Below are positions 1 through 64,000 of a stretch of DNA of 64,000 bases, in pieces. A program made the position numbers and the translations under genes. How positions within the stretch are numbered: the stretch's first letter is position 1; each line of letters opens with the position of its first letter. Origin of the DNA: Arion vulgaris (lineage: Eukaryota; Mollusca; Gastropoda; Stylommatophora; Arionidae); the NCBI GenBank assembly GCA_020796225.1, contig CM036758.1:29151099-29215098 (forward strand), given 5' to 3'. The notes beneath the pieces were generated by a model. The model had not been told where the DNA came from. It saw nothing but the letters and a program-made list of their open reading frames with translations, and ran no database searches.

Positions 1-850
1 AGTCTTTTCCATAATCATATCCAATGTTTGTCTTCCAGTCTACTGCCGATTTTCTCTGTATAAGGGTTTTGACCTCTTGAAAAGACAGGGTCGAATAAGA
101 CATATCAGTTTGGGTTATATTTATTTTTTTCAACGAATATTGACCCGATTTCGAGTCAATATTTTAAATTATACAGTTTGCGAAAATGAACGCAAACGAA
201 AAAACGCAATTTTTATAGCGTAGTTTGAAACAACAAATTAATGGACGCAATCCATGCCTATGTTGTATCTATCAATTTGTGGACTATATCCCTTTACTTC
301 ACCCGCGTGGTCGAAATATGTAGGATCAGACATCAAGAAGTTAATTTAATTTTAAATCTAATTTGGATCCGATTTCAAAACTGTTACTTTAGTTGATCTA
401 AACTTGTCAAGATATAATTTTGCAGAAAAAATGGTGAATTTCGGATGTAAACTGATGCCGTGTATACCTGGACTGCACATCCAGACAGTAAGAAATATAT
501 AGTTAGATAATGTAACTAGCTGTTTCCTCACGGGAGAGATGAACATACTATGTAATGTAGTTAACTGTTAGCTCGCTGGAGAGAGGATGTAGCTAGCTAT
601 TATGTTGCCATATATATGCCTTTCGTCCTGATAATCATACTTCACATCGGTATTTTTCTGACCAGGATAAATTTCGTCCTCGATCATTACGTATTTAACA
701 AAACTGCAGCAATGCAGCCTATTACCAGGTAGAATAGTGTATTTGTCAGCTGTGACTTACTCATTACTATACATTTCCTCACCCATTCTTAAATCGCAAT
801 TATATTCTCTCTCTTCTGTACCGAAGTAATCAATATGTATATATATATAT
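1..850. other. Non-coding AT-rich sequence, nothing recognised
   Basis: I see no gene, RNA or known repeat here. The short open frames (62-78 codons) lack recognisable motifs. The last dozen bases are a short (AT)n run that borders the SINE starting at 851. Confidence 0.5.
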
Positions 851-1081
851 GGTGGCGTCTGTGGCTTAGGAGATAGTGACTCGGTATATTAACCCCGATG
901 TTCTGAGTTCGAATCACGCTGCGGACAGTTTGGTTGCAAATTGTTTCGCGCAGATTTTTACAAAAGGACGATGGTTCAGAAAGCAAAGACAAACTACTGA
1001 ACGTAATAATGCCTAGAAAAATCACAAACGACTGTTAACAAGATGAGGCTGATTCGCGAAGTCCTGTAAAGGATATGTAAT

Positions 1082-1087
<6 letters not shown>
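851..1087 (+). mobile_element. SINE-A copy 1, full length, tRNA-derived head
   Basis: The element starts with a tRNA-like head. An A-box-like stretch (GTGGCTTAGGAGATAGTG) is followed by a B box (GAGTTCGAATC) at the spacing expected of an RNA polymerase III promoter. The body contains the family marks 'caaattgtttcgcg', 'acaaaaggacgat' and 'aaactactgaacgtaataa', and the tail is 'tcctgtaaaggatatg' plus 'taatta'. Copies at 1767-2282, 1934-2188 (reversed) and 62695-62938 (reversed) define the same boundaries. It is flanked by (AT)n on both sides, which hides any target-site duplication. It is non-autonomous and would need a LINE partner to move. Confidence 0.85.

Positions 1088-1126
<39 letters not shown>
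1085..1126. repeat. (AT)n microsatellite at the SINE-A 3' end
   Basis: About 20 uninterrupted AT dinucleotides directly follow the SINE tail. SINE and LINE tails commonly end in or seed such simple repeats. Confidence 0.95.
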
Positions 1127-1128
<2 letters not shown>

Positions 1129-1480
1129 TCCTATTGTTGATAACGTTATATTTGTCTATAGTCTGTCTGGTAGAAAACAGCAGATGTCCATTAGTTTGTT
1201 TCGTGTCAATAACCACATTTCCTGTAGGTCATACAGGCTATCATTATTCACCCGATGCAACGTTATATCATTCTACAGTTGATATTACTATATCTTTTAG
1301 TCAACGAAAACATTTAATAGATTTTGGATTGTCCATTCTCAATGTACACTTTCCTGTTTATTATTTCACATTATCTAACTACATTATTGCTAGTTTTATT
1401 TCTTCTTCTTCTTTTGTCGTCACACTGTTACCGGGATGTTGCCCAGTGTCGTCGGTAGTTGCTAGTACATCAGTATAATT
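1127..1480. other. Unassigned sequence
   Basis: A 114-codon open frame lies on the plus strand at 1134-1478. It has no recognisable domain and its composition matches the flanking non-coding DNA. I do not call it a gene. Confidence 0.5.
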
Positions 1481-1481
1481 G

Positions 1482-1732
1482 TGTTCTCAGTGGCTAAGTG
1501 GTTAAACTCTTGCCTTGAGAGTGGAAGGTCGTGGGTTCTAGTCCAGACATTTCTGCTAACGAGTGCATTTTTTCCCCAGAAACCCCTAGGATTGTTGCCG
1601 AAGCTACGGAGTTTGTGATTTGTGAAATACTCTTGGCAGGTGGCGTGTCATTTTTGTGCAGAGAGATCGAGCCATTTGGGGTAAAACCCGGTGCTATGAA
1701 GTCAATACTTCGGCTGTTTGCTTTCAAACATA
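1482..1732 (+). mobile_element. SINE-B copy 1, tRNA-derived
   Basis: The head 'cagtggctaagtggttaaac' reads like the D arm and A box of a tRNA. A B-box-like 'GGGTTCTAGTCC' follows, one change from GGTTCGAATCC. The body is shared with the copies at 4790, 14962 and 15810: 'cacgagtgcatttt...cc', 'ctaggattgttgcc', 'agctacggagtt', 'ggcaggtggcgtg' and 'gtcaatccttcggctt'. Short open frames in both directions across this element are fortuitous and should not be annotated as proteins. Confidence 0.85.
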
Positions 1733-1766
1733 TTGACAATATATATTCATTGAGTAACTACATATA

Positions 1767-2282
1767 GGTTGCGTCTGTGGTTTAGGGGATAGTGACTCGG
1801 TCTATTAACCCCGACGTTCTGAGTTCGAATCACGTTGCGGACAGTTTTTTTGCAAATTGTTTCTCGTGGATTTTACAAAAGGACGATAGCACCACCGGTT
1901 CAGAAATCAATGGCAAACTACTGAACGTAATAAAGTTAATTGCATATCCTTTACAGGCCTTTGCGAATCAGTCCCATCTTTTTAACGCTATTTGTGATTT
2001 TACTAGGCAGTATTACGTTCAGTAGTTTGCCATTGCTTTCTGAACGGGTGTCGAAATCGTCCTTTTGTAAAAATTCACGAGAAACAATTTGCAACCAAAC
2101 TGTCCGCAGCCTGATTCGAACTCAGAACGTCGGGGTTAATAGACCGAGTCACTATCCCATCCCCTAAGCCACAGACGTAACCTAATCTCTGAACGTAATA
2201 ATGCCTTGAAAAATCACAAACAGCGTTAACAAGCTGGGGTTAATTCGCAAAGTCCTGTAAAGGATATGCAATTAACTTTTAA
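1767..2282 (+). mobile_element. SINE-A copy 2, split by a reversed SINE-A
   Basis: The 5' part is at 1767-1933: tRNA-like head, B box GAGTTCGAATC, and body up to 'ctgaacgtaataa'. The missing 3' part is at 2189-2282, resuming with the same 13 bases and running through 'tgccttgaaaaatcac' to 'aaaggatatgcaattaact'. Together they make one complete forward SINE-A interrupted by a reversed copy. The outer flanks (1743-1766, and from about 2283) are both units of the 21-bp minisatellite, so this SINE landed inside that array. Confidence 0.85.
1934..2188 (-). mobile_element. SINE-A copy 3, nested and reversed, with 13-bp TSD
   Basis: Reverse-complement SINE-A, from its tail (reading 'agttaattgcatatccttt' on the plus strand) to its head ('ccacagacgtaacc'). 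It is flanked by direct repeats of CTGAACGTAATAA at 1921-1933 and 2189-2201. These are the target-site duplication expected of LINE-style retrotransposition, and the target was the tail of another SINE-A. The two opposed copies could form a hairpin of well over 100 bp in RNA. Confidence 0.87.
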
Positions 2283-2515
2283 CTACATATATTCATCGAG
2301 TAACTACATATAGTTATTGAGTAACTACATATAGTTATTGAGTAACTACATATAGTTATTGAGTAACTACGTATAGTTATTGAGTAAATACGTATAGTTA
2401 TTGAGTAACTTCATATAGTTATTGAGTAACTTCATAGATAGGTAATATTGAGGTAACTTCATATAGTTATTGAGTAACTTCATATAGTTATTGAGTAACT
2501 ACGTATATTTTTTTA
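2283..2515. repeat. 21-bp minisatellite, about 11 units
   Basis: Units are variants of 'gagtaactacatatagttat' plus one base, with c/t changes that follow one another in runs (tac, then tac-gta, then ttc). One further unit lies upstream at about 1743-1766 on the other side of the SINE-A composite. The array is degraded near 2440-2460. Confidence 0.9.
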
Positions 2516-2519
2516 GAAC

Positions 2520-2690
2520 ATCATGTACTAGATTGGTACAATAGATTTATGCATGTTTCATTACATGTACTAGATTGGTACAATAGATGTATGTATGCTT
2601 CATTACATGTACAAGATTGGTACAATAGATGTATGTATACTTCACTACATATACACGATTGGCACAACTTATATTTATATATGTCAATCA
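2520..2690. repeat. 42-bp minisatellite, about 4 units
   Basis: Four diverging units carry the motif 'tgtactagattggtacaata' followed by 'gatgtatgtatgcttcatta'. Divergence increases towards the right end, where 'acacgattggcacaac' is still recognisable. Confidence 0.85.
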
Positions 2691-2739
2691 CTTCATGTAG
2701 AAAATATACACATCAGATATAACTGTCGTTACTGTCTAT

Positions 2740-2945
2740 ATGACCGCTTTCAGGGCGGTGTAGGACAGGTTGGACGTGAGCATGTGGAATTTAGTATCCG
2801 CATGACTAGTTCAGTCGCCGCGAAGCTATTCAGGTTAGGATCTTTCAATTATGCCCACAACAGAAAAAAAAATCTTTGACCTTGCCGTGAATTGATCACG
2901 GGTCTCTCGCACGGGAGCTTCACTCTAATCCATTGGATAAAATAT
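2740..2945 (-). mobile_element. Possible SINE or tRNA pseudogene
   Basis: On the minus strand, from 2945 downwards, 'ccaatggattagagtgaagc' resembles an A box. About 30 bases later 'gtgatcaattcacgg' resembles a B box (GATCAATTC). An oligo-T run and about 140 bp of unrelated body follow. There is only one copy in the window, so the call rests on the promoter-like boxes alone. It could be chance or a decayed tRNA. Confidence 0.35.
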
Positions 2946-3014
2946 ATATGTTAACGTATAAAGAATTCGTTGATACTAGATCTGTTAACTTGAAACATTT
3001 ATTGCATCAGTCAC

Positions 3015-3365
3015 AAGATTCTTGATGTAGCAAAGTTAGTAAAATATCACTGCGTTGACACAAGATTCTTGATGTAGCAGAGTTAGTAAAATACCACTGT
3101 GCTGACACAAGATTATTGATGTAGCAGAGTTAGTAATACACTGTGACACAAGATTCTTGATGTAGCAGAGTTATAAATACCACTGTGCTGACAAATATTG
3201 ATGGAAATTATAATATCAAGACCAAGATTCTTGATGTAGCAGAGATAGTAAAATACCACTGTGCTGACACAAGATTCTTGATGTAGCAGAGTTAGTAAAA
3301 TACCACTGTGTTGACACAAGATTATTGATATAGCAGAGTTAGTAAAATACCACTGTGTTGACTTT
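3015..3365. repeat. 47-bp minisatellite, about 7 units
   Basis: Units carry 'ttgatgtagcagagttagta' and 'ataccactgtgctgacac'. The distance between successive 'gatgtagca' starts at 3024, 3071 and 3118 is 47 bp. Some units are shortened, and one (about 3190-3230) holds an unrelated insertion. Confidence 0.92.
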
Positions 3366-4512
3366 CATTAGTAATAGACAAAATTCAGAAATGTAATTTA
3401 AAAAAAAACTTATGATGAGATGTGGTCAAATAAAGATGAGAAGATCTAAAGCAAGTACATCAACTGACAACAGAAAAACATACTTTTTGACTGATATTCT
3501 TCAACAAGTTATTACAAACCAACAACATAAAACACACAAAGTAATAAAAACAGCTTCAGATAATACAAAAAAAATATAAAACATGGCTGCTCTCTCGTGG
3601 AACATCAATAAGACAGTACTTAAATAAGCGTCGACTGGAAGATATAAAGAATTGTTAGGGCGCATTGAGATTTGTTTGGTGGTCTTCCTTATTTATCTTA
3701 CTTTCGTTACTCTACCATCTTCTCCGGTATTTCTTTATTTCTCATCGCTGTCTTCATCGCATTCTTCTCTTCTATTTTAATTTGTCTTCATCACTTTGTC
3801 TTTAATGTTTCCACTATCTGCCCGCCCCCTCCCATCCCATTCCCACCCCCACAACAAGATGATACAGGGTACTTTGTACGGAATCTGAATTCCCTCTCTT
3901 ATCTTCCCACTCTTTTCTTATCCTTCACTCCCTCAAGTGATCCTCGGTGTCCACAAAAGTTCAAGACACTCGTACAACGCCCCGAGGGTCACACAGGAGG
4001 CCACTTCTATCTGTATCAAGTCTGTAGAATAGTAGTTTCCCCTTCTTTCAGTCATTGTTTACAGTATTGACGAAACCGCTGTCTCCAGTTGGTACTTTTC
4101 TAAAGGACTTGCTAGTCTGATTTATAGTACTTGCTCTTGTACTCTATCTTACTATTTACTGCATCTATTTATCTCGATCTCATTCTCTATTTGTCCAAAT
4201 AAATGATTCACATTTTGTTTTACGCAATCATACTTTCGATCTAACAGATTTCATCAATAGTTTACTCATTCGACTGTACCATTATTCTCACTATTACAAG
4301 AAGCTCACAGTTATACACTTTCTACGTTGTTGGCTCTTTCAAATTGTTTCTATCTCTCTATCTTTTTCGCCCTCTTATTCTTAATCTCACTTTGTTCAAC
4401 TATCCCTGTCGTTTTCTATATCATCCTCCCTTACTACCGCGATGCTTCCCTCTCTCTCACTGACTAGTTCCCTCTTACACAATCTCTTATCAATAAAACT
4501 GTCTCTTTGATC
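3366..4512. other. Unassigned sequence, no convincing gene
   Basis: Pyrimidine-rich on the plus strand beyond about 3690. The 132-codon open frame at 3672-4070 owes its length to the lack of stop codons in T/C-rich DNA. It shows no recognisable domain, and I see no splice or homology support. Confidence 0.5.
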
Positions 4513-4514
4513 TC

Positions 4515-4760
4515 TCTTTAGTGAAGTTGTTAAGCAGTATGTCTTGCGATTAAAAAGTCGTTAATTCGAATTTGAACCGCCTGGTTTGGTTCATGGATTC
4601 AATTTGTCTTCAGAATATTTTGGATTGTTATTGGTGCTAAGGAGGTCGTGCTTTGTGTAATACTCTCATCAGATAACGTGCCGTCTCTGTAGAGAGTGAG
4701 TGAATCATGTTAGAAACCTGATGCTGGGAAGCTAGTCATTCATTTATAAATCTCCTCAAT
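4515..4760 (+). mobile_element. SINE-B copy, old and diverged
   Basis: Diverged but collinear with SINE-B. It has 'gtgaagttgttaagcag' in the head, 'ggattgttattggtgct' and 'gtcgtgctttgtgtaatact' in the body, then 'cagataacgtgccgtctctg'. The B box is damaged. An intact SINE-B follows directly at 4790. Confidence 0.65.
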
Positions 4761-4789
4761 CAGATGTATGTGTTACCACATAAACGCTT

Positions 4790-5040
4790 GTCCCTGCATC
4801 TGTAGCTATGTGGTTATACCCTTGCCTTGAGAGTCAAAGGTCGTGGGTTCGAATCCGGATAGCGCCGTTCTTTTCACGAGTGCATTTTCCCCAGAGATCC
4901 CTAGGATTGTTGCCGGAGCTACAGAGTTCATGCTTTATGAAATAATCTCGGCAGGTGACGTGCCATTTCTGCGGAGAGTAAGAGAGTCATATGGGGTACA
5001 AATTCAGGTGCAATGAGGTCAATCCATCGGCTTTAAAACT
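4790..5040 (+). mobile_element. SINE-B copy 2
   Basis: The head 'ctgtagctatgtggttatac' is followed by an intact B box GGGTTCGAATCC. The body then carries the family marks 'tcacgagtgcattttcccc', 'ggattgttgccggagctac', 'ctcggcaggtgacgtgcc' and 'gtcaatccatcggcttt'. The 3' end 'tttaaaactt' is also the start of the 39-bp array that follows without a gap. Confidence 0.87.
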
Positions 5041-5437
5041 TGTCTGAGCAACAACAGACCAACAAAATAATTTAAAACTTGTCTGAGTACAAACAGACTA
5101 ACAAAATAATTTAAAACTTGTCTGAGCAACAACAGACCAACAAAATAATTTAAAACTTGTCTGAGCAACAACAGACCAACAAAATAATTTAAAACTTGTC
5201 TGAGTACAAACAGACTAACAAAATAATTTAAAACTTGTCTGAGCAACAACAGACCAACAAAATAATTTAAAACTTGTCTGAGCAACAACAGACCAACAAA
5301 ATAATTTAAAACTTGTCTGAGCAAGAACAGACCAACAAAATAATTTAAAACTTGTCTGAGCAAGCAGACAAGACCAGACCACAAAATAATTTAAAACTTG
5401 TCTGAGCAACAACAGACCAACAAAATAATTTAAATAC
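5034..5437. repeat. 39-bp minisatellite starting at the SINE-B tail, about 10 units
   Basis: Each unit holds 'taaaacttgtctgagcaac' and 'agaccaacaaaataattt'. Two unit types alternate irregularly ('gagcaacaacagacc' versus 'gagtacaaacagact'). Because 39 is a multiple of three, the minus strand stays open over the array; this is not evidence of a gene. Confidence 0.92.
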
Positions 5438-5457
5438 TCAACAACGCATCCAACCAG

Positions 5458-5757
5458 TTGCACTCACATAAATACAGACATGCACACACAGACAAGCAGA
5501 AACACAGACACAGACAAGCATATACCCAGACACATACCAATACATTCACACAAAAAGGAAAACAATTCATTCAAACAGTTAACACAGACCCACACACACA
5601 GTCCAACACAGACATACAGTATCACGGAAACACAAACGTTCCTCAGTTAACAGACACAAACAAACACACACAACACTACCAAACTGAAGCCCCCACTCGA
5701 ACAAGACCATCATACAAAGTTAAATACAATTCTACCAGAAAAACAATGACTTCATCC
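5458..5757. repeat. CA/CAGA-rich low-complexity tract
   Basis: Degenerate run of 'cacagacac', 'acacacaca' and related words. The 103-codon plus-strand open frame across it (rich in Thr, His and Gln) is what such composition yields by chance. Confidence 0.75.
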
Positions 5758-5923
5758 ACGCCCCATTAGGGTGGCACTACCGCACACAAAATGTTTCAAC
5801 TCTTTGACATTCAAGCCTAAAGCAAATGAACATCAATAGTTTCCTATATCCTGCAACATTAGTTATGTCATCAGGTTTACAAATGTTGGCCAGTATGTTC
5901 ATGTTTTCTTTTATTATATCTGT

Positions 5924-5992
5924 CTCTCTAAATCTCTCTCTCTCTCTCTCTAAATCTCTTTCTCTCTCTCTAAATCTCTCTCTTTCTCTCTC
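5924..5992. repeat. (CT)n-rich simple repeat
   Basis: Interrupted CTCTCT runs with 'aaat' spacers. They open the frame on both strands without coding meaning. Confidence 0.85.
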
Positions 5993-6059
5993 ATGCCCTT
6001 TAACCCGGATGTATGTGTAGTCCCTCAACCAACTCATGCCAAGTCTTGCAATCATTTGC

Positions 6060-6745
6060 CTATCTCATGCAGCATAATCCAACTCTTTTGTTTATTGTTA
6101 ATCTCTGCTCAACTCTCTTCTCCATGTATTTCGATGCCTCCCTATCTTTAACTGTCTCGGTGGGTTCCAGGAAATGACCCTTGTTTTTGTATTCCTCTCG
6201 AATTTTCTCAAGGTTTTTTCCTAAACAAAGCCATAGTCTTTTTATAACCTCTGGGTTCACCGGGATATGTCTGTTTCTCTCTATAAGTTTCTCAGTTGTG
6301 AGCCTATCATACCATCTTAGTCCCTCTATTCAGCGTAGACACCAGTTGATGAATGTTTGCAATTTATGCGTTATTATTTTACTCGTTCGCCATGTTTCTG
6401 ACACATACAGAAGAACTGCTTTAACATTGGAGTTTTAAATTCGAATTTTTGTTCTAAATTTGATTTCTTTAGACTTCCATATATTTCATAATGCGATGAA
6501 AGCTCCTCTTGCATTCTGTTTTCTTAATTTTGACATCTTTATTTGTTCTTCTATCTTCTTTGTCTTCATTGCTGCCCAAGTATGTGTATGATTCTAACTC
6601 TTGAAGTGGAGTTTCACCCAGGGAGATCGGATTGTCATTTGCTTGGTTAATTCTCATTATCTTTGTGTTTTCATTATGAATGTTTAACCATAGTTGTTGT
6701 GACATTCGATCAAGTGTGTTTAGTGTATCCTGCATTGACAGATAC
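6060..6745 (-). pseudogene. LINE reverse-transcriptase C-terminal remnant
   Basis: Read on the minus strand, the conceptual product follows the end of a non-LTR retrotransposon reverse transcriptase. From 6735 it reads a '..TLDRMSQQLWLNIHNENTKIMRI' region (the usual L..N..KTK.M motif), then 'ESYTYLGSN' (YLGS motif). After frameshifts comes 'VKAVLLYVSETW' (LLYG.ETW motif), then 'EGLRWYDRLTTEKLIERN', then 'IKRLWLCLGKNLEK', which aligns with the R.W.W.GH.LRK motif. Stops and frameshifts at about 6430-6470 and 6270-6300 make it dead. It is truncated at both ends and lacks the endonuclease and the catalytic YADD core. It is homologous to the remnant that hosts the satellite at 20.1-29.2 kb and gives an unexpanded version for comparison. 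Confidence 0.8.
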
Positions 6746-6918
6746 GATTTTTATTTCACAAGAGATTTGTGTTGTTGCCGTTCTGTCAACTATCTACTTA
6801 TTATTTCCCACGTCAATACGCAATCTTTCAACTTTCTTTCTATAGTTCTTCTTCATGTTTCTCTTGAACATCCACGCCTTCTCTTCTCATATGTAGTATA
6901 TCGGAGAGTTGTCATAGC

Positions 6919-7993
6919 CAATGTCTCTACTATCACTCATGTCAATGTCTCTACTATCACTCATGTCAATGTCTCTACTGTCACACATGTCAATGTCTCT
7001 ACTGTCACACATGTCAATGTCTCTACTGTCACACATGTCAATGTCTCTACTGTCACACATGTCAACGTCTCTAATGTCACACATGTCAATGTTTTCTATC
7101 ACACATGTCACTGTCTCTATCACACATGTCACTGTCTCTACTGTCACACATGTCAATGTCTCTACTATCACACATGTCAATGTCTCTACTGTCACACACG
7201 TCAATGTCTCTACTATCACACATGTCAATATCTCTACTATCACACATGTCAATATCTCTACTATCACACATGTCAATATCTCTACTATCACATATGTCAA
7301 TATCTCTACTATCACACATGTCAATATCTCTACTATCACACATGTCAATATCTCTACTATCACACATGTCAATATCTCTACTATCACACATGTCAATGTC
7401 TCTACTATCACACATGTCAATATCTCTACTATCACACATGTCAATATCTCTACTATCACACATGTCAATATCTCTACTATCACACATGTCAATATCTCTA
7501 CTATCACATATGTCAATATCTCTACTATCACACATGTCAATATCTCTACTATCACATATGTCAATATCTCTACTATCACACATGTCAATATCTCTACTAT
7601 CACATATGTCAATATCTCTACTATCACATATGTCAATATCTCTACTATCACACATGTCAATATCTCTACTATCACAAATGTCAATATCTCTACTATCACA
7701 CATGTCAATATCTCTACTATCACATATGTCAATATCTCTACTATCACATATGTCAATATCTCTACTATCACATATGTCAATATCTCTACTATCACACATG
7801 TCAATATCTCTACTATCACACATGTCAATATCTCTACTATCACATATGTCAATATCTCTACTATCACATATGTCAATATCTCTACTATCACACATGTCAA
7901 TATCTCTACTATCACCATGTTCAATATCTCTACTATCACATATGTCAATATCTCTACTATCACACATGTCAATATCTCTACTATCACATATGG
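6919..7993. repeat. 24-bp minisatellite, about 45 units
   Basis: Unit is close to 'tctctactatcacacatgtc' plus 'aata'. The left third mostly reads 'caatgtct' and 'ctgtcac'; the right two thirds read 'caatatct' and 'ctatcac', with 'cacaca/cacata' switching. Two shortened units lie near 7095-7135. Since 24 is divisible by three, several frames on both strands stay open; the products (MSLLSHMS-, VNISTITH- and CDSRDID-type repeats) are artefacts. Confidence 0.95.
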
Positions 7994-8060
7994 TATTAAT
8001 GAGTCTAGTATCATGTTCCCAATATACTTCATGGTATGTCCATGGATTCTTCTATTTATT
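7994..8060. other. Unique spacer between two arrays
   Basis: The only non-repeated DNA between the 24-bp and 48-bp arrays, about 67 bp. It has no motif I recognise. Confidence 0.7.
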
Positions 8061-11000
8061 TGTCAGATTGAACATACTAAAACGTATAGTCCCAACTACA
8101 ATACAATTTGTCAGATTGAACATACTAAAACGTATAGTCCCAACTACAATACAATTTGTCAGATTGAACATACTAAAACGTATAGTCCCATCTACAATAC
8201 AATTTGTCAGATTGAACATACTAAAACGTATAGTCCCAACTACAATACAATTTGTAAGATTGAACATACTAAAACGTATAGTCCCATCTACAATACAATT
8301 TGTCAGATTGAACATACTAAAACGTATAGTCCCATCTACAATACAATTTGTCAGATTGAACATACTAAAACGTATAGTCCCATCTACAATACAATTTGTC
8401 AGATTGAACATACTAAAACGTATAGTCCCAACTACAATACAATTTGTCAGATTGAACATACTAAAACGTATAGTCCCAACTACAATACAATTTGTCAGAT
8501 TGAACATACTAAAACGTATAGTCCCAACTACAATACAATTTGTCAGATTGAACATACTAAAACGTATAGTCCCAACTACAATACAATTTGTCAGATTGAA
8601 CATACTAAAACGTATAGTCCCAACTACAATACAATTTGTCAGATTGAACATACTAAAACGTATAGTCCCAACTACAATACAATTTGTCAGATTGAACATA
8701 CTAAAACGTATAGTCCTAACTACAATACAATTTGTCAGATTGAACATACTAAAACGTATAGTCCCAACTACAATACAATTTGTCAGATTGAACATACTAA
8801 AACGTATAGTCCCAACTACAATACAATTTGTCAGATTGAACATACTAAAACGTATAGTCCCAACTACAATACAATTTGTCAGATTGAACATACTAAAACG
8901 TATAGTCCAAACTACAATACAATTTGTCAGATTGAACATACTAAAACGTATAGTCCCAACTACAATACAATTTGTCAGATTGAACATACTAAAACGTATA
9001 GTCCCAACTACAATACAATTTGTCAGATTGAACATACTAAAACGTATAGTCCCAACTACAATACAATTTGTCAGATTGAACATACTAAAACGTATAGTCC
9101 CCAAACTACAATACAATTTGTCAGATTGAACATACTAAAACGTATAGTCCCATCTACAATACAATTTGTCAGATTGAACATACTAAAACGTATAGTCCAA
9201 ACTACAATACAATTTGTCAGATTGAACATACTAAAACGTATAGTCCCAACTACAATACAATTTGTCAGATTGAACATACTAAAACGTATAGTCCATCTAC
9301 AATACAATTTGTCAGATTGAACATACTAAAACGTATAGTCCCAACTACAATACAATTTGTCAGATTGAACATACTAAAACGTATAGTCCCAACTACAATA
9401 CAATTTGTCAGATTGAACATACTAAAACGTATAGTCCCAACTACAATACAATTTGTCAGATTGAACATACTAAAACGTATAGTCCCAACTACAATACAAT
9501 TTGTCAGATTGAACATACTAAAACGTATAGTCCCAACTACAATACAATTTGTCAGATTGAACATACTAAAACGTATAGTCCCAACTACAATACAATTTGT
9601 CAGATTGAACATACTAAAACGTATAGTCCCAACTACAATACAATTTGTCAGATTGAACATACTAAAACGTATAGTCCCAACTACAATACAATTTGTCAGA
9701 TTGAACATACTAAAACGTATAGTCCCAACTACAATACAATTTGTCAGATTGAACATACTAAAACGTATAGTCCCAACTACAATACAATTTGTCAGATTGA
9801 ACATACTAAAACGTATAGTCCCAACTACAATACAATTTGTCAGATTGAACATACTAAAACGTATAGTCCCAACTACAATACAATTTGTCAGATTGAACAT
9901 ACTAAAACGTATAGTCCCAACTACAATACAATTTGTCAGATTGAACATACTAAAACGTATAGTCCCAACTACAATACAATTTGTCAGATTGAACATACTA
10001 AAACGTATAGTCCCAACTACAATACAATTTGTCAGATTGAACATACTAAAACGTATAGTCCCAACTACAATACAATTTGTAAGATTGAACATACTAAAAC
10101 GTATAGTCCCAACTACAATACAATTTGTCAGATTGAACATACTAAAACGTATAGTCCCAACTACAATACAATTTGTCAGATTGAACATACTAAAACGTAT
10201 AGTCCCAACTACAATACAATTTGTCAGATTGAACATACTAAAACGTATAGTCCCAACTACAATACAATTTGTCAGATTGAACATACTAAAACGTATAGTC
10301 CCAACTACAATACAATTTGTCAGATTGAACATACTAAAACGTATAGTCCCAACTACAATACAATTTGTCAGATTGAACATACTAAAACGTATAGTCCCAA
10401 CTACAATACAATTTGTAAGATTGAACATACTAAAACGTATAGTCCCAACTACAATACAATTTGTAAGATTGAACATACTAAAACGTATAGTCCCATCTAC
10501 AATACAATTTGTCAGATTGAACATACTAAAACGTATAGTCCCAACTACAATACAATTTGTCAGATTGAACATACTAAAACGTATAGTCCCAACTACAATA
10601 CAATTTGTCAGATTGAACATACTAAAACGTATAGTCCCAACTACAATACAATTTGTCAGATTGAACATACTAAAACGTATAGTCCCAACTACAATACAAT
10701 TTGTCAGATTGAACATACTAAAACGTATAGTCCCATCTACAATACAATTTGTCAGATTGAACATACTAAAACGTATAGTCCCATCTACAATACAATTTGC
10801 CAGATTGAACATACTAAAACGTATAGTCCCAACTACAATACAATTTGTCAGATTGAACATACTAAAACGTATAGTCCCATCTACAATACAATTTGTCAGA
10901 TTGAACATACTAAAACGTATAGTCCCATCTACAATACAATTTGTCAGATTGAACATACTAAAACGTATAGTCCCATCTACAATACAATTTGCCAGATTGA

Positions 11001-13898
11001 ACATACTAAAACGTATAGTCCCATCTACAATACAATTTGTCAGATTGAACATACTAAAACGTATAGTCCCAACTACAATACAATTTGTCAGATTGAACAT
11101 ACTAAAACGTATAGTCCCAACTACAATACAATTTGTCAGATTGAACATACTAAAACGTATAGTCCCAACTACAATACAATTTGTCAGATTGAACATACTA
11201 AAACGTATAGTCCCAACTACAATACAATTTGTCAGATTGAACATACTAAAACGTATAGTCCCAACTACAATACAATTTGTCAGATTGAACATACTAAAAC
11301 GTATAGTCCCATCTACAATACAATTTGTCAGATTGAACATACTAAAACGTATAGTCCCATCTACAATACAATTTGTCAGATTGAACATACTAAAACGTAT
11401 AGTCCAAACTACAATACAATTTGTCAGATTGAACATACTAAAACGTATAGTCCCAACTACAATACAATTTGTCAGATTGAACATACTAAAACGTATAGTC
11501 CCAACTACAATACAATTTGTCAGATTGAACATACTAAAACGTATAGTCCCATCTACAATACAATTTGTCAGATTGAACATACTAAAACGTATAGTCCCAT
11601 CTACAATACAATTTGTAAGATTGAACATACTAAAACGTATAGTCCCAACTACAATACAATTTGTCAGATTGAACATACTAAAACGTATAGTCCCATCTAC
11701 AATACAATTTATCAGATTGAACATACTAAAACGTATAGTCCCAACTACAATACAATTTGTCAGATTGAACATACTAAAACGTATAGTCCCAACTACAATA
11801 CAATTTGTCAGATTGAACATACTAAAACTTATAGTCCCATCTACAATACAATTTGTCAGATTGAACATACTAAAACGTATAGTCCCATCTACAATACAAT
11901 TTATCAGATTGAACATACTAAAACGTATAGTCCCATCTACAATACAATTTGTCAGATTGAACATACTAAAACGTATAGTCCCATCTACAATACAATTTGT
12001 CAGATTGAACATACTAAAACGTATAGTCCCATCTACAATACAATTTGTCAGATTGAACATACTAAAACTTATAGTCCCATCTACAATACAATTTGTCAGA
12101 TTGAACATACTAAAACGTATAGTCCCATCTACAATACAATTTGTCAGATTGAACATACTAAAACGTATAGTCCCATCTACAATACAATTTGTCAGATTGA
12201 ACATACTAAAACGTATAGTCCCATCTACAATACAATTTGTCAGATTGAACATACTAAAACGTATAGTCCCAACTACAATACAATTTGTCAGATTGAACAT
12301 ACTAAAACGTATAGTCCCAACTACAATACAATTTGTCAGATTGAACATACTAAAACGTATAGTCCCACCTACAATACAATTTGTCAGATTGAACATACTA
12401 AAACGTATAGTCCAAACTACAATACAATTTGTCAGATTGAACATACTAAACGTATAGTCCCAACTACAATACAATTTGTCAGATTGAACATACTAAAACG
12501 TATAGTCCCAACTACAATACAATTTGTCAGATTGAACATACTAAAACGTATAGTCCCATCTACAATACAATTTGTCAGATTGAACATACTAAAACGTATA
12601 GTCCCATCTACAATACAATTTGTCAGATTGAACATACTAAAACGTATAGTCCATCTACAATACAATTTGTCGATTGAACATACTAAAACGTATAGTCCAA
12701 CTACAATACAATTTGTCAGATTGAACATACTAAAACGTATAGTCCCATCTACAATACAATTTGTAAGATTGAACATACTAAAACGTATAGTCCCATCTAC
12801 AATACAATTTGTCAGATTGAACATACTAAAACGTATAGTCCCACCTACAATACAATTTGTCAGATTGAACATACTAAAACGTATAGTCCCATCTACAATA
12901 CAATTTGTCAGATTGAACATACTAAAACGTATAGTCCCATCTACAATACAATTTGCCAGATTGAACATACTAAAACGTATAGTCCCAACTACAATACAAT
13001 TTGTCAGATTGAACATACTAAAACGTATAGTCCCATCTACAATACAATTTGTCAGATTGAACATACTAAAACGTATAGTCCCAACTACAATACAATTTGT
13101 CAGATTGAACATACTAAAACGTATAGTCCCAAATACAATACAATTTGTCAGATTGAACATACTAAAACGTATAGTCCCATCTACAATACAATTTGTAAGA
13201 TTGAACATACTAAAACGTATAGTCCCATCTACAATACAATTTGTCAGATTGAACATACTAAAACGTATAGTCCCAACTACAATACAATTTGTCAGATTGA
13301 ACATACTAAAACGTATAGTCCATCTACAATACAATTTGTCAGATTGAACATACTAAAACGTATAGTCCCATCTACAATACAATTTGCCAGATTGAACATA
13401 CTAAAACGTATAGTCCCAACTACAATACAATTTGTCAGATTGAACATACTAAAACGTATAGTCCCATCTACAATACAATTTGTCAGATTGAACATACTAA
13501 AACGTATAGTCCCATCTACAATACAATTTGTCAGATTGAACATACTAAAACGTATAGTCCCAACTACAATACAATTTGTCAGATTGAACATACTAAAACG
13601 TATAGTCCCATCTACAATACAATTTGTCAGATTGAACATACTAAAACGTATAGTCCCAACTACAATACAATTTGTCAGATTGAACATACTAAAACGTATA
13701 GTCCCATCTACAATACAATTTGTAAGATTGAACATACTAAGTATAGTCTCTTAATAATTTGTCAGATTGAACATACTAAAACGTATAGTCCCAACTACAA
13801 ACATGTCGATTTGACATACTAAAACGTATAGTCCAACTTACAATACAATTTGTCAGATTGAACATACTAACGTATAGTCCAATCTCATACAATTTGTT
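8061..13898. repeat. 48-bp satellite-like array, about 121 units
   Basis: Units contain 'tgtcagattgaacatact', 'aaaacgtatagtccc' and 'actacaatacaattt'. The main variation is 'cccaacta' versus 'cccatcta', plus rarer 'gtaagatt', 'gccagatt', 'tatcagatt' and 'aaaactta' variants. The left part (8.06-10.7 kb) is mostly the 'cccaacta' type; the right part mixes both. The last 160 bp are ragged with deletions, as expected at an array edge. Open frames of 1046 (+, 9317-12457) and 1069 codons (-, 9265-12474) run through because 48 is a multiple of three and the unit has no stop in those frames. Confidence 0.97.
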
Positions 13899-13944
13899 AT
13901 TTTTTACTATTATTTCTTGTTTCTCTAGAGTGCTGATGTCTGCT

Positions 13945-14218
13945 CGAGGTAAGGGAGTGGATTAGTGCCAGTGTATCAAGCTATGTTCCTTGCGTTCTGA
14001 GAATTGCAGGTTTGAGTCGGACTTATTGTTAGTTGATTAGATGGTGTGTATTTTGTTTAGGAAATCTCTAGTTTGTTGATGTTGCTGTTGGTGCGAGTTC
14101 AGGAATTGTGCAGTTCTCTGAGGCAGGTGGCGTGTCATATCCGTGGAAAGGGACTCCGAGCCATACAGTAAAGCCTGATGCTATACTATCAATCCTTTAC
14201 CTTGCAACTTGTAGATAC
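13945..14218 (+). mobile_element. SINE-B copy, old and diverged
   Basis: Collinear with SINE-B at low identity: head near 'gtggattagtgccagtg', B-box-like 'GGTTTGAGTCGG', then 'gttgatgttgctgttggtgc', 'gaggcaggtggcgtgtcat', 'gggactccgagccata' and 'tatcaatccttt'. The 48-bp array ends just upstream. Confidence 0.65.
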
Positions 14219-14622
14219 TTTATTTATCTGATAATAATGCAGACGTTAACGCTCTGGGGCTAAATTAAGTCAAGATTCGATTTCAAGATCAATAGCTTGG
14301 CATTAGCTAACTTCAAGGCGTCTGAAATGTGAACAGTGTTCATGTACATTGCCGCTAATGACAACGGTATGAATGACAGACTAGTACAGACTTGAAATTT
14401 GAGCTGATTGAGTGAGTCCAAGTTAGCAGAAGGTTCATTTTGCAGGGAAGTGTGAGTCTAGTGCAAGAGCTAGAATCTCTTTGAGGTAGAAGAGTCGTGT
14501 ATCAAGAATACATTGTGAAAATCGATTGAGTAGTTTTTTTTTTCTAGTTTAGAAGATACAAATAATAAACGCTAGATTAGTTTGAACATGTTTAGTTTAG
14601 ACAAGTGCTTACATATATATTG
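14219..14622. other. Unassigned sequence
   Basis: No reading frame, repeat or RNA motif stands out in this 400-bp stretch. Confidence 0.5.
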
Positions 14623-14623
14623 T

Positions 14624-14716
14624 TGTTATTTCTATATGTATAGTTATACTTTATAGTTATACTTTATAGTTATACTTTATAGTTATTCTTTATAGTTATT
14701 CTTTATAGTTAGTATT
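14624..14716. repeat. 15-bp minisatellite, about 6 units
   Basis: Units of 'tatagttatacttta' change to 'tatagttattcttta' in the last two. The array abuts the LINE remnant that begins near 14725. Confidence 0.9.
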
Positions 14717-14724
14717 TATAAATT

Positions 14725-15345
14725 GGGGAGTACCAGAGTTTGGCACACGCAAACGTATAAAGCTAATGAGCGGGAAATCATAACGACAGAGATGAGGTGT
14801 CTTAGAAGAGTTGCAGGTGTGACAATACCAGACAAAATTAGAAATAAAGAAATCAGAAGAAGACTGGATGTGAAACCAGTCTTGCAATTTATCAAATAAC
14901 AACAGATTAAATCGGTTTGGACACCTGACAAGAATGCACTGGTGTCGCCTACCACGGAAGGCGGGGTCTCTGTGGCTAAGTGGTTAAGCCATTTGCCTTG
15001 TGAGTCGAAGGTCGTAGGTTCGAGGGCGGACCGTGCCATTCTGTACACGAGTGCAGTTTTTTCCAGAGACTTATAGGAGTGTTGCAGGAGCTACGGAGTT
15101 CGTGCTTTGTGCAATACCCTCGACAGGTGGCGTGCCATTTCTGCGGAGAGGGACCGAGCCGTATGAGGTAAAACCCGGTGCAATGGAGTCCATCCTTCGG
15201 CTTTTAAACTCTTTAAACAGAGAGCCACACAGAAAAAGTGTAATGAGTACAAGGCAAGAGGAAGACCACGCAAAAGATGGAACGACAGTCTCAAGAACAG
15301 CCTCACGAAAATGAATAACAGCTTACAATGTGCCTTAAAACAAGC
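14725..15345 (+). pseudogene. LINE ORF C-terminal remnant, interrupted by SINE-B
   Basis: The left half translates as '..TTEMRCLRRVAGV' and 'DKIRNKEIRRRLDVKPV', then after a -1/+1 shift near 14896 as 'NRLNRFGHLTRMHW'. This matches the E.R.LRR..G....D.IRN..IR motif and the GH..RM motif common at the end of RTE/CR1-like reverse-transcriptase ORFs. The SINE-B at 14962-15215 then intervenes. The right half continues with 'YKARGRPRKRWNDSL', the GRPR.RW.D motif that normally comes next. This is a different LINE type from the one at 6.0 and 20.1 kb. The upstream catalytic domains are absent. Confidence 0.78.
14962..15215 (+). mobile_element. SINE-B copy 3, inserted in a LINE remnant
   Basis: Head 'gtctctgtggctaagtggtt' (A box), B box GGTTCGAGGGC (one variant), then 'acgagtgcagttttttcc', 'agctacggagttcgtgcttt', 'cgacaggtggcgtgccattt', 'gggaccgagccgtatgagg' and 'gagtccatccttcggctttt'. 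It separates two consecutive parts of a LINE ORF. I could not find a clear target-site duplication by eye. Confidence 0.87.
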
Positions 15346-15809
15346 ACACACAACTAACTACGCCCCCCCCCCAACACTTCTATAAAGAAGTAAATGGTGG
15401 AAGAGAAGAAGAAGAAGAAGAAGACACATATAGAAAGAAATGAATAAACTGTAATGAAAACAAGACACGTTCAGTAACAACATGTCTAACAGAACAAAAT
15501 ATTTTCTTTCAGAATAATTGATTCTTGAGAAAAAAAACAAATACAATACAATAGATAATTTGGTTATTAGACACCGCATAAAACTTCCAGCTATAACCAG
15601 TATAAGCACATTATCACCTTTCTCTATGTGTTTACAACTTCTATATTACCTTCTTGTCTAAACACTTTTCATAATAAGATACTTTATTGAGATACTTTAT
15701 TACATAGACACACCTTTGTTTATGTTGTTCATAATTACCTGTGCAGCAGGTAAGTTTGGGTTGTGTATGTTAACACCAGTATCTCTCACTTGTGTGTTTT
15801 AAAGAAAAA
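15346..15809. other. Unassigned AT-rich sequence with a short (GAA)n run
   Basis: Contains a C9 run (15362-15372) and (AAG)n at about 15400-15425. There is no supported gene; open frames on the minus strand have low-complexity, T-rich origins. Confidence 0.5.
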
Positions 15810-16048
15810 GGGTTTTAAAGCGGAAGGATTGACTTCAATGCACCAGGTTTTATCCCATCTGGCTCGGTCCCTCTCCACAGAAATGGTACGCCACCTGCCG
15901 AGAGTATTGCACAAAGCACGAACTCCGTAGCTCCAGCCACAATCCTAGGGTGTCTGGAAAAATGCACTCGTGAACAGAACGGCGCGGTCCGGATTCGAAC
16001 CCACGACCTTCTATTCACGAGGCAAAGGTCTTAACCACTTAGTCATGC
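15810..16048 (-). mobile_element. SINE-B copy 4, reversed
   Basis: On the minus strand it reads from the head 'gactaagtggttaagacctt' through B box GGGTTCGAATCC and 'gagtgcatttttccagac', to 'tgaagtcaatccttccgctt' and 'taaaac'. It is the cleanest SINE-B copy in the window, with both promoter boxes intact. The 67-codon open frame inside it is not a gene. Confidence 0.88.
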
Positions 16049-16119
16049 ACAAAGTGATAGATACAGGTATTGAAGGTGTGGTATGATACATTAACTGTTT
16101 CATAGTAGTAAGTTAATAG

Positions 16120-16378
16120 TACATTGTTGGATGATGGTATGTTTCTAGAATCTGTTGATTACAAGGTGATGATGTTTATTAGTTACAGCTGGGTTGAATG
16201 TAACAAGTTGGATGATGGTATGTTTCTAGTTTATTAGTTACAGCTGGGTTGAATGTAACATTGTTGGATGATGGTATGTTTCTAGTTTATTAGTTACAGC
16301 TGGGTTGAATGTAACATTGTTGGATGATGGTATGTTTCTAGTTTATTAGTTACAGCTAGGTTGAATGTAACATGTTGG
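16120..16378. repeat. 56-bp minisatellite, about 4 units
   Basis: Units carry 'ttggatgatggtatgtttct' and 'tagttacagctgggttgaat'. Starts at 16208, 16264 and 16320 are 56 bp apart. The first unit contains an extra 'aatctgttgatt...' segment. Confidence 0.9.
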
Positions 16379-16450
16379 AATAGAGGAGCCATCTTTTATC
16401 TTTTATTATGAGTAGAATAGTTAGCATAGCGAATTGAACATGGTGTAGTG

Positions 16451-16758
16451 CAACGTTTCTCAAACTAAGGGCCGCGATCCCCCGGGTTAAGTGAAGTATT
16501 CACCGGGGATCCTCAAGCGATTGAAGAAATATTATAATCTTTGATATTTTGAACAGAAAAAATACATTTAAAGCTTAATTATATGCCTCTTGTTTTCTTT
16601 GTTGTTTAATAAAATGTTCAATTGAAGACATTGTTTACTATTGTATCATACAAATAATAATTTTTTGTCCATTTTCCTATATAGAAATGTTTGTGGCCAG
16701 CAGCAGCACAATGCATTTACAAGGGAGTCCGTGGTTATGCAAAGTTTGGGAACCTCTG
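16451..16758. mobile_element. hAT-type MITE, 308 bp, with 8-bp TSD
   Basis: The left end is CAACGTTTCTCAAACTAAGG. The reverse complement of the right end is CAGAGGTTCCCAAACTTTGC. These imperfect terminal inverted repeats fit the hAT consensus (CAG.G.TTC.CAAACT). The element is flanked on both sides by the perfect 8-bp direct repeat GTGTAGTG (16443-16450 and 16759-16766), the target-site duplication length typical of hAT transposition. The interior has no transposase frame, so it is a non-autonomous deletion derivative or MITE. The call rests on the TIR and TSD together. Confidence 0.88.
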
Positions 16759-16803
16759 GTGTAGTGTATTTATATCGGTGATTATACTATCTTGTTAGAG
16801 AGA

Positions 16804-16911
16804 ATATGCATGTAGGGAGAGTGTCTAGTGCCTACATTAATGGGGTAAACCTAATATGCATGTAGGGAGAGTGTCTAGTGCCTACATTAATGGGTAAACC
16901 TACACTAGAGA
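16804..16911. repeat. 50-bp tandem duplication
   Basis: Two adjacent copies of a 50-bp unit with 'aatatgcatgtagggagag' and 'tagtgcctacattaatggg', differing by one G in the G-run. Confidence 0.92.
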
Positions 16912-17077
16912 ATGTACCTACATGGAAGAGAACTACACCCACCAGCGTATCTACAAGTGAGACTTAAGCATGAAGAATGTAACAATACTGGAAATCATGT
17001 TTAAACAGTTGATGAATATCAATTACTTGTATATAGAAAAACCAGATGTATGTATATGATAATACCAACTTGAAATG

Positions 17078-17466
17078 TTAGTTCATGAAGTATTTAAACT
17101 AATAAAACATGTCAACTCTGTTTGAAGTGTTAGTTCATGAAGTATTTAAACTAATAAAACATGTCAACTCTGTTTGAAGTTTTAGTTCATGAAGTATTTA
17201 AACTAATAAAACATGTCAACTCTGTTTGAAGTGTTAGTTCATGAAGTATTAAACTAATAAAACATGTCAACTCTGTTTGAAGTGTTAGTTTATGAAGTAT
17301 TTAAACTAATAAAACATGTCAACTCTGTTTGAAGTGTTAGTTCATGAAGTATTTAAACTAATAAAACATGTCAACTCTGTTTGAAGTGTTAGTTTATGAA
17401 GTATTTAAACTAATAAAACATGTCAACTCTGTTTGAAGTTTTAGTTCATGAAGTATTTAAACTAAA
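17078..17466. repeat. 52-bp minisatellite, about 7.5 units
   Basis: Units hold 'gttagttcatgaagtattt', 'aaactaataaaacatgtcaa' and 'ctctgtttgaagt'. Variants 'gttttagttc' and 'gttagtttatg' recur, which suggests that blocks larger than one unit were copied. Confidence 0.93.
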
Positions 17467-17479
17467 GATATATTGATTC

Positions 17480-17925
17480 ATTGATTAATTTATAGGACCA
17501 TCATCATTGCACTTCGTTGAGTAACCATGTGTGCTCCGATTTCTTTCTTACACAGGAAGGTCCCAGCTGCAACCGGCGAGGGTCCCTGATGTAATTTTGA
17601 AGATGGTGAAGATATTTTTGTTGGAATATTATTTTTGAAATAATAGTAATAATAATAAATATCTTTTTCTAATGATATTTGCCCGGGCAGTGCCTTTCCA
17701 GACTGAGCTTCTGAGTTTTGAACTGCCAAGGGTTCCTTTACGTGCTCAAATTGAACATGGGACCTACGTTTTATTGTCCGTCTCCGATATGACTAGGAAC
17801 TCGATCTCCCTAAGCTGAGATCAGTCTGGAGAAGAAATTCATGATGGCTCTACGAGGGAGCGAAACTAGTACATTTTCACGAGAGACGAGCACATAACCT
17901 ATACGCCACAAAGGCCTCCCCATTT
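17480..17925 (-). mobile_element. SINE-D copy 1, reversed
   Basis: On the minus strand a tRNA-like head starts near 17925: 'gtggcgtataggttatgtgc' (A box), then 'tactagtttcgctccctcg' (B-box-like). The body and tail run down to 'catcatcattgcacttcgtt' (plus strand near 17500). It aligns over its length with 52670-53040. A (TAA)n-like run occupies 17640-17660. It is followed immediately, on the same strand, by a SINE-C copy. Confidence 0.72.
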
Positions 17926-17929
17926 GGAG

Positions 17930-18240
17930 AATATTGTTTTAGGCCCGTATTTTTTATCTACAGTCGGCAGACGATGGATGGTGTGGTCAACAACATCAAG
18001 CCAACCGCCTTTACTTTCCAGTTACCCAATTGAGGCTGGGTCGACCTGAGAGCCATTACGATCGGACAAATATTACACACCCACTTTGGGATTGAACCAT
18101 GGTTATGCGCCTAAGAAACGAGTTCACTAACAACTACGCTGCTGCAACGAGTTCACTAACAACTACGCTGCTGCAATGAGTTCACTAACAACTACGCTGC
18201 TGCAACGAGTTCACTAACAACTACGCTGCTGCGGTTCTCA
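17930..18240 (-). mobile_element. SINE-C copy 1, reversed, with expanded tRNA-like head
   Basis: The plus strand carries the family marks 'gatggatggtgtggtcaac', 'ccgcctttactttcca', 'gaggctgggtcgacctgaga' and 'cactttgggattgaaccatg' (the B box read in reverse). The end that would be the SINE 5' head ('aacgagttcactaacaacta' plus 'cgctgctgc') is tandemly repeated four times at about 18117-18235, instead of occurring once as at 50240-50270. Confidence 0.78.
18117..18236. repeat. 29-30-bp array made from the SINE-C head, 4 units
   Basis: Four near-identical units of 'gagttcactaacaactacgc' plus 'tgctgcaac'. Each contains the reverse complement of the A-box region of SINE-C. The last unit runs into 'ggttctcaac'. 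Confidence 0.9.
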
Positions 18241-18269
18241 ACTTGTACTTAGAAACATGTTAACATTGT

Positions 18270-19000
18270 ACATTTTTCATTGTTCATTTTAAGATCATCT
18301 TCATCGCTCATCGGACATGTCCATAATTGCTCCGATCTCCTCCCAAGCATGTATCTCAGTGTGTTTAGTCTAACAACTCCCGTTCTGTGTTGATTGATGT
18401 ATCTACGGGGTTTTCTCTCGTGGTTATCCCGTCTTGCCGCACATATCGGTATGCATAACTTGCGCAACCGAGATAGAGAATACCTTTATCTTCGTCGTTG
18501 AAATCTTCAGAGCGTATGTTTTCTCTGAGAGTATTGATGATGTTGCTTATGTCCATAGAAGACCCGTTCTCACTCGTTGCATTGTTCGCCAGTGCCTCTG
18601 CTCTCTCATTACCCTTCACCCCAACGTGACCCGGGACAAAGATGAAGGTATCTGGATTGACGAGTTTTGTATTAATTGTATCCACTGCCTTCGTACATAA
18701 CCGGCATTGATCTTTTGTATCATGCTCATAGAGTCGCTGAGTATGCGTGAGTGAATGTATGCGTCTGTAGCCCCTCCAACGAATTTGTCACCACCATAAC
18801 CTCCATAGTCGTGCTGCTGGTAATTGTCGTATATGCGCCACTAGGCTCTTTGATGACTTTTCCTTACGCTCTAGCCGTAAAGGCTCATGTACTCCGACAG
18901 TGTCGAATCACAGAACCATCAGTGTGAAGACAACAGCATCTTCCTCCCATGTGTAATCATTTATTACTGTTTCGATTTCTGAGTTGACTATTGTGGGCAG
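18270..19000 (-). pseudogene. LINE RNase H domain and C-terminal remnant
   Basis: On the minus strand a broken frame reads 'VVFT' with a following D/G/S-type start of RNase H. It continues with a 'SGAYTTTTSSTTME' -like block (the E-containing second catalytic helix) and 'TFIFVPGHVGVKGNERAEAL', where GH.G..GNE..D is the third RNase H motif, here with E in place of the usual D. The C-terminal tail 'INQHRTGVVRLNTL..MLGRRSEQLW' resembles the zinc-knuckle-like end of such LINE ORFs and recurs at 54254-54430. Several frameshifts and stops show that it is inactive. Confidence 0.8.
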
Positions 19001-19146
19001 CGAATCTCGACTTGGTTTTTTTTTTATCGTGGTGACTACTACAAAGGATTGTTTGTGATCAGTTGGTATTGGTATCCACTCTTCTCCATGGTCGATGGCC
19101 TGAATGGCACATACTCGTTGTATGACCTCCTCTGTGCGGCTCGGCA

Positions 19147-19172
19147 TATATATATATATATAAATATATATG
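19147..19172. repeat. (TA)n microsatellite
   Basis: Short TA run with one interruption. Confidence 0.85.
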
Positions 19173-19197
19173 TTTGTGCGCGCACGTAATTGCACAT

Positions 19198-19546
19198 TGT
19201 TTTCGTCATCACTAAAAGACGCTATGTTTGCCGTGTAGTGTGTATGTTTTCGTTATCACTAAAAGACGCTATGTTTGCTGTGTAGTGTGCATGTTTTCGT
19301 CATCACTAAAAGACGCTATGTTTGCCGTGTAGTGTGTATGTTTTCGTTATCACTAAAAGACGCTATGTTTGCCGTCTAGTGTGTATGTTTTCGTCATCAC
19401 TAAAAGACGCTATGTTTGCCGTGTAGTGTGTATGTTTTCGTTATCACTAAAAGACGCTATGTTTGCCGTCTAGTGTGTATGTTTTCGTCATCACTAAAAG
19501 ACGCTATGTTTGCCGTGTAGTGTGTATGTTTTCGTCATCACTAAAT
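19198..19546. repeat. 47-bp minisatellite, about 7.4 units, alternating types
   Basis: Units have 'ttttcgtcatcactaaaaga', 'cgctatgtttgccgtgtag' and 'tgtgtatg'. Successive units alternate between 'cgtcatc' and 'cgttatc', and partly between 'ccgtgtag' and 'ccgtctag'. The true repeating block over most of the array is therefore a 94-bp dimer. Confidence 0.93.
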
Positions 19547-20104
19547 CATTGACAACTTGCTCATGACTAGCAATATAATTAAACAACTATAGCTAAGACA
19601 AACTGATATATTATTTATAGATCAACAGCTCGTGTTGAGAGAGATGTAATGACTTGAAATAAACCATATGAGAACGCTGAAAAGCGAAACCACGTAAACA
19701 TGACGTTAATATGACATAAACATAATGTTAAACTAGTAAACAATAACGTTGGATATCAGAAATTTGTTTCACATGTCTGGTACATTGTTACATCATTTAC
19801 TTGTAATTTTTGGTCTAAATATGGGTTGTACATGTAGAATCTATTTTAGATCAGCTATAAATCGTACGCTAATGATATGATTACAGCAGCTGTAAGGCTA
19901 ACGTTGATGTGTAAGGTGGGAGTAATTGTTATGTGCGTTGGTAAACGTTATTATGGATCTGGGGCAGAGGAGAAATGTTTATGTGATGTAATATGTACTT
20001 CATACCTTGCGATTTGCAAAGCGTCTTGGGCATTTTTTCTATTCTTTCAACAAATAAAATCATTATCATATTGTAGTAACAACAAAACAGTTAATATAAA
20101 GCAG
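19547..20104. other. Unassigned sequence
   Basis: No supported gene. The 80-codon frame at 19877-20119 has no recognised motif and ends in the LINE remnant. Confidence 0.5.
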
Positions 20105-23100
20105 ATTATGCTGGAGTAAACAGCTTTACGTGATGTAGAATCATACATATACCTTGGTAGCAACATAGACACAGAAGGAGGAATAAATAAAGATGTCAAG
20201 ATAAGAATATATACCTTGGTAGCAACATAGACACAGAAGGAGGAACAAATAAAGATGCCAAGATAAGAATATAAAAGGTAAGGGAAACGTTATTGCATTG
20301 AGTAAGATATGGAAGTCAAAGGAAATCAAAACACACGCAAAGTTGAGAATCTTTCAATCAAATGTGAAGTCAGTGCTGTTGTATTACTCAGAAACATGGG
20401 GAACAACAAAAGAAAACACCAGAAAACTAGACAGTAAATGGATATCTACTTAGAATAGAGGAAGTGAGATGGTATGATAAGATTACGAACGAGGAACTCA
20501 GAGAAAGAACTAAGCAGATACCGGTGTCAAAACGAACGAGGAACTCAGAGAAAGAACTAAGCAGATACCGGTGTCAAAACGAACGAGGAACTCAGAGAAA
20601 GAACTAAGCAGATACCGGTGTCAAAACGAACGAGGAACTCAGAGAAAGAACTAAGCAGATACCGGTGTCAAAACGAACGAGGAACTCAGAGAAAGAACTA
20701 AGCAGATACTGGTGTCAAAACGAACGAGGAACTCAGAGAAAGAATTAAGCAGATACCGGTGTCAAAACGAACGAGGAACTCAGAGAAAGAATTAAGCAGA
20801 TACCGGTGTCAAAACGAAAGAGGAACTCAGAGAAAGAATTAAGCAGATACCGGTGTCAAAACGAAAGAGGAACTCAGAGAAAGAACTAAGCAGATACCGG
20901 TGTTAAAACGAAAGAGGAACTCAGAGAAAGAATTAAGCAGATACCGGTGTCAAAACAAACGAGGAACTCAGAGAAAGAACTAAGCAGATACCATGTCAAA
21001 ACGAACGAGGAACTCAGAGAAAGAACTAAACAGATACCGGTGTCAAAACGAACGAGGAACTCAGAGAAAGAATTAAGCAGATACCGGTGTCAAAACGAAC
21101 GAGGAACTCAGAGAAAGAACTAAGTAGATACCGGTGTCAAAACGAACGAGGAACTCAGAGAAAGAACTAAACAGATACCGGTGTCAAAACGAACGAGGAA
21201 CTCAGAGAAAGAATTAAGCAGATACCGGTGTTAAAACGAAAGAGGAACTCAGAGAAAGAATTAAGCAGATACCGGTGTCAAAACAAACGAGGAACTCAGA
21301 GAAAGAACTAAGCAGATACCATGTCAAAACGAACGAGGAACTCAGAGAAAGAACTAAGCAGATACCGGTGTCAAAACGAACGAGGAACTCAGAGAAAGAA
21401 TTAAGCAGATACCGGTGTCAAAACGAACGAGGAACTCAGAGAAAGAACTAAGCAGATACCGGTGTTAAAACGAACGAGGAACTCATAGAAAGAATTAAGC
21501 AGATACTGGTGTTAAAACTAACGAGGAAATCAGAGAAAGAACTAAGCAGATACCGGTGTCAAAACGAACGAGGAACTCAGAGAAAGAACTAAGCAGATAC
21601 CGGTGTTAAAACTAACGAGGAACTCAGAGAAAGAACTAAGCAGATACCGGTGTCAAAACGAACGAGGAACTCAGAGAAAGAACTAAGCAGATGCCGGTGT
21701 CAAAACGAACGAGGAACTCAGAGAAAGAATTAAGCAGATACCGGTGTCAAAACGAACGAGGAACTCAGAGAAAGAACTAAGCAGATGCCGGTGTCAAAAC
21801 GAACGAGGAACTCAGAGAAAGAATTAAGCAGATACCGGTGTCAAAACGAACGAGGAACTCAGAGAAAGAATTAAGCAGATACCGGTGTTAAAACTAACGA
21901 GGAACTCAGACAAAGAACTAAGCAGATACCGGTGTCAAAACGAACGAGGAACTCAGAGAAAGAATTAAGCAGATACCGGTGTTAAAACGAAAGAGGAACT
22001 CAGAGAAAGAATTAAGCAGATACCGGTGTCAAAACAAACGAGGAACTCAGAGAAAGAACTAAGCAGATACCATGTCAAAACGAACGAGGAACTCAGAGAA
22101 AGAACTAAGCAGATACCGGTGTCAAAACGAACGAGGAACTCAGAGAAAGAATTAAGCAGATACCGGTGTCAAAACGAACGAGGAACTCAGAGAAAGAACT
22201 AAGCAGATACCGGTGTTAAAACGAACGAGGAACTCATAGAAAGAATTAAGCAGATACTGGTGTTAAAACTAACGAGGAAATCAGAGAAAGAACTAAGCAG
22301 ATACCGGTGTTAAAACTAACGAGGAACTCAGAGAAAGAACTAAGCAGATACCGGTGTCAAAACGAACGAGGAACTCAGAGAAAGAACTAAGCAGATACCG
22401 GTGTTAAAACTAACGAGGAACTCAGAGAAAGAACTAAGCAGATACCGGTATCAAAACGAACGAGGAACTCAGAGAAAGAACTAAGCAGATACTGGTGTCA
22501 AAACGAACGAGGAACTCAGAGAAAGAACTAAGCAGATACCGGTGTCAAAACGAACGAGGAACTCAGAGAAAGAATTAAGCAGATACCGGTGTCAAAACAA
22601 ACGAGGAACTCAGAGAAAGAACTAAGCAGATACCGGTGTCAAAACGAACGAGGAACTCAGAGAAAGAACTAAGCAGATGCCGGTGTCAAAACGAACGAGG
22701 AACTCAGAGAAAGAACTAAGCAGATACCGGTGTCAAAACGAACGAGGAACTCAGAGAAAGAACTAAGCAGATGCCGGTGTCAAAACGAACGAGGAACTCA
22801 GAGAAAGAATTAAGCAGATACCGGTGTCAAAACGAACGAGGAACTCAGAGAAAGAACTAAGCAGATACCGGTGTCAAAACGAACGAGGAACTCAGAGAAA
22901 GAACTAAGCAGATGCCGGTGTCAAAACGAACGAGGAACTCAGAGAAAGAACTAAGCAGATACCGGTGTCAAAACGAACGAGGAACTCAGAGAAAGAACTA
23001 AGCAGATGCCGGTGTCAAAACGAACGAGGAACTCAGAGAAAGAACTAAGCAGATACCGGTGTTAAAACTAACGAGGAACTCAGAGAAAGAACTAAGCAGA

Positions 23101-26100
23101 TACCGGTATCAAAACGAACGAGGAACTCAGAGAAAGAACTAAGCAGATACTGGTGTCAAAACGAACGAGGAACTCAGAGAAAGAACTAAGCAGATACCGG
23201 TGTCAAAACGAACGAGGAACTCAGAGAAAGAATTAAGCAGATACCGGTGTCAAAACAAACGAGGAACTCAGAGAAAGAACTAAGCAGATACCGGTGTCAA
23301 AACGAACGAGGAACTCAGAGAAAGAACTAAGCAGATGCCGGTGTCAAAACGAACGAGGAACTCAGAGAAAGAACTAAGCAGATACCGGTGTCAAAACGAA
23401 CGAGGAACTCAGAGAAAGAACTAAGCAGATGCCGGTGTCAAAACGAACGAGGAACTCAGAGAAAGAATTAAGCAGATACCGGTGTCAAAACGAACGAGGA
23501 ACTCAGAGAAAGAACTAAGCAGATACCGGTGTCAAAACGAACGAGGAACTCAGAGAAAGAACTAAGCAGATGCCGGTGTCAAAACGAACGAGGAACTCAG
23601 AGAAAGAACTAAGCAGATACCGGTGTCAAAACGAACGAGGAACTCAGAGAAAGAACTAAGCAGATGCCGGTGTCAAAACGAACGAGAAACTCAGAGAAAG
23701 AATTAAGCAGATACCGGTGTCAAAACGAACGAGGAACTCAGAGAAAGAACTAAGCAGATACCATGTCAAAACGAACGAGGAACTCAGAGAAAGAATTAAG
23801 CAGATACCGGTGTCAAAACAAACGAGGAACTCAGAGAAAGAACTAAGCAGATACCATGTCAAAACGAACGAGGAACTCAGAGAAAGAATTAAGCAGATAC
23901 CGGTGTCAAAACGAACGAGGAACTCAGAGAAAGAACTAAGCAGATGCCGGTGTCAAAACGAACGAGGAACTCAGAGAAAGAATTAGCAGATACCGGTGTC
24001 AAAACGAACGAGGAACTCAGAGAAAGAATTAAGCAGATACCGGTGTTAAAACTAACGAGGAACTCAGACAAAGAACTAAGCAGATACCGGTGTCAAAACG
24101 AACGAGGAACTCAGAGAAAGAATTAAGCAGATACCGGTGTTAAAACGAAAGAGGAACTCAGAGAAAGAATTAAGCAGATACCGGTGTCAAAACAAACGAG
24201 GAACTCAGAGAAAGAACTAAGCAGATACCATGTCAAAACGAACGAGGAACTCAGAGAAAGAACTAAGCAGATACCGGTGTCAAAACGAACGAGGAACTCA
24301 GAGAAAGAATTAAGCAGATACCGGTGTCAAAACGAACGAGGAACTCAGAGAAAGAACTAAGCAGATACCGGTGTTAAAACGAACGAGGAACTCATAGAAA
24401 GAATTAAGCAGATACTGGTGTTAAAACTAACGAGGAAATCAGAGAAAGAACTAAGCAGATACCGGTGTTAAAACTAACGAGGAACTCAGAGAAAGAACTA
24501 AGCAGATACCGGTGTCAAAACGAACGAGGAACTCAGAGAAAGAACTAAGCAGATACCGGTGTTAAAACTAACGAGGAACTCAGAGAAAGAACTAAGCAGA
24601 TACCGGTATCAAAACGAACGAGGAACTCAGAGAAAGAACTAAGCAGATACTGGTGTCAAAACGAACGAGGAACTCAGAGAAAGAACTAAGCAGATACCGT
24701 GTCAAAACGAACGAGGAACTCAGAGAAAGAATTAAGCAGATACCGGTGTCAAAACAAACGAGGAACTCAGAGAAAGAACTAAGCAGATACCGGTGTCAAA
24801 ACGAACTAGGAACTCAGAGAAAGAACTAAGCAGATGCCGGTGTCAAAACGAACGAGGAACTCAGAGAAAGAACTAAGCAGATACCGGTGTCAAAACGAAC
24901 GAGGAACTCAGAGAAAGAACTAAGCAGATGCCGGTGTCAAAACGAACGAGGAACTCAGAGAAAGAATTAAGCAGATACCGGTGTCAAAACGAACGAGGAA
25001 CTCAGAGAAAGAACTAAGCAGATACTGGTGTCAAAACGAACGAGGAACTCAGAGAAAGAACTAAGCAGATGCCGGTGTCAAAACGAACGAGGAACTCAGA
25101 GAAAGAACTAGCAGATACCGGTGTCAAAACGAATCGAGGAACTCAGAGAAAGAACTAAGCAGATGCCGAGTGTCAAAACGAACGAGGAACTCAGAGAAAG
25201 AACTAAGCAGATACCGGTGTTAAAACTAACGAGGAACTCAGAGAAAGAACTAAGCAGATACCGGTATCAAAACGAACGAGGAACTCAGAGAAAGAACTAA
25301 GCAGATACTGGTGTCAAAACGAACGAGGAACTCAGAGAAAGAACTAAGCAGATACCGGTGTCAAAACGAACGAGGAACTCAGAGAAAGAATTAAGCAGAT
25401 ACCGGTGTCAAAACAAACGAGGAACTCAGAGAAAGAACTAAGCAGATACCGGTGTCAAAACGAACGAGGAACTCAGAGAAAGAACTAAGCAGATGCCGGT
25501 GTCAAAACGAACGAGGAACTCAGAGAAAGAACTAAGCAGATACCGGTGTCAAAACGAACGAGGAACTCAGAGAAAGAACTAAGCAGATGCCGGTGTCAAA
25601 ACGAACGAGGAACTCAGAGAAAGAATTAAGCAGATACCGGTGTCAAAACGAACGAGGAACTCAGAGAAAGAATTAAGCAGATACCGGTGTTAAAACTAAC
25701 GAGGAACTCAGACAAAGAACTAAGCAGATACCGGTGTCAAAACGAACGAGGAACTCAGAGAAAGAATTAAGCAGATACCGGTGTTAAAACGAAAGAGGAA
25801 CTCAGAGAAAGAATTAAGCAGATACCGGTGTCAAAACAAACGAGGAACTCAGAGAAAGAACTAAGCAGATACCATGTCAAAACGAACGAGGAACTCAGAG
25901 AAAGAACTAAGCAGATACCGGTGTCAAAACGAACGAGGAACTCAGAGAAAGAATTAAGCAGATACCGGGGTCAAACGAACGAGGAACTCAGAGAAAGAAC
26001 TAAGCAGATACCGGTGTTAAAACGAACGAGGAACTCATAGAAAGAATTAAGCAGATACTGGTGTTAAAACTAACGAGGAAATCAGAGAAAGAACTAAGCA

Positions 26101-29100
26101 GATACCGGTGTTAAAACTAACGAGGAACTCAGAGAAAGAACTAAGCAGATACCGGTGTCAAAACGAACGAGGAACTCAGAGAAAGAACTAAGCAGATACC
26201 GGTGTTAAAACTAACGAGGAACTCAGAGAAAGAACTAAGCAGATACCGGTATCAAAACGAACGAGGAACTCAGAGAAAGAACTAAGCAGATACTGGTGTC
26301 AAAACGAACGAGGAACTCAGAGAAAGAACTAAGCAGATACCGGTGTCAAAACGAACGAGGAACTCAGAGAAAGAATTAAGCAGATACCGGTGTCAAAACA
26401 AACGAGGAACTCAGAGAAAGAACTAAGCAGATACCGGTGTCAAAACGAACGAGGAACTCAGAGAAAGAACTAAGCAGATGCCGGTGTCAAAACGAACGAG
26501 GAACTCAGAGAAAGAACTAAGCAGATACCGGTGTCAAAACGAACGAGGAACTCAGAGAAAGAACTAAGCAGATGCCGGTGTCAAAACGAACGAGGAACTC
26601 AGAGAAAGAATTAAGCAGATACCGGTGTCAAAACGAACGAGGAACTCAGAGAAAGAACTAAGCAGATACCGGTGTCAAAACGAACGAGGAACTCAGAGAA
26701 AGAACTAAGCAGATGCCGGTGTCAAAACGAACGAGGAACTCAGAGAAAGAACTAAGCAGATACCGGTGTCAAAACGAACGAGGAACTCAGAGAAAGAACT
26801 AAGCAGATGCCGGTGTCAAAACGAACGAGGAACTCAGAGAAAGAACTAAGCAGATACCGGTGTTAAAACTAACGAGGAACTCAGAGAAAGAACTAAGCAG
26901 ATACCGGTATCAAAACGAACGAGGAACTCAGAGAAAGAACTAAGCAGATACTGGTGTCAAAACGAACGAGGAACTCAGAGAAAGAACTAAGCAGATACCG
27001 GTGTCAAAACGAACGAGGAACTCAGAGAAAGAATTAAGCAGATACCGGTGTCAAAACAAACGAGGAACTCAGAGAAAGAACTAAGCAGATACCGGTGTCA
27101 AAACGAACGAGGAACTCAGAGAAAGAACTAAGCAGATGCCGGTGTCAAAACGAACGAGGAACTCAGAGAAAGAACTAAGCAGATACCGGTGTCAAAACGA
27201 ACGAGGAACTCAGAGAAAGAACTAAGCAGATGCCGGTGTCAAAACGAACGAGGAACTCAGAGAAAGAATTAAGCAGATACCGGTGTCAAAACGAACGAGG
27301 AACTCAGAGAAAGAACTAAGCAGATACCGGTGTCAAAACGAACGAGGAACTCAGAGAAAGAACTAAGCAGATGCCGGTGTCAAAACGAACGAGGAACTCA
27401 GAGAAAGAACTAAGCAGATACCGGTGTCAAAACGAACGAGGAACTCAGAGAAAGAACTAAGCAGATGCCGGTGTCAAAACGAACGAGAAACTCAGAGAAA
27501 GAATTAAGCAGATACCGGTGTCAAAACGAACGAGGAACTCAGAGAAAGAACTAAGCAGATACCATGTCAAAACGAACGAGGAACTCAGAGAAAGAATTAA
27601 GCAGATACCGGTGTCAAAACAAACGAGGAACTCAGAGAAAGAACTAAGCAGATACCATGTCAAAACGAACGAGGAACTCAGAGAAAGAACTAAGCAGATA
27701 CCGGTGTCAAAACGAACGAGGAACTCAGAGAAAGAATTAAGCAGATACCGGTGTCAAAACGAACGAGGAACTCAGAGAAAGAACTAAGCAGATACCGGTG
27801 TTAAAACGAACGAGGAACTCAGAGAAAGAATTAAGCAGATACTGGTGTTAAAACTAACGAGGAAATCAGAGAAAGAACTAAGCAGATACCGGTGTCAAAA
27901 CGAACGAGGAACTCAGAGAAAGAACTAAGCAGATACTGGTGTCAAAACTAACGAGGAAATCAGAGAAAGAACTAAGCAGATACCGGTGTTAAAACGAACG
28001 AGGAACTCAGAGAAAGAACTAAGCAGATACCGGTGTTAAAACTAACGAGGAACTCAGAGAAAGAACTAAGCAGATACTGGTGTTAAAACTAACGAGGAAC
28101 TCAGAGAAAGAACTAAGCAGATACCGGTGTCAAAACGAACGAGGAACTCAGAGAAAGAACTAAGCAGATACCGGTGTTAAAACTAACGAGGAACTCAGAG
28201 AAAGAACTAAGCAGATACCGGTGTCAAAACGAACGAGGAACTCAGAGAAAGAACTAAGCAGATGCCGGTGTCAAAACGAACGAGGAACTCAGAGAAAGAA
28301 TTAAGCAGATACTGGTGTTAAAACTAACGAGGAACTCAGAGAAAGAATTAAGCAGATACCGGTATCAAAACGAACGAGGAACTCAGAGAAAGAACTAAGC
28401 AGATACTGGTGTCAAAACGAACGAGGAACTCAGAGAAAGAACTAAGCAGATACCGGTGTCAAAACGAACGAGGAACTCAGAGAAAGAACTAGCAGATACC
28501 GGTGTCAAAACGAACGAGGAACTCAGAGAAAGTACTAAGCAGATACTGGTGTCAAAACGAACGAGGAACTCAGAGAAAGAACTAAGCAGATACCGGTGTC
28601 AAAACGAACGAGGAACTCAGAGAAAGTACTAAGCAGATACTGGTGTCAAAACGAACGAGGAACTCAGAGAAAGAATTAAGCAGATACCGGTGTCAAAACG
28701 AACGAGGAATTCAGATAAAGAATTAAGCAGATACCGGTGTCAAAACGAACGAGGAACTCAGAGAAAGAATTACGCAGATACCGGTGTCAAAACGAACGAG
28801 GAACTCAGAGAAAGAATTAAGCAGATACCGGTCTCAAAACGAACGAGGAATTCAGATAAAGAATTAAGCAGATACCGGTGTCAAAACGAACGAGGAACTC
28901 AGAGAAAGAATTAAGCAGATACCGGTGTTAAAAGAGCTACGAAAGAAACGCTGACGATAGATAGGGCACACATTAAGAAAGCTAACTGTAAGCATTGCAA
29001 GACAGGAACTGTTTGATTAACCCGCAGGGAAAGAGAAGTAAAGGAAGACCTAGAAATACATGGAGAAGAGAGATGGAGACTGATATTAAAAGGATAAGTA

Positions 29101-29165
29101 AGACGTGGAAAGAATTGGAAGGGATAGTAAGAATTCGGAAAGGCTTGAAGACGTTTGTTGAAACA
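20105..29165 (+). pseudogene. LINE reverse-transcriptase remnant split by a 47-bp satellite
   Basis: Left part (20105-20530): 'VESYIYLGSNIDTEGG' (YLGS motif), 'IWKSKEIKTHAKLRIF', 'NVKSVLLYYSETWGTT' (LLYG.ETW motif), then 'RIEEVRWYDKI' leading into 'TNEELRERTKQIPV'. Right part (28900-29165): 'TKQIPV'-type end, 'ELRKKR', 'IGHTLRKLTVSIARQELF' (the GH.LRK motif), 'PQGKRSKGRPRNTWRREMET' (GRP..TWRR motif) and 'ISKTWKELEGI'. These are consecutive parts of the C-terminal region of one non-LTR retrotransposon ORF, with the satellite exactly at the junction. The remnant also has a 62-bp tandem duplication (atatacctt at 20147 and 20209), frameshifts and stops. The catalytic core is absent. The homologue at 6060-6745 (-) has the same order without expansion. 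Confidence 0.85.
20484..28934. repeat. 47-bp satellite derived from a LINE ORF, about 180 units
   Basis: The unit is 'acgaacgaggaactcagaga', 'aagaactaagcagatacc' and 'ggtgtcaaa'. In one frame it encodes TNEELRERTKQIPVSK, which is the reverse-transcriptase sequence expected at this point of the ORF. Since 47 is not a multiple of three, successive units shift frame, and one of the three frames carries a stop ('QRKN*'), so the array is non-coding. Frequent variants are aactaag/aattaag, gataccg/gatgccg, gtgtc/gtgtt, cgaacg/ctaacg/cgaaag, and a 45-bp type lacking GG ('gataccatgtc'). Variant combinations recur at multi-unit spacing, e.g. ggtatc at 22445, 23103, 24603, 25261, 26245 and 26904. Confidence 0.95.
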
Positions 29166-29565
29166 AAAATTTGTGTTCAGTTTTCCAAATTTCCATGTTT
29201 TCATATGTGCTTCTTGAACATCTAATAATATCACCAATCGCAAAAAAAAACTAACGATTCTTTCTCATTAGTTGCTGCCTCATTATCTCACATTTGTCCC
29301 AATATTTACTTTTCTGATTTTGTTTAAACCATTTATTTGTTTATTTCAAATTAATTATGTGACTGTGTTTGTCAGCTGGTCTCTATTGTTCTTAAAACAA
29401 CTTGTCATTAATTAAATTAGCTTTATAACGTTCATTTGTTTACTCATTAAAAATAAGCTTTCATTAACAAATGTTAATCTTGTTTTATGACCTCAATGTT
29501 GACAAGTTAATGAAAACAACATGTACACAAGGTGGGAACAACAACAACAACTTTCACGTTTAGAA
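29166..29565. other. AT-rich unassigned sequence
   Basis: No gene or repeat recognised. It may hold the 3' UTR of the LINE remnant upstream. Confidence 0.45.
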
Positions 29566-29815
29566 AATGTATAAAAACAACTCTGGATATGGTAAGCGTT
29601 GTGTAGTGTGATAAAAACAACTCTGAATATGGTAAGCGTTGTGTAGTGTGATAAAAACAACTCTGAATATGGTAAGCGTTGTGTAGTGTGATAAAAACAA
29701 CTCTGAATATGGTAGCGTTGTGTAGTTGATAAAAACAACCTGAATATGGTAATCGTTGAGTATGTGATAAAAACAACTCTGAATATGGTAATCGTTGAGT
29801 AGTGTGAAACAATTT
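29566..29815. repeat. 40-bp minisatellite, about 6 units
   Basis: Units are 'ataaaaacaactctgaatat' and 'ggtaagcgttgtgtagtgtg'. The last three units have base losses ('ggtagcg', 'gtagttg', 'caacctg'), the first signs of the indel-rich zone that follows. Confidence 0.92.
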
Positions 29816-29884
29816 GTAAACAGTATTAAAACAAATTTATATATCTTGAAGTAAAAGATAAGGAAACACAATCGAAACAGCAGA

Positions 29885-30300
29885 AATAGAAACACTTTGA
29901 TTAACTCTTTTTCTGCTTTCAATGTTCCATGTCGACCACTGCCCCCACCGTGGGATGATTCCAAGAATTGTCCCAGCGTTGCGCCTGAGGCCAGCACATC
30001 CGGTTTCGCGACGCATTTTTTTTTGGGCAGCCCAGGGCCCCTACCCGGATCTCACGAACCCCCAACGCAGTGCCTTTTTTGTTTTTGCGATCCCCACAAA
30101 AACAATTAATTTTTCCCCACGTTATTGTTGTTTTGTTCCAGACTCGATGAATTGAAATTAAGTTTCCACTATTTTTTTTTTTGTTCCAGACCGATGATTT
30201 TGAAATCAATTTTTTTCCACTACGTTTTGTTCTTTGTCCCCAGAGATCTTTCCCACGAATTAGCCAGAACGGCTTTGGGGGCATCTTATAAAATATCGGG
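29885..30300. mobile_element. Probable SINE with conserved core, sequence corrupted
   Basis: Collinear with 54640-54960. Both hold 'gcgcct', 'gccagcacatccg.tt', 'gcga.gc.tttt', a core around 'ctacgac' (here garbled to 'tctcacgaac'), 'cgcagtg' and 'tttgcgacccc' (here 'tttgcgatcccc'). In this copy homopolymers are lengthened and bases are missing, while the copy at 54.7 kb reads cleanly. The short open frames on both strands are not genes. Confidence 0.5.
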
Positions 30301-30334
30301 CCGGGGGGAAATTTAAAAGGAAATCAGGGGACCT

Positions 30335-30632
30335 CCCCTTTTTCCTTCTTTCCTTTTCCCCTTTCTCTTTCTCTCTTCTCTCTCTCTTTCTTCCTCTTTT
30401 TTCTCTCTCTCTTTTTCTCTCTCCTTTCTTTTCTTCTTTCTCTCTTTTTCTTCATCTCCCCTTTCCTCTCCTCTCTCTCTCTCTTCTCTTTTCTCTTCTT
30501 TTCTCTCTCTTTTCTCCTTTTCCCCCTTTTCTCTCTCCTCTTTCTCTCTCTCTCTCTCTCTCCTCTTTTTCTCTCTCTTTCCTTTTTTTCTTCTCCCCCT
30601 TTCTCTCTCTTCCCCCTCTCTTTTCTTTCAAA
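30335..30632. repeat. Pyrimidine (CT)-rich tract
   Basis: About 300 bp of almost pure C/T on the plus strand. The minus-strand open frame here (Arg/Glu/Lys-rich) is compositional. Confidence 0.9.
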
Positions 30633-32094
30633 ACGAAAGTTGAATGAAATTTTATGATTTTCTTCTTTTTTCCGAATCCGTTTGCCACAGGTCGGGTCAA
30701 GAAGATTTTAAAGGGCCCAGTATGGCTTAGATAGCCCTTTTTGTCCCTTTTATCCTGACACTTTGGGGGCCCGGCCTTTTCTTTGTACCCATTGTATCGG
30801 AGCAGTTCCCTTTTTGGGGGCATGTCTGTTGGTAACCCTTTTTGTTGGAACCATTTAATTTTTGTTTATATTTTTCCTTTTTGGAAAGATCCCTAGACAT
30901 CCAATGGACTAGAAATTTGACAAGATGGGTTTTCAGAGGAATGAGGTAAATTAAAAAACTGACTTTTTTCTTTTTAAAAGATATTAAAACAACGCAAATG
31001 GGCATGTACAGAAATCGAAGAATCCCAACCTGTTTTAACGACCCGGTCACGTGATCATGCTGTTATTTTCCGCTCAACGTCCCGGTCAATAATCCCATGA
31101 TAAGGTCACATTTACTTATAAGATCCCCCGAGTGGCCCAAATTTGGGGGAAAAATAAAACCCGCGTTAATGCCACGAATCGTAAGACCCCCCAAGGAGGT
31201 TTGGCTGAAACGATGCACACCAAAAACCTAGAAGTTTTGCTTTGGGGGCCCCCCAAATCAAGTGCAAGATAATGTTTCCCAAAGACCAAAAAAATCAAAG
31301 AGGATTAAAATTGGTGGAAAGAACGAACGCAAAGAAGAAGAAGACTTATAAATCATGAGGTTTGATAAGTTCCTTTACATTGCAGAAGCAATGCCCCGAG
31401 TCACGCTCCACCCGCATATAAAAACACATCTAGTGGGCCCAATGTTTTAATAAAAATACATCGAAAGTTAAAAACTGAAAATTTTAATTTCCCAATTATT
31501 TTTTTTTCAATTTTCAAAAATTAGGATGGTTTTACTGGCCGGAATGGGGGACATTTTAAATTTTTTGTAAACCCTTTTTACGGGAACGGGAAATTTCAGT
31601 TGTATCGGTTTTATTTTCAATCACATTATGGGGGGACTTTTTAATCTTTGGGTCAACGAAACGTTTTCAAACCAAGCAAGAAAAAAAACCATTTTTTTTA
31701 ATGGTGGCCTTTTTGGAGGCAAAAAATGTTTATTTGGGGACTTAAAATAGATTTCAACTAAATTTCCTGGAGTGAAAAAGGGGAAAAATTAAATAGTAAA
31801 ATTTAAAAAGTCACTGTACCCCCACAATATTTTGTTGGTTTACTAGGAGGAAAATCATTTTTCATCCCCCCTTTCCATGGAGTTCATGTTTATGTCATAT
31901 TAAAACAATAAAAGTAGATATATTGTTTGTGATCGCATAAAAGGAAACTTGATATATAAAAATCAATAAAACGAGTCTGAAAATGACGACAGATTGTGAA
32001 AATTTTACGACATGGGACGGAAAAGAAGAATCATCTTGAGAAAAAGAAAAAAAGCCCATCTTGTAGAAAAAGGGAGACAAGTCTACTTGTAGAA
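30633..32094. other. Unassigned, low-quality-looking sequence
   Basis: Many homopolymer runs of G, C, A and T ('ggggggg', 'tttttttt', 'cccccc') and no convincing frame or repeat. The texture differs from clean DNA elsewhere in the window and fits poor consensus accuracy. Real features could be hidden here. Confidence 0.5.
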
Positions 32095-32545
32095 ATTTAT
32101 TGCGCTCACGACCGAATGAAAACAGAATTAGTTTATTGTGCTGTCTCAGGCCTGAATGAGAGATGACATTATTTACGTTCACGCCCCGCAAGAGTTTTAG
32201 AGTTGTTTATTTTGTGTCCAGGCCTGTGTGAGACTAGACATTAGAGGCTGTCTCAGGGCCTGATGTAGAGACTGAATTGTTTTTTTGGGTCTCACGGCCT
32301 GCAGAGAGATAGACATTAGTTTATTTTGCTGTCTCACGGCCTGCAGTAGAGAAAAATTAGTTTATTTTGCTGTCCAGGGTCAGTAGAGACTGAATTAGTT
32401 TATTGTGCTGTCTCAGGGCCCCAAGAGACTAGACATTAGTTTATTTTGCTGTCTCACGGCCTGCAGTAGAGACTAGAATTAGTTTATTTTGCTGTCTCCG
32501 GCCGGTGAGAGACAGACAAGTTTATTGAGCTGTCTCACTTTCTTT
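32095..32545. repeat. About 43-bp degenerate minisatellite, about 10 units
   Basis: Repeated 'ttagtttattttgctgtctc' and 'acggcctgcagtagagac' with many small deletions ('gtccaggg', 'ggccccaagag'). Unit spacing is irregular because of the indels. Confidence 0.85.
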
Positions 32546-33130
32546 TTGTAATGGGGCTGAATTTACGAACATTTATAACGAAAAATAGATTTTCTGACAT
32601 GTTCGATCAGCGAAAAGACTTATAAAATAGAAAATCGCCCATGAAAGGATGATAAAGCCCCAAAAAACCCCCTTCTCTTGGGGGCGGATGATAGAGTTCA
32701 ACCCAGAACACGTTTCCCTACCCCCGGGGGGGCAACTGATCAAGGTTGAAGGCGGAGATTCTGTTTTTTAGCTCGTTTTTTTGCCAAACGGCAGAGAATC
32801 TCAGCATAATTTTTGTGTGTTACAGCGCCACATTTTGGATCTTCCGCGGGGTTTCTCGCAGGGTGTCTATATCGAAGATTTGGGAAACTTTAAGGGGTTT
32901 TTTCGGTTTTTTTGTCGATCAGAGAATTTCAGTCTCCTTCGCGCCAAAGTCATCTTTTTGGATGGTTTTTCAAGCATCAAAAATTTACCGGCCCCTCACC
33001 ATTCACAACAGGGTGTTTATGCTTGGGGTTGTTGCTTTGGAGGAATTGCAAGGAATTTTGTCCTGCCAGTTTATTTTTTGTATTCTGGGTGACAGCTTTT
33101 GTAGAGGTGGTTAGCAAAAAACTACTATAC
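32546..33130. other. Unassigned sequence, no credible gene
   Basis: Three overlapping open frames of 78-122 codons occur at 32746-33148 in all plus frames. They are Phe-rich, which T-rich homopolymer DNA produces. No domain is recognisable. Confidence 0.45.
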
Positions 33131-33134
33131 AAGT

Positions 33135-36100
33135 CATTTCAGGGGTAGAATGAGAGTTATACAGTGTTAAATAAAAAAACCCAAAACAGGCATACAGAAG
33201 GAGTTATACAGTGCATATAGAACCAATACTGACATATCAGAATGAGTTTTAATGTACATAGAACCAAACTGACATAAAATGAAAGTTATACAGGTCATAG
33301 AACCAAATGGATATCGAATAGAGTTATACAAAGCAATAAAAAAATACAGGCATACCAGAATCGAGTTATACATTTTAGAACAATACTAAAATCAGAATGA
33401 GAGTTAATGCCATAGAACCAAACTGACATACAGAAGAAAGAACAGGCTAAGAACCAATACAGGATATAGAATGCGAGTTATCAGTCCCCAAAAGCCAATA
33501 CGGCAATCAGAATGCGAGTATACAGGGCCCTAGAACCAATATGGCAATCAGAATGCGAGTTTACAGTTACATAGAACAATAGGGGAATCAGAATGCGAGT
33601 TAACAGGGTCATAGAACCAAACTGGTATCAGAACGAGTTATCATGCTAATAGAACCAACACTGAATATCAGAATGAGAGAGACAGTTACATAGAACCAAT
33701 ACTGGCAATCAGAATGCGAGTTTTACAGGCCATAGAAAAAATGAATATCGAATGAGAGTTAGAAGTGCTACAAAAACTTTCTGGCATACAGAATGCAGTT
33801 ATACAGTGCTAAAAGAACCAATATGGCAAAACAGAATGCGAGATACAGTGCTACATAGAACCAATACTGGCATATCAGAATGGGGTTACAGGTTAAAAAG
33901 AACTAATACTGGATACCAGAATGGAGTTTAGTGCTAATAGAACCAATACTGGATATCAGAATGAGAGATAAGGCAAAGAACCAAACTGGGCATACCAGAA
34001 TGCATTATAAGGGTTTGAACCAATACTGGCATACGAATGAGATTTTACATGCTAAAAGAACCAATACTGGATACCAGAATGAGAGTTATACAGTGCCAAA
34101 AGAACAATACTGACAAACGAGAGAGTTATGCAGTGTTAAAAAAAACCAATACTGACATACCAGAATGAGAGAGACAGTGCCAATAGAACCAATACTGACA
34201 TATCAGAATGAGAGTTAGAAGTGCCATATGAAAATACTGACATACCAGAATGAGAGTTAGACAGTTTAAGAACCCAAAATTGGGATACCAGAATGGAGTT
34301 AAAAAGTGCTTTAAAAGAACCAATATGAATACCCGAATGCGAGTTAGACAGTGCATATAGAACCAATACTGGATACCAGAATGAGAGTTTTACAGTGCAC
34401 AAAAACCAAATGACAAACAGAATGAAAGTTAAACAGAAAAGAACCAATACTGGGAAAAAGAATGAGAGTTAGACATGCCAATAGAACCAATACTGACATA
34501 TCAGAATGAGAGTTAGACAGTGCACATAGAACCAAACAGGGAACCAGAAGCGAGTTACAGGGTAAAAACAATACTGACATACCAGAATGGGGTTAGACGT
34601 TTAATAGAACCAATACTGGATACAGAATGCGAGTTATAAAAAAAGAACCAATGCTGACATACCAGAATGGAGTTAGACAGGGTAAAAGAACCAATACTGA
34701 CATACCAGAAGAGAGTATAAGGCTACAAAAACCAATACGAAATTGTAATTAAAAGTCCACATAGAACCAATACTGGCAACCCGAATGAGAGTTTTACAGT
34801 CAATAGAACAATACTGAATATCAAATGAGAGTTATACAGGCAATAGAACCAATATACAAACGTGAAAGAAAAAAAAAGAACCAAACGACAAAAGAAGAGA
34901 GGAAAAGGGACATAGAACCAATTTTTAATATCAGAATGAGAGTTGAAGTGCCAAAGAACCAAAAGGCATACCAGAACGGTTTTAAAAGGCATTGAACCAA
35001 ACTGAATAAAAGAATGAGAGAGAAGGTTTCAAAACCATTATAATAAGAATGGAAGAAGTGTAAGAAAAATGACATACCCGAATGCGAGTTAGACAGTGCC
35101 AAGAACCAATACTGACATACCAGAATGCGAGTTAGACAGTGCTACATAGAACCAAACAGGCAACCAGAATGCGAGTTAGACAGGCTAATAGAACCAATAC
35201 TGACAATCAGAATGAGAGAGACAGTCAATAGAACCAATAAAACCAGAAGGAGTAGACATTTAAAGAACCAAATTTACATATCAGAAAGAGTTATACAGTT
35301 ATATGAACCAATACTGCATACCAGAATGAGAGTTGACAGTGTTACAGGAAACCAATACTGACATACCAGAATGCGAGTTTTGAAAGGGAACAGAACCAAT
35401 ACTGACATACCAGAAGAGAGTTGGGGAAAGGGATAAGAACCAAACGACAACCAGAAATAGAAGTCTCATAGAACCAATACACATACCAGAATGGGGTTAG
35501 ACAGTACAAAAGAACCAATACTGACATACCAGAATGCGAGTTAAAGGAAAAATAGAAAATACTGAATACCAGAATGAGAGTTGACAGTGTTAATAGGGAA
35601 AAAACTGAATACCAGAATGGGGTTAGACAGTGCTAATAGAACCAATTGACATACCAAATGAGAGTTGACATGTTCATAGAAAAAAATACTGAATACCAGA
35701 ATGCGAGTTTTTAGGCAATAGAACCAATACTGACATACCAGAATGGGAAAATTAGACAGTTACATAGAACCCAAAACTGGCATACCAGAATGAGAGTTAT
35801 ACAGTGCTAAAAGAACCAATACGACATATTAGAATGAGAGTTAGACAGTGCTAATAGAACCAATAATGGATACCAGAATGAGAGTATAAGGAAAGAACAT
35901 ACTGAATATCAGAATGAGAGTTATACAGTGCACATAGAACCAATATGACAAATGGGGAAAGAAAGTTAAAAAATAGAACCCAAAATGACATCAGAATGGG
36001 GGTTAAAATGTAAGAAAATACTGACATATCAGAATGAGAGTTAGACAGTGCTACATAGAACCAATACAGGCATACCAGAATGGGGTTATACAGGAAAGAA

Positions 36101-39100
36101 CCAATAGAATACCAGAATGAGAGTTGACAGGTTACATAGAACCAATACTACATTCCCGAATGCGAGTTTGACAGTGCTACAAAAAACCAATACTGACATA
36201 CCAGAATGCGAGTTAGAAGGTACATAGAACCAATACTGACATACCAGAATGCGAGTTAGACAGTGCTACATAGAAAATACAGGCATACCCGAATGGAAGA
36301 AGGCAAAAGAACCAATACTGACATATCAGAATGAGAGAGACAGTGTACATAGAACCCAAAAAGGATACCAGAATGGGGTTTGACATGCCTAGAACCTAAG
36401 GCTACCAGAACGAGTTAGACAAAACCCAAAAACCAATACGACATATCAGAATGAGAGTTATACAGTGCATATAGAACAATACTGACATACCAGAATGAGA
36501 GTTTGACAGTGTTAAAGAACCAATACTGACATACCAGAATGCGAGTTAGAAGTGCACAAGAACCTAACAACCCGAATAGAGTTTGACAGTTTAAGAACCA
36601 ATACTGACATACCAGAATGGAGTTTGACAGTGCCACAAAAACCAATACTACATACCAGAATGGGGTAGACAGGGAATAGAACCAAATGACATACCAGAAT
36701 GCGAGTTTAAAAGGGACATAGAACCAATTGAAACAGAATGAGAGTTAGAAGGCAAAAACCAAACCATAAGAATGGGGGTTAGAAGGAATAGCCAATACTG
36801 ACAACCAGAATGAGGTTTGACATGTTACATAGAACCAAAACTGACATAAGAATGGAGTTAAACACATGAACAAAATGACAACCAGAACGAGTTGATTAAT
36901 AGAACCAAACTAAAAACCAGAATGAAGGAAAAGGAATAGAACCAATACTGACAAATCAGAATGAAAGGCAAAATAGAACAATACTGACATACCAGAATGA
37001 GAGTTTGACAGTGCCAAAGAACCAATACTGACATATCAGAATGAGAGTTAGACAGGCTAATAGAACCAAACAGGATACCAGAATGCATTATAATGAATAG
37101 AACCAATACGACATACCAAAAAAGAGAGAGACAAAAAACCAAACTGGCAACAAACAAAAAAAAAAGTTACAGAACCAATGTACAAACCCGAAAAGGGGAG
37201 AAGAATAGAACCAATACTGACATACCAGAATGAGAGAACAGGCCAAAAACAATACTTAAAAAAATGAGAGTGACAAAAACAAGAACCAAACTAACCAGAA
37301 GGAAAAGTGCTAATAGAACCAATACGAATATCAGAATGAGAGTTTTCAAAACCCAAAAACCAATATAAAATCAGAATGAAAGTTAACAGTGTTAAAGAAC
37401 CAATATGAAACAGAATGAGATTTGACAGTGCTACATAGAACAATACTGAATATCAGAATGGGGTTAGACAGGCTAATAGAAAATAAGGATAAAAAGGAGT
37501 TTTAATTTTTAAAAAAAATACGAATACCAGAATGGAGTTGAAGGTTTCAAAAACCAATACTGACATACCAGAATGGAGTTTGACAGGCTAATAGAACCAA
37601 TACTGACATACCAGAATGCGAGTTAGACAGTGCTATAGAACCAATACTACATACCAGAATGGGGTTAGAAGGCCCTAGAACCAATAGGGCATACCAGAAT
37701 GCGAGTTAGACAGGCTGATAGAACCCAAAAGGGGCATATCAGAATGGGGTTTGACAGTGCACAGAACCAAAGGGATACCAGAAGAATTAGAAAATGCAAA
37801 ACAAAAGGAACGAAGGGGGTTAGAAGTGTAAAAGAACCAATATGAAATAAATAATTATAAGGTATATAGCCAAACTGACATACCAGAATGAGAGTTTGAC
37901 AGGTTAAAGAACTACTGCATACCAGAATGGGGTTAGAATCAAAGAACCAATACTAATACCAGAATGAGAGAGAATGTTACAAAAACCAAATAATACAGAA
38001 TGGAGTTAGACAGTGCTTTTTAAGAACCAATACTGACATACAGAATGAGAGTTAGAAGGGTTAAAAGAACCAAACTGAAAACCAGAATGCGAGTTAGACA
38101 GTGCAATAGAACCAATACTGAATACCAGAATGAGAGAGAAGTGTTTAAAGAACCAATACTGACATCCAGAATGGAAAAGGGACATAGAACCAATACTGAA
38201 AACCAGAATGGGGGTTAAATGTTACATAGAACCAATACTGAATACCAGAATGCGATTTGAATTAAAGAACCAATACTGACATAAGAATGAGAAGAAAATG
38301 AACCAATACTGGCATTAGAATGCGATTTTTAAGTGTTTATGAACCAATACTGACATACCAGAATGCGAGTTATACAGTGCTAAATAGAACCAATACTGAC
38401 ATACCAGAATGCGAGTTAGACAGTGCTAATAGAAAATATGAATATCAAATGGAGTTTGCAGGGACATAGAACCAATACTGACATACCAGAATGGGGTTAA
38501 AAAGGCCCAAAACCCAAAATGGCATATCAGAATGGAGAAAAGTGCCAAAAAACCAATACTGAATACCCGAATGCGAGAACAGGTAATAGAACCAATACTG
38601 ACAAAAGAATGAGATTAAAATTTCATAGAACCCAAAACTGGATATCAGGCAGTTAGAAAAAAAAGAACCAAACTGACATACCAGAATGAGAGTTAGACAG
38701 GCTACAAAAACCAAACTGGGAACGAAAAGCGAGTTTGACAGTGCAAAAAAACTGCATACAAATGAGAGTTAGACAGTGCCATAGAACCAATACACATACC
38801 AGAAAGAGAGACAGTGCTACAAGAACCCAAAACAGGCATACCAGAATGGAGTTGACATACAAGAACCAATACTGACATATCAGAATGAGAGATAAGTGCA
38901 AAAACCAATACTACATACCAGAATGAGAGTTAAATTTTTAAAAGAACCAAATGACATACCAGAAGCAGAGAATGCCCAAAAAACAATATAATACCAGAAT
39001 GAGAGTTAGAAGTGTTAAAGAACCAATATGACATACCAGAAGGAGGAGGGGGAAAAGAACCAAACAATACCAGAAGGAGAGAAGGTTAATGAACCAATAC

Positions 39101-41740
39101 TGACAACCAGAAGGGGTTAGAAAAAGTTAAAAGAACCAAAAACTGACATACCAGAATGGGGTTAGAAGGTTAATAGAACCAATACTGAATACCAGAATGC
39201 GAGTTAGAAGGGAATAGAACCAATACTGACATACCAGAATGGGGTTAGACAGTGTTAATAGAACCAATATACTAAAGAATGGAGTTTGACAGTGCAATAG
39301 AACCAATATGACATACCAGAATGAGAAGGGCAGGGAAAAGAAAATACTGGCAAACAGAACGAGTTATACAGGCCAAGAACCAAACTGACAACCAGAAGCA
39401 AATTTTACAGGAATGAACCAAAAACAACCAAAAGGAGAGAAGGAAAAGAAAAACGACATTAAAGCGAGTTGAATGACAAGAACCAATACTGACATACCAG
39501 AATGAGAGTTAGACAGTGCTACATAGAACCAATACTGGCAATCAGAATGGAGTTAAAAAAGGGGGTTATAGAACAATACTAATACCAGAATGGATTATAA
39601 GGATAAGAACAATACTGAATACAGAATGCAGTTGAAAAAGTAATAGAACAATATGAATATCAGAATGGGGAGAAGTGCAAAAACAATACTAATTTGTGAG
39701 GGGTTTGAAAAGGAATAGAACCCAAAAGGGGAATCAGAAGGGGTTTTACAGGCCAAAGAACCAATACTGACATACCAGAATGCGAGTTATAAGTCAAAGA
39801 ACCAAACTGACATACCAGAATGAGAGTTTGACAGTGCCATAGAACCAATACTGGGATACAAAGGAGTTTGACAGTGCTACAAGAACCAATACTGACATAC
39901 CAGAATGAGAGGCAGGCACATAGAACCAATACTGGCATATCAGAAGCGAGTAAAAGGCTAAAAGAACCAATACGACATATCAGAATGGGTAGACAGTGCC
40001 ATAGAAACTAAACAACCAGAATGAGAGGACAGTGTAATAGAACCAAAACAACTGAATGCATTAAAGGCAAATAGAACCAAATACATTAGAATGAGAGTTT
40101 TAAGTGTTATAGAACAAATAATACAGAATGGGGTTAGAAGGAAGAAAATATGAATAAGAATGCGAGTTAGAAGGCTAAAGAACCCAAACTGACATACCAG
40201 AATGAGAGTTAGACAGTGTTAATAGAACCAATACTGAAAACCAGAATTTATTAGAAGGAATAGAACAATACTGACATACCAGAATGAGAGTTAGAATGTT
40301 CAAGAACCAAATAATACCAGAAAGAGCAGAAAAGGGAATAGAACCAATATGACATACCAGAATGAGATTTGACAGGTTATAGAACCAAACGACATACCAG
40401 AAGGAGTTAGAAGTGCTAATAAAAAATACTGACATACCAGAATGAGAGTTAGACAAAATAGAACCAAATGAATACCAGAATGGAGTTTGAAGGTAATAGA
40501 ACCAATACTGACATACCAGAATGAGAGTTAGACAGTTAAAAGAACAATACTGGCATATCAGAATGGGGTTATAAGGCCAAAGAACAATACTGACATACCA
40601 GAATGCGAGTTTTAAAAAGGGTATATAGAACCAAACTGACATACCAGAATGCGAGTTATACAGTGTACAAAAACCAATACTGAATACCAGAATGAGAGTT
40701 AGAATGCCAATAGGCCAATACTGGATATCAGAATGCGAGTTAGACAGTGCCATAGCCAAAATAATACCAGAATGAGAGTTTGACAGGATACATAGAACCA
40801 AATGGCATATCAGAATGCGAGATACAGGGAAAGAACAATATGAATACCAGAATGGGGGTTATAATGCAATTTGAACCTACTGAATACCAGAATGCGAGTT
40901 AGACAGGTAATAGAAAATACTGACATATCAGAATGGAGTTAGAAGTGCTAATGAACCAATACTGAATACCAGAAAGAGATAGACAGTGCCACAAGAACCA
41001 ATACTGCATATCAAATGCAAGTTTTCAGTGCACATAGAACCAATACGACATACCAGAATGCGAGTTTTACAGTGCTACATAGAACCAATACTGACATACC
41101 CGAATGAGAGTTAGACAGTGCTAATAGAACCAATACTGGATATCAGAATGCGAGTTACAGGCTACATAGAACCAATACTGACATACCAGAATGGGGTTTG
41201 AAGGCCCTAAACCAAACGAATCAGAAAGGGGTTATAATCACAAGAACCAATACTGACATCCAGAACAAATTATAAAGGGATATAGAACCAAATGACAACC
41301 AGAATGCTTTTAATGCTAAAAGAACCAATACTGACATACCAGAATGAGAGTTAGAAGTGCTACATAGAACCAATACTGGGATATCAGAAGGAGTTTTAAA
41401 TGTAATAGAACAAAATGACATACCAGAATGCAGATAATAAAGAACAATACTGACAAAGAACGAGAGAATGAAAAGAACCAAATGAAATATCAGAATGCGA
41501 GTTAGACAGTGCTAATAGAACCTACTGACATACCAGAATGAGAGAGACAGCACATGGGGAAACCCAAAGGGCAATGAATTGTTATAAGGAAAAGAACCAA
41601 TACGACATACAAGAATGCGAGTTATAAGTGCTAAAAAACCAAACTGACATCAGAATGAGAGTTAGAAGTGCTAAGAACCAAACTGGATATCAGAATGCGA
41701 GTTTTAATGCTACATAGAACCAATTGACATACGGATGAGT
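33135..41740. repeat. 46-bp satellite-like array, heavily indel-ridden, about 190 units
   Basis: The consensus unit joins 'gagagttagacagtgctaca', 'tagaaccaatactgacata' and 'ccagaat'. Intact units occur throughout (e.g. around 36010-36060, 36170-36250, 39480-39530 and 41090-41110). Most are missing one to ten bases, or have short runs of a, g or t in their place. Minus-strand frames made of 'SHSGMSVLVL' and 'FWYVSIGS' are translations of the unit in different frames. The real period is probably near-perfect, and the damage technical. Confidence 0.93.
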
Positions 41741-42842
41741 CACGAAAATAAACAACATCGAAAAATTGAGGCCAAAAGAATGGTTTTTAGAAGAAGATAA
41801 ATCCCAAGACGCAAAAAGGGCTAATGTTATATTAAAAAGGCCGATCCCTAGTAGCTTAATAAAAAGAAAAGGAGTATCATTTTTAGAAATTTTGATGAGG
41901 AGGAGAGGTTTTTAAAACAAAAACGGAAAAACGAGGTAGAGAGACAAGAAGAAAGGGGAGAAACATTTTTATAGCCCAATTTATGGCACGGAAGAAGAAT
42001 TTTTGATTATAAAACCGAAAAATTTGGGAGATCCCCGATTTTTTAAAAGGGACGGCCCCCCTTTTTATGATGATGATGAATATTGGATTGAATTCCTTTC
42101 CCAATCGCGAGTTTGCTTATACTCAAAAATACCAAACTATCAATCAATAACTCTAACCTTTCTTTCCAAAAAGAAGAAAGGGGGTTCCCTTCCCACTTTT
42201 TTTCCCGGGGGAAGATAAAAGAGCCCGGTCAAGGAAACAATCTGGCAAAAAGTATATAAAAAAGAGATAGTTCAATTATGACGTATAGGGCAAGCGAGCA
42301 AGTCTTTTGTGACGTGTGTAACTATGATGCAGGAAGGGGGATGAACGATGGTGACGAAAGACGAGCTAGTCAGAACCGGTTTAAATAATAAATAGGCAGC
42401 ACGCAATGCGTACCTGACCACCTTTAATTTGTCAAAGGGGATGCTTTTATCTTGAACATCCTGTATTTTCTAGATGTTTGTATTAGAAAATTAATGAGAA
42501 ATCAAGTTAACAAGACAAGTATCATCTTCTTCTCAGGAGCACCTTCGAGGCAAAGATAAAATCATTAACATTAAGATAATGTTACAGATTACTGCTATTT
42601 TTGTGTCAAGTTTCATTTGTTAAGCTCTTCAAGCACAACGGATATGATGTAACATTTGTTTATCAGTATTAAGATTGACAGGCGTCGTCTGATGGCGCCA
42701 GATTGCTTAAAATTAACCAGATCAGATTTATGAAGTTGAGCAGCAGATAGGAATGAGATAATTTTCGAATTCGAAACTTCTCATTATCAGATAACATTAA
42801 AGCAGGGCAAATGTGACTAGGAACGTTGAGTAAAACTTACTT
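41741..42842. other. Unassigned sequence; texture becomes clean near 42.24 kb
   Basis: The left half has homopolymer-rich, low-quality texture; from about 42240 it reads normally. No gene, RNA or repeat is recognised. Confidence 0.45.
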
Positions 42843-45777
42843 GATTCTAGCTAATCTACTAGATGGAAGATTGTAGCTAATCTACTAGGTGGAAGATTGT
42901 AGCTAATCTACTAGATGGAAGATTGTAGCTAATCTACTAGGTGGAAGATTGTAGCTAATCTACTAGATGGAAGATTGTAGCTAATCTACTAGGTGGAAGA
43001 TTGTAGCTAATCTTCTAGATGGAAGATTGTAGCTAATCTACTAGATGGAAGATTGTAGCTAATCTACTAGATGCAAGATTGTAGCTAATCTACTAGATGG
43101 AAGATTGTAGCTAATCTTCTAGATGGAAGATTGTAGCTAATCTACTAGATGGAAGATTGTAGCTAATCTACTAGATGGAAGATTGTAGCTAATCTTCTAG
43201 ATGGAAGATTGTAGCTAATCTTCTAGATGGACGATTGTAGCTAATCTACTAGATGGAAGATTGTAGCTAATCTACTAGATGAAAGATTGTAGATACTGTA
43301 CTAGATGGAAGATTGTAGCTAATCTACTAGATGGAAGATTGTAGCTAATCTACTAGATGGAAGATTATAGCTAATCTACTAGATGGAAGATTCTAGCTAA
43401 TCTACTAGATGGAAGATTGTAGCTAATGTGCTAGATGGAAGATTATAGCTAATCTACTAGATGGACGATTGTAGCTACTCTACTAGATGGAAGATTGTAG
43501 CTAATCTACAAGATGGAAGATTGTAGCTAATCTTCTAGATGGAAGATTGTAGCTACTCTACTAGATGGAAGATTGTAGCTAATGTGCTAGATGGAAGATT
43601 GTAGCTAATCTACTAGATGGAAGATTGTAGCTAATCTACTAGATGGAAGATTGTAGCTAATCTACTAGATGGAAGATTGTAGCTAATCTACTAGGTGGAA
43701 GATTGTAGCTAATCTTCTAGATGGAAGATTGTAGCTAATCTACTAGATGGAAGATTGTAGCTAATCTACTAGATGCAAGATTGTAGCTAATCTACTAGAT
43801 GGAAGATTGTAGCTAATCTTCTAGATGGAAGATTGTAGCTAATCTACTAGATGGAAGATTGTAGCTAATCTACTAGATGGAAGATTGTAGCTAATCTTCT
43901 AGATGGAAGATTGTAGCTAATCTTCTAGATGGACGATTGTAGCTAATCTACTAGATGGAAGGTTTGTAGCTAATCTACTAGATGAAAGATTGTAGATACT
44001 GTACTAGATGGAAGATTGTAGCTAATCTACTAGATGGAAGATTGTAGCTAATCTACTAGATGGAAGATTGTAGCTAATCTTCAAGATGGAAGATTGTAGC
44101 TAATCTTCTAGATGGACGATTGTAGCTAATCTACTAGATGGAAGGTTTGCAGCTAATCTACTAGATGAAAGATTGTAGATACTGTACTAGATGGAAGATT
44201 GTAGCTAATCTACTAGATGGAAGATTGTAGCTAATCTACTAGATGGAAGATTCTAGCTAATCTACTAGATGGAAGATTCTAGCTAATCTACTAGATGGAA
44301 GATTGTAGCTAATGTGCTAGATGGAAGATTATAGCTAATCTACTAGATGGACGATTGTAGCTACTCTACTAGATGGAAGATTGTAGCTAATCTACAAGAT
44401 GGAAGATTGTAGCTAATCTTCTAGATGGAAGATTGTAGCTACTCTACTAGATGGAAGATTGTAGCTAATGTGCTAGATGGAAGATTGTAGCTAATCTACT
44501 AGATGGAAGATTGTAGCTAATCTACTAGATGGAAGATTGTAGCTAATCTACTAGATGAAAGATTGTAGCTAATCTACTAGATGGAAGATTGTAGCTAATC
44601 TTCTAGATGGAAGATTGTAGCTAATCTACTAGATGGAAGATTGTAGCTAATCTACTAGATGCAAGATTGTAGCTAATCTACTAGATGGAAGATTGTAGCT
44701 AATCTTCTAGATGGAAGATTGTAGCTAATCTACTAGATGGAAGATTGTAGCTAATCTACTAGATGGAAGATTGTAGCTAATCTACTAGATGGAAGATTGT
44801 AGCTAATCTTCTAGATGGAAGATTGTAGCTAATCTACTAGATGGAAGATTGTAGCTAATCTACTAGATGCAAGATTGTAGCTAATCTACTAGATGGAAGA
44901 TTGTAGCTAATCTTCTAGATGGAAGATTGTAGCTAATCTACTAGATGGAATATTGTAGCTAATCTACTAGATGGAAGATTGTAGCTAATCTTCTAGATGG
45001 AAGATTGTAGCTACTCTACTAGATGGAAGATTGTAGCTAATCTTCTAGATGGAAGATTGTAGCTAATATGCTAGATGGAAGATTGTAGCTAATCTACTAG
45101 ATGGAAGATTGTAGCTAATCTACTAGATGGAAGATTGTAGCTAATCTACTATATGGAAGATTGTAGCTAATCTACTAGATGGAAGATTGTAGCTAATGTG
45201 CTAGATGGAAGATTGTAGCTAATCTACTAGATGGAAGATTGTAGCTAATCTTCTAGATGGAAGATTGTAGCTAATGTGCTAGATGGAAGATTGTAGCTAA
45301 TCTACTAGATGGAAGATTGTAGCTAATCTACTAGATGGAAGATTGTAGCTAATCTACTAGATGGAAGATTGTAGCTAATCTACTAGATGGAAAATTGTAG
45401 CTAATCTTCTAGATGGAAGATTGTAGCTAATCTACTAGATGGAAGATTGTAGCTAATGTGCTAGATGGAAGATTGTAGCTAATCTACTAGATGGAATATT
45501 GTAGCTAATCTACTAGATGAAAGATTGTAGCTACTCTACTAGATGGAAGATTGTAGCTAATCTACTAGATGGAAGATTGTAGCTAATCTACTAGATGGAA
45601 GATTGTAGCTAATCTACTAGATGGAAGATTGTAGCTAATCTACTAGATGAAAAATTGTAGCTAATCTTCTAGATGGAAGATTGTAGCTACTGTACTAGAT
45701 GGAAGATTGTAGCTAATCTACTAGATGGAAGATTGTAGCTAATCTACTAGATGGAAGATTGTAGCTACTCTTCTGAT
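42843..45777. repeat. 26-bp minisatellite, about 113 units
   Basis: Unit is 'gattgtagctaatctactag' plus 'atggaa'. Common variants are 'atcttctag', 'atgtgctag', 'actctactag' and 'atgcaag'. A rare pair of units ('gatgaaagattgtagatact' then 'gtactag') recurs near 43291, 43994 and 44177, showing block duplication within the array. Confidence 0.96.
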
Positions 45778-45887
45778 TGTATGATTGAAAGGATGGTCTT
45801 AATCGTACTTCTGTGAATAACGAACGATTCGTTCTTAGATCTCTTTCCTGCACTGGAAATCTCAGCTAATGGTGTGTGATTAGTTAT

Positions 45888-46168
45888 CCATCCATCCATC
45901 TCACCATCCATCCGTTCGTCCGTCCGTCCGTCCTTCCATCCATCCATTAGTCCGTCCGTTCGTCCGTCCGTCTGTCTGTCTGTCTATCTATCTATCTGTC
46001 TATCTGTCTGTCTCTCTGTCTATCTATATGTCTGTCCGTATGTCCTTCCGTCCATCCATCCATTCATTAATTCCATCCATCCATCAATCCATCTGTTTAA
46101 CCGTCCATCCATCCATCCATCCGTACGTCCATCGGTCCATCCTTCTGTTTGTCTGCCTGTCTGTCTAC
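45888..46168. repeat. Tetranucleotide (CCAT/CCGT/CTGT)n tract
   Basis: Imperfect tetranucleotides drift from CCAT to CCGT to CTGT/CTAT and back. This is a typical aged microsatellite. Confidence 0.93.
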
Positions 46169-46189
46169 CTATCGTGTATATATTGAACT

Positions 46190-46252
46190 AAAAAAATGAC
46201 ACCTTTGCTAACATCATGTAAAAAAAATGACACCTTTGCTAACATCATGTAA
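46190..46252. repeat. 31-bp tandem duplication
   Basis: Two copies of 'aaaaatgacacctttgctaa' followed by 'catcatgta'. Confidence 0.9.
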
Positions 46253-46468
46253 AGCAGAAACCTAAATCTATCTACATCTTCTTAGTGTCCCTTGTGACAC
46301 GTACAGATTACATACAAAATTCTCATTGCTATTGTTCCGCAGTCGTTCTACTAGTTGTTTTACATGTCAGGCTACATTCTTTCAAACTCTCTTTGTACCG
46401 TTTTTCTCCATATTTCGTGCGGACCTCAAGGAATTCGTCTCTCTCCCGCTATCCATCAGAGAACTGTA

Positions 46469-46712
46469 CTAGACAATGTGTCTGCTGGTGTACGCTGTCC
46501 TAGACAATGTGTCTGCTGGTGTACGCTGTCCTAGACAATGTGTCTGCTGGTGTACGCTGTCCTAGACAATGTGTCTGCTGGTGTACGCTGTCCTAGACAA
46601 TGTGTCTGCTCGTGTACGCTGTCCTAGACAATGTGTCTGCTGGTGTACGCTGTCCTAGACAATGTGTCTGCTGGTGTACGCTGTACTAGACAATGTGTCT
46701 GCTGGAGTACGA
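46469..46712. repeat. 31-bp minisatellite, about 8 units
   Basis: Units 'tagacaatgtgtctgctggt' plus 'gtacgctgtcc' are 31 bp apart (46471, 46502). There is one 'ctcgtg' variant and a decayed final unit ending 'ggagtacgac'. Confidence 0.94.
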
Positions 46713-47766
46713 CATACATAACAAATCCAACCTCTATCTTCGTCTTTTAAGGCGTTGGCTCCAAAAAAAATAATGTTCTCAATTACTTAACTTAGAACAA
46801 TTATTTTCTAATGGACATGTTAAGCTAAGAATGTAGATCTATTTTAATGCATTAATAAAAATAAAACATTGCATGGTTGTCATGACAACAGCGGCCATCT
46901 TTAAATAAATGCATGTTTTTAGAATCCTAAAATTTACAAAACAAACAAATATATTGAGAAATAAAGGGATAATTCATAAACTGTAAGCATATTTACAGCT
47001 ACTGATGCATTTATTTTATGTAAAATATCAACAAATATATTTATTTTTATTTTTAAACTTATGCTTGTCAAAAAACCACACAAAATGTGTCATCATTTCG
47101 CATTAAAAATTATTTATTAAATCAAATATTCGAAAATATGTAATTTGAAATGCATCAATAGCTACAAAATTATATATGAGATATTCACCTCAAATTTTGA
47201 ATATCTATCTTTAGTATTAGTTAAAACTCAGGAATTTCTGACACACAAAAAGGAGACAAAATGATTTTGAGAAAACTCAATTTTAAACTTGCAATGTGAA
47301 AGAAAGATGTATAGAATTGAGCATTTCTTATTAATGTTGAAATGCTAATACGCAAACAAAACAAGATAATATTATGTGTAATCAATAGTACGAATATTTT
47401 ACTTTATAGAACTAAACACTTTGAACGATCGATGTTTTTGAATAAAACTAAAATTGTCTAGAGACGAATCACTTAATAGTGGTCTCCAACTATGAATAGT
47501 TTGTTCCTGTTAAAAGCTCTTCATTTGTTACCATATTTGGTCAGATAATATGCTGGATGTTTTAAAAACATTTGAAATGTCTTCAGATTATATATGACGC
47601 TGTGTGTGTAATTATCCAGTTCTCAATACCGTATACTAACATTCACAAGAAATATTTTCTATACATCTTAAGTTGAGTTGTAAGATCTCATCTTGTGGCA
47701 GATCAGATTTTGATGAGAATGTCGAAATACACCAGAAAATAAATTAATGATACACCCAACACACGA
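46713..47766. other. AT-rich unassigned sequence
   Basis: About 1 kb of single-copy-looking AT-rich DNA. No frame above 60 codons, no promoter boxes and no repeat units seen. Confidence 0.5.
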
Positions 47767-47767
47767 G

Positions 47768-47890
47768 GAACCGTGAACCTAACGTGAACCTAACGTGAAC
47801 ATGATGTGAACATAATGTGAACATAACGTGAACATAACATGAACAGAACGTGAACATAACATGAACACAACATGAACCTAACGGGAACCT
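47768..47890. repeat. 11-bp short-period repeat, about 11 units
   Basis: Units are variants of 'gtgaacataac' with c/t and g/a changes and occasional 'atgaacacaac'. Confidence 0.88.
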
Positions 47891-48261
47891 ACCAAAGATT
47901 GTATGAATTTAACATAATCTAAAGATATATACACTCCCAACATTTCGGCGAAGGGATATAGGTTAATTGTGTTACAACTAGTCAGACAACATATTCAGAA
48001 TGTGTCTTGCCACACAACGAGGACATGTCGAGTTGTCAAACTCTGAATTAACAAGGGTGATGACTGGAATATTCCGGACGAGTATCAATCACATAACACA
48101 TATTTCACACTATCTCACATTCACTTTGAAAAGCTATAATAGAACCCTGTTTTGAGTTCATTTGAATATTTATATTTCTACATATGAATGTTAAGTGGCT
48201 GAAGAGAAATACTAATTTGTTCGAGAACAATATTGAGTGGTTTAAAAATTATAGTTGGTTG
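47891..48261. other. Unassigned sequence
   Basis: No features recognised between the 11-bp and 21-bp repeats. Confidence 0.5.
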
Positions 48262-48655
48262 AAGACGAATACTTGATAATAATAGATGAATACTTGATAA
48301 TAATAGATGAATACTTGATAATAATAGATGAATACGTGATAATAATATATGAATACTTGATAATAATAGATGTATACTTGATAATAATAGATGAATACTT
48401 GATAATAATAGATGAATACTTGATAATAATAGATGTATACTTGATAATAATAGATGAATACTTGATAATAATAGATGAATACTTGATAAGAATAGATGAA
48501 TACTTGATAATAATAGATGTATACTTCATAATAATAGATGTATACTTCATAATAATATATGAATACTTGATAATGATAGATGAATACTTGATAATAATAG
48601 ATGAATACTTGATAATAATAGATAAATACTTGATAATAATAGATGAATACTTGAT
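48262..48655. repeat. 21-bp minisatellite, about 19 units
   Basis: Unit 'atgaatacttgataataata' plus g. Variants 'atgtatac', 'ttcataata' and 'gataagaata' occur. The array passes directly into a related 22-bp array. Confidence 0.95.
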
Positions 48656-49268
48656 AAACACAGATGATATACTTGATAAACACAGATGATATACTTGATA
48701 ACACAGATGATATACTTGATAAACACAGATGATATACTTGATAAACACAGATGATATACTTGATAAACATAGATGATATACTTGATAAACATAGATGATA
48801 TACTTGATAAACATAGATGATATACTTGATAAACACAGATGATATACTTGATAAACACAGATGATATACTTGATAAACACAGATGATATACTTGATAAAC
48901 ACAGATGATATACTTGATAAACACAGATGATATACTTGATAAACACAGATGATATACTTGATAAACATAGATGATATACTTGATAAACACAGATGATATA
49001 CTTGATAAACAGATGATATACTTGATAAACATAGATGATATACTTGATAAACACAGATGATATACTCGATACACACAGATGATATACTTGATAAACACAG
49101 ATGATATACTTGATAAACACAGATGATATACTTGATAAACACAGATGATATACTTGATAAACATAGATGATATACTTGATAAACACAGATGATATACTTG
49201 ATAAACACAGATGATATACTTGATAAACACAGATGATATACTTGATAAACACAGATGATATACTTGAT
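48656..49268. repeat. 22-bp minisatellite, about 28 units
   Basis: Unit 'atgatatacttgataaacac' plus 'ag'. It matches the neighbouring 21-bp unit in the 'atacttgata' core and length, apart from one added base and a changed end, so the two share an origin. All three minus-strand frames are open (336- and 347-codon frames) because no frame of the unit has a stop; they are not genes. Confidence 0.95.
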
Positions 49269-49270
49269 TA

Positions 49271-49548
49271 ATGGGGATTGTCTATAGCTCAAGTGGTAGT
49301 GAGGTCGATCACAAACCCAAGCGTACCAGGTTCAAACCAAACCCCCCCCCTCCCTCCTGGTGGGCAAGTTTGGAAGCAAATTCGTTTATGTGGGATTTCT
49401 ACAAAAAGGTAAAAATAAACAACAACGTTCAGAAAGCAATGGCAAACTACTGAACGTATCAGTAGTGCCTAGAAAATCAACGACTCTTTACTGTGGTTGA
49501 TAGCTACGCCCTGTAAAGAATATGCTACGATTTTCATTTCACATTTGA
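49271..49548 (+). mobile_element. SINE-A' copy 1 (alternative tRNA-like head, SINE-A-type tail)
   Basis: The head 'tctatagctcaagtggtagt' and B-box-like 'CAGGTTCAAACC' differ from SINE-A. From 'tacaaaaaggtaaaaataaa' on, the body rejoins the SINE-A scheme: 'gttcagaaagcaatggcaaa', 'ctactgaacgtat', 'gtgcctagaaaatc', 'cctgtaaagaatatg'. A run of about 8 C lies just after the B box. It starts right at the end of the 22-bp array. Confidence 0.82.
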
Positions 49549-49984
49549 TAAACAGAGATGGGTACTTGTTAATGGCTGTCGGTAAGTGGTTTCTTAGACT
49601 TCCTATTTATAATGGTGACTGAATTGCATTGTTTTTCTCTTAGTTACATAACCATGATGCTTCTGTAAAACTTTCTTAACTCTTAGTGGACAGATGGCAA
49701 AAGCCATCATAGAGTAAAAACGCCACTTAGTGTGGCTCCTGGTCTACAAGGAGTTAATGCATTAATACATCATTTCGCTAAATGTTCTCCATATTTTGTA
49801 CTAGTTTTTATGATGTAGATTATTGTTGTTACTATTCCATCTTTCCGTTCTGTATTGGTTCTGTAGACTTCTTCATCACACTGTGACTGGGCCACTTATG
49901 AAAGTACATCTTCTTTCCTTTTATAGATCTTTTAACTCCTTCATTCCACCATGCTGTGTGTCTTCTATGTCTGTTTGTGCGTGT
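49549..49984. other. Unassigned sequence
   Basis: No gene is supported. A perfect short hairpin (gatggcaaaagccatc) lies at about 49692-49707; it has no neighbours that would suggest a function. Confidence 0.45.
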
Positions 49985-50276
49985 GTACCCTTTAGTAAAA
50001 GTAAATAAAGTAAAGGAACCCTTTCATACCTCGTGGTATATAGGGCAATACAGTGTTAGGCCTGTATCGTTCATTGACCGTCGGAACACGATGGGTGATG
50101 TGGTCAGCATCACGCCGGCCGCCTTTACTTTCCCAGAGTCTGGTACGAAGTTGAGGCTGGGTCGACCTGAGAGCCGTTGCTGTCGGGAAAAATTCCACGC
50201 CCCCACTGCGGGAGTTGAACCCGGACCACCAGCCTTGAGAAACTAGTTTACTAACAACTACGCTACCGCGGATCTA
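49985..50276 (-). mobile_element. SINE-C copy 2, reversed, cleanest copy
   Basis: On the minus strand it starts with 'cgcggtagcgtagttgttag' (A box), then B box GGTTCAACTCCC, followed by 'ctctcaggtcgacccagcct' and 'gtaaaggcggccggcgtgat'. The tail passes 'acgatacaggcctaacactg' to an AT/AAG-rich end. It matches 17930-18240 and 53055-53210. The overlapping open frames in both directions are spurious. Confidence 0.8.
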
Positions 50277-50339
50277 ACCCTTTAGTACAGTCCTTTAAAC
50301 CTTTACGTTCATGTGTGGTTTAAGTATTTTTTTATAATG

Positions 50340-50578
50340 AACTAATATGGTAGTGAACTCGATCAGAAACCCAAGCGTACCTGGTTCAAATCTCACGATG
50401 GACAAATTTGGAAGCAAATTCGTTTCCGTGGTGTTTTTACGAAAGGTAAAAATAGACCTCACCGTTCAGAAAACAATGGCAAACTACTGAACGTATAAGT
50501 GGTGCCTAGAAAATAAACGACTCTTTACTGGGGCTGGTGGCTACGTCCTGTGACAGATATGCTACAGTTTTCATAGTG
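50340..50578 (+). mobile_element. SINE-A' copy 2
   Basis: Same family as 49271-49548: 'tggtagtgaactcgatcaga', B box CTGGTTCAAATC, 'acaaatttggaagcaaattc', 'gttcagaaaacaatggcaaa', 'ctactgaacgtat', 'gtgcctagaaaat' and 'cctgtgacagatatg'. The extreme 5' end is slightly worn. Confidence 0.82.
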
Positions 50579-50729
50579 ATTACTCGTAATTATGAAAGTT
50601 AATAATAAACGATTGGTGGTGCATATTGACAAAATAAATGCAGAGAATATAGAAATTAAAAATGCATATATAGAAATAGATGAAGGTAAAGAGAATACGA
50701 GGCAGAAACCACAAAAAGAATGATTGAAG
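50579..50729. other. Short unassigned spacer
   Basis: About 150 bp with no recognised feature before the 60-bp array. Confidence 0.5.
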
Positions 50730-51628
50730 TATAATATTGAAATATATCTAGAAATACTATGAGTCAACAATGAGTAAGACAAGAACTAGTATAATATTGA
50801 AATATATCTAGAAATACTATGAGTCAACAATGAGTAAGACAAGAACTAGTATAATATTGAAATATATCTAGAAATACTATGAGTCAACAATGAGTAAGAC
50901 AAGAACTAGTATAATATTGAAATATATCTAGAAATACTATGAGTCAACAATGAGTAAGACAAGAACTAGTATAATATTGAAATATATCTAGAAATACTAT
51001 GAGTCAACAATGAGTAAGACAAGAACTAGTATAATATTGAAATATATCTAGAAATACTATGAGTCAACAATGAGTAAGACAAGAACTAGTATAATATTGA
51101 AATATATCTAGAAATACTATGAGTCAACAATGAGTAAGACAAGAACTAGTATAATATTGAAATATATCTAGAAATACTATGAGTCAACAATGAGTAAGAC
51201 AAGAACTAGTATAATATTGAAATATATCTAGAAATACTATGAGTCAACAATGAGTAAGACAAGAACTAGTATAATATTGAAATATATCTAGAAATACTAT
51301 GAGTCAACAATGAGTAAGACAAGAACTAGTATAATATTGAAATATATCTAGAAATACTATGAGTCAACAATGAGTAAGACAAGAACTAGTATAATATTGA
51401 AATATATCTAGAAATACTATGAGTCAACAATGAGTAAGACAAGAACTAGTATAATATTGAAATATATCTAGAAATACTATGAGTCAACAATGAGTAAGAC
51501 AAGAACTAGTATAATATTGAAATATATCTAGAAATACTATGAGTCAACAATGAGTAAGACAAGAACTAGTATAATATTGAAATATATCTAGAAATACTAT
51601 GAGTCAACAATGAGTAAGACAAGAACTA
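50730..51628. repeat. 60-bp minisatellite, about 15 identical units
   Basis: Each unit runs 'tataatattgaaatatatct', 'agaaatactatgagtcaaca', 'atgagtaagacaagaactag'. I saw no difference between any two units, unlike every other array here. The array ends with a unit that switches to 'aactaagaac'. Confidence 0.97.
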
Positions 51629-51689
51629 AGAACAGAGATAAAGGGGGGAGAATGATATCTGCAACACTGTACATCAAACGCTCAGAAAG

Positions 51690-52625
51690 TTGAAATATAT
51701 CCTAAAGCTACGTTTGTTATTGAAGATGATTTCACATGCAAGTTCCGCAATGTAATCTACGCCATCACTTGCGAGCGGTGTAAACAAGGCATATATTGGC
51801 GAAGCATGCACAATGCTCAGTGACCGTTTCGGCCAACACTTGCGCGATATACGTCAATGCTCTGTGAACCCTGTAGCCAATCATTTAAATGGAACTGACT
51901 ATTTTGGAGCTCGAGACGTCCAAGTCATGGCCATCCGATCATGTTCCTCTGTTGATCGTAGTCGATTTGCTCTGGAGAATCGTTTTATTTCGTTATATGG
52001 TACCTTGCGACCGCATGGACTCAACGCTCTACTCATACTTTCTCTTATCATGCTCCATATTCTATATGTGTATAAATTAAATGTACATAAGTTATATATT
52101 TACCTGATGTGTTATTGTTTCTTTGCTTTTTCTACTTCTAGTGTTTTTGCATTCATTTCGTTATTCGTTTTTAGTCGCAGATTTTCATTTTATGCACGTT
52201 CGAATCTTTGTGGTAGTCTAAATGTAGTGTGTTGTGAAATTCGTCTGTAGTGTGTTGTGAAATTCGACTGTAGTGTGTTGTGAAATTCGTCTGTAGTGTG
52301 TTGTGAAATTCGTCTGTAGTGTGTTGTGAAATTCGTCTGTAGTGTGTTGTGAAATTCGTCTGTAGTGTGTTGTGAAATTCGTCTGTAGTGTGTTGTGAAA
52401 TTCGTCTGTAGTGTGTTGTGAAATTCGTCTGTAGTGTGTTGTGAAATTCGTCTGTAGTGTGTTGTGAAATTCGTCTGTAGTGTGTTGTGAAATTCGTCTG
52501 TAGTGTGTTGTGAAATTCGTCAGTCCTTTTGTATCATTTGCTTAATAAAGGCCTTTTGGTCGAAACGTTGCTGTGTATTTTCCTTGTTTTTGTATTTTGT
52601 AAAACTACAGTGCTTTGTTACTACG
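51690..52625 (+). pseudogene. Penelope-like element 3' end with GIY-YIG endonuclease remnant
   Basis: The frame starts 'KATFVIEDDFTC..RNVIYAITCERC', the linker with paired Cys that precedes the endonuclease in Penelope-like elements. After a one-base shift near 51797 comes 'YIGEACTMLSDRFGQHLRDI', matching YIGET...L..R..EHL.DI of their GIY-YIG domain. 'NPVANHLN', 'FALENRFISLYGTLRPHGLN' follow, with the conserved Glu. The upstream reverse transcriptase is absent, so this is a 5'-truncated copy. The coding part ends near 52060. A 23-bp array and 'taataaaggccttttggtcg'-'aaacgttgc' follow as a probable 3' UTR. Activity is ruled out by the truncation and the shift. Confidence 0.82.
52223..52521. 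repeat. 23-bp minisatellite in the Penelope 3' tail, about 13 units
   Basis: Unit 'tgtagtgtgttgtgaaattc' plus 'gtc', nearly invariant (one 'gact' variant in the second unit). It lies between the endonuclease coding remnant and the presumed element 3' end, so it appears to have grown inside the element. Confidence 0.94.
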
Positions 52626-52669
52626 TGTTTCGCCAAGATATATATATATAGCGAAATACAACGCGTATT

Positions 52670-53040
52670 AATATCATTGATTGATTTATGTATATGTATA
52701 ACATCATCATTGCACTTCAGTGAGTAATCATATGTGTTTCGATCTCTTTCTTATACAGGAAGATCTTAACTGCAGTGCACGAACTCCGTAGTACCGGCGA
52801 AGGTCCTCGATGTAGTTTTGAAAATGGGAAAGATATTTTTGTTTGAATTTGAATTTGAATCTTTTCTAATGAATTTTTTCCCGATAGCGGTTTTCCAGTC
52901 TACTCTTGACGATTTTGAACTGCCGACTACACTGAGGTCAAGAATCTTTGGAAAAATGTCCAGATGGCTCCACAAGGGAACGAAACCTAGTACCTATGAC
53001 ACGAGAGACGAGCGACTAACCTCTACGTCATAGATACCCC
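52670..53040 (-). mobile_element. SINE-D copy 2, reversed
   Basis: Collinear with 17480-17925: plus-strand marks 'catcatcattgcacttcagt', 'gatctctttcttatacagg', 'gaaagatatttttgtt', 'ttttgaactgcc', 'gatggctccacaagggaacg' and 'cacgagagacgagcg'. On the minus strand the tRNA-like head reads 'gacgtagaggttagtcgctc' and then 'ctaggtttcgttccc' (B-box-like). Confidence 0.72.
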
Positions 53041-53054
53041 TACGATTTAATACC

Positions 53055-53212
53055 ATGATGTATAATGGTATTATTAGCCCCAAATATTTCTGCTACTGGC
53101 CTCAAACGATGGACGATGTGGTCAACGTCACGCTGGTGTATTTACTTTCCAGTGTTTGTCTGACACCAAATGTAAACTGTATCGATCTAAGAGTCAAACG
53201 AGCAAGAAACAC
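53055..53212 (-). mobile_element. SINE-C copy 3, truncated, next to SINE-D
   Basis: Shares 'tggacgatgtggtcaacgtc', 'acgctgg..tatttactttcc' and 'gatctaagag' with SINE-C, and lacks the tRNA-like head. It lies in the same order and orientation after a SINE-D as at 17.5-18.2 kb. A short TA-rich microsatellite (53218-53245) follows. Confidence 0.65.
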
Positions 53213-53645
53213 CACTTATATATATATATCGTATTATATATATAAACTTGCATATTAATATTATTCATACCACTGTTCTATGTAGATAAACAATATCAAT
53301 ATGTTCTGTATCTCAAAATAGCAATGGCATAAATACTATATCTTTTAATTGAATATTATAGCTAACATGTCTATTACGTGTACGGGATAGTGGTGCCGCC
53401 GACATGACATTCACAGAATCTTCACAAGCTTAGATTTGCATATTTCAACTATTTCATTTGGCGTGTGGTTTCGGGTTTTTCTGACACAATTTGTCCAAAT
53501 CTAAAATTAGATCATGTCGTGATCTTATATAATGTTGATCAGATTCGTTCTTCATTATGTTTCTCAATTAGAATAAATATTGAACTATGTCAAACATTTA
53601 GTTAGAACCTACGTAAGCATTTCTTGTGCTAAGCAAGTTTGTTCT
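53213..53645. other. Unassigned sequence
   Basis: TA-rich start, then single-copy-looking DNA without a supported frame. Confidence 0.5.
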
Positions 53646-53649
53646 ATTT

Positions 53650-53945
53650 CATAGACTTCTTATTCTTCTACTTCTCTTAACTCCCCTTGAAGCATAGGGT
53701 AGCAACAAATTTCCTCCAACCAGATCTGTCTTGAACAAGTCAGCTTAGTTCATTCCGGGTCTTTCCCAATTCTTTATTTTGCTCTGTCTAGTTGGTCTCC
53801 ATGTCTCTCTAGGTCGTCCCCTGCCTCTCTTGCCTTTCGGATTCCATTTTACAGCCACATATGGTTGACTAGTTTCTTCACCTTTGCCCCTAGAGAGGCA
53901 TAGCTCCACAACCAAGACCTTCCAAGCCCACCTATCCAAGGTGAT
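53650..53945 (-). pseudogene. LINE ORF extreme C-terminal remnant
   Basis: Minus-strand translation from 53945 gives 'WAWKVLVVELCLSRGKGEET', then 'VKWNPKGKRGRGRPRETWR' (the NP.GKR.RGRP..TWRR motif), then a short 'IKNWERPG' block. After a stop comes 'ADLFKTDLVGGNLLLPYASR', resembling the W..LV.ALC..R end of these ORFs. Only the last 90 or so residues of the ORF are present. It belongs to the same broad LINE type as 6.0 and 29.0 kb. Confidence 0.72.
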
Positions 53946-54029
53946 CTTTACCAGATCTCTCCAAATTTTCTTGCCATGAGTCCCTCTTTGCTGGGTCCTT
54001 CTTCTTCGGGTGGCAAGTTATGAATTTCC

Positions 54030-54190
54030 TGGTTGAGGTTTCTGTAGCTATCTAGTGAGTTTTACAGGGTGGGGTAGCTAGACCCACTCCCACCTTCCTT
54101 AGCCGCCTCTTACGACATGCGTGCAGGTAACAGTGGTTTATTTCTTTACGTCCCTAATTTATGCCCCGGTAACCACTCGGTCGTGGTTGA
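54030..54190. mobile_element. SINE-core-like sequence, copy 1
   Basis: Contains 'acccactcccaccttcctta', 'gccgcctcttacgacatgcg', 'gtaacagtggtttatttctt' and 'tatgccccggtaacc'. From memory, a core of the form 'agtcgcctcttacgacatgc...tattct' occurs in SINEs of many invertebrates (one of the long-conserved metazoan SINE domains). The exact family name is not something I can confirm here. It follows directly on the LINE tail at 53.65-53.95 kb. Confidence 0.55.
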
Positions 54191-54253
54191 CTGATTTGCT
54201 GCATTCTAAATGTATGTCCCAACCACTTTCTTCTCCTCATTGTTATTCCCTCG

Positions 54254-54430
54254 TTGCTATTATTGCAGCTCCAAGTTAAGTGTGTTGTAGCTAGACAAGA
54301 AGGCTATGCTGGCAGACATAGAAGAATTGTAAACCAACAAAGAACCGGTGTCGTTAGTCGCCACACGCTGACGGACATACTGAGGGAGAGATCGGAGCAC
54401 TTATGGACTAATTTGTTGGGACATGCAGTG
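54254..54430 (+). pseudogene. LINE C-terminal tail remnant, RNase H type
   Basis: Reads 'RRIVNQQRTGVVSRHTLTDI' and 'LRERSEHLWTN', paralogous to 'RRYINQHRTGVVRLNTLRYM' and 'LGRRSEQLWTCP' at 18270-18450 (-). Only the end of the ORF remains and the Cys-containing finish is lost ('LLGHAVM' follows). Confidence 0.65.
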
Positions 54431-54639
54431 ATGGTGATCCGACGACTAAACTAAACTTAACTATTATTGCATCATATACGCCTGGTGATCTCAGTGTTAG
54501 ATATTTTCTCATCAAAATAGTGTAACTAGAAAATTATAATATTGCAAATATGTGATATAAAAAGTGACATTATTTACTTCTAACAAAATGTAAATTCTGC
54601 AAGATTTAGGAAGAAGCTAGCGTTATGATATCAAATCTT

Positions 54640-54960
54640 CTTTTTCTTCGAATGCTCCCTATCGACCATTTGTTAACCACTCTTTGTGATTTGTATGTGA
54701 TCTGAGACTAAGAGCGATTGTACGTTGCACCAGTTATGCGCCTACAAGTACGCCAGCACATCCGATTTCTGCGATGCTTTTAATTTACTAGGTAGTATCC
54801 CTAGGTCCTACATAAGTCGCTTCTACGACATGCCTTGTAGGTCGCAGTGGTACTATTCCTTACTCTTTTGCGACCCCAGCACCACAAAGGGCGTGATCTC
54901 AAATAACAAATATAATCTAGATTTTGATTTCAAATTATCTTTTAGTTAAGGACAAACAAA
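54640..54960. mobile_element. SINE-core-like sequence, copy 2
   Basis: Contains 'cgccagcacatccgatttct', 'cataagtcgcttctacgaca', 'tgccttgtaggtcgcagtgg' and 'tactattcctt', then 'ttttgcgaccccagcacc'. It shares the 'gtcgc.tcttacgacatgc...cagtgg...tattc' core with 54030-54190, and its wider layout with 29885-30300. The 74-codon open frame inside is not a gene. Confidence 0.6.
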
Positions 54961-55796
54961 CTATGAAACAAACAAAACACATGCATGGTTGAACTGTATG
55001 CCTTCTTTCATTATGTCAATCTAGTAATATGTGTTGTTTGAATGATAAGAGAACTGATGTGTAAATTGTTTTGTTTTAAAACACATGATAGAATATCTTT
55101 TGTCTATTATTGTCACAGTGATACGTCATTGCGCGAGAACTCTACACGTTCTCTAGATGTATGGGGTATTCAATGACGAATCTACTCTATGTGACGCTAA
55201 TTAAAGTGTCCAGGTCTAATATATCACTGCCACCGTGCAACCGCGGCTATGTCGTCATATCTGACTGTGGACATCTGAGATTCTTGCTTCCATCTTGCAA
55301 TCGGAATAGATTGCTCATTTTACCTCCCTTGACGGAAGAATTCAACATGGGAGCTAATTATGTCCTGTCTGCCTTACAGTTCCGTGTATAGCGCTGGTTC
55401 TTTGTATACGTCTGTTTGATCGTGTCTATGTGTACGTGTCTGTCTCTGTCTATATATTAAAGCAATACTGTCTGTTGTTTGATTGCTAAGTGTTATTCCC
55501 TATCATCTATAAACTTGATATATTGAGAATTAAAATATGATTCTTTGATCTTTCTCAGGTTCACGGGTTTGATAGATTCTCAAACGTTTATAATCCGACA
55601 GGAACGTGAGTCGTAGATATATATATATATATCTGCTGTAGAAGTCTTCATACATCTTCTTGACATTCTGTCAAACAAAATCACAAACAAACTATTTCAT
55701 CATTGATAGATAAATAAGTCAACAGTAAACAAGTAATTAGGGCCTCCAGAAATGTTTTATTTTAATCAAACACATAATTCGAAATAAAAACCTTAT
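54961..55796. other. Unassigned sequence
   Basis: Higher GC around 55100-55400 and a 76-codon frame (55161-55391) with no recognised motif. Two short microsatellites are present (TC/TG-rich near 55420-55450; TA near 55616-55632). It could be an unrecognised old repeat. Confidence 0.45.
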
Positions 55797-56293
55797 TTCA
55801 TATCCCTGTTTCTATCACATATCGCTGCTTCTATCACATATCATTTCTTCTATAGCATACCCCCTCTTTCTATAGCATACCCTCTTTCTATAGCATATCC
55901 TCTTTCTATAGCATACCCTCTTTCTATAGCATACCCTCTTTCTATAGCATATCCAGCTTCTATAACATAGTTCTGCTTCTATCACATATCCCTGCTTCTA
56001 TCGCATAGCCTTATCTCTATCGTATAGCCCTGTCTCTATCGCATAGCCTTATCTCTATCGTATAGCCTTATCTCTACCGTACAGCCTTGTCTCTATCGCA
56101 TAGCCCTGTCTCTATCGCATAGCCCTGTCTCTATCGTATAGCCTTGTCTCTATCGTATAGCCTTGTCTATCCCATATCCTGTCTCTATCGCATAGCCTTA
56201 TCTCTATCGTATAGCCTTGTCTCTATCGTATAGCCTTGTCTATCCCATATCCTGTCTTTATCGTATAGCCTTGTCTCTATCGTATAGTCCTGT
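55797..56293. repeat. 18-19-bp degenerate minisatellite, about 26 units
   Basis: Starts as 'tctatcacatatc' words, shifts to 18-bp 'ctctttctatagcatacc' units and then to 19-bp 'tctctatcgtatagccttg' units. A block ending 'ccttgtctatcccatatcct' occurs twice (about 56160 and 56230), showing local block duplication. Confidence 0.9.
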
Positions 56294-56356
56294 AGAATAA
56301 CGTTTTTTCAGTCAACAACCAACTAGCTTTAAAAAAACCAACTTCACTTTGTCTTT
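56294..56356. other. Unique spacer between two arrays
   Basis: About 60 bp of non-repeated DNA. Confidence 0.7.
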
Positions 56357-59300
56357 CAAATAGCGTCGACTACACAACATAGAACATCAAGTCAGATTCA
56401 AATAGCGTCGACTACACAACATAGAACATCAAGTCAGATTCAAATAGCGTCGACTACACAACATAGAACATCAAGTCAGATTCAAATAGCGTCGACTACA
56501 CAACATAGAACATCAAGTCAGATTCAACTAGCGTCGACTACACAACATAGAACATCAAGTCAGATTCAACTAGCGTCGACTACACAACATAGAACATCAA
56601 GTCAGATTCAAATAGCGTCGACTACACAACATAGAACATCAAGTCAGATTCAACTAGCGTCGACTACACAACATAGAACATCAAGTCAGATTCAACTAGC
56701 GTCGACTACACAACATAGAACATCAAGTCAGATTCAACTAGCGTCGACTACACAACATAGAACATCAAGTCAGATTCAACTAGAGTCGACTACACAACAT
56801 AGAACATCAAGTCAGATTCAACTAGCGTCGACTACACAACATAGAACATCAAGTCAGATTCAACTAGCGTCGACTACACAACATAGAACATCAAGTCAGA
56901 TTCAACTAGCGTCGACTACACAACATAGAACATCAAGTCAGATTCAAATAGCGTCGACTACACAACATAGAACATCAAGTCAGATTCAAATAGCGTCGAC
57001 TACACAACATAGAACATCAAGTCAGATTCAAATAGCGTCGACTACACAACATAGAACATCAAGTCAGATTCAAGTAGCGTCGACTACACAACATAGAACA
57101 TCAAGTCAGATTCAAATAGCGTCGACTACACAACATAGAACATCAAGTCAGATTCAACTAGAGTCGACTACACAACATAGAACATCAAGTCAGATTCAAC
57201 TAACGTCGACTACACAACATAGAACATCAAGTCAGATTCAACTAGCGTCGACTACACAACATAGAACATCAAGTCAGATTCAACTAACGTCGACTACACA
57301 ACATAGAACATCAAGTCAGATTCAACTAGCGTCGACTACACAACATAGAACATCAAGTCAGATTCAAATAGCGTCGACTACACAACATAGAACATCAAGT
57401 CAGATTCAAATAGCGTCGACTACACAACATAGAACATCAAGTCAGATTCAAATAGCGTCGACTACACAACATAGAACATCAAGTCAGATTCAAATAGCGT
57501 CGACTACACAACATAGAACATCAAGTCAGATTCAAATAGCGTCGACTACACAACATAGAACATCAAGTCAGATTCAACTAGCGTCGACTACACAACATAG
57601 AACATCAAGTCAGATTCAACTAACGTCGACTACACAACATAGAACATCAAGTCAGATTCAACTAGCGTCGACTACACAACATAGAACATCAAGTCAGATT
57701 CAACTAACGTCGACTACACAACATAGAACATCAAGTCAGATTCAACTAACGTCGACTACACAACATAGAACATCAAGTCAGATTCAACTAACGTCGACTA
57801 CACAACATAGAACATCAAGTCAGATTCAACTAGCGTCGACTACACAACATAGAACATCAAGTCAGATTCAACTAACGTCGACTACACAACATAGAACATC
57901 AAGTCAGATTCAACTAGCGTCGACAACACAACATAGAACATCAAGTCAGATTCAACTAGCGTCGACTACACAACATAGAACATCAAGTCAGATTCAACTA
58001 ACGTCGACTACACAACATAGAACATCAAGTCAGATTCAACTAACGTCGACTACACAACATAGAACATCAAGTCAGATTCAACTAACGTCGACTACACAAC
58101 ATAGAACATCAAGTCAGATTCAACTAGCGTCGACTACACAACATAGAACATCAAGTCAGATTCAACTAACGTCGACTACACAACATAGAACATCAAGTCA
58201 GATTCAAATAGCGTCGACTACACAACATAGAACATCAAGTCAGATTCAAATAGCGTCGACTACACAACATAGAACATCAAGTCAGATTCAAATAGCGTCG
58301 ACTACACAACATAGAACATCAAGTCAGATTCAACTAGCGTCGACTACACAACATAGAACATCAAGTCAGATTCAAATAGCGTCGACTACACAACATAGAA
58401 CATCAAGTCAGATTCAAATAGCGTCGACTACACAACATAGAACATCAAGTCAGATTCAACTAGCGTCGACTACACAACATAGAACATCAAGTCAGATTCA
58501 ACTAGCGTCGACTACACAACATAGAACATCAAGTCAGATTCAACTAGCGTCGACTACACAACATAGAACATCAAGTCAGATTCAACTAGAGTCGACTACA
58601 CAACATAGAACATCAAGTCAGATTCAACTAGCGTCGACTACACAACATAGAACATCAAGTCAGATTCAACTAGCGTCGACTACACAACATAGAACATCAA
58701 GTCAGATTCAACTAGCGTCGACTACACAACATAGAACATCAAGTCAGATTCAAATAGCGTCGACTACACAACATAGAACATCAAGTCAGATTCAAATAGC
58801 GTCGACTACACAACATAGAACATCAAGTCAGATTCAAATAGCGTCGACTACACAACATAGAACATCAAGTCAGATTCAAATAGCGTCGACTACACAACAT
58901 AGAACATCAAGTCAGATTCAACTAGCGTCGACTACACAACATAGAACATCAAGTCAGATTCAACTAACGTCGACTACACAACATAGAACATCAAGTCAGA
59001 TTCAACTAGCGTCGACTACACAACATAGAACATCAAGTCAGATTCAACTAACGTCGACTACACAACATAGAACATCAAGTCAGATTCAACTAGCGTCGAC
59101 TACACAACATAGAACATCAAGTCAGATTCAAATAGCGTCGACTACACAACATAGAACATCAAGTCAGATTCAAATAGCGTCGACTACACAACATAGAACA
59201 TCAAGTCAGATTCAAATAGCGTCGACTACACAACATAGAACATCAAGTCAGATTCAAATAGCGTCGACTACACAACATAGAACATCAAGTCAGATTCAAA

Positions 59301-62300
59301 TAGCGTCGACTACACAACATAGAACATCAAGTCAGATTCAACTAGCGTCGACTACACAACATAGAACATCAAGTCAGATTCAACTAACGTCGACTACACA
59401 ACATAGAACATCAAGTCAGATTCAACTAGCGTCGACTACACAACATAGAACATCAAGTCAGATTCAACTAACGTCGACTACACAACATAGAACATCAAGT
59501 CAGATTCAACTAACGTCGACTACACAACATAGAACATCAAGTCAGATTCAACTAACGTCGACTACACAACATAGAACATCAAGTCAGATTCAACTAGCGT
59601 CGACTACACAACATAGAACATCAAGTCAGATTCAACTAACGTCGACTACACAACATAGAACATCAAGTCAGATTCAACTAGCGTCAACAACACAACATAG
59701 AACATCAAGTCAGATTCAACTAGCGTCGACTACACAACATAGAACATCAAGTCAGATTCAAATAGCGTCGACTACACAACATAGAACATCAAGTCAGATT
59801 CAACTAGCGTCGACTACACAACATAGAACATCAAGTCAGATTCAACTAGAGTCGACTACACAACATAGAACATCAAGTCAGATTCAACTAGCGTCGACTA
59901 CACAACATAGAACATCAAGTCAGATTCAACTAGCGTCGACTACACAACATAGAACATCAAGTCAGATTCAACTAGCGTCGACTACACAACATAGAACATC
60001 AAGTCAGATTCAAATAGCGTCGACTACACAACATAGAACATCAAGTCAGATTCAAATAGCGTCGACTACACAACATAGAACATCAAGTCAGATTCAAATA
60101 GCGTCGACTACACAACATAGAACATCAAGTCAGATTCAACTAGCGTCGACTACACAACATAGAACATCAAGTCAGATTCAAATAGCGTCGACTACACAAC
60201 ATAGAACATCAAGTCAGATTCAAATAGCGTCGACTACACAACATAGAACATCAAGTCAGATTCAACTAGCGTCGACTACACAACATAGAACATCAAGTCA
60301 GATTCAACTAGCGTCGACTACACAACATAGAACATCAAGTCAGATTCAACTAGCGTCGACTACACAACATAGAACATCAAGTCAGATTCAACTAGAGTCG
60401 ACTACACAACATAGAACATCAAGTCAGATTCAACTAGCGTCGACTACACAACATAGAACATCAAGTCAGATTCAACTAGCGTCGACTACACAACATAGAA
60501 CATCAAGTCAGATTCAACTAGCGTCGACTACACAACATAGAACATCAAGTCAGATTCAAATAGCGTCGACTACACAACATAGAACATCAAGTCAGATTCA
60601 AATAGCGTCGACTACACAACATAGAACATCAAGTCAGATTCAAATAGCGTCGACTACACAACATAGAACATCAAGTCAGATTCAAATAGCGTCGACTACA
60701 CAACATAGAACATCAAGTCAGATTCAAATAGCGTCGACTACACAACATAGAACATCAAGTCAGATTCAACTAGCGTCGACTACACAACATAGAACATCAA
60801 GTCAGATTCAACTAACGTCGACTACACAACATAGAACATCAAGTCAGATTCAACTAGCGTCGACTACACAACATAGAACATCAAGTCAGATTCAACTAAC
60901 GTCGACTACACAACATAGAACATCAAGTCAGATTCAACTAGCGTCGACTACACAACATAGAACATCAAGTCAGATTCAACTAACGTCGACTACACAACAT
61001 AGAACATCAAGTCAGATTCAACTAGCGTCGACTACACAACATAGAACATCAAGTCAGATTCAACTAACGTCGACTACACAACATAGAACATCAAGTCAGA
61101 TTCAACTAACGTCGACTACACAACATAGAACATCAAGTCAGATTCAACTAACGTCGACTACACAACATAGAACATCAAGTCAGATTCAACTAGCGTCGAC
61201 TACACAACATAGAACATCAAGTCAGATTCAACTAACGTCGACTACACAACATAGAACATCAAGTCAGATTCAACTAGCGTCGACAACACAACATAGAACA
61301 TCAAGTCAGATTCAACTAGCGTCGACTACACAACATAGAACATCAAGTCAGATTCAAATAGCGTCGACTACACAACATAGAACATCAAGTCAGATTCAAC
61401 TAGCGTCGACTACACAACATAGAACATCAAGTCAGATTCAACTAGAGTCGACTACACAACATAGAACATCAAGTCAGATTCAACTAGCGTCGACTACACA
61501 ACATAGAACATCAAGTCAGATTCAACTAGCGTCGACTACACAACATAGAACATCAAGTCAGATTCAACTAGCGTCGACTACACAACATAGAACATCAAGT
61601 CAGATTCAAATAGCGTCGACTACACAACATAGAACATCAAGTCAGATTCAAATAGCGTCGACTACACAACATAGAACATCAAGTCAGATTCAAATAGCGT
61701 CGACTACACAACATAGAACATCAAGTCAGATTCAAATAGCGTCGACTACACAACATAGAACATCAAGTCAGATTCAAATAGCGTCGACTACACAACATAG
61801 AACATCAAGTCAGATTCAAATAGCGTCGACTACACAACATAGAACATCAAGTCAGATTCAAATAGCGTCGACTACACAACATAGAACATCAAGTCAGATT
61901 CAAATAGCGTCGACTACACAACATAGAACATCAAGTCAGATTCAACTAGCGTCGACTACACAACATAGAACATCAAGTCAGATTCAACTAACGTCGACTA
62001 CACAACATAGAACATCAAGTCAGATTCAACTACCGTCGACTACACAACATAGAACATCAAGTCAGATTCAACTAACGTCGACTACACAACATAGAACATC
62101 AAGTCAGATTCAACTAACGTCGACTACACAACATAGAACATCAAGTCAGATTCAACTAACGTCGACTACACAACATAGAACATCAAGTCAGATTCAACTA
62201 GCGTCGACTACACAACATAGAACATCAAGTCAGATTCAACTAGCGTCGACTACACAACATAGAACATCAAGTCAGATTCAACTAGCGTCGACAACACAAC

Positions 62301-62449
62301 ATAGAACATCAAGTCAGATTCAACTAGCGTCGACTACACAACATAGAACATCAAGTCAGATTCAACTAGCGTCGACTACACAACATAGAACATCAAGTCA
62401 GATTCAACTAACGTCGACTACACAACATAGAACATCAAGTCAGATTCAA
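56357..62449. repeat. 42-bp satellite-like array, about 145 units
   Basis: Unit joins 'caaatagcgtcgactacaca', 'acatagaacatcaagtcaga' and 'tt'. I saw no indels; unit length is constant. Variation is almost confined to a few bases: caAatag/caCtag/caGtag, taGcg/taAcg/taCcg, gCg/gAg and gacTaca/gacAaca. Nearly every unit has a SalI site (GTCGAC), lost once near 59690 (gtcaac). Rare types such as 'tagagtcg' sit at multiples of 42 bp (56781, 57159, 58587, 59847, 60393, 61443), and long blocks of units recur in the same order. Confidence 0.97.
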
Positions 62450-62694
62450 ACAGTATTTGCACAAACACATACTATTAGTTTGTGTGTGTGTATATAAATA
62501 TGAGACGAGACAACCACATATAAACAGACAATTATATACATATAACATGTTGTGTGCGTTTGTATATGTGTGAATATCAGATTCTCACCGGAGACTAAAG
62601 ACTTGTTTACTATCTATTATTTAAATAATTAAATAGTTTGTCTGTGATTTCAATTGATAGAATGTACAGACAATGAATTCAGACTTTTAGGTTA
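62450..62694. other. Unassigned sequence with a short GT/TA repeat
   Basis: Includes 'gtgtgtgtgtatata' (about 62480-62494). No gene. Confidence 0.5.
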
Positions 62695-62938
62695 AGTTAA
62701 TTGCATATCCTTTACAGGGCTTTCTGAATCAACCCCAACTTTTTAACGCTCTTTGTGACTTTTCTAGGCATTATTACGTTCAGTAGTTTGCCATTGCTTT
62801 CTGAATGGGTGGTGCCATCATCCTTTTGTAAAATCCACGCGAAACAATTTGCAACCAAATTGTCCACAGCGTGATTCGAACGCAGAACGTCGGGTTCAAT
62901 AGACCTTGTCACTATCCTCTAAACTACAGAATTAAGAC
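62695..62938 (-). mobile_element. SINE-A copy 4, reversed, full length
   Basis: Minus strand: head 'ctgtagtttagaggatagtg', B box GCGTTCGAATC, then 'caaattgtttcgcgtggat', 'tacaaaaggatgatggcacc', 'aaactactgaacgtaataat', 'gcctagaaaagtcac' and tail 'cctgtaaaggatatgcaatt'. It confirms the family ends deduced at 0.85-2.3 kb. Confidence 0.87.
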
Positions 62939-63374
62939 TTCTACAGCAGTTATATACAAAGACGAAAGCTAATATATTATGTTTATGTAAGCACTGTTCG
63001 ATTATGACCTAATTTTCTATGTTGTATAGTCGACGTTCTTTGAAATAAAGGAGAAAGTGAAGCTCTATTTTTCGGAAGGCTAGTTGGTTGCGGTCTGAAA
63101 AACACTCGTCTGCAGAATTAGGCGAAAAGAGTAGAGAGTAATGCGGTTTGTGGTTCGAATTATGTGTTTGGTAAAAGTCTGATGAGTTCAACTCTGCTAT
63201 TCGATCTACCACTCACATCTTCACTTTCTTGTGTCAGCTATATTGGTAATTGTTTTATTATGTCAACCCTGCTATTTGATTTACCTCTCACATCTCCAAT
63301 TCTTTTGTCAACATTCTTGACATCACTATCAACCAATCCACTCATTACAACATAAGTATGTTATAAGCCTACGG
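62939..63374. other. Unassigned sequence
   Basis: Contains two related stretches about 70 bp apart ('tcaactctgctattcgatct' near 63187 and 'tcaaccctgctatttgattt' near 63262, both followed by 'acc.ctcacatct'). This looks like an old tandem duplication. No gene. Confidence 0.5.
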
Positions 63375-64000
63375 ATGCGCATAGTTTTCTCCTCTATACA
63401 TCTTCCCATCCACAGGCTTGTCGAGCGTCATTGCCATACTCCCAACTCTAGCGTCTTCGTCGCTTGTGTAGCGAGGGCGATGATTTTCTTGATAGAGCTC
63501 GCGAGATGCTTGGTTTATTCCGCGCCGCGTATACCAGGAGAATGTGCTTGCATCTGCTATGCTTCGAGTTCAGAAAATTGATCGCCAGGATGCCCGTACC
63601 AACCAGCATAGGACTTCCAGATCTGACAGGGTGAAACTTATCTTAACTTTCCACCCATAAAGTTCACTGGTGAAAAAGGTTTTGTTCTGTCATCTTTCTA
63701 TTCTTAAATCGGATCTAGAGACACGTTCAGTCTTCCAAAACTAATCTCTGTTGGCTTACATGTGGGACAGAAATCTTAAGGATATGTTGGTACACAGTCG
63801 CCTCAAATTCAGAATCACTTTGGTACCGTCCGATGTGGCCGTCTGCGATGCCATATATATTCTTATGTGATACAGACCCCGTACTGAATTTTTTCCTAAG
63901 GCCACTTTTGTTATTGAGGTTGGTTTTACTTGCGAGTCCTGAAATATAATCTACGGTATCACTTGTAAACGTTATGACAAGTCGTATTTAGACAAAACTG
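63375..64000 (+). pseudogene. Penelope-like element remnant, cut by the window end
   Basis: First frame: 'SHPQACRASLPYSQL', 'RLRRLCSEGDDFLDRAREML', resembling the S.HP...K.S.PYSQ..R.RR.CS segment after the reverse transcriptase of Penelope-like elements. After a shift near 63550: 'DRVKLILTFHP', 'LVKKVLFCHLSILKSD', 'MWDRNLKDMLVHSRL' (the RNL...LV.S motif), then 'KATFVIEVGFTC' and 'NIIYGITCKRY', the linker into the GIY-YIG domain. The same linker is seen at 51690. Several stops and at least one shift show decay. The endonuclease, if present, lies beyond 64000. Confidence 0.8.

Follow-up and report, generated by a model that had tools for sequence, protein, structure and literature searches.

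The stretch of DNA analysed here (the window) comprises 64,000 nucleotides of the Arion vulgaris genome (C6:29151099–29215098 of a 1.52-Gb genome in 3,227 contigs). TRF identifies an array of period 47 on the forward strand, with 180.0 copies and a 95% match, at positions 20485–28933. Wrap-around alignment and translation resolve this array, whose copy number is that of one assembly, into 180 units of 47 bp plus 1 bp, the unit encoding TNEELRERTKQIPV in the frame of a LINE that lies on both sides. The left flank (20081–20484, forward strand) is a degenerate C-terminal part of the LINE coding sequence ending in ...VRWYDKI and is matched in tblastn searches by the protein relatives P0001, P0002, P0004 and P0005, with similarity to P0002 and P0005 extending back to approximately 20081. 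The right flank (28934–29162, forward strand) carries the frameshifted continuation ELRKKR...GRPRNTWRR..., which is matched by P0001 residues 65–159 (28886–29158, the last unit included) and by P0005 as far as 29162. Translation across the array gives the order ...EVRWYDKI / TNEELRERTKQIPV / ELRKKR...IGHTLRK...GRPRNTWRR, and the right flank additionally encodes NPQGKRSKGRPRNTWRR in another frame. Stops and frameshifts are present in the flanks, and the host LINE is degenerate.

The unit peptide corresponds to P0001 residues 65–78. P0001 residues 1–83 align at 20298–20588, the end of this match being stretched by a gap into units 2 and 3; together with the placement of residues 65–159 over the last unit and the right flank, this shows that the left flank stops at the start of a unit and that the right flank starts at the end of one. 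The two flanks are thus adjacent parts of one protein with one unit between them, and by alignment and tblastn the transposable element (TE) that borders the array on both sides is the source of the unit itself. These placements bear out the proposal of the first-pass annotation that a LINE coding fragment was amplified approximately 180-fold in place. A search for a target-site duplication of the host LINE produced only the 7 bp AACAAAA at 20081 and 29162, which is close to chance (0.7 expected).

The left flank also contains a 62-bp tandem duplication (20147–20273, forward strand; TRF), which extends 3 bp past two copies; its presence had been reported correctly, and it lies 212–338 bp upstream of the array. 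Two further copies of the LINE are found in the window, both on the reverse strand. One (6018–6735; P0001 match 6482–6018) is more diverged, forms the longest end branch of the tree described below and, as previously noted, has a single unit, TTEKLIERNRHIPV. The other is a fragment (53680–54011) matched by P0001 residues 86–163 and by P0002, in which the matches begin behind the unit.

When the read-through, joined and X-masked, was used as a protein query, 43 relatives were found; those named are from Littorina saxatilis and A. vulgaris, and P0001 is the best match (71% identity over 96% of the query). The host sequence with one unit aligns to the 30 of these relatives that were included in the alignment without a single gap column, and none of the 30 has an extra unit; P0029 has a duplication of a different stretch further on. 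The left flank matches the Pfam family DUF6451 (E = 3.4 × 10−14). In P0002, P0005 and P0041 an RVT_1 match (E = 1.5 × 10−5, 1.1 × 10−6 and 3.4 × 10−6, respectively, each below the Pfam cut-off) is followed by DUF6451 above the cut-off; by this domain order the amplified stretch is predicted to sit behind the reverse transcriptase (RT) domain and the host is assigned to the C-terminal portion of such an element, a LINE. The earlier placement of the array inside an RT reading frame holds as regards LINE coding sequence but probably not as regards the RT domain. The LINE is presumably RTE-like. With NCBIfam, P0001 had no hit, and the hits of P0002 and P0005 were confined to bacterial RT models that fell far short of their cut-offs; a search for the LINE protein in plasmids produced no match, and DUF6451 was not found described in the literature searched.

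Within the array, the wrap-around alignment distinguishes 33 unit types, one of which is the 1-bp end piece, and the mean pairwise difference between units is 4.7%. The unit map shows tandem blocks of 14 units and a larger block, units 37–72, that is identical to units 118–153 with zero differences. A thymine at position 43 (T43) is present in 180 of 180 units. A coding role for the array was considered and rejected, the unit length not being a multiple of three; the longest open frames listed inside it have 108 residues, and one of these showed no relatives among the 7,995 candidates sharing most words. Rfam and tRNA scans gave no match, nor did a search of viral contigs with a 25-bp piece of the unit. 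No function is needed for this array, and none is shown by it.

Tandem arrays are abundant throughout the window: 34 stretches, one of them the noisy region at 33.2–41.7 kb, occupy 62% of it, so that the proneness to duplication suggested earlier is not special to the LINE locus. An array that was inserted should end at a random phase, whereas an in-place duplication should end at a whole number of copies plus the breakpoint overlap. This was assessed for 26 clean arrays out of 87 TRF rows, leaving aside microsatellites, overlapping rows, the noisy sequence at 30–41.7 kb and the rows at 55.8–56.3 kb. Fourteen of the 26 extend 0–6 bases past a whole copy number (6.3 expected, p ∼ 7 × 10−4); the excess persists among arrays of about three copies or more (11 of 21, 5.0 expected, p = 0.002) and among periods of at least 20 with the LINE array omitted (nine of 18, 3.6 expected, p = 0.004). 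The remaining 12 fall outside this range, three of them one base short of a whole copy. A second in-place case is a 29-bp array of 4.0 copies (18117–18232, forward strand; TRF and paralogue comparison) within another dispersed element, of which a paralogue with one unit lies at 50047–50330 (forward strand; element comparison). Homology to the paralogue resumes behind the array, with a score that seven of 500 shuffled right flanks also reached.

Other features of the window were observed in passing. An open frame of 2,054 codons (56333–62497) runs through a 42-bp array of 145 copies, which encodes a 14-residue repeat with variation nearly all at two codons, each change altering the residue. This could be a chance frame, as a 42-bp unit often leaves one frame open, or a repetitive protein. 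A dispersed element of approximately 240 bp with tRNA-like boxes, which we take to have the look of a SINE, occurs in four copies (1491–1715, 4799–5031, 14973–15214 and 15807–16045), and a 39-bp array of ten copies at 5032 starts in the final bases of one of them. The 60-bp array of 15 copies at 50728–51628 is probably very recent, since its matches are 100%. The region at 33186–41703 consists of a 40–45 bp repeat with 65–80% self-match and many indels. Unusual sequence adjoins it near 30 and 42 kb, and the region has the appearance of long reads that were insufficiently corrected.

A dimer of the 47-bp unit was searched against the A. vulgaris genome; scoring covered 40 of the 107 candidates from the first look and passed over common words, so that the counts are lower bounds. 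At least 124 matches were obtained, representing the window array and 39 other loci. In 32 of these 39 the unit is single, and seven carry tandem arrays of other periods over the same segment (55 bp at L009; 26 bp at L010–L014 and L029). No second 47-bp array was found among the loci matched (40 of 107 candidates scored, so that one might be missed), and none of these loci provides a source of the unit free of LINE sequence. A strict single-unit pattern has 716 matches in the genome, other copies of the LINE thus holding the piece once. The 47-bp unit, repeated 180 times in tandem, lies within the size range of minisatellites (approximately 10–100 bp), and the array occurs at one locus among the candidates scored, whereas a classical satellite is abundant at many loci or in heterochromatin. 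On the basis of its period and the genome search, it is a single-locus minisatellite and not a genome-wide satellite; of the earlier description as a LINE-derived satellite, the tandem structure and the LINE origin are retained.

The same LINE segment has given rise to arrays of other periods elsewhere in the genome. A strict pattern for the left junction of the 26-bp class has 52 matches, two of them less than 170 bp apart, and a strict right-junction pattern has 21, comprising 18 at 26 bp and one each at 25, 39 and 18 bp. The junction and single-unit patterns demand exact letters, which makes each count a minimum, and the letters demanded do not correspond throughout from one pattern to the next. 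The 18-, 39- and 55-bp arrays were each found at one locus, the last (L009, refetched as L078) having 30.0 copies, LINE sequence at its right and a few LINE bases at its left. An 18-mer core, AAGCAGATACCAGTGGAG, occurs 5,206 times in the genome, with clusters at 26-bp spacing among the first 100 places listed; three clusters that were fetched contain 26-bp arrays of 19 (L081), 56 (L082) and 186 (L080) copies by TRF. A further long array (L014, refetched as L079) has 106 copies and LINE sequence only at its right. The 27 measured arrays of the 26-bp class, L029 being left out, range from 2.2 to approximately 185 copies. The small ones have 2.2, 2.3, 2.4, 2.5, 2.7, 3.3 (two), 3.4 (three) and 3.5 copies, the middle ones 4.2, 4.3, 5.3, 5.5, 6.5, 7.3, 8.1, 8.4, 9.3 and 10.4, and the long ones 19, 42, 56, 59.5 (cut at the locus end), 106 and 185. 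Such visible origins, including that of the second element in the window, are therefore not as rare as the first-pass annotation had supposed.

Two of these periods coincide with the spacing of short direct repeats in this LINE subfamily: the 8-bp repeat GAGAAAGA is spaced 26 bp and CTCAG is spaced 39 bp, the period of the one 39-bp array. The founding unit of the 26-bp class is thus bounded by a direct repeat of the 5–10 bp size in the Haber–Louis model. The right-hand GAGAAAGA is present at 18 of 21 tandem junctions versus six of the 50 single copies listed (of 716; Fisher p = 4 × 10−9), a comparison that is confounded with age and subfamily. Young intact LINE copies mostly carry GGGAGAGA...GAGAGAGA in place of the GAGAAAGA repeat. 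At L081 (C1:2222000–2225400) one LINE copy has three arrays touching the coding stretch (29 bp × 29, 26 bp × 19 and 27 bp × 5) with a 29 × 2 duplication close by, and tandem duplications are found towards the C-terminus of two further copies (77 bp × 3.1 at L016 and 20 bp × 7.9 at L040). Nine of the 30 best LINE matches (L061, L064–L066, L070, L073–L075 and L077) start at P0001 residue 6 with a 160-codon open frame, which suggests a young truncated subfamily.

The gap-free fit of one unit between adjacent flanks, together with the lack of an extra unit in the relatives, indicates that the 47-bp array grew where it stands, and it is very probably a minisatellite that arose within a LINE copy at its present site. 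That the LINE instead captured a ready-made satellite can be practically dismissed: nothing was found in its favour, and what the unit encodes, in frame between the two flanks, is a conserved peptide of the LINE itself, seen at that place in each of the 30 aligned relatives. That assembly produced the array, or its length, is also most improbable. The large identical blocks within it and the resemblance of 33186–41703 to poorly corrected reads would fit such an artefact, but the unit differences are ordered, stray indels are few and arrays from the same segment exist at many other loci.

A further alternative is that the units were already tandem in a source element and were spread by retrotransposition rather than being born in each copy. 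For the 47-bp array this would call for a second copy with two units, and none was found among the loci examined. The question is more pertinent to the 26-bp class, for which L079 and L080 share a common right junction and both begin inside the array, with the LINE absent at the left. A tree built from the LINE flanks with the unit removed is star-like with one starred inner branch, and its starred branches force only a single origin; it covers 91 of 94 rows, L038, L079 and L084 (among which are two 26-bp arrays) having been dropped for low coverage. Against a common source, the 26 array rows of this class require 22 changes on the tree, so that they cluster no more than shuffled labels do (mean 22.7; 213 of 500 as low). 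In addition, at 14 of the 21 strict junctions the inner units have the left form of the repeat and at five the right form, indicating that the breakpoints differ between loci. Units of this class differ by 6.0% within loci and 9.1% between them (25 loci), which would fit in-place birth or local homogenization alike. Spread of ready-made tandem units is on balance unlikely. We read the 26-bp arrays as repeated independent births, as judged from flanks and junctions, with a single origin followed by transposition possible for some loci.

For the 47-bp array, birth in place may be reconstructed as follows. Single LINE copies mostly read ...CCGGTGGAGAAAGAGCTA... or CCAGTG..., whereas the host reads ...CCGGTGTTAAAAGAGCTA...; with this reading and T43 in all 180 units, the host copy would most simply have lost the 8-bp repeat GAGAAAGA before expansion, although homogenization could blur this order. 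An overlap of 1 bp at a junction is an outcome of end joining or of fill-in at a staggered break. The first step would then have been a 47-bp duplication joining ends with a 1-bp overlap, probably by one of these routes rather than by slippage between long direct repeats. Its breakpoints match no clear direct repeat, and the 1-bp overlap is shorter than the repeats of the Haber–Louis model. Two candidate seed repeats were rejected: AGGAA occurs at a spacing of 47 in LINE copies but the junction lies elsewhere, and ACGA predicts a period of 46. Subsequent growth, as suggested by the unit map, could have added blocks of 14 to 36 units through unequal exchange, or through the repair of breaks, where units had paired out of register. 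In other LINE copies the same segment would have seeded other periods, mostly the 26 bp set by GAGAAAGA. Taken more broadly, it seems rather probable that one LINE coding segment serves as a recurrent cradle of minisatellites, with independent births in dozens of copies and at least five periods (18, 26, 39, 47 and 55 bp), small differences in direct repeats deciding which period arises and how often.

The beginnings of minisatellites are still poorly explained. If the recurrent-cradle reading is true, the series from one unit through two to approximately 185 is a natural experiment on minisatellite birth and growth, and the LINE-segment arrays may serve as such. Within one genome, similar sequences with a single unit number in the hundreds and duplicated ones in the dozens, and their copy numbers form a series, so that the effect of the direct repeat, the breakpoint overlap and age on birth could be counted directly. 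For the window array, the protein frame provides an outside proof of in-place origin.

Arrays from this LINE segment were not found described in the literature searched, part of which was available as excerpts, but minisatellites born from TEs are already known. In the available portions of Ahmed and Liang (2012; PMC3389668), 7,276 human minisatellite arrays (23%) are assigned to TEs, 601 of them to L1 among those outside LTR12 and L1PA; growth in situ and hotspots are described, and two established models explain only 6% of the TE-derived cases. Those arrays resemble the present ones in that a piece of a TE copy became a tandem unit and multiplied in situ, but they mostly have two units, compared with up to 180 and approximately 185 here, and the present set differs in its single coding segment, its five periods and its reading-frame proof of origin. 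The parts seen of PMC6947457 list Alu-, B1-, LTR- and LINE-derived minisatellites. As cited there and in PMC3389668, the model of Haber and Louis (1998) and the work of Jurka and Gentles, Armour and Kelly describe minisatellites from Alu, B1 and LTR sequences seeded by flanking direct repeats of 5–10 bp. The 26-bp unit, whose ends are marked by an 8-bp direct repeat that the single-copy element already has, is of this type as far as these citations describe it, whereas the 47-bp array with its 1-bp overlap lies outside the model. Satellites of the Ogre LTR retrotransposons, as presented in the available part of PMC7004042, are likewise TE-internal tandem units that sometimes grow long, but their short arrays are part of the element itself and are shared by many of its copies, whereas the other LINE copies examined here have the 47-bp unit once. 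PROsat (LINE-1 derived) and the CR1-derived chicken satellites, compared by their table entries in PMC6947457, are also LINE-derived tandem repeats. Against the background of these partly available sources, the 47-bp array is a clear example of a recurrent phenomenon, and what stands out is the reading-frame proof, together with how many arrays one coding segment has produced and how widely their periods and copy numbers vary within one genome.
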